A DNA stretch of 64,000 nt from Batillaria attramentaria (taxonomy: Eukaryota; Mollusca; Gastropoda; Batillariidae), in contig JACVVK020000326.1 of the NCBI GenBank assembly GCA_018292915.2, positions 672,501 to 736,500 on the forward strand. Reading direction: 5' to 3'. The translations under genes were made by a program, and so were the position numbers. Below the pieces are notes generated by a model, which was given only the letters and a program-made list of their open reading frames with translations, did no database searches and had not been told where the DNA came from. Shown in pieces: positions 1-64,000 of this stretch. Numbering within the stretch: the stretch's first letter is position 1; the number at the start of each line of letters is the position of its first letter.

Positions 1-133
1 TGCCTGGCTTCCTCTCCACGACCTGCACTAGTGACTGGACACAAAGTCGCAATGCATACATGCCAGACAAATGTGCTTCCATAGTATGTTTTTAAATCGG
101 TCACCTGTAGACTAAATTTCCTTTTATAAAGAC

Positions 134-136
134 TCA

Positions 137-170
<34 letters not shown>

Positions 171-301
171 GATTGATTGATTGATTGATTGATGGTGGTG
201 GTGGTGGTGGTGGTGATGGTGGTGGTGGAGGTTTTTGTGTTTGTATGTTTGTTTGTTTGTTTGATTGTTTTTTGCGTGCGTGCGTGCGTGCGTGCGTGCG
301 A

Positions 302-332
<31 letters not shown>

Positions 333-342
333 TTGCGTGCAA
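134..342 (+). repeat. Compound microsatellite (TTGA)n (GGT)n (TTTG)n (GTGC)n
   Basis: Four adjoining simple repeats downstream of the last visible nAChR exon. The long open frames across them are translation artefacts. Confidence 0.95.
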
Positions 343-449
343 CAAAATCGTGTCGTGAAGGCTTATGTGATCCAGCAACTTTACGTTACCCACTGAAAGA
401 CAGTGTTTACATCGAATGATGCACTTTCCATATATAGAAGTGAACTCAC

Positions 450-635
450 AGCGAGGTCCTCATCACCCTGGCGAAGATGGTTGGCGATGAACCGGACTCC
501 CTTCAAGGCGTCAACAACCTCGGGCGGGAACTTGGTCCCTCCGACGTCCATGGCTGTGCTGGATGACGCTCTAGATCCTGACGCAGACTCCCCGGACTCG
601 TGACGCTGACGCAGGTTCTCGTACGTCAGCGGGAC
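450..635 (-). CDS. nAChR exon 6: distal M3-M4 loop and amphipathic MA helix
   Basis: Acceptor cctgaaag|GTCCCG and donor CTCGCT|gtgagt, 186 bp, phase 0 on both sides, fully open. It encodes [16 protein letters not shown], a Ser/Ala-rich stretch, then [20 protein letters not shown] and GDEDLA, the conserved MA helix that precedes M4. The following M4 exon is not found in 1-449 and must lie beyond the window. Confidence 0.9.
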
Positions 636-3600
636 CTTTCAGGGAACGGTTCAAAGGGTTTAAATGTTAAATGATAACAAATAATGATACATGGTAATTG
701 TAGGGCGCATTTCTTTAGAATAAAACTCAGTAATGACAGCTACTTGTTCGAACAGATGAATAATAATAATAATAATAAATAACAATAATAAATGGTATTT
801 GTAGGGCGCATTTCTTTGGCAAAAACTCAATGCGCCAATCACTCACCGACACTCACACATATTTTACAAACGGTGGACACGCATGCACTGGTGAAAATGA
901 CTAGCTCCTGACACAGGAAATTACTGGAAGGCTTTACAAAAGAGGAACGTTTTAAAATTGCCCTTAAAAATAGACAGTGTGGGTGCATTTCTCAGATTCG
1001 CTGGCAGAGAATTCCAAAAGGTTGGTGCCACAAAACTGAAAGAGCGCTCGTGAAAGGATTTCAGGCTGCGCTTGGGAATTTTGAGAAGCATCTCGGACGA
1101 CGAACAGAGGATTCGCAACGGTTGATAGGTGACGAGTGAAGCCGAAAGGTATGGTGGAAGGGTGCCATCAAAATGACGATAAGCAAGAACAGAAATTTAT
1201 TCTGAAGGCGGAAATGGACTGGATGCGGTCTAGTTACAGCCCTTGAACCACCAACGCGGGGAACCTGGATAATCCAGCGGTAGCCTGTTGGACTTTCCAG
1301 CTTAGGTCGTGGGTTCGAACCCCGGCTGAGGCCAAATATTTGTGCTGGCCTTTTCCTCATTTCCCCCGTCTTTGATATCACTCATATGTGGCGGAAAAGG
1401 ACGTTAAACCCCTAACACACCCACCCCGCCCTTAAATACTGATATATGTGTGTAAGTCAATACTGAGATGCCAAAAACTAAAATGAATGGCTTTGCAGCT
1501 CTGTCAAACATACTAAAAGGGATTTTAAAAACATTATTTTCCCTAGATAAAGGGTGATATTCATGATATTTCTCAACGAAAGAAATGAGCAGTTTTCGTG
1601 TGTAAACATGTATGCAGCGGCTTTTTCTAAATCATGTTTTTTTGGTATACACAAACACGTTCTATACAAAGGACATAGGCCATGAATGTACTAAAAACGA
1701 TGAATATACACGAACAAACATGGCATTCAAATAGAGCCATGTCACAGACATAGACAACAGGGCTGGTCCAAACGCTGTACGCCATGCAACACAAAGCATC
1801 AAGTCATCAGTCAAGCGGCTTTTTTTTTTTTTTTTTAATTATTAGATCGTTCAATTTTGAGAAGTCGCTGTACCCATTATGCAAATCCTTTCTTTTAGGG
1901 TGGAGTCTGAAACAGATTCTATTTACTTCACACAAATCACTACAGTACTGACCTCATCAGAAGGTACATCCTGTGCTTCTATCGAGTTCACAGCCCTGGG
2001 AGGCAAGGCTGCTGCTGCCGCTACTCCTAGAGGCGGCATCTTCCTCTTCATCTCGTCCAGGTCAGGCCTCTTCATCATCAAGGCCCGGGGCAGAATCTCC
2101 GTAAAGATTTTCTTCACCCACGGGGACATTCTGTCCGTGGACGGGTTCTTGAAGTTGATGTGCAACGTGTACACAGTTAGTATAATAGAAGCAGTCACCA
2201 CTATCATAATGAACAGCAGGTACTTCCCGATGAGCGGGATGACCAGGGACGTGGGAGGGTTCATGTCGGACAACAGGAGGAAGAACACGGTGAGAGCCAG
2301 CAGGATGGAGATGGCCAACGTGACCTTTTTTCGCCGCTGTCGGAGGGCAGGTAGAAGACGAGGACGGTAAGGCAAGAGATGGAGATGCAAGGCATGATCA
2401 GGTTCAGCGTGTTAGAAGAGCGTGCGGCGACGTAAGGTCACGTTGAAGGTGATGTCCGGGTAAGGCTGGGGGCAACATGGGTAGAACTTCACCTGCCAAA
2501 GAGTCACGATGAAAGGCTTGTTTGATATACAAACACTAAAGCAAATCGAATTAACAACAGGATATAAGACATTTATTACTTAATCCCGTGCAGTGTTCCC
2601 ATTAATTACGTATTTGTACGCCAAAAAAAAACCTCTTAAATTGACACACACATTTTAAGGCAGCGCGTCACAGGGGACGCACGTTTTTGGTATCGCCGTG
2701 AGAAACAGTATTTTTTCGACTCTCTCCCGGACACCCGACGACCAAACGCGATCTGTAACTAGCATCGGACACTTGCAGCATCGCATTTCCGCTGAGCCAT
2801 TGTGCGTAACAGACAGAATCTGATGTATGGACACTCCAATTTACAAAAGGGCCCAGAAATATATGAAGAGCGGGTCCCAAGGACCCTTGTATTTTCGATT
2901 CACAGGGAACACTCTGACACGATTATACACAGCAGATAGGAGTACTATAGTCCTATAGTAAAGATTCACCAAAGCAGTCATTCAGGTCTTTGAATAAATC
3001 TCATGAAGTGTTTAACTTCAAATATCTAATATACTATTGAGAATTTTTAGGAGTTCACCTTATGCCAAAATCATGTAATTATTAATGAAAAACTAACAAG
3101 TAAACTATGCCTTAATTATGACTACACATAAACTCCACAAACGATGTGGGTCCTCCAGGACCCATACTTTTCAAAGAGCGATTTCAGTGTAGATGCTTTG
3201 GTTCAGTTCTTATCACTGCTTTGAAACTAATTCTTTACCTTCGTCTGGCTGTGACATGATGACGTCCCACTCCACGTTGTAGTAGTAGTCCTTTAGGTCT
3301 ATCCCTCGTGGAATAACCAGGGTGGTACTCTCATCAACGGCACCGTCACCCATAGGAACTCCCTCACACACGTGCTGCAGGTCCACCTCGGTACCGTCAT
3401 ACGACCACGTGCTAAACTTCAGAAAGCACTCCTGGATGTCAAAGGGGAAGTACTCCACATTGATGGGGCAATAACTCTTGAAGATGGCCGGCGGTTCCCA
3501 GACGATCTTGCCATCGTGGTAAACTGACGCTTTGGTTTTCAACGTGACGACAAAATCGCCGTCGGCACTGGGAACATAATATAAAACACTGATAAACAGT

Positions 3601-3768
3601 GAAGACCATCTGAAGGACAGAACCAACACATGGAATAATTAAAAGATCCGAATAAAGCAGTGTGTTGTTGTTGTTGCTGGCGGTGGTGGTGGTGGTGGTG
3701 GTGGTGGTGGTGTGGTACGGTTCTCTCCTCTTCTGTTATTTTTGGTTGCTTCGTTGCCTTTGTTCGAA

Positions 3769-3856
<88 letters not shown>

Positions 3857-5062
3857 CTTATTTGTTCGTTTTTGTTTGTTCAAGATCTCTTGAAGTGAAA
3901 ACTGGTTGCTCGGGACAACTCAAGCTCAACTAAGTTTGATGCAAATACAAACAAAGAAAGAATCTTTTTAGCGATACCGATCATCTTTATTCGTGAACGT
4001 TGCGTCGAGAAAAGAGGGCTGGGTGGGTGGGTGTTTAGGATTATAACGTCCTTTGCCACCATGTAAGGTTAATATCAAAGACGAGGCAACGAGAAAAAGG
4101 CCACATGCAAACCCGACTCACTTGTTATAGAGAACCAGATCTGGTTTCCACAGGTCATCAGAAGGGATGTTGATTTTAGCCAAACCATCGTAGTCATTCG
4201 GGTCCCACTGCAGTCTGGAGTCAAACCATTCCTGTATACAGAGAATGCACTTGGCTTATCTAACTAGTGTGTGGAGCTGCAACAACTAGACATATGGACA
4301 CATGACTGAAAAGTGCAGAAAATAAGCTTTCTTTTGAGATTTTTTTTTATCTGTAGCATGGTGTAGACCTGAGATATGTTTCTTGAAAGCTTGCTCATGT
4401 TAAGAAAGTAGCTGGTAACGTGAGACGATGGAATCCGGCTGCCAAAATGGCGTGGTTGTATATGATCGTTTTCAACATGTTTATCAGCGACGTTCAGGAA
4501 TCTGTAAACCTTTACAGAAGTTGCACTCGTTGCTTAAAGGCCCCAAAATGAAACTATCTCAAAGTTGCAAAATTTGACACCATCAACATTTTGTTACTTG
4601 TTGTTGTTGCTGTTGTCGTTGTGATGTTTTCTCAAAAGTGGCTGAGCGACTTTGTTCCTCTACTGTGGGAGCCCATTATTATTATATATCATCATCATCA
4701 TCATCAGTAGTAGTAGCAGTAGTAGTATCACTTATTATTACTTTGTAATACTATCATCATCAGTAGTAGTAGTAGTAGTAGTAGTAGCAGCAGTAGTAGT
4801 ACCATTATTATTGCTTTGTAATACTATTATCATCAGTAGTAGTAGTAGTAGTAGTAGTAGCAGTAGCAGTAGTAGTAGTAGTAGTAGTAGTGTTCTATTG
4901 TGTTATTGTGTTATTGTGCTTACCTGTCCGTAACCACACGCTGATAGTGAGAATCTGGTTCTTTTCGTCCTGAAATGGAAAGGAAATCAAACAAAGTTGA
5001 TGACAGTATTATGGTCAGTAATCTATGTGTGTGGAATGTGTGTACGGGTAGGAACTTAAACA

Positions 5063-5098
<36 letters not shown>

Positions 5099-5103
5099 GC
5101 ACG

Positions 5104-5156
<53 letters not shown>

Positions 5157-5184
5157 CACAACACAACACAACACAACACAACAC

Positions 5185-5215
<31 letters not shown>

Positions 5216-5281
5216 CACAACACAACACAACACAACACACACAACACAACACAACACACACAACACAACACAACACAACAC

Positions 5282-5332
<51 letters not shown>

Positions 5333-7240
5333 GATCGGCGAATATATTCCTGTCCAGATCTTTTAGATTCCAATGATTGACTGTTCCGTATTTCATGCAC
5401 GTTTTGGCTTCAAGTGGCGGATTACAAAAAGCAGATTATTTATATCGACCCAGCTTTGCTTGGATGACCGCTGATTGCGCTGCCCAAACCGCCGTATTGC
5501 AAAACTTGAGTTCAGTCTAAACAGCTAGAGTCAGTATAACCTGCTTTCAGTTCAAATATTTCTGATGAAAACATCTTAACTGTAGCAGATAAAAATTCAG
5601 GTTGCTTTCTGGCGGAGGAGGGTGGGAGGAGGCAGGGGGAAGAGTTGTGGGGGCGTCTCAAGTGCTATGACCACAGAAGTGAGGAAGTAGAGACTTGTGT
5701 CTTCTATTTTTACGCCATTATTTCATTTCTCCTGCATGCGTACTAAATACATGTACTTGTTTTCATTCCATAGCCCGGCCATCTCGCATGGAATGGGATG
5801 TTAAACGTGCACATTTGCCATTCATGCGAAGACCTGGCCCCGTAAACGTGTCTGCATGCAAATTGTGACGCGAATTTCGTGAGGGAAAATCCTCAACCAA
5901 ACCTCAGGCCGTCAGCTTGACAACACAACGTCTGCACGACTGACCTTCTTCGCGAAGTATTGTAGCTGACAATGTTATTCTCTTCCCACCGTTAATCCCG
6001 CTGTTTTTGTCAGCGGCAAGGGGGAGATGATGGGCTCCTTGCCATCGAGATTATCTCACCCTGACAGACAAACGACGTCTGCTACCCGAAAGTTTGCAAG
6101 CTTCCCCGGGCCGAGGCACGCCTGTATTTTACAAAACCTGCAAGAGCCATGTGGCGACCCCTCCCCTGTTTCGTCAGCTAAACTGTGTAAGAACTCCAAG
6201 GAGAGTTTCCCCTACCTGTCCCTAGTCATGATTTAAAATGGCGTAAGTACAAACTCTCACAGCACGCGGCTTCTACATGTCTTCCCATGCGCACAACACC
6301 CACTAATTGCTCCACGTGAACACTGAGTGGAATTAGCGGCTATTTCGGACAGGTAACAAGTTCCGGCGTTTTGAGCGACAGGGCGGCGAGGAAGAGAGTA
6401 CATTGAAGGCGCTTCTCTCTTCGCTACCTGTAGCCTGGCTTATCAGATCGGGATCAGACTGGAGCGCAAGCCGCGGGGAGGGAAGTGGCAGGGGTGAGAA
6501 CTCAAGGAAAGGGAGTCAACTCTTTCCGACAAACCTCAGCGTTAGCATGTCAAGTTTGATGCATGTATACATGTACGTATACATTATTGGAATGGTATTT
6601 TGTTGTTGATGAGAACACAGGAAACCCTGGAAGAATACCGATGAAGCTATGGTTGATACATGTATATTATTCCAATATTATTCATTGTTTATGAGAACAC
6701 ATGAAAACATGCCGTTGAAGCTATGGTTGATACACGTATGTATGCAAATTATTGCAATACTATTTATTGTTGATGCCTGAGAACACATGAAAACGCGGAA
6801 GGAAAATGCCGATGAAGCTATGGTTGATACACGTATGTTTGTAAATTATTGTAATACTATTTATTGTTGATGACTGAGAACATATGAAAACGCGGAAGGA
6901 AAATGCCGATTAAACTATGGTTGATACATGTATGTATGTAAATTATTGCAATACTATTTATTGTTTATGAGAACACGGGAAACGATGGAATATGGACTAG
7001 CGTGCTCTCTCTATGTCGGTGAACCATTTCAGTAGACAATACAAGGGGTGGGTGGGTGTTTGGGGGTTTAACGTCCTTTTCCACCACATACTAGACAATA
7101 CAAGGCGGGCAACAACAAAAGTACTTATAACTAGCAATCCTGCAAATTGAGCCAATTTATGGGTCTATTTGAAGACCTACCTCTTTAGGCAAGCTTTCGA
7201 GCTGTAGACCGACCACTGTTTCATCGGCACTCAGAGAGAG

Positions 7241-7290
<50 letters not shown>

Positions 7291-7820
7291 CGCGAAAAGA
7301 GTGTTTCGTAGAAAACAGATAGGCGCTATATAAACTGTATTCATTATTTTTTTTCCATTACAGATCAACGAACTGGAAGCGAGGGTTAAAGTTCGGACAG
7401 TTTCCGGGTATTAAGGGGTGTTTGGGTGTTTGGGGGTTTAACGTCCTTTTCCCACCACATAGGGTGATATCAAAGACGGGGCAACGATGAAAAAGCCAGC
7501 ACAAATATTTGGCCCCAGCGGGGATCGAACTCACGACCCGAGCATTAGAAGTCCAACACTCTACCATTCGACCACCCCGGCTCCCCTTTCCGGGTATTAA
7601 GGATGCGTATTTCTGAATAATGCGTCACAAAATTTAATGATTTTTTTTTTTTCGTGAAAATCTGTATGTTTATTCAGCCATAAAACCTGTAGTTATGGTT
7701 CTAATGCTCGCGTCGTGAGTTCGTATCCCGGTTGGGGCCAAATATTTGTGCTGACTTTTTCGTCGTTGCCGGCTCCGTCTTTGATATCACCCGTATGTGG
7801 TGGTGGAAAAGGACGTTAAC

Positions 7821-7853
<33 letters not shown>

Positions 7854-8015
7854 ACACCCACCCTGTAGTTATTGTCTAGTCAAGTCAAGTCAAAATACGT
7901 TATTAATTTTATCCCCGCAGGGCAATTCATGCGGGCGAGCATAAGACACATAAAAAAGTTATATAAAATACAAATAGCAGAATATAATAGTAAAATATAA
8001 ATATACTAAATTCAT

Positions 8016-8081
<66 letters not shown>

Positions 8082-8090
8082 TCTCTCTCA

Positions 8091-8134
<44 letters not shown>

Positions 8135-11100
8135 ACACCCCTCCCCCTCCCCCATCCCCATCCCTTCCTCCACCCCCCATTCCCCCTGCTATCTACCTGT
8201 TCCCCGTTACCTGTGTCTACCTGTACACAGCACCTGTCGCGTCACGTTCAGGCACCTAGGTGTGTTGGCCAAAATAATTGATTAATGAGCTGCCTCTGGC
8301 CTTCGCGTCTGGCCAGTGTTTTGCTGCCAGACACGCGCGCCTTTGCCTTTCACACACTGGTTTCCAACATTCCAAACTAGACCAAATTTTACACAGGTGA
8401 AGAACTTCACCTCGGGTTTCTTCCAAGCACTTGTTCGGGCCGGGCCACAGTCTTGCATGCTGCGTGGATTCATATCATATTTGCGTCGAACTTCGGTCAC
8501 AGACCACTTCATTTCCAAAACTTTCGATTAATTTAAACCAAGGTGCACATGTGTTCTATATTTATTTTTCTAGCGCCATTTCCTTCGTACTCAGGACAAA
8601 TTAAATATACTAATCTAATCTAATGCTACCATTTTTTTTTCCCTCACAGATAGTTCTGGGCTGTTTTCATGGAATCTCTCATCACACTAGTTAGACACCG
8701 CAGTGGACAATGATACAGCCCGTCTGCTATGCTGGTCAGTACTGAGCCAACAGAAGCGTACTCGCTGACGCGGCGACCACACCGTCTGAGCACTCGAGTA
8801 GTGTAACAACAGTCGTAGAATTTGAATGTTGGAACGCTCGCGCAAATTGTAAACAACATTGTGTCGCTTTAAGAGCTGTACTACTCGTTCATTTTCTTAC
8901 GCCGCCCCCTCCGCCTGGGGGGAGCCGGGGTGGTCGAATGGAAGAGCGTTGGACCTGTAATGCTCGGGTCGTGAGTTCGTATCCCGGCTGGGGCCAAATA
9001 TTTGTGCTGGCTTTTTCATCGTTGCCCCGTCTTTGATATCACCCTATGTGGTGGATAAGGACGTTAAACCCCCAAACCCCCCACCCCTCCGTCTGGAACG
9101 CTTTACCTGTCACCATTAGGGATCTTCCCACGCTGACTCAATTCAAAGCCCATTTAGAGACCTACCTCTTTAGGCAAGCTTTCGAGCTGTAGTCCGGTCA
9201 CTGTTCAGTGTGTGTGTGTGTGTGTGCGCGCGCGCGCGCGTGCGTGTGAGCGTCAAGAGTGTTTCGTAGAAAACAGATAGGCGCGATATAAACTGTATTC
9301 ATTATTATTATTATTATTTTAGTCATCAAGATAGAGTATTTCGAGCGTACAGGCGCACTCACGAGCGAAACTGTTCTAAAACATAAGTTGGCTTAGCAAA
9401 GATGCAGTTAGCCTGTTTAATGTCCTGTACTGTTTTCCGTCAGTCAGGACGTACAATTATTTCCTGTAATATTCCGCACGAATATGAGGCCCTGCTGTTG
9501 TTGTTTCGTTGTTGTCGTTGTTGTTGTTCTTGATGTTGTTGCATTGTTCTTTATGGTATGTGGTTTTATAGTTAGAGTGTTAGCACTGTTGGTGATGTCG
9601 TTGTTGCATTGTTCTTTAATATGCTGTGTGGTTTTATAGTTGGAGTGTTAGCACTGTTGGTGATGTCGTTGTGTTTGTGGATAGTGGCTGTGGTCTTAGG
9701 TCAATTGTGCAAACGGGCGTAGTCATTTTCAATCGTTGTTATTGTTGTCGTCGTCTTTGTTGATGATCTTGGTGTTGCTTGTGTTCTTCCTTATATCGTT
9801 GTTATCCAAAAGTTGTTTTTGTTTTTGATGTTTATGTTTGTTTTCATTTTGTTGTTGTTGTTGTTGTTTATAAATTAAGTGTAGCTGTAATTTCTTTCTT
9901 TGGTAGAACAGGGACTAGATTTTTTTAAATTATCTCGACGATAAATAGCACGATATTTAAACAGACAAATACGTCTAGGGCGCTACATAAAAGTCAAACA
10001 TTGCCCGAGAAACACCAAGCCCCAAGAACTTGAAAGGTTTAACACGAACCAGTCCCTTGAAGTCGAGCCGCTGTACGCTTCTTTCGACATTTTGCTTGAC
10101 AGAATTAGCACATCTCACGAAATGCCAAAAGCCACTGGGGCCGTTCAGAACAACCTTCTTAAGTACAGGTAAAACTCTACAATAATGGGGGAAAAAACTA
10201 TAAAAAATGAGAAAGACGATGCAGCTTCAGAAGAGATTTTTTCTCATCGGAAAGTTTATGCCCCGAGGTATGTTCTAGTTTATTCCACTCTTTGAAAACT
10301 TTGAAAGTGATAAAAAGAGTAGGATGTAAAAGAGGAAAGCGTGAGGGGCAATTTTAGTTTTTAAACACCGCCCAACATGAAAAGATTACCGTCAGATGTC
10401 ATCGTTAGGAGGAGAACTTGAAGTAAGCTGACATTTCCTGCATGCGTTAAGGAAAAGCCCCCCCCCCTCCACCCCCCCCCCCCCCCCCCCCCAAAAAAAA
10501 GTTTTAAGAAGGCTGAAAGCTGTCAAAAATATCTTGCACTTGATTGGATAGGGAATATAATATCGGTTCCGTGTTGTTATTATCGTCGTTCTGTTCTGTT
10601 CTGTTCTGGGGTTGTTGTTTTTTTCTGTTTCAATTGTTCTGTTCTGTTCTGTTCTATTCTATTTTGTTCTGTTCTGTTTTATTCTGTTCTGTTTCAATTG
10701 TTCTGTTCAGTTCTGTTCTGTTTTGTCTTATTTTGATCTGTTCTGATCTGTTCTGTTTTATTCTGTTCTGTTCTGTTTCAATTGCTCTGTTCTGTTCTAT
10801 TTTGTTCTGTTCTGTTTTATTCTGTTCTGTAATGTTCTGTTCTGTTCTGTTGTTTTGTTTTGTCACTGTTGTTGCCGGTTGGGTTTGGTTTTGCCTGTTT
10901 GTTCGTGTGTTTTCCGTCTGTCAAGTGAGGGGGAGCCGAATGGTACAGCGTTGGACTTTCAAGGCTCCGGACGCGAGTTCGAATCCCGACTGGGGCCATC
11001 TATTTTGTGCTGGCCTTTCTCTCGTTGGCCCGTCCTTGATATCACCCATACGCGATGGAAAAGGACGTCGAACCGGCTCCAAAACACCCACCCACCCACC

Positions 11101-12814
11101 CTGTCAAGCGAGGCTGTTTTAAGACAGTCTGAAGCTGACTTCACTCAATCAGGACAATCTATCCATAAAACCTTCACGCGTTTCCTGCCCAGGAAATATC
11201 GTAACCTCTGAATATGAACAAGTCTCACAAACAACAGCACCTGCCACCTCAGTCATAGCAAAAGAGAAAAACGGCGAGGTCAGGGTAACACATGGATGGT
11301 TTGATGAGGAGAGGCAAGCACTGGCTCCTTACAGGCCATAATACTGGTATACCCCGCCAGTCTGCATTCCTCACAGACAGTTTACAACACTTCCTGGCGT
11401 GAATCCTTGGCGTTTTTACAAACCGCCATACGCGTTTATCGTCAGATTCATCTGCCACGACTCCATGACAACCTCTTAAAGACGATCAGCCAAATCTAAC
11501 ACCTTAATGCTGAACCAACGACTTTAAACATGGTATGTTAGCAACTGATAGGGTCTGAAGAGAATTATGAAGGATTCGTTTACCTCTGGTTTTGATTAGC
11601 TCCAGTCCTGTACGGCTCAGGTCAGATTATCTGCCACAACTACTGCATGAGCCGAAACCTCTACAAGACAAAAAGCTAAATCTAACGTCTTAATGTTGAA
11701 CCAACGACTTTAAACATGGTATGTTAGCGATAGGGTCTGAGGAGAATTATGAATGCAGGGGCGCCGGAACCGGGGGAGGGGGGGGGGCAGGGGGAGGGAG
11801 CTGCCCCCCTGTACCCAAGTAGAGGGGGGGGGGCAAGAGTATCTTTTTGCCCCCCCCCCCCCTGGAAAATCAGGTGACTATGGCAAGAGGGGGGGCAAAG
11901 CCATGGTCTTGCCCCCCCTCCCTTCTCCCCCCCCTCCCCCTACCCCTCTTCCTGCTCTCTCCCTCATGCCACCCAACAGAGAACTCAGTTTAGCCGTTGC
12001 ATGAAATATCAAAATGACGGCAGAAAGTCGTCTGAAACCCCCCCCCCCCCCCCCCCCCCTTTTCACTTTCTCCGCGCAACGTCCTTCCTTTCACTGGCTC
12101 ACTGGTTCGGAAAGGTTTTTGTCTGTGCAGCATCTGAACGCCGCCGCCCCCCCCCCCCCCCCCCCCCCGCTTTTCACTTTCTCCGGACAACGTCCTTCCT
12201 TTCAGTGGCTCTGGCGGTTCCCCCCTCTGAGATTCTGCCCCCCCCTCCCCCCCCCCCAACATCTTCCGGCGCTCCTGGAATGATTACCTCTGGTTTTGAT
12301 TAGCTCCTGTACTCAGGCTGCAAGATCTCAGTATCGTCACAGAGAGGTTCGGTGACAGTTTCACTGTATGCAGGTGAACCACTGATTAACCAATCAGCTG
12401 TTGACATTTCTCTGAATTTACAATACATATATAATTATGCCCTGGCGTCAAGCTTGCCCTACATCAGATACACAATTATGTACAATGCGAGTTTCAGAGG
12501 TTGCCGGTACGGCTGCACAACACAGACAGCACGTGGTATTTCCGCCTCCATCACTTACTTCATCAAAGACGGATTTTTTTTTTTTTTTTTCATGACCCGG
12601 CCTCTGCTTTGTTCAGACACGTACGGTCAACATCAAACGATATTTTCTGGTTTACCATAGGAACATGTGCAGCATTCAGGTGCGTCATATTTCCGGAACG
12701 GAGGACATAAAACTACTATAAAGACAATTTCTAGCTCTGTCAGACACATACTGCGCAAGATTTGTTTGATGTTCAATAATTATAAACAATATGCAAATGG
12801 CGTGAGCGCGCGCG

Positions 12815-12880
<66 letters not shown>

Positions 12881-13572
12881 TCTTTTACTGTCTTTCCTTC
12901 AGCTAACAGTGATTACCAAAGGCAAAGAACACGAAGAGAGAGAGAGAAAGACAGAGAAAGAGGGGTGGGGTGAGGAGGGGGGTGAGGGGAGGGGGGTAGG
13001 GACACACAGTGTTATCAACACACAGAGAGAGGGGGGGGGGTTGGAGGGGGTGGGGGTGGGTAGGGACACACAGTGTTATCAACAGAGAGAGAGAGAGAGC
13101 ACCAACAATACCAGTGTGTAATTAAAAAGAATTGTAAGCAACACGCATGGTCACGGTCACGGTAATGTCCCACCTGACTGACTTCCTGGAGTGTCTGCCG
13201 GCCGTGCACAGTACTATACTAGGCCTTAAGAACTAGGAGATTATCTGTAAACACTACACAACACTGGCCAGGACAGCTGTTACTACAGACCGCTGGAGTT
13301 AGAGTCTACATTCAAAGTAAGCCTATTGATCGCTGCGTCCGTCTTAACGTCTTATAATGCACACAATCCGGTTTACCTTAAGCTTAGCCACACACCTCTG
13401 TCAGGCTGTTGTGGTGAAGACTTGTGTGTTTGCTCGAAATTTACGGAGAAAAAAAATAGAGATAGACAAACAAACAGACAGGCAGAATGAGGGCCGGACA
13501 GAGACAGATTTTGAGTGAGCTCACTTATCACAAAGGTGGCTCTTCAAAACAAAATTAAACACACACACACAC

Positions 13573-13629
<57 letters not shown>

Positions 13630-15548
13630 TACAGGAACAGCGGATGATACACAAACGCTACAAAACACAACTGCCGCAGGTACCCGAGTAAATAGATAAA
13701 TAAATAAAAGTCCTAACAATTACCACTTTAGGATATTATCGATGCTGCACCTACTTCTTCCACTTCCACCACTACGACCGACAGCAACGACAACTGCTGC
13801 AACATTGTTCTAATGCTCTTTCGCCCTGTATTACTATTTCTGTAGTGTGTTGCCACCATATCACTACCCACAGCAATTGTTTTAACACTGGAACACGCAT
13901 TCCTATCGTTCACACCACCTCACTTCTGCCATCGTGGAAGCCAGAGCAAAAACAAAATTCCAATATCGTGATGGTCAGACATGTGGGACGTTGATTTGTG
14001 ATGGGTTTCCACAAAATGGGGACAAAGGGTGATTTGGGGCATGTGAAGTTATTGGAATTAACTGAAAAGTGCAGAAAACTGGCTTCACTTTGGTATGAAA
14101 ATTACTTCCGTAGCTTGATGTAGGCCTGAGGTATGTTTGCTGGAAACTTGTTGTTGAAAAGCGGCCATGTTGAGAATTGACTGGTAAAATGTGAGGATGG
14201 TGTGGGGTTTTTTTGTTTTGTTTTTTGTTTTGTTTTTTGTTTTTTTTTTGTTTGTTTTTTTTTTGGGGGGGAGGTTGATATGGGTGATACCAAAGACGGG
14301 GCAACGACAAAAAAGCCAGCGGCACAAAAATTTGGCCCCAGCCGGGATACGAACTCACGACCCGACCATTAGAAGTTCAACGCTCTACCATTCGACCACC
14401 CCGGCTTCCCGAGTAAAAAAAAAAAAAAAAGTGACATGGGAATCATGCCGGTACAGCATATTTGTTTTATAATTATGCTCGTTTTTTACATGTTTATAAG
14501 CTACAAGGAGCCTTGAAACTTTCTAAGAAGTTGTATTAGTTGTCTAGGGATCCGAAAATGAAAACAATCTCGAAGTCGCTAAAAATGCCCCCCAGTTTTT
14601 GTTGTTGTTGTTGTTGTTTATTTCGGTTTTCTCAACAATGGCTGATCGACTTTTTCTGAGATCCCATTTTATTCACCTGACTTTTTTTTTTTTTTTTCTT
14701 TTTGCGGCAGTGCGGCAGCAACCGTATATTTGCTCAGCATTCGCAAACACAAACCGTGCAAACCAGGACACAGGTGATAAACGGCTATACGGTGACACTG
14801 AGAAACACGCTGCGGGACCCTAATATTAGCGAGGACAAATATTAGCCGAAAGCCGAGACAAACTGAGAGCGTCAGACAAAGTAGAAAATTGTCCTCTTCG
14901 ATCAGTCTTAACAAATTTGGAATTCAAGTTAGATGAACTCGGCATTAGTGAAAGAAGCCTTCGAGTAAGAAGAACAATTGGGGGAAAAACTTAAATGAGC
15001 GTGAGACGTGTACATTTTTATGTTACTGCCTCGTGTTTTATTGGTCCTATTTTGAAATACCTGGGTTGGGATGGGTTGGGTTGGGTTGGGTTGGGTTGGG
15101 TTCGGCTGGGTTCGTTTGGGTTGGGTTGGGTTTTTAGTTTGGTTTGTGTTTTGTTGTTGTTGTTTTGTTTCGGTTTGGTTTCAGTGTTTCTTTGCATTGG
15201 TTGGGTTGGGTTGGGTTGGGTTGGGTTGGTTGCCGGGTTGTTTGGTTGGTTGGATGGGTATTGTTGCGGCGGTGGTGGTGGAGTTTATTTGTTGTTGGTG
15301 GTTCTGGTAGTGCGGGATGGTTAGCTGGCTGGTTGGTTGGTACTTTGGTTTAAATTGCTTTGTGGGGTCAGACCGTCATCGCTATAGTGACCATTCAGCT
15401 CTTTTGCTTGACAAGTGTCAGTACAATGCAAGGTACATGTACGTTGTCACAAACCCACAAAGCTAAGCTCAGAATCATACTCCTTTGTTGTGAACGTCAC
15501 AACTGACAGCAGGCTGGATCCTTCACGAAAGAGAGAGAGAGAGAGAGA

Positions 15549-15606
<58 letters not shown>

Positions 15607-16490
15607 GACAGACAGACAGACAGAGATCGTAATACGATATCCAAGGCATCACAATTGAGTGACAGTTTATTGAAGTCCCCGTGAATAGCTTGCACCAATC
15701 TCGCCTTTTTTCTACCACCGTGTACCGGAATAATATACAGCAGTTCGTACGCAGCAGCTGCTACCACAGGCCACGGGCAGCACACATCACACCGACTGAC
15801 TCCAACACAAAGGACGGCTTAATTATTCCCCCATCTTTTACTCTGCCCCCCTCTGTCGTTTTCTCTTTCGTCAGTCTCTGCCTTCCTTTCCTATCTCTCT
15901 GCAAGACGTCCATTTTCTATCGAGCAGAGCAATTTCCTTATAAAGCGGTGTTATCTGAACTTGAACGACGAAAGATCTTCAAGCTCGACCAAAAAAAAAC
16001 CCAAAATTTTTCTGGTATTATTTTTATGTTTATACGCCCCCAGAACCCATGCTCATTTTTTAAAAAGAAAATTGGAAGAAAAAGCGAACGCACGTTCTTC
16101 TCAGTTACACGCGGGCATAGAATTGTATATGCGTCTAGAGTCATGTTCAGGACTGACAGGTCACAGAATTTTCAGTGGCCACATCAATACTTGTTCAGTA
16201 CCTCACCTGACCCCTTTTACACTCGTTCAAGTGGATGCTAAGATATCATCCATCAAGCATCTATTGTTGTCAGTAATGATTATATGAAACGACGGTCAGG
16301 TTGCACGGGATCCAAAGTTGTTTCCCCTCATAACTTGACTTGATACTGTACTTGTTATTGTAACATAACCATACCCATCACGTAACTATGTATCTGTGTG
16401 TACATATCTGGTTTCTTTGTGATTTCGAGGACGCAGACTTAAACCAAGGGTTTCAACATCCAGATGCAGTGTCACCTCATTCGAAAACAA

Positions 16491-16574
<84 letters not shown>

Positions 16575-17570
16575 GAAGTAAGTAAAGCTGAGAGCGCTCC
16601 CTAGATCTAGGAGGTGTGTGCTTTGTATGCCATTGGACAAGTCCGCCTTGCCCTATATTGGCTACAAGCCACAATGGGAGGTGGGGGGGGGGGGACCTAC
16701 CATCCTACCGCTGAAACGTCTAACAGATCTAAGGGTATCTCACCATTCATAGTGCCCCCATTCCCCTCCCACCGGGAGGAAAATGGTCGGTACGACCAAG
16801 GCCATGTGAATTGGTGATTTTAGCCGCTCACGACCATGGTTTCGGGTCAATGGGACCCTCATCAGGTGAGCATGCGGCGATACCCTCGAGGGCTGCAGCG
16901 TCCAACCAGCACTAAAAGGCTGCCCCAGAATAATCTGGTGCGTCTCCAGTACTAGCAGACGTCGCTACCCTAAAGCTCTGCAAGAGGTTTCAGCGGAAAA
17001 AGACTAAATAATTTAGAAGGAGCAACTGCCTATGTGTAATGTCATGTAATTACATTTAATATAGAAAAGGAACAAAGGCGTTACTAAAGCCGAAAACAAG
17101 CGCTCAATCAGGTCAATTTGAAAGTAGGGGAAGTAAGTAAAGCTGAGAGCGCTCCCTAGATCTAGGAGGTGTGTGCTTTGTATGCCATTGGACAAGTCCG
17201 CCTTGCCCTATATTGGCTACAAGCCACAATGGGAGGTGGGGGGGGGGGACCTACCATCCTACCGCTGAAACGTCTAACAGATCTAAGGGTATCTCACCAT
17301 TCATAGTGCCCCCATTCCCCTCCCACCGGGAGGAAAATGGTCGGTACGACCAAGGCCATATGAATTGGTGATTTTAGCCGCTCACGACCATGGTTTCGGG
17401 TCAATGGGACCCTCATCAGGTGAGCATGCGGCGATACCCTCGAGGGCTGCAGCGTCCAACCAGCACTAAAAGGCTGCCCCAGAATAATCTGGTGCGTCTC
17501 CAGTACTAGCAGACGTCGCTACCCTAAAGTTCTGCAAGAGGTTTCAGCGGTAAATATTAAATATCAATAT

Positions 17571-17645
<75 letters not shown>

Positions 17646-18123
17646 CCACCACCACCACCACTTCCAGCACCACGACCATCACCATCACGCATCAAGTGCC
17701 TTCAGCTTGAATTGCAGCTAGCGTACTCACCACATCAAGAACCTGCGACAGCCTGAGCCCCATCTTGACAGTCAACAGGTTGTTGGCGCCGGCCGAGGGT
17801 TTGACGAGGGCTTGGTAGCGAGACATGAGGTCATAGTGCAGCCTCTTGGCTGACGGGTCAGGCTGGGATCTTCTCGCGTCCCCCACGGGCACAGCGCTCA
17901 GGATGAGAAACACCAAGGACAACACGACGACAGAAGTTCTGGAGAACTGCACAGCGGAGATTCCGACGCCCCGGAGGCACTGTTGTTGTAAGATCTGACG
18001 CGACCAAGGGCGTTGGTGTTCTGGTCTGCAGAACCAGCCACTCTTGTTACCGGTGCAATAGAGCATCATCGAGTCCCTAGATCTGTCCGCTTTTCTGGAG
18101 AAATCGATGGAAGAACCCTTCAT
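450..18123 (-). CDS. Nicotinic acetylcholine receptor alpha-type subunit, 3'-incomplete (gene span)
   Basis: Cys-loop ligand-gated cation channel subunit of the plasma membrane. Visible coding exons in gene order are 17731-18123, 4924-4969, 4122-4231, 3239-3567, 1953-2492 and 450-635. The exon carrying M4 and the stop codon is off the left edge. Diagnostic motifs are WKPDLVLYN (loop A), a Cys-loop with exactly 13 residues between cysteines ([15 protein letters not shown]), TWSYDG (loop B), the vicinal pair FYPCC (loop C, alpha-type), GEK at the cytoplasmic end of M2 (cation selective), M1-M3, and the loop segment [14 protein letters not shown] just before M4. The 110-bp and about 45-bp exons match exon sizes conserved across animal nAChR genes. 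Four small frame conflicts (about 4927, 2492, 2416 and 2331) mean the assembled sequence does not translate continuously. They are either assembly indels or signs of a decaying copy. Family assignment is very secure; functional status is not. Confidence 0.93.
770..1118 (-). pseudogene. 3' end of a non-LTR retrotransposon (reverse transcriptase C-terminus)
   Basis: The minus-strand frame gives [20 protein letters not shown], then [15 protein letters not shown] and a stop. This is the C-terminal RT signature shared with the copies at 8891, 19925 and 53942. The 3' UTR ends GCGCCCTACAAATACC followed by (TTA)n. A second copy of the same tail lies at about 663-712, suggesting a slipped or double insertion. 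Confidence 0.8.
1248..1427 (+). mobile_element. tRNA-Arg-headed SINE, diverged copy
   Basis: Diverged tRNA head with box B GGGTTCGAACCCC, then the family body (AAATATTTGTGCTGGCC, GTCTTTGATATCACTC, GGAAAAGGACGTTAAACCC). Possible target duplication gcccttgaa (1239-1247) / gcccttaaa (1428-1436). Confidence 0.8.
1953..2492 (-). CDS. nAChR exon 5: loop C, M1-M3 and start of the cytoplasmic loop
   Basis: Acceptor ttggcag|GTGAAG and donor GATGAG|gtcagt. The first part gives [19 protein letters not shown] (vicinal cysteines, pre-M1), then a TAA at about 2415 that disappears if one A is surplus. M1 follows in the restored phase ([20 protein letters not shown]). A run of six A at 2326-2331 where the GEKV codons need four shifts the frame again. 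M2 ([20 protein letters not shown]) and M3 ([20 protein letters not shown]) are open. The exon length of 540 is inconsistent with its flanking phases by the same net amount as the inferred surplus bases. Confidence 0.88.
3239..3567 (-). CDS. nAChR exon 4: loops E, Cys-loop, B and F
   Basis: Acceptor ttcccag|TGCCGACGG and donor GACGAAG|gtaaag, 329 bp, open throughout. It encodes [15 protein letters not shown], the Cys-loop [15 protein letters not shown], then [16 protein letters not shown] and [14 protein letters not shown]. Between loop B and the loop C strand lies [20 protein letters not shown], about a dozen residues longer than in typical alpha7-type subunits and with an extra cysteine. 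The exon ends in phase 1, while the next exon as assembled needs phase 0. Confidence 0.93.
3667..3855 (+). repeat. (GTT)n/(GGT)n and (TG)n microsatellites
   Basis: (GGT)n at 3681-3712 and about 84 bp of (TG)n at 3772-3855, in an nAChR intron. Confidence 0.95.
4018..4105 (-). mobile_element. 5'-truncated SINE fragment
   Basis: The reverse complement carries only the 3' body of the family (tail ACCCACCCACCC, ACGTTATAATCC, TTTGATATTAACC). It lies directly next to the 110-bp nAChR exon, inside the intron between 3567 and 4122. Confidence 0.65.
4122..4231 (-). CDS. nAChR exon 3 (110 bp, loop D and loop A)
   Basis: Acceptor tatacag|GAATGG and donor AACAA|gtgagt. Exactly 110 bp, the size of the conserved fourth exon of vertebrate nAChR genes. 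It encodes [17 protein letters not shown] followed by [17 protein letters not shown], holding the loop D tryptophan region and the loop A WxPD..LYN motif. Ends in phase 2 and joins cleanly to the next exon. Confidence 0.93.
4677..4908 (+). repeat. Trinucleotide array (ATC)n/(AGT)n
   Basis: Alternating ATC, AGT and ATT triplets ending only 15 bp from the donor of the 46-bp nAChR exon. Confidence 0.92.
4924..4969 (-). CDS. nAChR exon 2 ([14 protein letters not shown])
   Basis: Acceptor tttcag|GACGAA and donor ACAG|gtaag bound a 46-nt exon encoding [14 protein letters not shown]. The homologous exon in this family is normally 45 nt. Here the end reads CGG-ACAG where CGG-CAG would join in frame to GAA TGG (EWFDSRLQW) in the next exon. 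As assembled, splicing to the next exon gives a stop codon after three residues. One surplus base is the simplest explanation. Confidence 0.85.
5062..5329 (+). repeat. Interrupted (CA)n/(ACACA)n array, 268 bp
   Basis: Alternating (CA)n blocks and CAACA pentamers with a (GCAC)n island, the longest CA-type tract in the window. Confidence 0.95.
6557..6985 (+). repeat. Minisatellite of 74-97-bp units
   Basis: Four to five units marked by GATGAAGCTATGGTTGATAC at 6640, 6714, 6811 and 6908. The inner two units are 97 bp and the first 74 bp, differing by an internal deletion. Confidence 0.85.
7047..7091 (-). mobile_element. Extremely 5'-truncated SINE (45 bp) with target-site duplication
   Basis: Only the last 45 bp of the SINE tail, flanked on both sides by TAGACAATACAAGG (7033-7046 and 7092-7105). 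The 14-bp duplication proves insertion by target-primed reverse transcription rather than decay of a longer copy. Confidence 0.88.
7143..7345 (+). pseudogene. 3' tip of a non-LTR retrotransposon
   Basis: It encodes [14 protein letters not shown] and a stop. The 3' UTR has an (AG)n(TG)n(CG)n tract at 7230-7293 and the terminal box AGGCGCTATATAAACTG. Same family as the copy at 9097. Confidence 0.8.
7417..7586 (-). mobile_element. Full-length tRNA-Arg-headed SINE with target-site duplication
   Basis: 170 bp bounded by a perfect 16-bp duplication, TTTCCGGGTATTAAGG (7401-7416 and 7587-7602). The head has box A GGTCGAATGGTAGAG, anticodon-loop region GGACTTCTAATGC (TCT, Arg-like) and box B GAGTTCGATCCC. 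This copy defines the element ends. Confidence 0.93.
7703..7865 (+). mobile_element. SINE copy, 5'-truncated, with expanded poly-C
   Basis: It starts within the anticodon stem (TCTAATGCTCGCGTCG), keeps box B GAGTTCGTATCCC and the body, and has a run of about 30 C in the tail where other copies have short C tracts. Confidence 0.85.
8016..8131 (+). repeat. (CT)n(CA)n microsatellite
   Basis: (CT)n then (CA)n. It follows a CAAGTCAAGTCAA...TTATTAATTTTATCCCC segment (7878-7930) that resembles one at 21565-21620 and looks like a dispersed-repeat end. Confidence 0.93.
8891..9316 (+). pseudogene. Non-LTR retrotransposon 3' fragment split by a SINE
   Basis: RT codons 8897-8918 continue at 9097-9191 after the nested [33 protein letters not shown], stop. 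The 3' UTR contains (TG)n(CG)n at 9209-9247 and ends GCGCGATATAAACTG with (ATT)n. The fragment itself interrupts the dispersed repeat whose halves lie at 8622-8890 and 9320-9405. Confidence 0.88.
8919..9083 (+). mobile_element. SINE nested inside a reverse-transcriptase fragment
   Basis: Full-length copy flanked by CCCCTCCGCCTGG (8906-8918) and CCCCTCCGTCTGG (9084-9096), a 13-bp target duplication with one later change. The duplication falls within the RT codons for APS(A/V)W. Removing the insert rejoins SYAAPSxW to [13 protein letters not shown] in frame. Confidence 0.93.
9535..9670 (+). repeat. Tandem duplication of about 68 bp
   Basis: TTGCATTGTTCTTTA...GAGTGTTAGCACTGTTGGTG appears twice in a row with few differences. 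Confidence 0.8.
10440..10860 (+). repeat. Poly-C tract and (TTCTG)n array
   Basis: C-rich run 10459-10491, then about 280 bp of imperfect TTCTG pentamers (10580-10860). Confidence 0.93.
10931..11100 (+). mobile_element. SINE copy with target-site duplication
   Basis: Flanked by CTGTCAAGTGAGG (10918-10930) and CTGTCAAGCGAGG (11101-11113). The tRNA head has box B GAGTTCGAATCCC, followed by the family body and an ACCC-repeat tail. Confidence 0.9.
11484..12310. repeat. Local duplication split by the hAT-like element
   Basis: A segment at 11484-11607 is repeated at 11653-11752 plus 12283-12306. Both share GAACCAACGACTTTAAACAT and TACCTCTGGTTTTGATTAGC. In the first copy these blocks are contiguous; in the second the 522-bp element separates them. 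Confidence 0.75.
11756..12277. mobile_element. hAT-like non-autonomous element, 522 bp
   Basis: Terminal inverted repeats CAGGGGCGCCGGAA and TTCCGGCGCTCCTG (one mismatch in 14), the CAG...CTG ends typical of hAT elements. It is flanked by GAATG on both sides (11751-11755 and 12278-12282), although hAT normally makes 8-bp duplications. The interior is almost entirely G- and C-runs and has no transposase. Confidence 0.75.
12806..12879 (+). repeat. (GC)n(AC)n microsatellite
   Basis: Alternating purine-pyrimidine tract of 74 bp, a potential Z-DNA former. Purine-rich GA/GGGG repeats follow at 12930-13100. Confidence 0.93.
13559..13626 (+). repeat. (CA)n microsatellite
   Basis: 68 bp of CA repeat with one GC interruption. 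Confidence 0.95.
14262..14411 (-). mobile_element. SINE copy next to long homopolymer tracts
   Basis: The minus-strand head with box B GAGTTCGTATCCC and most of the body are present. The 3' tail on the plus strand merges into the T/G tract at 14209-14270, and an A run follows at 14415. Confidence 0.85.
15064..15240 (+). repeat. (GGGTT)n arrays
   Basis: Two G-rich arrays (15064-15135 and 15198-15240) of GGGTT pentamers separated by T-rich sequence. Runs of G3 every 5 bp could form G-quadruplexes. Confidence 0.92.
15529..15625 (+). repeat. (GA)n(CA)n(CAGA)n microsatellite
   Basis: Compound simple repeat of about 97 bp. Confidence 0.95.
16490..16569 (+). repeat. (CA)n(TA)n microsatellite flanking the hammerhead element (left)
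   Basis: Ends exactly where hammerhead repeat copy 1 begins. Confidence 0.95.
16570..16996 (-). mobile_element. Hammerhead-bearing direct repeat, copy 1 (retrozyme / Penelope-like terminal repeat)
   Basis: First of two direct repeats of about 427 bp. It begins TAGGGGAAGTAAG and ends GTTTCAGCGG on the plus strand. It differs from copy 2 (17125-17550) at only two substitutions and the length of one G run (12 versus 11). It has no ORF of note. Its left flank is a (CA)n(TA)n microsatellite. The minus strand holds a complete hammerhead ribozyme. Confidence 0.85.
16823..16878 (-). ncRNA. Type I hammerhead ribozyme, copy 1
   Basis: Read 5' to 3' on the minus strand: stem I strand GCCG-CAUG-CUCAC, core CUGAUGA, stem II GGGUC / loop CCAUU / GACCC, core GAAA, stem III ACC-AU-GGU, cleavage base C17, stem I return GUGAG-CGGC. 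All invariant core bases (C3 U4 G5 A6 G8 A9, G12 A13 A14, A15.1-U16.1, H17) are present. Stems I (5 + 4 bp with a 4-nt bulge) and II (5 bp) pair perfectly. Cleavage is predicted between the complements of 16832 and 16831. Stem III is only 3 bp with a 2-nt loop, but ACCAUGGU is self-complementary, which favours a dimeric hammerhead. Confidence 0.9.
16997..17124. other. Spacer between the hammerhead repeats
   Basis: 128 bp of AT-rich unique sequence with no ORF, no repeat match elsewhere in the window and no tRNA-complementary primer site that I can see. It is the only sequence inside the element that is not duplicated. Confidence 0.7.
17125..17550 (-). mobile_element. Hammerhead-bearing direct repeat, copy 2
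   Basis: Second copy of the 427-bp repeat, separated from copy 1 by a 128-bp unique spacer (16997-17124). It is flanked on the right by (TA)n(CA)n, a mirror of the left flank. The near identity of the copies implies recent origin or gene conversion. Unlike canonical LTRs, the ends are not TG...CA, and no primer-binding site or polypurine tract was recognised in the spacer. Confidence 0.85.
17377..17432 (-). ncRNA. Type I hammerhead ribozyme, copy 2
   Basis: Identical to the copy at 16823-16878, offset by 554 bp. The predicted cleavage site is between the complements of 17386 and 17385. Cleavage at both sites of one minus-strand transcript would release a 554-nt RNA made of the spacer plus one repeat equivalent. 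Confidence 0.9.
17570..17660 (+). repeat. (TA)n(CA)n(ACC)n microsatellite flanking the hammerhead element (right)
   Basis: Begins about 20 bp after hammerhead repeat copy 2 and about 70 bp before the donor of nAChR exon 1. The order of the tracts mirrors the left flank. Confidence 0.95.
17731..18123 (-). CDS. nAChR exon 1: signal peptide and N-terminal helix
   Basis: Minus-strand reading frame ending at a strong donor, GATGTG|gtgagt, in phase 0. It carries a hydrophobic signal sequence ([15 protein letters not shown]) and then the classic N-terminal receptor segment: [33 protein letters not shown]. The last residues join directly to DEKNQILT in the next exon. The start is placed at 18121-18123, where A at -3 gives a good Kozak context. 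An in-frame ATG at 18196-18198 and two at 18064-18069 are alternatives. Any of them leaves an unusually long hydrophilic stretch before the signal sequence, so an unrecognised 5' intron is possible. Confidence 0.85.
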
Positions 18124-18765
18124 TGTGATTCCCTCAGGGTCAGACGGGGGCGCGGCCAAACTACTTGATTGGAGATCGAGATCAAACTTCAAGAGCACTT
18201 TCAGGGGCCAGTCGGCAACAAAGAAACTCTTATCCTGACCGTACTTCTGGCCCGGTTAGTGTTTCATATGGCTCTGTCGGTGTGCACCAAGAAGCAGATG
18301 CGCGCTTAATGCACAGTTACCGGCTGTGAAATTGCTCGTTTACGTCAAGTTTTTGGCAGAAGCCGGGCAAGAGACGACTGATGTCGCGGATCCAAATTCG
18401 CAGCGTCAGTCACACGGACCGTGGGACTCAGTCAGTCAGTACTGTCGTACTCCACACACACACTGACTGGCGCACTCAACAATCGCCGGTCACGGGTCCT
18501 TGAAGCCGGAAAGGCTGGGCTACATGCAGTCACGGCACCTCACACTGCCAGTAATCGAATGACCCGCACCCACCGTTTAGGAGATCGCTTTGAGGCGGTT
18601 CCAACCGAATGCTGGAGGGTTTATGGGTACTTACATGCCTGTCTATTTCAGGCTGTCAGATCTTTCTTTTTTCTTTTTGTTTTTAAGTAACATTAACGCG
18701 TAGAGAACATGGAGAATTCATCAGCTGAGTTCAGTGCAGGGAGACTGATAAGGCATGGACGCGTT

Positions 18766-18766
<1 letters not shown>

Positions 18767-18796
<30 letters not shown>

Positions 18797-18860
18797 TGTT
18801 TCTCTTTTTTCTCTTCCGCTCTTTCTTTCCTTTTGTTTTGGTTCTTTCTTTCCTTTTTTC
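18767..18860 (+). repeat. Pyrimidine tract (CT)n/(TTTC)n
   Basis: Polypyrimidine stretch upstream of the nAChR first exon. Confidence 0.9.
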
Positions 18861-19924
18861 CTAATGTTTGTGACGGTCTATAGAATGAAGTTATTTTCAT
18901 GCATAGAGAAGCGCAGTGAACATGCTTACTGCATGAAAGTTCACTTTTTGCTGCACCCTAATCTTCATCATCACAGCAGAGCTAGAGTTCAGCCCGAAAA
19001 ACTGATCGCGTTCTCTCTGCCGGTTGCACAGCACGGGTTAGGCCGGGCGGCACGCACACAACCTCAGGTTTGAGGTACATTGTTCGGGCTGAAGTATGAA
19101 CTCAATGTCGTGATCAAGATACAAACGTGCATACACACCGACACGGACCAGCCGGCTCCACCGACTGACACAAATCAAATTCACACATACACACACACGT
19201 GCTCTGACGCGGGCTCAACAGTTGTGCTCCACGCCACTGCTGTACACAGAGCCTGCCCGTGCACGTCGGGTTTACAGGAAGAAGGTAAGGTTTCTTTCTT
19301 GCCTTGTGACGCTAAAACTGTTGCCTTGCTTACCTTCGACATGCAGTCAGGGCCCGGGCTCAAGTTGTCAGCGTAACGCACGATCATCAAGTGTTTCCAG
19401 CTCGCAGGTTCGATCAAGAGAATACAGGTGGAGTCCCAGGGAGGATAGAGGAAGGTGCGGTGTGGAGGGGTGGGGTAGGGACTGAAGTGGGGGATGAACT
19501 GAAGTGAGAGGGGTGACGTGGGGGGAAAGGGGGGGGGGGTGTCAGTGCACTGGCAAAACAACGGCTGTAGAAGAGACTGTGGGTAAAAACGCTGAAGAAA
19601 CCGACGTTTGTCTAAGTGCTTGCCGTGTGCGTGTCAGTGTGTGTGTGTGTGTGTGTTTCCAGTGTCTAAACACCACTGGCAATGCAGGTAACAAAAACAA
19701 ATTCGAGACCGAGTGAGTCAGCTGATGACAGTGAGCAGGTAAGCTCATTAGCCGTGCAAGCTACAACTGATGATCTAGAATATAGGCCTAAACGCCGTGG
19801 CTTTGATAAACGCTTATGCCATTTATCCAGATCACGGTAGAAATCTCAGTGTATGACACATGTAATGAGCAGAACTGACATCCGGCTGGAACTCGGTATG
19901 GCAGTAACTTGAATAACTTCCAGT

Positions 19925-20308
19925 GCACGCTGTGTAAGTACCAGTCAGTCTACAAGCCTACACTGTCTGCCTCACTCTGCACCTACATTCCGTCCCGTAC
20001 CCTCCGCTCATCTAATGACAAGCTACTCAAGGTCCCTAAGATAAACCTGAAAACTTATGGTGAACGATGTTTCCGTTTTGCCGCCCCTACAGTCTGGAAC
20101 TCTCTGCCTATGGGGCTGAGACAACAACCATCTTTATCAGCTTTTAGATCTGGACTGAAAACCCACCTTTTTCAACAGGCTTTCAACTGATGTGTCTTTG
20201 TATTGTGTGATGTGATTGACGTGTTTGTCTGTATAGTGTGAATGTGTATGAGTGATGTGTGTTAGCGCAATGAGTCACTGTTTCTGAGAAGTGCGCTATA
20301 TAAATGAA

Positions 20309-20341
<33 letters not shown>
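19925..20341 (+). pseudogene. Non-LTR retrotransposon 3' end with (TTA)n tail
   Basis: Open frame IPSRTLRSSNDKLLKVPK, then CFRFAAPTVWNSLPMGLRQQ and THLFQQAFN, stop at 20188. The 3' UTR is GT-rich and ends GTGCGCTATATAAATG followed by (TTA)n at 20312-20341. 5'-truncated, as expected for this class. Confidence 0.85.
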
Positions 20342-20342
<1 letters not shown>

Positions 20343-20364
20343 AAGACGGAGTAGCGTTGAAATG

Positions 20365-20600
20365 CTCTGATGCTATCATTTTTATGCTCACATATTGTTC
20401 TGAGCAGTTCAGTTTGGTGGTATACAGTGTATCCGTCATCGCACCACTTCGACACTTGGACAGTGACAGCATCTGTAATGCTGGCACTGCGGAGCCAACA
20501 GAAGCGTACTCGATGACGCGGAGACCACACTGAGCGCTCAATTCCTCAAGTAGTGTAACAACAGTCGCACTCTGAATTTTGGACAGCACATGTCTGCTTT
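20365..20600 (+). repeat. Dispersed repeat family A, partial copy
   Basis: Shares TGCTATCATTTTTATGCTCA, GAGCCAACAGAAGCGTACTC and GTAGTGTAACAACAGTCG with the copies at 8622 and 23390. The right half is missing. Confidence 0.75.
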
Positions 20601-21171
20601 CTTTCTTTCTTTGTTCCTGCTTGTGTGCCATATTTGCTACCGCTTTCCAGACATTTCTGGGACGACAAGTCAGTTAGCCACGGAACCAAGCTGAGCAGCA
20701 CTTGATGCTGTCCGTAGCATTCCAGTGTCGTGCTGGTGTTTCCACAACTCAGTCCAGTCGGATCCCGCACGCTCCAGTGTAAAGAGTTCCTGCAAGGACA
20801 ATAACTGAACTCCAAATGGAAGGACAGACTGGTGTGTTTTATTAATAGCGTCCTTGTTTCTAGGTTGAAGCATTATTTTAGGGGTGACTATGATGCCTGA
20901 GGCTAATAGGGAATATACAGGCAGTTTGAGACCTCGTGCAATTGTGTCATTTGGCCACACGCCGTACATTCTACACTGTGACACTCCCAGACATGCACGA
21001 TCACCGTAGTCTCTCAGAGCAGCGGTGTGAAAAGCCACAATGCATGTAAGAAAAGAAAGGAAGCAGGCGGCAGTCAGGCGTCGTGACGGTCGCTCCTTGC
21101 TGGTGATTCGGTTTTAGTGGACAGATTAGGCGTTAAGCAGGCCCGCTAAGCAGCACTTGTCACGCGCGCGG

Positions 21172-21240
21172 AAGCTGCTCCCTGACACTTTGCATTGCTC
21201 ATTGTTCTGGGACAATAGCAGGCTGCCAGAGACTGGGGGA
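21172..21240 (+). repeat. Dispersed repeat pair B, copy 1
   Basis: GAAGCTGCTCCCTGACACTT...GCAGGCTGCCAGAGACTGG resembles 22540-22606 (GAAGGTGCCCCCTGACACTT...GCGGGCTGCCACACACTGG). Confidence 0.55.
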
Positions 21241-21334
21241 GAAGGGGGGGGGGTGAGTGACGTGGCTAGATTGAACACGCTTCTTATTGCACCGATCACT
21301 GACGTTGAGTGTCGGTCAGTCAGTCTGATGGAAG

Positions 21335-21500
21335 GTTGGGTGGGTGTTTGGGGAGTTAAACGTCCTTTTCCACCGGGTACGGCGCGGTTGGAGATCAGAG
21401 ACGAGACTAGGAAAACCAATGGACCGGCGTAAATACGTGGCCCCAGCCGAGATTCAAACTCACAACAATAGCATTGAAAGTCAATCTGGTGGGTAGAATG
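21335..21500 (-). mobile_element. Diverged SINE copy
   Basis: The tail ACCCACCC and ACGTTTAACTCC, box B-like GAGTTTGAATCTC and a degraded box A are recognisable on the minus strand. It is older than the other copies. Confidence 0.75.
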
Positions 21501-21915
21501 GATCCCACTGCAATAGACGACTCCACTCCAAAGCTCCGCCCCTTTACTCTGCCGTGTATTGGCCAAGTCAAGCCAAGTCAAGTTTATTTTCCGACCCTCT
21601 AGGGGCATTGGGAAAAAAAGATAGACAGACATGTATACATCACAGCCACCTGTGTCACACTTGTCACATGCATGTTAACAGTGCACTCATACAGGAACAG
21701 TACATGTACTAATACAAATACACAGATTGACCAAGTACGGCATTCCTTGCAAACAATATTAACAACACACAAATACTAAGGAAAAGAAAGAAAAACTGAA
21801 ATTACAGAGAAAATTAAAACGCAGTACGTCCATTTTATGGGGAAAGAGGTGATTTCAAGATGAAGGAGACTGACGTAATGGTCGGTTTCCTCAAATGACG
21901 TCAATAGACACTGCT

Positions 21916-21917
<2 letters not shown>

Positions 21918-21964
<47 letters not shown>
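21918..21964 (+). repeat. Poly-C homopolymer of about 45 bp
   Basis: Very long pure C run. The assembled length is probably unreliable. Confidence 0.95.
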
Positions 21965-22089
21965 ATGTTTCAGTCATATCTATTAACGACTCGTGCTTCA
22001 CTCGTTGTAGTGTCTGGCAAAATGTTTGCCAGACGATGCCATGTGTTGTGCTCATTATGCCGCGATTAGTTGAATTCTAGGGGCTCGGC

Positions 22090-22440
22090 CCTTGTGAATG
22101 TTGTTGTTGTTGTTGTCGTTCGTCTCTTGGTCACATTGGAAGTTCAGTTCTGAGCATGAAGTCTGCTGTCCCTCTCCAGCTCCCGCTGAGGACCGTACAG
22201 TTTGGTGTCAGTGTGGAGGCGTTTCCGATGACCACGTCGTCATCCTTAGCTGTTGGTATAGTGGACAGTCCTGGATGATGTGTTGTCCGGTCTGCTCGGC
22301 ATGGCCACACAGGCAGAGGGGAGTTGTAGCCTGTTTCAGTTTGTGGTACAGGTGCTCTTTCACTGAGTCTGTGGCCCTTTTGAATGACAGAAGTGGTGTC
22401 GTCTATTACCGTGGAAACTACTAATGAACACTAGAGACGT
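22090..22440 (-). pseudogene. Degraded reverse-transcriptase C-terminus with zinc-knuckle motif
   Basis: The minus-strand frame gives CLCGHAEQTGQHIIQDCPLY, matching the CxC...H....C motif near the C-terminus of many non-LTR element proteins. A downstream frame resembles the final TADF...TEL segment. Frameshifted and fragmentary; a different lineage from the RT at 53942. Confidence 0.65.
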
Positions 22441-22539
22441 TTCTTTGGAGTGATTAAACAGTGTTCCACAGACGTACATCAAGGCATTAAGAGCTCGATA
22501 GTCTGATAAGGAAACTCGGCGGCTATCATCAGTTAGTTG

Positions 22540-22606
22540 AAGGTGCCCCCTGACACTTTCATAACTCATTGGTCTTCGGAGAATAGCGGGCTGCCACACA
22601 CTGGCA
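22540..22606 (+). repeat. Dispersed repeat pair B, copy 2
   Basis: Counterpart of 21172-21240. The class is not recognised. Confidence 0.55.
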
Positions 22607-23146
22607 GGGTTTCTATTGAAATTCGGTTCAGTTCAATTCAAAGTACTTTATTGATCACAGAAGGGAAACTGTAGGCCACCATGAAAAATAATAAATAAGA
22701 CATGATAATAATAAATAAAACATGATTATATCGGAAACACTCGCACACTCATAAATGAAACTCTCTCTCTCTCTTTCCAAATTCATAAACTTCAAACAAA
22801 TTCTACACGATACGCTTATCTGACGATATAATTATATAGAAATGTGTTACATACATGTTTTGCAATATTAGAGACGACTGTAAATTTCTTACTTGGCATA
22901 CATCCAGTATCATCAGCACATGCCACGTATGTTTTGATTTGTTTATCGTGTGTATTTTTCTCTCCTGTATTTCCCCTAGATAGTTTATACTTTTTTTCTT
23001 TCTTTTTTTAAACTTTTTCATTGTTTGTTTGTTTGTTTTGATTTTTTTTTTCTCAATACCCTTTAATGGAGAATAGCAGGACAGCATGTAAGATAGGAAG
23101 CAATGCCTAAATGCTCTATCCTGAATAAAAAACGTTTCATCATCAT

Positions 23147-23147
23147 C

Positions 23148-23230
<83 letters not shown>

Positions 23231-23268
23231 TCTTGTGTGCTCACACACCTATGAAAACCTTAAAATAA

Positions 23269-23338
<70 letters not shown>
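23147..23338 (+). repeat. (CT)n(CA)n and second (CA)n array
   Basis: Two CA arrays (23181-23227 and 23270-23338). The flanking TCTTGTGT(G/A)CTCACACACCT is repeated after each, so the array was duplicated as a unit. Confidence 0.93.
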
Positions 23339-23340
<2 letters not shown>

Positions 23341-23389
23341 AAAGTCTTGTGTACTCACACACCTTAAAAAAAAAAACCTTAAAGGGGCT

Positions 23390-23760
23390 AATACTACCAT
23401 TTTTATGCTCACAGATCGCCCTCAACTGACGCCGGTTTTCGTGGTATCTATCATCACACCACTCCGACACCTGGACAGTGACAGCGTCTGTAATCAGTGC
23501 TGGCACTGAGTCAACAGAAACGTACTCGATGACGCGGCAACCACCCACGCCGAGCGCTCCAGTAGTGTAAAAACAGTCGTAGAACTTGATTTGAATGTTC
23601 GACTGACAGCTCGCGCAAACTGCAAACAACATTGTATCGCATTAAGAGCTGTACTGATTAATCATCAAGATAGAGTATTCCCAGGGTACAGGCGCACTCA
23701 CGAGCGAAACTGTTCCAAAACATACGTTGGCTAAGCAAACATGGAATTAGCCCATTGAAA
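23390..23760 (+). repeat. Dispersed repeat family A, complete copy
   Basis: Contiguous copy from ATACTACCATTTTTATGCTC through CATTGTATCGCATTAAGAGC to AGGCGCACTCACGAGCGAAA. It serves as the reference for the interrupted copies. Confidence 0.75.
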
Positions 23761-24419
23761 ACGAAGGGAAGTGGATAACTGGAACACGCCCTCAGTCTCG
23801 CCTCGTGTCAGTAGAGCTGTGCGTGCGATGGGGTGATTCATTTCAGCTGGGTTCGAGAACAGAATTATGCCGAATTGTTATGTAGATAGAATGGAATTTA
23901 CCATACCAGTTCAACAGGTTTGAATGGAATTTACATCAGGAGAGATCACCATCATTGAAATAGCATTCACGTCAACTGGTACAACTCACAGTCCCATACC
24001 GGAGTTAGACGGACACAGCTTAATGACATTCATCATTATTCAATGGAATTCACTGCAACAGCCGGCACTGGGCAGTACTCAATAGAAATTACTGCAGCAA
24101 GATTCAACAGCTTTCAATAGAAATTATGCGGCAAAACCAGCCTGGTTCAACAACTTTCGATGGAATTTACAGCAGAAGGTGTTATTTATACATTATTCAG
24201 TGCAATTTTACCGTATTCAACAGCATTTAGTGCTACAGTTCAGTGAAAATTCGAAAAACCAGTTTACTGCTCAACAGTCAGCATTCAGTGAAATTTCTTG
24301 AAGAGCATTCAACAGCAACTTTCAGGAAGTTCACACTGAAACTCACCAAGAAGTAGGTTTTGCAGCTTATCATTTTGTTTGTATGTACAATGTAGTATGT
24401 ACTGAGCGCAGTATCTCAA

Positions 24420-24443
24420 TGTGTGCGCGTGCGTGCGTGCCGC

Positions 24444-24535
<92 letters not shown>

Positions 24536-24536
24536 C
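24420..24536 (+). repeat. (GT)n(GA)n microsatellite
   Basis: Compound dinucleotide tract of about 117 bp. Confidence 0.95.
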
Positions 24537-25163
24537 ACGAAAGTGGTAGAGCAGGTGTTCGCAAGAGCCAACCTTCCCCAGCCGCCACCTTGGGCCCTCG
24601 CTTTTGTGGTCCAGCGGTGGAGGGGAAACCAATCTTTCCTTACCCCACTAATGAAGTCTTTTAGCAGGGTTGGTTCCCTTCTTCTACGCTTGTATCCGTA
24701 GTAGGACGGTGCGCCCTATGTCCCGTCTTTAATTTAAAACGATAGGCGAAATAACGGTAGATGTCTGGAGCTCCCTACGACACATTTTTTGCACTACTGC
24801 ACATGAAAACCTGCGTTTGTTCGTTTTCCATCAACGCCATTTCATCGCGAGGAACCTCGCACGTACTGACGACTAACTGATGAGCAGACTGACGGTGGCG
24901 GACCCTCAATGCCAGTACTTTTCAAATTCAAATCCAAACTCAAAAATACTTTATTGTCCGTTAAATAGCAGGTATAACTGACACGGAAAATCGTCTTTGG
25001 ACGTACAGCTCGAAACAAAATAAGAACGAAAATTTAAGATTCCATGCCAATAAAAACAACATACAATTGGTTTGGCATGTCAGTGTAGTGCCACTGCAGT
25101 CAGTCAGTGAATAAAACTCAAAATAATAATAACTTGCAAACGTCACATCTGTCACAGCAAATC

Positions 25164-25167
<4 letters not shown>

Positions 25168-25220
<53 letters not shown>
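25168..25220 (+). repeat. (CA)n microsatellite
   Basis: 53 bp of CA. Confidence 0.95.
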
Positions 25221-25225
<5 letters not shown>

Positions 25226-26494
25226 TAATGTGAATATATACTGAACTGCTATACATAATCATATTAGAAAGTAATTCATCTCATTCTAGCATGGTCCTGT
25301 ATACATTATCGAATCATCACAATGTTGCATATTGATATATTTCGTATGTCATTATCATCGTCCTGTTAGCGTCCGAACAGTTGTTCACTGTCCGAACCCT
25401 GCCAAATAATATTTTGCAACAATTAGAAAGAGTGCCCGGGAGCGGAATATATGAAAATCGTAGCGCAAGTGACAAAGTTGTTGCATGGTAAGGTCCTCAT
25501 GCAAAAAAAAATAATTAAAGTAGAATACATATGTCAGGTAAATTTTTACCATATTTTCATAAACAACGAATACTTTATGTGTTTATATATAGCTGCATTT
25601 TTATAATGAGTAAAACCCTACACACATTGGATCAATAGGAATAAATTGTACTGAATTATGACATTCTGATAAAACAAGGGAAGTAACTTTGTAGTAACCA
25701 ACCAATGATTACTTCCCTTTACCAATGTAATACCTGTGTAGAGGTTTTTGACAGCAAGCCCATATAATACATAACAACAAATACGTGTTCATACAGTCCT
25801 GTAGCTGCGAAATCGATCTGTTTGCAAATAAAAGCCACTACCAGTCACCGTATCATCACGGAGAGCAATGGTATGGACTAGAAGAATTAAGCCAGACTGT
25901 GTGCCGGCTTGACAAAACATTGCTTGGAGATAATAATCTCTCGTAAGATTTACTGATGACTATTAATTTTGCTGCGGTCATTGTAAAATAAGAAGTACTT
26001 TATGGTCCTCCTATGTCAGGTTGGGTGCTAGACAAATAGTCTGTTATTGTAATCATTGTTATTTGTTTGCAGCACTGAGCCCCAACTGATGGAACCACTT
26101 GCTCAGTGATGTATGTACTTCAAGGAGCATGAAACTGAAAGCGTCTGGTGGAGGGGCCGCTGAGAAACCTGAAGGAAAGTCGGATCCAGTTCAGCAAGCC
26201 ATGCCAGCTGGTCAACTCTACCAACCCAGTAAGCTATAGCTGCCAAGTGAAATGACAGCTGAACACATGCCAAGTCCCTCCTGACAAGACGGACTCTATG
26301 TTAAATTGTCAAACTGAATTTAAGTTCGCTCTGCACACTCGCTCTCATGAAAACAACACAGCTGACTGCCACAATCACTCGCACACCAGTCAAAGCTCTA
26401 TTGGGCAATACTGATGGTGACACACAGTAGACACAGTTTTCACACGCCAATCCGGCGTATGATGAGAGACAGTGAGCTTGGGCGATCCAAATGA

Positions 26495-26825
26495 GTGCCC
26501 TTTTTTTTATTGCAAACGGCGCCCCACGTGTGTCCGTTTTTTTGTGTGTGAAAAAAAATTCCTTTCCTTTTTTTTTGCGGAAATTTTTTTTTCTGCAGAG
26601 AAACTGACTTGTTTTGCAAAACCATATCTTTGTCTGTAAGGGTTTTTTTTTCACAAAAAGTAATATTTTTTTCGCAAAAGAAGTCAATTTTTTTTCTGAG
26701 GAAAAGGTTCTTTGCGTCAATTTCCTCTTTTTTTGCGAAAAAGTGCCTTCAACTTTTGACAATATGTACTTTTTCAGGGGAAAAAAAACTGTTTTGTCGC
26801 TTTAAAAACAAAAAAAAAAACCCTG
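26495..26825 (+). repeat. Phased homopolymer A/T-run region
   Basis: More than ten T or A runs of 6-10 bases separated by 10-25 bp of mixed sequence, many with flanking CGCAAAA or TTTCTG(C/A)G words. Low-complexity, not coding. The Lys/Phe-rich open frames here are artefacts. Confidence 0.7.
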
Positions 26826-28032
26826 CAAGTTTGTCATCTACCGCCAGTCACAATTTACTGTTACATCCCCTAACCCGAACTAGGGTCAAGATAGCTTGTG
26901 AGTGGCGAGTGTGGTGTACCAGACTTTTGGGGTCGACTTGGTAGGTCGACTTGGCGTCACAATGGTACCGACAGGAAGTAGCCTTTTGGGGCGTTTGTAA
27001 GCTAACGCTTTTGCACATAGTTCGATGGAAAACGAAAAAATATGTTTGAAGGTCAGATTTTTACAGCATTTGTATACAAAACGCATGTCTTCTTAGAAAT
27101 TTTACTCGTCCATTTTCCTCTTGGGTGATTTCCTGAGGTTTTAGAACACTGTTCTGTATTCTTCCCCCGAGCGCCATTTTCAACAGAGCAGACGCCGACG
27201 GTCAGCTGTCATTCATGCTCACAGAAGAATTTTCCCAGATAAAATCGATATCGTACAGTCGGCTGACGAACGCTAACTCCACCCCAAAGTTCTCTTGCCA
27301 TAGTATGCTTAGTCCTTATTGTGGTACAAAGGGGGGGGGGGGGGGGGGCAGAGGGAAAAACACCGAAATTTTAACATACATAAACGAAGAGAAGACACCT
27401 ACAATCGGGGTGCCACTGATCATTACGAGCGCTGGACGTCACACACTTAAACACTAACACAGTAGTAAACATTTTGTGCGGTAGACGCACTTCTAGTGAT
27501 TTGAGTTTGATGTTTTACTTTTACCGTCTTTAACCAGTTTATAAATTGATAGCTTCTTTCTAGGGCCACCTAATTTTTTGTGTATCTGGGCTTACCTAAT
27601 ATAATGTCCTGAGCTGTTTTGGGTGTCTAGTAATAGTAACACACGGTATGGTTAGGGTTAATCCCAACCCTAACCCAACATACAGATACAGAGATACCAG
27701 CAGATACAGATTCTCAGTCTCACAGATGCAATGAGCCAGCCCGGCTAAAGGCGGACTTAGACAAATGGGAAAAGCAAGGTTCCATTGATGATGCTGTCGG
27801 TCATTACAGCCTGACCAGTAGACAACAGTATATGGCATTTTATCACTAAGAGTAAGACACTATTGTGAGGGTACAAGGGTGCGAAGTCACGAGTGCAACA
27901 TTGTTCCAACTGTTGTATAAAGTCTGATAAGTCATGTAGTAGGCATGTTCTAAGCAATAGCTTGCCAGAATTTTATATTAGATATATATTTAGGAAGTCA
28001 GAGTTGTTTGCTTTTTCCTGTTTCACTTTCAG

Positions 28033-28098
28033 CAATGTTTCAAGATCTCAGTGCTTGGTTCTCAGAAAGTGTTGAGGCCAGAAACAGACAGCTCTGGG
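28033..28098 (+). CDS. BRCT gene exon 1 (start codon)
   Basis: Acceptor ctttcag|CA and then ATG at 28035. Ends CTCTGGG|gtatgt in phase 1. Because an acceptor precedes the ATG by two bases, the real first exon is upstream: either a non-coding leader or a coding exon ending in phase 1. Confidence 0.75.
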
Positions 28099-29005
28099 GT
28101 ATGTTTTGTGAAAAACAATCTTACCATTCTTGGTGTTAGGTCATAATATTAGACGCACCAGAATTTTGTTGTTCCAGTGTTTGCTATGGACATATTATTA
28201 TGCATTGTATATATAGTAATTGTTTGCACTGATCACCTTTACTATTGCAGAAGAGCATGGTGGAACTCAGACTGATTTTGAACATGCTCAGATGATCTTC
28301 AGTTCAGACAACACGTGTGCTGATACAGAGAGGTATATAACTTTTCTGGTACATAACTTTTCTGTAATTGTTATTAATTTTGCTCCTTTGAAGAAATTTG
28401 AATGTACACATGAACAGTAAATGCAGTAGCTTTGGCATTAGGGATCTAATTCATGAGCACTGTTATAGTGTCAGTGATGTTTGATCAGCAAAAGTAATTG
28501 ATCATGTGTGGTTTAGGTGGGTGCTGCTTGCTCAAGGTGCGGTGAGCGGAACACAACATGCACACACATGTACATGTATGTGAATCACATGCAGGACTTA
28601 AAAATGGTCCACCTTTTGGCAGATTTCCACCTTGGCTTAAAAAAGTTTCCTCCCCACAAAAATTTGGTGCCTCCTCTGAAGCACTCAAATCGTACCGAAA
28701 CGCACCAAACTGCGCAGATTTTAGTCTAATTTTTAAATTTTGCTGCTGTTAAAATTATGTCAGAATGCACCAAATTGCACAGATTTTAGTCTTATTTCCC
28801 CCCCCCCAAAAAAAAAAATCCATCTTTGCAGATGCGCGCTCATGGCTTTGCCACCTCATCACTACATGCTACACACTTTTTCTCGTTTGGGATCATGCAC
28901 TGACACTGACATGCGCTCTCTCACACACTGGACATAAACCATGTATTACAGTATATCATGTTCATGCACAAGATTTTTTGTGTGTGCGTGTGTATACATG
29001 TGTAT

Positions 29006-29036
<31 letters not shown>

Positions 29037-30772
29037 GGTAGGCTGGTGACATGAGACATTACCTCTACACCACCAACCACCATCATGTGCCCATGACATG
29101 CCCATGTCCATTATCACACACCTGTAGATTAGGTCAGACTGAACGGTTGCTGTGATTGTACAATCTGTGCAGGGTGTTCAGCTCGGAAGAATACCAAAAT
29201 GAGCACCTGGCTGTGTTCCATTCTCGTTACATCAGCGACTGCGTGCGGGCTGGGAATCGCAGCAAAGTGGTACTTGGCAAGTACTACCTACCTCCTCCTG
29301 ACATTGTTGCCCGTAAGTGTAAATGTGTCTGCAAAACCATACTGTGAGTTTGACAGAATTAGGGGGTGTTTTTCTTCTTCAGATGTTTCTACAGTTTAAA
29401 TTTATGCAAATATCTGGATGTCCAGATACCAGTTTCCTTGTTTCGTAAGTTTGTACTGCTAATTTTTACGTTCATAGGCTCTAATTTCAAGACTCACAGA
29501 TCATTCAGAGCTGTTTCGGTGGTGTGTAGCATCTCACCACTCAGGAAAACACACAAATACATCCACAGACTGGCTTGCGTTCAGCTGATTAAAGCAAAAT
29601 CCACACAGTACCTGGTGACAGTGAACTATTCAAAACTCGACCTTTAAGCATTAGATGGCTAACGTTTTCCCCATGCATTCAGAGCTCCTCTGTACTAATC
29701 TCTCTAAGATAGACTATTTTAAGCATACAGGGGCAGTCACAAACACAAATGATCCAAAACTCAAGTCTTTATATATATAAAACATAGTAATGGTAGCTAT
29801 ATCGCCTTTAAAAGTAAGACATTGTCCAGTCTGGTTTTTGAAAAGTGTACTGTACATGTGATCCGAGAAGAAAACCAGCTATCCTCTATAGAATTCTCAC
29901 TTAGCAAGAACCAGGGTTTATTGCAGGACACATTTTCTGTTCTGTTCTCGTTGCAGTTGTGAAGAATCAGATGACCTTTTGCTGGGAGACGTCATCAACT
30001 GGAAACCATGTAAGCAGCATGTTTATTAAGTAAGGTTGCTAGTTTGAGATGGTATTGTTTTATTGGATATTATCTATATGTGGAAGAGGAGGTAACACCC
30101 TCAAACACCCATCCACCGTCTGATATTTGTTGTGAGGTCAGTTGATCTTGAAGTTGTGAACATGCACAAATTACAATGCACTTGTCCTAACTGGCATTTT
30201 TTCCCCCTGCAGATTCAGGATGATTCTCCCAGGCGACTGGCATCATCTTCTCACACCAGCGACAGAGCAGCCATTAATCATGAAACTTCACGACCACATC
30301 AGACCGATTCACAGAATCAAAGGTGGTTGTGCTTTTTAGGTTTGGTTACAAAGGGTCACACTGATCACAGTTTTTGCTTTTAATTAGTTACGCTTTGCTT
30401 GACATGGCATCCTTTTGCAAATCAGATCAACATTCATATCTCTGTAAAGTAACTGACTGCTTTAGTTACTGAGTTAGGTGGTGTAAATCATCTTCAAGTT
30501 TTGTAGAATGGGATGCTGTGCTAGAAGGACAGTTTGAGCTCCAGCTGATTTCGTTTCAGAACAGATCACGGAAACTTTATACCCAACAGTGAACATGAAT
30601 TGTCTGTTGAGGATCCACCTCAGGAGATCACTGGAAATATGTGCAGCTTGGCATAAACTTGTGCAGTATTTACCCAGTATTTTTCTTTTTTCTTTTTTTT
30701 TTCTTTTTTTTTTGTTTAGTTTATCGGGTTTTTGGCTCCCTTGTGTAACAATGGGAGTCTATGTATTAACCC

Positions 30773-30834
<62 letters not shown>

Positions 30835-33195
30835 AGAAAACTTTAACGTTGTCATTTTCTCAGAATCTACAAACAGTAGAGGCACCAAACTTGGCATGCT
30901 GATAGACTAGCACAAGACCTTTCAAAACATATCATTTTGAATGACCTTGACCCAAGGTCAAGGTTACTAAAGCTCTCTGTTTGAAAATTTTACATTGGCA
31001 TTTTCTCGTAATCTACAAATGCCAGAGGTTTTAAACTTTGCATGATGATAGACATTGATAAGAACTTTACAGATATACATGTAGTCAGTGACCTTCTGTC
31101 AAGGTCAAGGCCGTACAAGATAGTTTTGTGAAACCTTAACATTGGCATTTTCTCAGAAACAATGAACAGCAGAGGTGCCAAACCTGGCATGCTGATAGAC
31201 AGTGATAAGACCTATGCACACATACCATCTTAAATGACCTTGACTGAAGGTCAAGGTCATTGAAACAGTCTGTTCGGAAATTTTACATTCGCTTTTCTCA
31301 GTATCTAGAAAAATCAGAAGCATCAAACTATGTGCGATGATTGACATTGGCAGCACCTTTACAGACATACCTGTGTTCAGTGACTTTTAGTCAAGGTCAA
31401 GGTCATGCAAGCGTTTTTTTGGGAAACTTTAACCTTGGTATTTCTCCAAAACAACAAACAGTAGAGGCACCAAACGAGGCATGATGATAGACAGCAATGA
31501 GACCTACCTTTCTGAATGACCTTGACTGAAGGTCAAGGTCATTAAAGCTGTCTGTTGTGAATTTTAACATTACTGTTTTCGGAGGAACTACAAATGCTAG
31601 AGGCATCAAACTTGGCATGATGATAGACATTGATAAGATCTCTTTTGAATGACTTTGACCAAAGGTCAAGGCTGTACAAACTGTTTCGGGGAAAATTGTA
31701 ATATTGCCAGGAACTCAGAGCGCCGGACACATCACTTAGCATGATACTGGATAGTGATAAGAGCTCTACAAACATACTTTTGTGAATGACCTTGACCTGT
31801 GTCACAAGGGAGCCATGGAGGCTTCTGCCTCTCTAGTTTGGTTTTGTTTTGTTTGGTTTTTTTTTTTGGTTGGTTTTTCTTAAAGTTCAAGGACAACAGT
31901 ACAGGGGTACTTAGTGTGTTTGTTGCTACACATTGCCTTTCCATCTGGCAAAGCAATTTGTACTTCAAAATGTGTAAGTCTTTTACTGAAGTCTACCACT
32001 TGTTTTGTCCCCTTGTTGTGGTGTTGTTTGTTAGTGTAAGCCTCATGTTTTGTGTAGGGTTTCCAGAACACATGCTGCAGCTCCGCAAGACGACCAGAGA
32101 TCTGCTGCGAGTGTACCAAGGGATCACACAACTAGATCTTCATCTGCAGGCCATCACCATCAAGCTTCATCATCAAACACATCTAACACGGATTCTCATG
32201 TGAGAGCAAGTGATGGCCACACAAACCCGCGATCAACTGACACTAGTGTTCCTGACAAACGAACTGGTGGTGCTCGTTCACCTGCACGGACGTCTCCGCG
32301 GAAGAGAAGCAGGCATGCTTCCTCATCTCCTTCCACTGGTGCAGCAGCCATAAGCTCAGCAGGGCAACAGGGACAGGCGTCATTGAGACGCGGCAGGGAC
32401 AGACATATTTCAGGAACTGAAAATGACAGGGAGACCTCAGGGCATACTATCGTGGTGCTGGCTGATGTGCATCATTCCGCCACAGAACATTTGGAGGCAG
32501 CTTTGGGGCCAGCAGACACTAGAGATGGCTCTAGTTCAGAACAGGCTTCATGTTCAGCAGGTACAGCACACCCAACACACTACTCAGTCCTTTTGTCTGG
32601 TTTTGATTCATGTAGTGTATGATTTTTTGCAAAAGTTAATGGGCAAGGCACCTATCATGTATTGCGAATGCAGGGATGAGGTCCATCCTGCTTGTCTGAA
32701 GTTTGAAATGTGGACCTTTGCTGTTGAAGTGCACTGTTGCTTTAGAATAAAAACAACAACAAAAACTGTAGATTAGATATAAATTATATGAATTATGATT
32801 ATTGATGGGATGCATTTAATTCCAAATTGAGGCAATAAACAGACAGGCCAGGGCTTAGTAAACTGCGGTGCTCGCATCAGTCACACAAGCGTACACACAA
32901 ATGCTGGGTGAGGGAGAGAGAAAAAGTCTGGTACATGGAATTTGGTCGAGGGGAGATAATTTGGCACACTATGTTTTGCGTCAAATAGGTATCTCGATGG
33001 CAGACTGTCAGTTTGTGTACAGTAAGCATAGAGTAATCAGCAAGCATCAGCATCCAGAATGAGTCTTTGTTCTTTCTTCTCCCAGCAGGTACCAGCTATT
33101 ACCCTATCAGCAGGCTCCCTAAAGTGATGGGCACACTAGAGGATTTCATCCCTGGTCTCAATGGCTGTGAAGTGCTTCTGAGGAGTACTCATTGA
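28035..33195 (+). CDS. BRCT-domain protein with Ser/Arg/His-rich tail (gene span)
   Basis: Exons 28033-28098, 28251-28332, 29173-29312, 29957-30009, 30213-30322, 32067-32560 and 33089-33195 join with perfectly consistent phases (1,2,1,0,2,1) to give 349 residues. Residues 1-95 fit a single BRCT domain: FQDLSAWFSESVEARNR (strand 1, helix 1), EEHGGTQTDFEHAQMIFSSD (the GG turn and strands 2-3), then FHSRYISDCVRAGN, where Tyr replaces the usual Trp of the last helix, and KYYLPP. The rest is disordered, rich in S/T/H/R, with a basic SPRKRSRH (likely nuclear signal). BRCT domains bind phosphopeptides or DNA-repair partners in the nucleus. The RYI.DCV form recalls telomeric RAP1 (TERF2IP), but no Myb domain is seen, so orthology is unresolved. 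An alternative last exon at 30560 would give 181 residues. Confidence 0.82.
28251..28332 (+). CDS. BRCT gene exon 2
   Basis: attgcag|AAGAGC to GAGAG|gtatat. Encodes EEHGGTQTDFEHAQMIFSSD, the conserved glycine turn and strand 3 of the BRCT fold. Confidence 0.82.
28975..29039 (+). repeat. (TG)n and poly-G in a BRCT-gene intron
   Basis: Short TG tract followed by about 19 G. Confidence 0.92.
29173..29312 (+). CDS. BRCT gene exon 3
   Basis: tgtgcag|GGTGTTC to GTTGCCC|gtaagt. Encodes VFSSEEYQNEHLAVFHSRYI, SDCVRAGNRSKVVLGKYYLP, the C-terminal BRCT helix. Confidence 0.85.
29460..29785 (+). repeat. Dispersed repeat family A, diverged copy in a BRCT-gene intron
   Basis: Diverged but collinear: CTCACAGATCATTCAGAGCT, GTAGCATCTCACCACTC, then AGATAGACTATTTTAAGCAT and ACAGGGGCAGTCACAAAC. 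Confidence 0.55.
29957..30009 (+). CDS. BRCT gene exon 4
   Basis: cgttgcag|TTGTGAAG to AACCAT|gtaagc, 53 bp. Encodes VKNQMTFCWETSSTGNH, just past the domain. Confidence 0.8.
30213..30322 (+). CDS. BRCT gene exon 5
   Basis: cccctgcag|ATTCAG to CAAAG|gtggtt. Low-complexity S/H/T-rich sequence, phase 0 in and phase 2 out. Confidence 0.8.
30560..30656 (+). CDS. BRCT gene alternative terminal exon
   Basis: cgtttcag|AACAGATCAC in the correct phase (2), encoding RTDHGNFIPNSEHELSVEDP and a short tail to TAA at 30654. It has the same entry phase as the exon at 32067, so the two look mutually exclusive. A weak internal donor at about 30640 could instead allow inclusion. No AATAAA was seen close by. 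Confidence 0.5.
30734..31814. mobile_element. Inverted-repeat-bounded element of seven ~140-bp units with AGGTCA pairs
   Basis: Bounded by GGCTCCCTTGTG (30734-30745) and its exact complement CACAAGGGAGCC (31803-31814). After a (TCTG)n(TG)n tract the interior is about seven diverged units. Each contains a TGACCTTGAC...AAGGTCAAGGTCA-type block at about 30942, 31084, 31235, 31380, 31517, 31650 and 31788. No ORF. It lies in the intron of the BRCT gene between its two alternative 3' exons. Confidence 0.75.
32067..32560 (+). CDS. BRCT gene long disordered exon
   Basis: tttccag|AACACATG to TCAGCAG|gtacag, 494 bp open. Encodes an R/S/H/T-rich tail with RSPARTSPRKRSRH. A second acceptor nine bases upstream (tgtgtag|GG) is also in frame. 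Confidence 0.82.
33089..33195 (+). CDS. BRCT gene last exon
   Basis: cccagcag|GTACCAG to TGA at 33193-33195. Encodes TSYYPISRLPKVMGTLEDFI, PGLNGCEVLLRSTH. The acceptor is a CAGCAG tandem, so a one-residue alternative is possible. Confidence 0.78.
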
Positions 33196-33514
33196 AGAGC
33201 TGTGCTGTGGATCTCATAGGTTTGGGGGGAGAGCAGAGTCAAAGACTGTGTACTTGAGTGTGTAACTTTGCTGTGTGCAAGCCACCCATGGCATTGAGAT
33301 GGGTCACTGGACAATCTTTGAGGTGATCTTGAAAAAGCTTTGATGACAAAATTAATTCCTTCTTTCCTCTGCTGTGTACAGATGATGGAACTCAAATGCC
33401 TTGTGATTTTGTATGACTTTGTATGAGTTCGTTAACAACAACAAGAAATGGTGCTAATGAATATGGACCATATACATACAAACACACAACTCAAGTTCGT
33501 TTTCAGTTAAGGGC

Positions 33515-33527
33515 AATAAACTTTATT
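33515..33527. promoter_or_regulatory. Overlapping convergent poly(A) signals
   Basis: AATAAA on the plus strand at 33515-33520 follows the BRCT stop codon by 320 bp. TTTATT at 33522-33527 is AATAAA on the minus strand, a candidate end for the TPR transcript. The two signals are one base apart. Confidence 0.55.
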
Positions 33528-36500
33528 TGGAAAAGTTGCAGCAAGCTGTATATTCATTTTGCCACAGTAAAACAAGAGTTGAAACAGCTTACACAATAAT
33601 CAAAGATTGAAGCAGTAGCAGCGTGGTCATATGACAAAGCACATCAATGTATATAAGCAGTAACAACAAAAGGCGAATGCAGGTGGAGTGGAACTTGACA
33701 AAACAATTGTGTTAAACGATTCGAGGTCTTGTCCACTACACGTTTTAGTGTAAGCTGCAAAGTGTACTAACGGAACCTTCCCAGTGGTCTGGCCAGCACG
33801 GATACAGACTTTGGAGAGGGAAGAGTGCAATGGTGATCATTTCATTTGTCTCCAAAAGTAAGAAACGGGTGATATCGAGAGATTTTAATTCTCACAAAGG
33901 TGACATTTCTCACCAGGCAATATTTCCCTAAAAGATGGTTGTAAGTAATGGGTATGTTTGATTGGAGCCAAGGAAACGGTCTGTCAGATGTCATGCCAAA
34001 CCTCATTATTTGCTGTATATTGTTGCACTTGCAAGTTTGTCAAACACATCCACACAAAATGCAGATGATGCAAAGAAAGGGGCCATCAATTCTGGTGAGG
34101 CTGTCAGTGCTGAAAATGTACAAAAGATGATACATGTGCATAGCCTGGTGGTTGCCTGCAATCAGTTAACCCAGGTCTTGCTGAGAATGGACTATTCCGA
34201 GTACCTCTATGGCTTTTTCAGCGCAAGACAAATGAATTCAGTGAGACCAGGGTTAAAATGCACAAGTCGCCAGATGTCAACCTTTCATACTTGCTGTAAA
34301 TTCCAAATCACATCGCTTACCCCGGGATTCACATGCACCACACACAAAAATAAATTGAGCAAAGTTGTCTAAATGAGTATTGGTGTGCAAAATAACATAA
34401 TTACAAGCTTTCAAGATTTAAACTAGGGAAGACTAAGTGAGGAAGCCACTACAGACACCTTTTGTATAAATGCAGTCCAATATTGTGCACACAGGTAGGT
34501 AGAAAGCATGGAGTAAATGGGAATGTTCTTCACACAGCTCTTACCTCACTTTCAGCTTTATTATTATGGACGAACAAAGCACACAACCTACTTGCACTTT
34601 TTTAACTGCTGGTAAAAGGTCACAGCTCTTTTTGGTTCTTGTTGAATCGGTGGACCCAGCAATGTAATACAATGACAGGAAAACACAGGTTTTGTAAGTA
34701 TCACCTGATAAAGTTTTTGTCTTGATATGTGTTTGATGTTGACCTACAATGAATAGTACAATACATGTATTCCACAACCATGTTTTGGACACATTTCAAG
34801 TGGACAACAGCTTTCTGGAACGGAAGTCACTCACACTGGAATGCAATACCTCAAACTGTACAAAATTTATTTCACTGGAATGGTTTTTGAGTTTGCTAAA
34901 TCAGTTTGGGTAAATATGTAAGATTTAAGTCAGCGGTGTTTCTCACACACGACGACGATTATTATGCACACTCAGTCACAACAGATCAAATCTGCGATCA
35001 GGGACGTTAAGCACATTCTGTTACTGCTCTCCTCAATGAGTCAAGCTGAATGCCATCTACAAACTTGTAAAGTTGTAGTGATTCAACTTATCACACTAGC
35101 AAAGATCAACAGCATGATTTGCTTGAAGTCAAAATTGTACATTTTGAATGGCCCAAATTCTTGAGGACACTGAAACACCAAAACAAACATAGCTGATCTC
35201 ATGATTATTTGACCTGTTCTCACAGAATGGTGGATGCATGACTCCATGCTTTCCATGCAATAATATTATGCAAAAACAGAGCTGGTAGTCACTCCATACC
35301 ACTAGTACCCCTACCAACTTCAACTGACTTGCTGTATTCAAATTCTCACAAGTGACGTACAAACGCCATTTTTATATCACATTAAAGAGTGTTTGTGATT
35401 CTATTTACGTGTACATATTTCAGTACTGATAAAAGTGAACTCTTCCACCGTTTTGTGAAAACACGTCACACATACATAAGAAAATAGCGTTCACTTCCAA
35501 ACAATCACCTGTCTGCCTGCCAAAATCACATGACATACAGTGGCATGAGGAACACGATAAAGCAAGAACATATGAAAGGTAAACTACACAGTTATCACAT
35601 GCGCAGAGATTCAAGGAAAGATCACATTAGATTCTATAAAGCCAACAAGGAATGTTATTGCCAGTGGAAAAAGAAATCACAGAACACGTACCATTCTAAG
35701 TACACCTCAACCAACTTTTACCAAAAACGGTTCAGTCTCTTGCATTCTGACATATAAATGTGTATAGGAGGCAAATCATCCAAAAGCCAGTGCTCCTATT
35801 GCTTACAGGGAAACAGTAAGTGATTATGTAACTATTTTACTGGGTACACTGTAAGCACTTCATAAAGAAAAACATTTACATTATTTACAAAGCAAAAAAA
35901 AAAAAAAGTGTACACGACAGCTCCAAGCAGAAAGATCAAGCTACACCTGCAGTAATTTTCACAAGTCTTGTCATGAAACTTTGTACAGTTTTTAGACTGT
36001 GATGGTGTTATACACCAAACTATACCGGATGGCGAAAGTCTCACACAATAAACACGAACAGTTTTGAAACTGGAATGAAACTTTGCTGCATTTCCTGAGT
36101 GCAAGTCATTTTTTTTTTTTCTGTTGAATTCCAGCTGTTCTTTCACTTCAATTCCTTGTCAATACAAACTTGTAGTTCCTCCTGGTGCCATTAAGTGAAA
36201 CTGCTAAATCAGTCTTTTTCAACCACATTTCTACAAACAGTAGATGGTAAAAAAAAACGTTCACTTAACTAGCAATACACATTCTTTAACTACTGCTACA
36301 CAAGCCAATGTAATATGATATTCAATATTCAGCACCTTTGGTGTACATGTACATGTATGCATGTTCTTAAAAAGCCAGCTTCATTATATTTAACACTGTG
36401 ACGACCCTGTTATAAAGGTGAGTTATGGTGTACTCTGAACTTTACATTACAAAACCTCTATAAATGAAATACTTTTCAGGCGTAACAAACAAGCCACACT

Positions 36501-38191
36501 ACACTGATTTCATGGTACACTCGTAATGCACATTATGTTAAGCTGGTCTGTCTCAGTACCTGACCTGCCTACCCAAAGAAATGCCCTTCAGTGGACTGCC
36601 TGAGACAAAACCTCTTTTTTCAGTAGTTCAGTAGTGACCTGAGTTCACCTTAATTAACAATAAGCAATTGCGTGTAGCTGCTGGGATGTACTACCATGAA
36701 ATTTTTGTAACACCACTGGTTCTTCTGTTAGATTTGATCACAGGAGAGACAGCGGAAACGTCACCTCTGAAGAGACACCACCAACCAGTGAACTACTTCT
36801 ACCGTTACTGCATGCAGTGTATTCAACTGATTTTGCAAAATATTTGTTTTTCAGCCAAACGTCCTAAATTTTTGACAGGCGATCGTACTGCCACAGTGAA
36901 GTCAGTTTCTGTAGAAATTACGGACAAATAGTAGAGGTAGGCAGGCCTGCAGTACTGAAAATGTACAACCTGAGTGCAGTTCAGAGGAATAAGAGATGAG
37001 AGACAGGTAGCCAGAGCCCTATAGTTTAGTGTTACTGTATCACTGACAGGGCTAGCTCCACCTAAATACTTGAGAATGTAGCAAGCACATACGGGTGTGT
37101 ACTTCATGCATTTGTAAAGTGTATTTGGTACAATCATGCTTTACGTACAACAGTGTTAGTGTTGAAACAGTGAACAGTATACTGAGCACTGCACAGGCAG
37201 TTCACGTTCTGTCATCAGTGTTAAAGGCATGGACAACTGTAGATGCTGACCACAGCCATGCTTGACCGGAGAAAAGAATTTTTTACAAACTCAGACTCTG
37301 TTAACTGCACTTCTAAGTTATGCAACAATATATGCTTAAACAATAAGATGAAGGAAACTGGCCCATGCCATATGAAAATCTCTAAGAATAAGAAAGTTTT
37401 AGGTAGCTGAATGACCAGTCTGACCAAGCGTTTCAGCATTCAGATTCAGGTAAGAAGCTGCAGTGGTAGCTTGCTGGAATGGAATACACTGTCTTACTTT
37501 GAAATTTCAATGGTCAGGACAGGGGTTATGAAAGCTGAAAAATCTTGCTAGTCCTTCGGGCTAGCAAGATTTAAAACCAACTAGCCCGAAACCATTTCCA
37601 CTAGCCCAAGCTCGCGCTAAAAATAGTTACTCTCACCCCAGCGTCACAACAGAAACTGAGAGAGAGAGAGAGAGGCTCGCTGACAGTACCTTGTGCATTC
37701 AGCTCTGTGAAAACAGAGCAAGCTTTGCCTCGTAATCTCAACTGGTCCGGCGGGCCAGTGGTAAAACAGTTTAACTAGTCCGACGGTATTTTCACTAGTC
37801 TGTGGGCTGTCGGACGAGTCTTTTCATGATGCCTGACAGGACTACTGCTGAGGACACAACTCGTCTCTAGGAGTGGAATCAGATAGATTTCAAATCAATG
37901 AAAAATGCAAGTATGAAACTGTATAAAAAGTTATTGTACGTAAGAATCCAGCCAATTCACAACTAGCCAAGATGAGAAAAGGTGGTGTTCCAGGACATAG
38001 CTGGTGATGTGCCAGTCTACGACTTGTCTTGTGATCTGGATCAAAATGGCTCTCACTGATGGAATAGTGTTTGCAGCGTTTCTTCCAAAGTGACATGATT
38101 TTCATTTCAGTGAATCAGACGTTAGCATGACATCAAGGTGTCAAGCAAGGCGTACACATGAAAACAATCTGCAGTGAGAAGCGAAATGCCA
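33528..38191 (-). other. Probable long 3' UTR of the TPR gene
   Basis: 4.7 kb with no SINE, almost no microsatellite and no convincing ORF, unlike the rest of the window. This repeat depletion, and the minus-strand AATAAA at its far end, suggest a transcribed 3' UTR. An earlier poly(A) site cannot be excluded. Confidence 0.45.
37540..37572. other. Perfect hairpin with UUCG/CGAA tetraloop
   Basis: AAATCTTGCTAG and CTAGCAAGATTT pair over 12 bp. Inside them CC-TTCG-GG closes a tetraloop after one bulged T. It lies in the putative TPR 3' UTR. CTAGCCCG and CTAGTCCG words recur at 37580-37815. Confidence 0.75.
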
Positions 38192-38611
38192 TTAAAACAT
38201 GTTTTCAGCAGCTTGCATGATCTTGGCAACTTGACTGTCGAATGCCTCATCATCACACCAGATGCGGCAGTACACGAAAATGGAGCCTAAGGCGCGCTGC
38301 AGAGTGTTGAACACATCCAGACACAGACACAAGCAGTAGTTGTCAAGCGCCAGGTGGTACTCCGGATCCAGCGCCCAAGCGTTGCGAAAGTGTAACGCTG
38401 CCTCGCGAAAAACTCCCAGTTCCATCATGGCCAGGCCTAGCAGGGCCTGCAAGAAAGGCGAGTCGTCGTCATCGTAGGCGTAGACCTCGTGCATGAGATT
38501 CATGAGGCTTTCCTCAGCATGTCGCATCTCCCCCAGCTGTTTGTGCGATAACAGCAGCAGGTAGTAAGCCAGGACCGTGGCTGGCAGCAAAACCTGCTCC
38601 TGAGCCTCCAC
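38192..38611 (-). CDS. TPR gene last coding exon
   Basis: gtgtgcag|GTGGAG to TAA at 38192-38194, 420 bp. The last repeats include ALLGLAMMELGVFREAALHF and DPEYHLALDNYCLCL, ending AKIMQAAENMF. Confidence 0.92.
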   Translation of the reverse strand: MEAQEQVLLPATVLAYYLLLLSHKQLGEMRHAEESLMNLMHEVYAYDDDDSPFLQALLGLAMMELGVFREAALHFRNAWALDPEYHLALDNYCLCLCLDVFNTLQRALGSIFVYCRIWCDDEAFDSQVAKIMQAAENMF

Positions 38612-41600
38612 CTGCACACATTTGATCAAACAAATCAGATAAACATTCTCTCACATAAGTGGTGTGGCTTGTTCAGTTTTTGTCCACACTGTGGTAACTA
38701 TGTGTGTCTTGTATTTTGCACACAAATGAAGCTCTCAGAAGTTCTATCCTAATTCAACTCTGGCTGATTTGTTATATTTCATTGGACAAGCCCTACTAAA
38801 CACACTGCCAGCAGCATTATCTCAGATGATACACTATGATTTTAAACTTGAATGGCTGTCAGATAGCTGTAAACCACTGAGGCTTACTTTTCTTTAGTTA
38901 CTATATCTGTCCTAGCCAGGACACATTTCAGCCGCACTGCACACAACTGTTCTGCACAGTTTTTTCAATGTACACTCCAATGCAATTCGTAAACACGTTT
39001 CCTAATAAAGTTAACGAAATGCTGCAACACACCTGGTCCTGCAGTGCTTCAGGGAGGGTGACTTTCTCCAGTCCCCCATACACGATGCTGGGCACCAGCT
39101 CTGTTGTCACCCTGAGAGCGTCCTGCAGGTAGAGAACTGCATCCTCGTAGTTGGCCTGGCTGTACAAGTAGTTGGCGTACTTCACACAGACACATTGCTT
39201 GATCTCCAGCTTCAGCGACTCCTTAGAACAGTGACATGACCGTCAGCCGTTATGAAATTAATAAGACATCTGAGTTCATGTTCATTATGGTTTATTTCAG
39301 CAAGTTTAAAGTTATGAATCAAAAACCCACCTTCATCTCATTTTCGGTTATTGGGTATGGTTTTGCACTCACTTGTATCGAGGTTAATCATATCCTTCAT
39401 CAAATTGTTTAGTATACTGTATATCTACTTTTAAATATCCTGTAAATGTTGAAGTGCACCAGTGGCCTGCATCCACGTTTCAAGTGTTTGAACTTTAAAA
39501 TGAAACCCTGTTGTTTGCATTTCAAACTTCACACTGCCTTAATTTAACTTTCAATTTCAATATGAAGTGCCAGGGCCAGACTGCCGGAAGTTAGAAACCC
39601 CTGAAAATATTTGAGGATGGTCAGCAGCATCAAACACTCTCGATCTGGACAGACCTGGAAGTACTGTTCTGCAGCTAGAATCATCTCCAGCTCCTGGTCG
39701 ATCTCCTCACACACGCAGGCCTTGACGTAACACATGGTGGCCAGGTTGCCCAGTGTTTCACACATCTCCGGGCTCAGCTGACCATTGTGCATTTCTCGAA
39801 AAACGTCAAGACTCTCTCGATACGATTCGATCGCCTTGTCAATGTCGCCGGCCATGATGTGCATCTGACCCAACTGTTGCAAAGTAGTCACCAGATCACC
39901 TGAAAGAAATGTGGCGCATGGCAGGTTTAGTGAATACTGCAAGTGAACAGCTTGTGCAAAATGCTGCGGGTTCCTTGAGGGTTCACAAATATGGCTTTAC
40001 CTGAAATGTAACAACCATTTCAAAACGAATTGATTTAAGTGACTTCATGTATTATTTTCATGTTTTCTGACACTGTCGCTTCCCAAATTACATATATATA
40101 TATATATGTGCAAAATATTGCAATTTCTGCAAAAGATGAAAACAGATTTTTTTTTTCACCCTACAAGAGACACTGCATAGGTAGTGTAAAGAATCTCACC
40201 TTTAATATCTTCCTCCAGTACATCCTGAATGTCACGAGCTTGCTCCAGGTAATGGACAGCACTTTGGTATTGCTTCATGCTGATGTGGGCATCTGCCGAG
40301 CGACTCAGCAACTGATTGTGGAGCGCCATGTCCAGATCTTCACACGACGACACCATCGCCCGGACTCCCGCGCTCCCGCTGCGCGACATCTCCGACTCGG
40401 ACTGAGAAGAGCTGAGCTTGTCGCCGATATCCAGAGCTTCGTTGTAGTAGATAAGGGCGGTCTTGTAGTCGTACTGAGCAAAGTAGCAATCGCCAAGGAT
40501 CTGCAGAATCCTCATGTGCTGACGTCGCTCACCAGCCGTGCTCTCCTGCATGAGGAGCCGGCCATAGTTGAGGAACTTGATGGCCTTGTGCTGCAGGTTG
40601 AGAATGTTGTAGGTGTTGCCCAGCATATACAGGTTCTGACACACCAGCCAGAACTTCTGCTGAGGGAGGTCCACGATCTTCTCCCCATACAGCGCCCAAG
40701 AACGTCTCAAAAGCCTGGCTACAGAAGGAGACGCATTGTGGTAGGACTTCATCTTGTAGAAAGTGATGCCCATGAGGGAGATGAGGAGACCGTGAAGGAA
40801 CGTGTGGAAAGTGAGACCGTGGGCATGCTTCACCATGTGCAAGGCTAGTTCAAAGACATGGGCTGCCCTTGGGTACACATGCAGCATAAATGTGGACACA
40901 CCCAGCATGATCAGTACATGTGCATTCTCCAGGATGGCTTCTTTCCCATAGACACCTGCCAGCCTGAACAGGCCCAAGGCCTTCTCGTAGAACACCAGAG
41001 CTTCAGTGTAGTTCTTCTGCACAAAGTGGCAGTCACCAAGCTTTCTCAGAGCCTTGGCGACAATGTCCTTCTGTGTCTCCTCATTGTTCTCCAGCACACA
41101 AGAGCTTCAGTGTAGCAGCTGATGGCAGCGTCAATGTTACCCATGCTGGACCTGTCCTTGGGAGATAACAGCTCCTTCACTGGGGCGCGATCTGGCCTGG
41201 CGACATCTTGTTCATCTGCGGCCTCCTTCTCAAAGAACTCACAGATGGCTGCTATAACCTCCGCGTACAGAGTATCTTCACTCAAGTCGTCTGTCACGTA
41301 CGCATTGCCAAGGTCGATGAGTACCATAGCGACTTCTCTGTGTGCATCGTGGTCCTGCAGGTCTCGGAAGAGACGCAAGGCCTTGTCGAGGTTAGCACGA
41401 CCTTTGTTGACTAGGCCCTGGCGCAGGCAGAGTAGGCCAGTGTTCTGCATCACCTGGGCACTGAAGCGCAGCATGTCCTCCGACCCGTCCTGGATTTCAT
41501 CCACGATCTCAAGGATGTTCTCACATAGGAGCTCCGCCTGGGTGTAAGCCTCAGCTTCCATGAGATGCCCCACAAGCTTGTGGTGGATCTTTGCCATCAT

Positions 41601-42710
41601 CAGTTTTATCAGTTTTTCCTGAAGAGGGGAGTAGATCTCCTTCTCTTGCTCTTCTTCCATGTCCTCAACCAGTCCTTCGTCTGGAACATCTGCTTCCAGC
41701 TCATCCTCCTCTGTTGCACCATCATGAGATGTGACCAGCTGAATCACACTCTGAACTACATAGTCCTTCCTCTTCTCCAGGAAGAAGTCCCAGCCAGTCG
41801 GATCCACCTTGCTGGCAGCAAGCTCATATGATAAAGAATATTCCTTGACCGGAGTGTCAGTCTTGGAAAGCTCCCCAACATCTCTATAATCAACTGGCTC
41901 AGTAGAAACAGATTCGCTCTCTTCGGAAATTGTTTCCGAGTCACCCTTTTGCTCTGAGTGAGATTTGTCTGAATCTGTGCTACCATCAAAAGCCAAGACC
42001 TCTTTGAGGATGGCTTTCACGTCGTTGCCATGAAGACGCCGATGACAATATAGCTGGATCCGGCGGAACCAGTCGGCATGTCCAAAATGGCTTCCAAGAG
42101 TGCGAGCTGGCGGATCATGCAGGCTTTCCAAGCTGAATCCGTGCGTTAAGAACCCTGTGTGATAGGGCTTCAAGGCCGCAATGCCTTGACCTGCAGTTAA
42201 TGGATAATGGGAAGGGGTCATGGGGGTTCTTGAGGTGACCAGACTCAAGGAGTGGTAAGGGTTGATCAGACGCCAGTCTTCCCTCAGCCAGTTCAGCAGT
42301 GTGCGACCAACTACATCTGCCAGATTTTGAGATCGCCCTAAGGCAAATGCCTGCTGAGCCGAAAGCCAGTCCCTGGTCTGGTTGTCGAGTTCCGTCTCTA
42401 GCCCTGACCCACACAGCTTGGCAGCTTCGTTCAGAAGTGCACCTGCGTGCACACAAAGCCACAGCCATTCTAGTGGAGTCTGCCGGTAGCCGCGGCTTCT
42501 CCGGGTGCAGACCTCTGCCAGTCCTGTGTAGATATGAACCAGGCAGCTGATGTCACTGTCAGGGGATTTCTCCTGCGCAAGGCTGAAGGTACGCAGGAAC
42601 TGGCGCTCAGCATCGTCCAATCGTAACTCTTCTAGACTGGTGCGTGCCTGCTGCAGTAGTGATGTCACCTCACTGCCACTCCGGTCAATACTGTCTTCCT
42701 CTCGCAGCAT
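38192..42710 (-). CDS. Large TPR-repeat protein (gene span)
   Basis: Four coding exons (40200-42710, 39655-39899, 39033-39221, 38192-38611) give about 1121 residues once one missing base near 41095 is allowed for. Phases are 1, 0 and 0. The N-terminal third is helical without clear repeats, followed by an acidic, Ser-rich linker (EEEQEKEIY region, 41560-42010). From there tetratricopeptide repeats run to the C-terminus, for example DCHFVQKNYTEALVFYEKAL, DCYFAQYDYKTALIYYNEAL, MHIMAGDIDKAIESYRESL, YLYSQANYEDAVLYLQDAL and FREAALHFRNAWALDPEYH. TPR arrays are protein-binding scaffolds. No catalytic domain or signal peptide is visible, so it is probably cytosolic. I do not recognise a specific ortholog. 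Confidence 0.92.
39033..39221 (-). CDS. TPR gene exon 3
   Basis: ttctaag|GAGTCG to GACCAG|gtgtgt, 189 bp, phase 0 to 0. Encodes ESLKLEIKQCVCVKYANYLY and one full TPR. Confidence 0.9.
39655..39899 (-). CDS. TPR gene exon 2
   Basis: ctttcag|GTGATC to TTCCAG|gtctgt, 245 bp. Two TPR motifs (LVTTLQQLGQMHIMAGDIDK...) and EIDQELEMILAAEQYFQ. Confidence 0.9.
40200..42710 (-). CDS. TPR gene first coding exon, with one frame break
   Basis: Starts ATG at 42708-42710 immediately after a splice acceptor (tttccag|ATG), so the leader lies in an upstream exon. Ends ATTAAAG|gtgaga, phase 1. Open from 42710 to about 41095, then continues one frame over (LENNEETQKDIVAKALRKLG). YTEALV before the break and LENNEE after it are evidently one protein. 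Length 2511 is one short of the phase requirement, which fits a single deleted base. Confidence 0.92.
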
Positions 42711-42950
42711 CTGGAAATTTAAAACATTGAGAGAAAAGTAATTTATGCCTGCTCAGTCAACTGATGTATAAATGACTGTTGAACATAAGACACTCACTAC
42801 TCAAACAAAATGATGCTCATTCTCCCTGAGGGTTACTACTTCAAACCTTGTGTAATTCAGCGTCACACATTAGTTCATTCATTCTCTCTTTAGTCATTCG
42901 TTCCTTTACTCAGCCTTTCATGCACCCACTCATCCTGTGAGTCAGTCACC

Positions 42951-43135
42951 AGGGTGGGTGGGTGTATGCGGGTTAAACGGCCTTTTCCACCACATATCAT
43001 ATGGGTGATATCCAAAGACGGGGCAATGAGAAAACAGCCCAGCACAAATATTTGGCCCCAGCTGTGATACGAACTCAGAACCCCAGCACTGAAAGTCCAA
43101 CACTCTAGCTACCACTTGGCTTTCCCAGCTCCCCA
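42951..43135 (-). mobile_element. SINE copy upstream of the TPR coding exon
   Basis: Minus strand: degraded head, box B GAGTTCGTATCAC, body AAATATTTGTGCTGG and tail ACCCACCCACCC. It lies in the presumed 5' intron of the TPR gene. No clear target duplication was found. Confidence 0.8.
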
Positions 43136-45284
43136 AGTCTGTAATCAGACATACAGAGAGACTTTTTTTTTTTTTTTTTTTAGCTCCAGTGGTGCAACTT
43201 TATTACTTCCTGGCTACAGTTACTGTTAGCAAATTTTAAAAAAATCTTGTGCACCATTTGTTCAACAGAGGGAAGAACATGTTATCATGTCAGTAACCTA
43301 ACAGAGAGAGAGACAGAGATCTATGAACATTACGTTACATAACTGAATTCACATAAAATAGTACTGCATCAGTAATAATATGCCTATAACTTACTAATTT
43401 ACTTAGTATAAATTTTATTACACATCACAGCAATGAACTCTACACATGATACATATAGTCAGTTGTGAATAGCCTCACAGCTGTAACGGCTGAACAACCA
43501 TGCCACACACTCAGCAATTCACTCTGTCCGTGTCATGCTTCACTGCTGCTGACACTAGTCCTCCAACAGTGGAACAGAAACTGCTCTCCTACCTCAGATA
43601 TCAATGTTCCGCACCACTGGTTCACACCGCTACCAGTGCTAGCTCATGTGGATCCGTGAATCTTATGTAAATTTAGTAAGGTAAATTGACTGTTTCCTTC
43701 TTGAAGGGCGCTCCAACGTACCACCCTATGTGAACGCCACGCACAGACAACCTTTCAGATCTGACATGGCATTTGGAAGGTTAATAACACTGCCACAATT
43801 CAGGACCTGTATCACACTAGCTTTGAAGCTGATTTGGAGCCTGGTGCATCAGCCCACTCCTCAAACTGCAGTATGCCGTGCTCCACAATGCTGTTATTCT
43901 AGTCTGTTTCAGCAGAGACATACATAGCACTTCTTCACAGCGCAGTCCACACAGATTTAACCAGAAGTGGTAAGTGTGCGAGGGCAAACGCTTCCCCGCT
44001 CCCATCCCTTCCACACTGCACATGCCTGTACACATATTGAGGGCACCCCTCGAACTTTACGGGTAAATGCATAAACTGGTATCTCCATTTCAATCTTTCA
44101 GATGGCCACCTTAGTTCGTTTTTGCAGTATCAGATGAAACCGTGGTATTCATGCAGAAAGCCCAGTGCAGTGAACAAGTGTGGTAAGCAGCACAGTCTTA
44201 ATAAGCTCTAGCTGTGTGAATCTTGACACTGATACTGATATTGCATGCACACTGGATCAGATTTACAGTTTGACTGTTGTGCTGCGTAGTTGGTTAGTTG
44301 GGTTTAACGTCCCACGCCACAAGAAAGACTGGAGACAGCAATAATGGGCAGGTTATGGGGGGATGGGATAATTGCATTTCTGAGCAGTCCAGCTGAACAC
44401 TATCCAATCCAAATATATATATATATTATATACTGCCAGGTCGGCCACATTCATTGATGTATCCTTAACTGTGATGGTTAAGTTAAACAAACAGATCCAC
44501 TTCAAACAGAGGAAACGGGAAACATACTGGAGTGAGCACTATTTCTGACTCCTGCCTTGGGCTGAGTAGGTTCTGAGGAGGGTACGTATGTAGACCAGGC
44601 TTTCAAATGGGGAACAAAAATACAGTGCTGTTCAACAATGGGTAAGTGATATGAAAGCTAGCTGATGTCAGAATACAGTGGAGTGAATGCCACGCCCCAA
44701 CCTCACCCGCAATGAAATCTAGGTTCCTGAATTAACTTGGAATGTGCCGACTTTTCAATTTAATTTTTACATGTGGTCCTGAGCAGTGAGTCGACCCATA
44801 CTGGCAAACAGCTTCAACCAAAATTTTAAATTTGCAAAAAAAAAAAAAAAAAAAAGTTATTTTTATTTTCAGCACAGGAAGTGCTGAATGATCACTGAAC
44901 TGGACTCTGCACTACTGCTAATTTTATTCACTCCTGTACTTGGTAATGCATAATTTAGCTGCTGCTGTTGCACCCACTGCATCCAATCCATACTTCATCC
45001 CATTGCAAACTTGCATGCCCATGCAAAAGTGCAGTGCTTATATGAACAGGAGTATTTCGACAAAACACAGTGCATTAACGATGTAAAAGAAAATACACAG
45101 TATGCATTGTGCGAACACACCACCATTGATGAAGTGATGAGGTACGTATGTACATGTATCAATATATATTACGGGCCATCGTGCAATAAAACACTAAACC
45201 CAGCAATATTAAATTACAGGACAGTCAGGTCAGATCAAACCCCACACAACAACAGGGTGAACAGAAGTAGGTATAGAGAAAAGG

Positions 45285-45300
45285 GCGCCACCTGCTGGCG
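45285..45300 (+). promoter_or_regulatory. CTCF-like binding site
   Basis: GCGCCACCTGCTGGCG matches the core of the bilaterian CTCF motif (CGCC..CTG.TGGC) closely. A single site; occupancy is not shown by sequence. Confidence 0.45.
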
Positions 45301-47337
45301 ACCACCTGTTGCTGTAACTGTGTAAGGCATGTCAACTTACATGTGTGTAATGCTTGTCAGACACGGGCTGCTGCAGGCCCCCAATTACCGCTCTCTCCTC
45401 TGTCTTGCCCCTTGTTCCCAGCCCTTGGCCTTGACTGGATCCCAGCCCTGCAAGCAAAAGTTGCAAAAAAGATTATTACCCTCGCTGTTAGGCGCTTGCC
45501 CGAAATAAAAAAAAAAAAAAAATACCGCGGTGAGGTAACAGGGCGCTATTAAATCCCCACACACTTGGAGTACGGGCTTTGCTTTACATGCCAGCTGTCA
45601 AACTGTGTTTGTACGTGTAATGGCACACAAAACCACCTGCTCTTCTGGTCGGCCGTAATTCTGTCAATTTTTTCTCTCCCTTGTCCTCGATAAGTGCAAC
45701 AACCAGACTTACCAGTTTTCAAGCGACTGATGCACTGTGGGGGCTAAGGTCTGAGTGCATGCAGTTAAAGTTTTCATTTCTTGGCATCACACATGCACAA
45801 ATGTATGCCGGATAATAAAGTGCCAGCTCGATCTCTCAGTCTCTGCGCCCCCCCCCTTCCCCCCCCCCCACTCTTTTAGTCTCCCCATGGATACAAAACT
45901 GGACAAAGACCTTTGTTAACTCAATGGTAAAAAATATCTTTTTCATGTCACTATATGAATATTTACTGATCTGGATGGGGAAAACAATTTTGCTACAGCT
46001 GCAGGTATATTTTATTTGTCTCTCTTACTTATTTTCAATGGTGCTGGTGTGTCTGTAAATACTAAAAAAAAGGTCCATCCCCAAATACAAAACCTGCTAA
46101 CGAACTGGCTTTAGCCCCCCCACCCCCCCCCCCCCCACCCCTACCCACCCTTCAAAATAAACAGATTCAAACACACCGCTTGGACAAATATATATATATG
46201 ATAGCAACAACGGCATGAACAAATGCATGATAACAGCAATAAATCCCCCCTCAAGTCCCATGGCCTGCGCCTGGTCGCTTACCACGAATTAAATGGAGAG
46301 CACCCTCCCAAGGGACGCTAGCTCCAGTGAAAAATGCAGTGTCTGCAGGATTAATACTGCAACTGCAAGTACACTATGTTGCCTTCACCCGATCAATATC
46401 TGGCTCCAGGCGTCAAAGAATGAATTTCCCAGACAGTGAACGTTGCTGGGCTATGGCATCGATTCTGGACGTCTGCATGAAACCGCACACTGGATGGAGC
46501 TCTTTCATTTCCTTTAGTTCTCTAGTGGCAACACTAACAAAAGTTTTCTACCATAGCTACTGGGACCCTTGGATCTATAGGGTTTAGACAAGTGCTTTTC
46601 AAACGAACTTCTGTCAGTGGTGGTTCTGAAAGGTCCCACCAGAGCATACATATATAACACATACTAAAACCAGACAATATTGGTACATCCAATGTACCAC
46701 CATCTGCATACGCAAATACTATGCCCATCTAAAAGTATTCTGCTTGCAGAAGGCCATAGGGTACCTACAATTCTGGGCCACAGTACTGACAACCTAACTG
46801 CACCCACTCCACTTTAAATGCTCAGCGTTGAATGCAGCTAATATCCAATATAATCCAGCTAAGCAACTGCATTTTAAACTAAACAGGATAATGCTAAATT
46901 CAATTACAACCACACCTAAAAAAGCACCCAAGTGCTACATCTCTTTGAAATGTTTAAAAGGTGTAACACACTCTCCCCCCTCACTACTACAGACCCAAAA
47001 CCACAGGCCACTGACCGATCCCCTCATTCAGCTAACTCAATGGCTGAATGTGAAGAGAGTGGGTACAGTAGATAAACAGTGAAATGTATAATGTGCGCCG
47101 TAAGTAAACCCAATCCCTCAGGCCCACAGTAAAGCAAGGACGCCCACTCCCATTCCTACAATACCTGAGAAAAGGCTCTGCATATGGGATTATCAATTAT
47201 GTGCACCTGACCTAAAACAGCTCTTGCCACAGCACGGCCATAGGTACACAGTGTATATACCAAGGTGGCCTGGTAAGTTGGCTGCAGTGACTAAGCCACA
47301 AGTATGTCAGTTGTTCACTAACTGAAAATAATTCTTT

Positions 47338-47385
47338 ACAGGGTGGGTGGGTGTTTGGGATCGAGTTAACATCCTTTCGTTGTTT
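47338..47385 (-). mobile_element. SINE tail fragment
   Basis: Only the last 45 or so bases of the family (ACCCACCCACCC tail, then GTTAACTCGATCCC) are present, resembling the truncated copy at 7047. Confidence 0.6.
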
Positions 47386-48660
47386 ACAGACTAACAAAAA
47401 GTCAATGACAAGTAATGGACTTCTTGTTGTTTTTTTAAAAGCATTTTATCTTTGACAGGTGGCTACCAGACCAGAATGAGCAAGAAATCCAAACATGTAT
47501 TTAAGGAAATGTTTGCTAGTCCTATGATTTTCAGTCTTACATTCATGGGATCAGCGGTTAGTAGGTTCATGTTCATAACAGCTGAGTTGGTCATACATGT
47601 ACTAGCAGTACAGCTGTACATGTATAATGTACAAATTACAAAACTTAAATTGTATGAAAAGAAGCATAAACCCTTGCTTCAAGCAGAACTCTTATCAGCC
47701 TTAATATTACAAAAATAGGGCAGACGGGAATCCTCCTTTTGAACAGCTAGCAGCACACAAAGGTAAAGTACATTCCAACACAAATAAATGCAGTTTGTCA
47801 TAAGGCGGCTATACCTAGGGGGAAAGCAAACAATGTACTGAGAGTCAACAATCCACATGTGTACAGAAACACCCTAAGTCTACTGAATCTGTGTCTACCC
47901 CCAGCCATCTGACAAGAGTAACCAAATGCAGAATGTCAACACTACAACTGAGTTCCTCTGCTTGCTTAACCAGTTTTTGTGCGCCTTCTTCTATTTATAT
48001 AAATGACATACTTTCAAATTCAAACACAGGAGGGTTGCCTGCCTGAGAGTGATTTATAGTTCCAGGCACACTAAGGACCTCACCATGTGTGTAAGTTGTC
48101 AAGATTAGAGTGCCTGCCACTCCACCTATACTTGTCTAATAAAAGAACTGACTGTACTGTTGTAAACAGTTCGAACCCATCCTACCCCCTATTCCAACCG
48201 GTACAGTGTCTATGTTGTTTATGTAATGGCCATGATAGAATACTTGTTCTCTCTACTGTCTAATCTTGAATGGTGAATTGCCACACCGCAATTTCAGTAT
48301 AAAGCTCTATCGATCGTGAACCTTAATTCTTTTACTCACGCGAAAGACAAACTTTCAAATTCAAACACCAGAGAGTTACCACAAACAAAAAATCAAAATG
48401 TAAACACCAGCAGTTTTGCCTCATTTCCCCACTATCTGCTGTTAACTGGCTGATAATCATTTGGTTTGGTACCTACTTTCCCAGATCCATCTTCATTTCT
48501 GTCACTCTTAGAGTGACATAACCTACTGTATGTAAACAAATCGGCACGAGCACATCACCGACATATAAACACAGATGTAATGTTGCCACGAGTCCGCGCA
48601 TTGACCTCTTCGGCCCAGACGTCAGTCTGTCTAATCATATGCAAATCGTATACATCTCAC

Positions 48661-48900
48661 CTGTGAGGATGCCGCCAAGCTGCCCACTTGAGTACAGAAC
48701 TCCTGGTCTCCGAGTAGTCATATCCAATAGCGAAAATCATGCAACAAGGCTTCATATGTATACATTCACCGACACCACCAACACCAAACTCGATCTCGGT
48801 CAGCTGTCTGCAAAGTGTGCGACAATCGATACGTCCCGTCTGCCTGACCCCGTCCGGCCTACCCCGAAAGCATCCGTCTGCCACTCCAGTTGGCGCACTG
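48661..48900 (-). promoter_or_regulatory. Candidate 5'-UTR exon and promoter area of the TPR gene
   Basis: A strong donor, CTCACAG|gtgaga (48659-48661), ends a GC- and CpG-richer stretch on the minus strand, upstream of the acceptor that abuts the TPR start codon. If used, the leader intron is 5.9 kb (42711-48660). No TATA box was recognised. The exon start is a guess. Confidence 0.35.
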
Positions 48901-49241
48901 TCAGCGTCCGCCTGAAAGTTTGAAGGGAGCGCGCTTCACAAAGCAAGCCCCATCCTTGCGCGACCAGTCAGCTAGACCCTATCTATCATACCGCCCAGCG
49001 ACACACTGTCAAACTCCGCAAAGAGGGGGATTGTCACCACCTCTGCCTTGACCTCTTGCAAGCAGTGGGAGACCCGTGACCCCATCTGACCTGAAAGCGG
49101 AAATACTTAGCGTCTCCAAGTGTCAAGAGTAGATAACAGTCAGAATTGCTTCCCTTGGTATTTCTTTGTGTCTCCGATGGCTCGTCGGTACCGTGGCGAA
49201 CATGCAATCGGAGGCTTACATTCAGTTCGCCAGAACACACC

Positions 49242-49242
49242 G

Positions 49243-49304
<62 letters not shown>
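49242..49304 (+). repeat. (CA)n microsatellite
   Basis: About 60 bp of CA between the putative TPR 5' exon and the 52-kb region. Confidence 0.95.
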
Positions 49305-49305
<1 letters not shown>

Positions 49306-49852
49306 TATGCGCTCAATTCAGATTATGTATTTAGATTTTATGCCAGCCGGTACCGGCACTGAGTCGGCCGGCGGCAACTGAAGATTGTGGACTGTCAGCC
49401 GACGGTCCGTCTGGTCAATGCCGGTTTACTAATATTACATCATTATAACAAAGCTGAGTGTGAGGTGCTGCGGGAAATCTCCCCGATTCTAACTCTCCGT
49501 TTCTCTCGCTTTCTCTCAGTCTCTCCGAGGCAAACCGCCAAAGAAAATACACTGACTCAACAACGCCACAGTCTACTGTGACTCTTCAATGACCGGCCAG
49601 TGATTCACGGACGGTTACAAAATTTTATTAATACTACATGTAATACACTTACTGAAACGGCTAATAATCAGTATCGAGACGGTTACATCACGAGATATGG
49701 TATTCTCCAACACATCCATACACGTGCAGGATACTCTGCATGATGATTTTTGGACCATCCCAGCAATACAAAACGTGAATCACCGATGCCAGCAAATGCC
49801 AATTTTAAGTAAGGCAAGTGTCAACAGCGTGCACGGAACGTTTACATCCTTA

Positions 49853-49859
49853 CACACAC

Positions 49860-49902
<43 letters not shown>

Positions 49903-49925
49903 TATATATATATATATATATATAT
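49853..49925 (+). repeat. (TA)n microsatellite
   Basis: Interrupted TA repeat of about 70 bp. Able to form a cruciform. Confidence 0.95.
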
Positions 49926-50129
49926 GTACTGCTACACGGCACAGTATGCTTTATTTTACAATACCAGTCCGTCAACATAAAGACATCGAAATAGAGTAAT
50001 GAGTAGACACAGTTACCAAGTGCAAGTTTATACTTCACGGGCCTCAGTGATGCATGAAGAGAGACTTGCCGGGACGTTAGTCGGAGACTAGCGTACAACT
50101 TTACACGGGGCGGGGGGGGGGGGAGGGTA

Positions 50130-50410
50130 ATCGAAATGGACGACCTCTTTCCGTTGCTATGCCGTTATTTTAAAAACAAAAGCATATACAGACTTCACAT
50201 AAGTCAAGGACCACTTGCAAATTTGGCTAAAATTCCTGGAAGATGTCCGTGCAGCACATGGTGGTTTTTCAGCTTCAGCAAGCTTTGCAGGATGCATTGC
50301 AAACCCTTTAACACTCTCACAGCAAAAACAAATTGAAAGATTCTTTGATCTCTATTTTTGTGAATTCTTAAAAATTAGACCTGTCTGTCAAGGTGGTCCT
50401 TGGCTTATGT
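50130..50410 (+). other. Unassigned candidate coding segment
   Basis: An ATG in good context at 50136 (MDDLFPLLCRYFKNKSIYRL) and, one frame over, FLEDVRAAHGGFSASASFAG and LTLSQQKQIERFFDLYFCEF have protein-like composition. The frames do not join without a shift or splice. I recognise no family. Confidence 0.25.
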
Positions 50411-50689
50411 TGAAGTCTGTATATATGCACACCTTCAGATCAAGTTGTAGTAACGTATTAGTCAGTTTTTCATTGGCAATCGGCCCCTTTCAATCGTTCT
50501 AACTGACATCTGAAAATCCACAGCGTTTTTTCCGGTGCCGGGTAGCCTAGTCTCGAAAGTACGTCCTGGTCCCGCTCCATGCACCAGCCCCAGACTCTCA
50601 TACTGACAAATGGTAGTTGGTACAATTAACCAAATAACATGTAACTCAGAAGCCTGTAGAGTCAAGCCTGAAAGTTCAAGTTTGACGAG

Positions 50690-50765
50690 CAAAAGTTTGT
50701 GTGCATGGCTGAACCTTTGATCGGAGTCCTCCCGTCGCGGACGAGTTAAAGACTTGGTATGAGCC
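50690..50765 (+). repeat. Dispersed repeat pair C, copy 1
   Basis: TGTGCATGGCTGAACCTTTG...GACGAGTTAAAGACTTGG is shared with 53730-53815. This copy lacks a 19-bp stretch present in the other. Confidence 0.7.
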
Positions 50766-51667
50766 ACGCCCACTGAATAAAACGAATCTTCCGTGGGAAG
50801 CGCACGCAGTGCACGTTCCTTTTTTTTTTTTTTTTTTTTTAACCGTCTTATCTCTTTTTGTTAGACACATACTTCGACACGCTTAGCAACAGGTGTGGGT
50901 TAGCTTGTCAGAACATTCGTTCACTTTGATTGGATAGCATGACATGTCAGTCAGAAACTGTCTACGTGTCAATTTACAGTCCCATTACCGGAGTAATGGT
51001 CATTCGGGATGCATCCCCTTGGGGGGAGCGCGTCGCCACAGTGCAGTGCCACCCATTTTTTTCTCCAAGTCTCTTTTTCCTGCATGCATGATGTGGTTTC
51101 TGAATGTCTCCATCCATAGCACAGATTGTTAAAAGCCATATGCAATAAGTCCGAGGCAAATCAGGAATTGTCTCATCACACACACACACACACATACTTT
51201 ATGCTATTGTTTCCAGATACTGCTAGTCCGACCAAGTTCTGTGGTTTTTTTTGTTTTTTTTTTGTGCGTGTTGGCGAAGTCAGTAGTAACTGGTATTGTC
51301 TTAAAATTCAGTTGGTCCCTTGTAATGGCTGTCAGGTTTTGACCGGCGTCCTGCTCGGTGATACGACACATCCCCCCGGTGTCACAGAGTGATTGATAGT
51401 GTAAAGTTGGGTGAATGTAATATATGGGCAGTAGTATTTTGTACAACAATTTTTTCTTTAAATTTTGTGCACAGTTATGGTTTTAAAACAATTGTTTTTT
51501 TCACATTGTTATTTCTGATGGGGAGTTGTGTGACGAACTCATTGTGACGTAAAATACCAGACAATGCGTCATGTTAAAAACAAATAACGTCACAAGAGTA
51601 CGTCACTATTTTGAGAGCGTTAGAAAAAACGTCGTTCTTTTTGGGTCTGAAACTTCGCCATCTTATC

Positions 51668-51748
51668 GGACCACCACCCAGAGGACCTATGCCAGGAATG
51701 ATGAGGGGGATACCACCAGGAATGCGTGATCCACCTCCGATGTAGACG
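51668..51748 (+). pseudogene. Possible retrocopied tail of a Pro/Gly/Met-rich splicing protein
   Basis: GPPPRGPMPGMMRGIPPGMR then DPPPM and TAG resemble the C-terminus of Sm-B/B' or U1-C snRNP proteins. No acceptor precedes it and no upstream domain is found, so a truncated retrocopy is the likeliest reading. Low complexity makes chance similarity possible. Confidence 0.3.
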
Positions 51749-52386
51749 ACTCATTCCATTTTCTCATGGAGAGGAGATTTCAAACTCAAAAGCTTTGAGT
51801 GGAGACTTTCTCATGGAACGTTGGCATCAAGCTGGACGCGGTAGTCTTTCCGTGTTGGAGGTTCAGTTTCTCCAGCGTTGTTGTTTACACTATCTGCCAT
51901 TGATATGGATTTAGTTTTGAGAACTGTAACCCTGGCTTACTGGTGGAATGGGAACGGCAAGTGATGTTTGAAGTTGAAAGGAAAATGTGGCTACATGGCA
52001 GTTCATCTTTTCTTCAGAAGATGTGATTTTGAAGTACTGGGTCGCTCTCGGGCGTGGGCTGTAGTTCTGCCGTCCCGGGTAGACAGCCACACTCGCTTCC
52101 TGGATTGGAGGTGCCGGGTGCCCCGGAGCTTCGTACGGGCCACTCCGGGTCCGAGAGGCACAGCTGGTCGACGTGCTCCTGATCAGGGCGCGTGTTGATG
52201 TCCCTCTGCGTGTTTAAGCGCATCTTCGACGGCCAGGTCTGCGTTACCCAGCGTGCGCCATTGTGGTTGGCGTGGTACATCTTCTTCATCTACAACTGTG
52301 ATCTCACGTCCACTCCGACGCAACAGTCGCTTCTACACATTGCTCTTGTCTCGCGCGGACCGATACTCCCCAGCTAAGTCGGTCGC

Positions 52387-52571
52387 GCTAGAGACCATCC
52401 ACATCTTCATCGCTAGAGACCATCCACATCTTCATCGCTAGAGACCATCCACATCTTCATCGCTAGAGACCATCCACATCTTCAGCGCTAGAGACCATCC
52501 ACATCTTCATCGCTAGAGACCATCCACATCTTCATCGCTAGAGACCATCCACATCTTCATCGCTAGAGACC
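52387..52571 (+). repeat. 25-bp minisatellite, seven units
   Basis: Units start GCTAGAGACCATCCACATC at 52387, 52412, 52437, 52462, 52487, 52512 and 52537, and break up at 52562. They are almost identical, with one C-for-T change (TTCAGC for TTCATC). Confidence 0.92.
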
Positions 52572-53364
52572 TTATTCTTTCTTCTGGTCATCTACGCATC
52601 ATCCCCACATCTGATATCATCCACATCTACGACTGACAACGTCGACAACGTCCGGCCGTTACCGTTTCTGCGTCAGACCATATTATTATTATGCTAATTT
52701 CCTATTCTAGTTATTTCGTGTTTGTTTGTTTGTTTTTGAATTACTAAACTAAAACTTGACATTGCTTAGTCTTGATTCTTTAGTATTGGTGGATGCGGAC
52801 GGAGGTACTGCGGGAGGCTGAGTGAATGTGAATGTTTGGCTGATTGAATGTGAGTGTGTACAATCGCCCTGTAACACCCGGCCCGGGCCTTTATAAAAGT
52901 CGGTCACAGTTTCTCATTCAGTTCTGCAACAAAGCGAAAGGAAATATTGCATTTTAAATTGCATCTGGCTGGTTATTATGGGTCTAATGATGCGCCCTTT
53001 TTAAAATCAAACATATCAAAGACAGGCAAACGAGTAACACCCGAGTGTAAATGTATGGCTCAGCCGGCAATTGAAATTACGATCCGAGCGACAGTCCAAC
53101 ACTCTACCATCGCGGTGACGTAACCACCACCACCACCACCATCCCCCCTTCACCCCCCCCCTTCCCCACTCTTCCATCCCCCTGCCCTTTGCCGCTCCCC
53201 CCAGCCCCCTGCCCTTTCGCACCCACCCCCTTACGTTTAAGACCAGTGATGTTTTGCAAATAGCGTGTGCGTGCGCGCGTGCGTGCGTGCGCGTGGTAGG
53301 CACGGATTCCTTTGCGTTTGTCCCGACAATCCGGCATGTAAGAGAGAGAGAGACTTCAACAGAC

Positions 53365-62596
<9,232 letters not shown>

Positions 62597-64000
62597 TTTT
62601 CCGGCCACGAGAACGGAAGTACTGAGAATTCAAAACAAACCCACTCTGGACCACTGGCCTCCCCGGCCACCACTTGCGCTCGGTGAATCGCTTTACTGTG
62701 CAGTGTGTAGTTTACCACTCCACTTGCTTACCGCGGCCTGAAGTGAAGGTTATGGTGTGCTACTTCTTTTCCAAGTCAGTCCATATTTCACCCCAACACA
62801 CAGCCCCACAGCTAATGGCCTCGCAGGCCCGCGAGAAACACGCTTGCAGCACTCGCGAAAATCAGTGCACAAACTGACTAAGTATCGGTGCATGGGTCAG
62901 CACAGTTGCAGTGGCTGCCGCAGACTGGACTATCCTTTCAAGTTAATGTATGTATCAGTAGCACAATATGCTGACTACTTCAAGTTCCCAGCCGGCTTCA
63001 CGACCCCCCCCCCCCCCCAACTCAGTCAGTAAGCACATGGAACTCAGTAATGAGGACGCTCTACTGACTTCCGATCATCCCCGTCTACGCTTCAATTTGT
63101 CTGTGAGTGTCAGTCTGTAGCTGTTGAAACAATAGTATAAACACGACGCCGGCGGCCGCTGTGGCTCCGTGAGTCTAACTGGCTCTGTATCGCATCTGTT
63201 TTTGTTTTTGTTTTTGTGTCAGTTTTTTTTCCGCTTTTTTCCCAATCGTTCACAGATTGATGACAATCAACACATCAGTGAAGATCCATCGCCTACACCG
63301 CCTTTGTATCAAAATTTCTTTCAGTCCAAGAACCGACTTGTCACGTCGCCGCCACAGCAAATTAACTGAAGCCAAAGAAACAAACGCACAGCCGCCGTAG
63401 ACGGTTGGTGGTCACGTGTCAGTCCTGTCAGTTTTCTTGTCAGCCCTCAGCAGCGGCCGGGCCGAGTCAGTGTAAAATACGCATCGGGCCACTCGCAAGC
63501 GTGTACTTGTCAGTGTATAGTTTAACTGAAAAATGACCGGACTTATTTTCCGGACAGAGGCGTTCCAGCGAAGCAGCTAGGTGGGGATGACATATGAGGC
63601 TGAACTGACCGCTTTACTGATGTTTACATGAGATTTCTGTCAGTAGTGCCGGATGTCTACTGCTAGTCACTGAGATGAGGCCGGCTACTAGACTGCTGGT
63701 GTAACAGAGTCCGGATGACTGGACTGAGAGGGACAGATACCTGTGTGATAGCCTGCCTCCGCTGGCATTAGTTCGAGAGGTCAGGATTACGATAAACTTG
63801 AGATCACAATGTTCCTCTTTTGGAAATTTAATAAATGTCTTATGTCTTATGTCTTATCACTTCAGCAAACACTGACTTTGGACCGGAGAGGTGTGGCTAC
63901 AACTCCGAGCTGCATTTCTCGCAAGTCAGTTTTCAGTGATTATACACTGTCCATGCCGGGTTTCTAACTAGGATAATTTGTGTCCTCGGTTTCTCGGCCG
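62597..64000. other. 5' flank of the aquaglyceroporin gene
   Basis: GC-richer than the rest of the window, with several CGG/CCGG clusters (62580-62700, 63140-63170, 63440-63560) and a poly-C at 63003. It probably contains the promoter. No TATA box and no coding exon were recognised. Confidence 0.5.

Follow-up and report, generated by a model that had tools for sequence, protein, structure and literature searches.

A candidate non-LTR retrozyme with tandem type I hammerhead ribozymes in an inferred nAChR intron of the gastropod Batillaria attramentaria

Genomic context

We analysed a 64-kb stretch of DNA (the window) from Batillaria attramentaria, a cerithioid gastropod. On its minus strand lies an nAChR gene whose first exon, near 17.73 kb, was recognised by motif reading and whose second exon, with the motif DEKNQIL, lies at 4969. 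A domain search placed the ligand-binding and membrane domains in exons further downstream. Because the first exon has no match of its own in Pfam or the PDB, its assignment depends on the motifs. Exon frames were read from translations and splice sites were placed by eye; a regular-expression sweep for exons returned eight rows, two of which were used. The intron 1 inferred from these frames and splice sites spans 4970–17730 (minus strand, about 12.8 kb). It holds, in sense orientation, the small repeat element that is our subject, which begins about 180 bp after a GTGAGT donor placed by eye. Given this position and strand, the nAChR pre-mRNA would carry both ribozymes of the element, as the original prediction had proposed.

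The rest of the window contains further genes and repeats. A long, nearly intron-free TPR gene (40156–42710, minus strand) is read in two overlapping frames, the upstream of which (41046–42710) matches a 920-aa Batillaria attramentaria protein in nr with 100% identity over 83% of the query; an intron or a frame error may lie behind the overlap of the frames. An aquaporin (MIP) exon lies at 57527–58213 (minus strand). Two minisatellites are present, one at 58586–59085 (82-bp unit, 6.1 copies, 99% matches) and one at 52386–52571 (25-bp unit, 7.4 copies, 98% matches), together with a tandem of a 293-bp unit at 30838–31506 (2.3 copies, 77% matches) that is possibly another small repeat element. 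By eye we also recognise two decayed LINE relics: an RT fragment (RVT_1) followed by a C-terminal frame at 53944–55146 (plus strand), and a similar C-terminal frame at 924–1196 (minus strand).

Repeat structure and hammerhead ribozymes

The element occupies 16570–17550 on the minus strand and consists of two direct repeats that flank a unique, AT-rich spacer of 128 bp (16997–17124). Its anatomy, strand and setting are direct observations, as are the intact motifs and the near-identity of its copies. Copy 1 (16570–16996, 427 bp) is the 3' copy in the sense of the transcript and copy 2 (17125–17550, 426 bp) the 5' copy; both have TAGGGGAAG at the start and TTCAGCGG at the end. They differ by two substitutions and by one G in a homopolymer, before which the repeat phase is 555 and after which it is 554. 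The two near-identical direct repeats with a phase of 554, noted when the locus was first read, are seen here with three differences in 427/426 bp. Since the repeats are so nearly identical, the element is probably young.

The repeats and the spacer differ in composition. GC content is about 0.55 in copy 1 and about 0.54 in copy 2, both computed on spans shifted by 2 bp, and 0.328 in the spacer, measured on the likewise shifted span 16999–17126. The lowest-GC window of 128 bp within the repeats has a value of 0.492. Across the whole 64 kb, 7% of the windows of this size are as AT-rich as the spacer. A 289-bp module around the first hammerhead (16708–16996) has at its two ends the arms of an imperfect inverted repeat of 23 nt (83%; 16708–16730 and 16974–16996), and its end coincides exactly with the end of the direct repeat, beside the drop in GC.

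Both flanks are microsatellites. On the left (16492–16569), (CA)n is followed by (TA)n, which we take as the insertion target, and the AT-rich right flank (17551–17644) runs from (TA)n to (CA)n. We found no target-site duplication, although short ones could not be recognised within a (TA)n target; judged by eye, a 2-bp TA duplication is possible if the end of the element is shifted. A search of the rest of the window for further copies of the element gave low-complexity matches only.

Each repeat contains a type I hammerhead ribozyme on the minus strand. Hammerhead 1 (16823–16879) was recognised by a structural descriptor and by an Rfam match, with a predicted cut after C17 at 16832. Hammerhead 2 (17377–17433), recognised by the descriptor, has the span of the first plus 554 and a predicted cut after C17 at 17386. 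The 65-nt stretches that contain them are identical in both copies. The core is intact (CUGAUGA...GAAA...UC); stem II comprises 5 bp with the loop CCAUU, stem I is made up of 5 bp and 4 bp separated by a 4-nt CAUG bulge, and the palindrome ACCAUGGU forms stem III. Between GAAA and UC, helix III consists of CCAUGG, that is, six non-core nucleotides, and it can also be drawn as two pairs (A15.1-U16.1 and C15.2-G16.2) with a tetraloop. Minus-strand hammerheads with an intact core, well-formed stems I and II and a self-complementary stem III had been predicted, and all of these are present in both copies as described. Judged from the sequence, the tandem type I hammerheads are genuine and the observation is confirmed.

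Chance occurrence and Rfam scores

A loose descriptor (core CTGANGA, stem II of at least 4 bp, stem III of at least two pairs beyond A15.1-U16.1, stem I of at least 4 bp) finds two places in the 64 kb, both of them in the element. Applied to 150 dinucleotide shuffles of the window, this descriptor returned 3 rows; a version that allowed helix III a slightly wider range returned 6 places in 2600 shuffles. When the core was set to CTGATGA, there was one occurrence in 2476 and one in 2600 window shuffles. A strict descriptor with the dimensions found in the element (CTGATGA, stem II of at least 5 bp, stem I of at least 5 bp) had none in either set (0/2476 and 0/2600). As a bare-core control, we collected exact matches to CTGATGA-N8..24-CGAAACCATGGTC in prokaryote genomes: stem II was 0 bp and stem I at most 3 bp in all 20 of 20 matches. 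Pattern scans of viral contigs, in two forms, gave no match.

A covariance-model check had been proposed with the original prediction, and its outcome is divided. Scanned as a whole at the gathering threshold, the window has no Rfam match, and a scan of a 1.3-kb stretch returned no hammerhead even at E<=10. On 81 nt around copy 1, RF00163 (Hammerhead_1) does match, with 24.7 bits and an E value of 1.6e-4, but this score, from a scan that at such sensitivity covered copy 1 only, falls short of the gathering cut-off of 34 bits.

Coding capacity and retrotransposon signals

In the element, 20 stop-free frames reach 40 codons or more, and the longest has about 74. Three of these 20, including the frame that crosses the spacer, were searched against Pfam at E<=1 and contained no domain; two frames of the element had no homologue among 5.8 billion proteins, a result that says little on non-coding DNA. 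No frame for a reverse transcriptase or a GIY-YIG endonuclease was found in the element. The small, non-coding element first envisaged agrees with this, as we detect no coding capacity.

Signals of other retroelement classes were sought as well. Read in either orientation, the spacer has no primer-site TGG among its first 25 nt, and the element has no TG..CA repeat ends; we rate an LTR retrotransposon low. The longest purine run of the spacer, on the plus strand, is 10 nt long and lies mid-spacer. By simple pattern, the element has neither an A box nor a B box, and a SINE with pol III boxes is put low for that reason.

Predicted folding of the 554-nt RNA

Cutting at both predicted sites would release an RNA that runs from 17385 to 16832 on the minus strand. 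Its predicted length of 554 nt (GC 0.495) is the length that had been forecast for the self-cleaved product. Folded as a circle, this RNA has a predicted minimum free energy of -203.4 kcal/mol (z -5.4), and none of 40 shuffles was as low. In the predicted circle 67% of the bases are paired, compared with the 'above 70%' quoted in PMC4918200.

The same predictions place the ribozyme in an inactive state. For the isolated 57-nt ribozyme at 37°C, an inactive fold is favoured by 6.0 kcal/mol, in which ACCUG, including the core residues C3-U4-G5, pairs with CAUGGU. The predicted 554-nt circle adopts the same inactive ribozyme fold, again favoured by 6.0 kcal/mol. The inactive fold is also favoured at 15, 20 and 25°C, by a predicted 7.3 to 8.6 kcal/mol. 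When 50 nt of flank are included at either end, the active fold carries a penalty of 3.2 kcal/mol, and yet another structure is the best one. For the complete 981-nt transcript, the predicted optimum is 11.1 kcal/mol more stable than a double hammerhead. Whether as monomer, as circle or within the complete transcript, the ribozyme is inactive in the best predicted fold. The folding model has no tertiary contacts, and such contacts could overturn the preference for the inactive fold.

Cleavage had been expected to rely on two ribozymes pairing through a stem III too short to fold alone, and the predictions bear this out in part. Two isolated 57-nt ribozymes at 37°C do fold as a double hammerhead with an 8-bp stem III (-48.2 vs 2 x -21.6 kcal/mol). 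At 15, 20 and 25°C, however, the 8-bp stem III persists in the predicted dimer but the active core does not, and the penalty in the 981-nt transcript counts against pairing there. Moreover, the two-pair helix III with a tetraloop is a form called similar to invertebrate hammerheads (PMC7229834), most of which are described as cleaving well as monomers; amphibian hammerheads are described as needing dimers (PMC7229834, PMC7761336 for both). Dimer-dependent cleavage, perhaps during transcription, is thus possible.

A more elaborate proposal is that, in an unusually long, LTR-like animal retrozyme, the palindrome of helix III switches the ribozyme in one direction only, with an active dimer in the tandem transcript and a locked monomer and circle. 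Pairing of the ribozymes in the nascent tandem transcript would produce the active double hammerhead. Once a monomer or circle has been released, its 3' palindrome half would pair with the catalytic C3-U4-G5 and turn the ribozyme off, so that the locked circle would survive; given the sense position in the nAChR intron, the circle could come from transcription of the host gene. We consider this switch unlikely; the monomer activity of most invertebrate hammerheads and the predictions for some mussel circles lower its probability. Animal circles are described as probably protected by means other than self-pairing, with some mussel circles predicted otherwise (PMC7229834). Were the switch real, the element would exemplify circle protection by self-pairing, and the predicted lock, if it holds, would bear on how animal circles avoid being reopened by their own ribozyme.

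Origin of the element

We interpret the element as a gastropod retrozyme of the non-autonomous, non-LTR kind, with a probability of roughly 0.78. Either a retrozyme or a Penelope-like element had been suggested from the start. The retrozyme half of that suggestion fits better, while the Penelope half is disfavoured by the lack of an RT or endonuclease frame and by a helix III that is not minimal. In the cycle we infer, a minus-strand transcript, either the element's own or read-through of nAChR intron 1, would carry both hammerheads. Cuts after each C17 would release the 554-nt RNA, its ends being a 5'-OH and a cyclic phosphate, and a host tRNA ligase of the RtcB type would close it into a circle. 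The reverse transcriptase of an autonomous element, most likely a Penelope-like one, would then copy the circle for more than one full turn, and about 1.8 units would be inserted at an AT-rich site, in this case a (TA)n tract. The two repeats would accordingly be the overlap of one and three-quarter turns rather than true LTRs.

The length of the element supports this interpretation: by arithmetic it amounts to 1.77 units of the 554-nt monomer, which is obtainable by copying a circular template. Further support comes from the two intact type I hammerheads in direct repeat on one strand, from a predicted circle far more stable than its shuffles, from the three searched frames without a Pfam domain, and from the missing TGG, TG..CA ends and A and B boxes. 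A 554-base circular RNA is probably the product of the element, by analogy with known retrozymes. We infer likewise its copy number, its circularity and its retrotransposition. Penelope-type endonucleases are described as preferring and cutting AT-rich DNA (PMC11167929), a preference that insertion into (TA)n fits, though it does not prove the helper. Where non-LTR elements of gastropods were surveyed, Penelope labels in neritimorphs are described as not confirmable (PMC11203168).

Several observations count against a retrozyme: the monomer length, the 67% pairing, the Rfam score below the cut-off, the fact that no target-site duplication was found, the merely low-complexity matches in the rest of the window, the Penelope labels that the gastropod survey could not confirm, the inactive predicted folds and the GC step. 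The last of these, from 0.55 in the repeats to 0.33 in the spacer, is unaccounted for by one circle copied 1.8 times, because such copying would place the boundary of the repeat at whatever point cDNA synthesis stopped. The step suggests that the spacer might be a separate module.

This last point favours a remnant, or internally deleted form, of a Penelope-like element, in which the repeats would be hammerhead-bearing pseudo-LTRs and the spacer a leftover of the body. An AT-rich spacer differs from the repeats in composition as a separate module would, and type I hammerheads in pseudo-LTRs, partial tandems and AT-rich targets are all known for Penelope-like elements (PMC11167929, PMC7761336). 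The frame that crosses the spacer, however, has no Pfam domain, and the six non-core nucleotides of helix III are unlike the usual minimal Penelope hammerhead (PMC7761336). The RT fragment in the window (53944–54534, RVT_1) is LINE-like by eye, and we see no link between it and the element. We regard such a remnant as unlikely.

Less probable still is that a single SINE-like unit with a hammerhead was simply duplicated in tandem on the spot, which would involve no circular RNA. That the window has only two copies, nearly identical, would suit a duplication, and hammerhead-bearing SINE-like elements occur in schistosomes (PMC8490949). Yet the ends of the pair meet microsatellite on both sides, which is better explained by insertion in one piece, and the pol III boxes of a SINE are missing by simple pattern.

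A DNA-transposon-like (MITE) origin, with the 23-nt inverted repeat as its termini, would draw on the 83% match of the arms and on the TA at both outer ends of the module in copy 2. We think it very improbable: the right end in copy 1 is AA instead of TA, the repeated unit runs 138 bp past the inverted repeat, and the arms are predicted to pair within the self-paired circle. Finally, a domesticated intronic ribozyme regulating the nAChR pre-mRNA would gain from its position in sense, some 180 bp past the first donor (by eye), and from the conserved intronic hammerheads of amniotes (PMC7761336), but near-identical repeats that look young and a seat within a microsatellite leave it hardly any credibility.

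As a non-LTR retrozyme, the element would extend ribozyme-bearing retroelements with circular RNAs to a gastropod, at the level of sequence. In a literature search that covered papers without their supplements, mostly from outside the subscription journals, no gastropod retrozyme was among the matches listed. In a term search, the main text of the Batillaria attramentaria genome paper (PMC10382545) names neither ribozymes nor Penelope. An intact locus in a recognisable gene makes cleavage, circle formation and an effect on the splicing of intron 1 directly testable.

Comparison with known systems

The closest counterparts are the animal non-LTR retrozymes described in coral, mussel and axolotl, which have type I hammerheads, short direct repeats and no LTR signals (Cervera and de la Pena 2020, PMC7229834). 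Their circular RNA has been reported from tissue, with circularisation by RtcB in vitro; the known mollusc host is a mussel, and co-existing Penelope-like elements are the suspected helpers (PMC7229834). The element has in common with them type I hammerheads in direct repeats, a non-coding sequence, no LTR signals found and, by our prediction, a stable circular fold. It differs in the length of its monomer, 554 nt against about 170–400 nt (earlier repeats 150–450 bp; PMC7229834), a described range that we do not treat as defining, and in its LTR-like layout, in which two long repeats (GC 0.55) enclose an AT-rich spacer. The GC content of its monomer is 0.495, compared with below 50% in the text or 45% in the legend of figure 1 of the same paper (PMC7229834). 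The predicted circle blocks the ribozyme, whereas most animal circles are described as leaving it free, some mussel ones excepted (PMC7229834). Target-site duplications of animal retrozymes, when present, are larger than 4 bp; none was found at the element.

Plant LTR retrozymes resemble the element in a different way, with two hammerhead repeats around a short non-coding middle (PMC4918200, PMC7761336). In their circles, the ribozyme sits in a blocked fold with the rest ramified (PMC4918200), like the circle predicted here. They mostly have type III hammerheads, a tRNA-Met primer site, a polypurine tract, 4-bp target-site duplications and circles of 600–800 nt. These plant signals were not found in the element, which has a type I match instead and neither the TGG, the TG..CA ends nor a target-site duplication.

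Penelope-like elements and Terminons share type I hammerheads, partial tandems and AT-rich targets with the element (PMC11167929, PMC7761336). They have a frame for a telomerase-like reverse transcriptase with GIY-YIG, whereas no such frame was found here, and their minimal hammerheads are usually described as having no non-core nucleotides in helix III (PMC7761336), compared with six in the element.

The W elements and SMalpha of Schistosoma have type I hammerhead repeats with a very short stem III and are also dispersed on autosomes; the four hammerhead families of W elements have monomers of about 332–428 bp in long arrays, in contrast to 1.8 units of 554 nt in the element (PMC8490949 for both). 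Hammerhead satellites of newts and salamanders share the short palindromic helix III, and the axolotl hammerhead is reported to cleave better as dimers (PMC7229834). Amphibian satellite monomers are about 330–350 bp, however, whereas the element is a longer unit, in a snail, with only 1.8 copies. In kind, then, the element most likely belongs with the animal retrozymes already known, and what is unusual here is its length and its layout.
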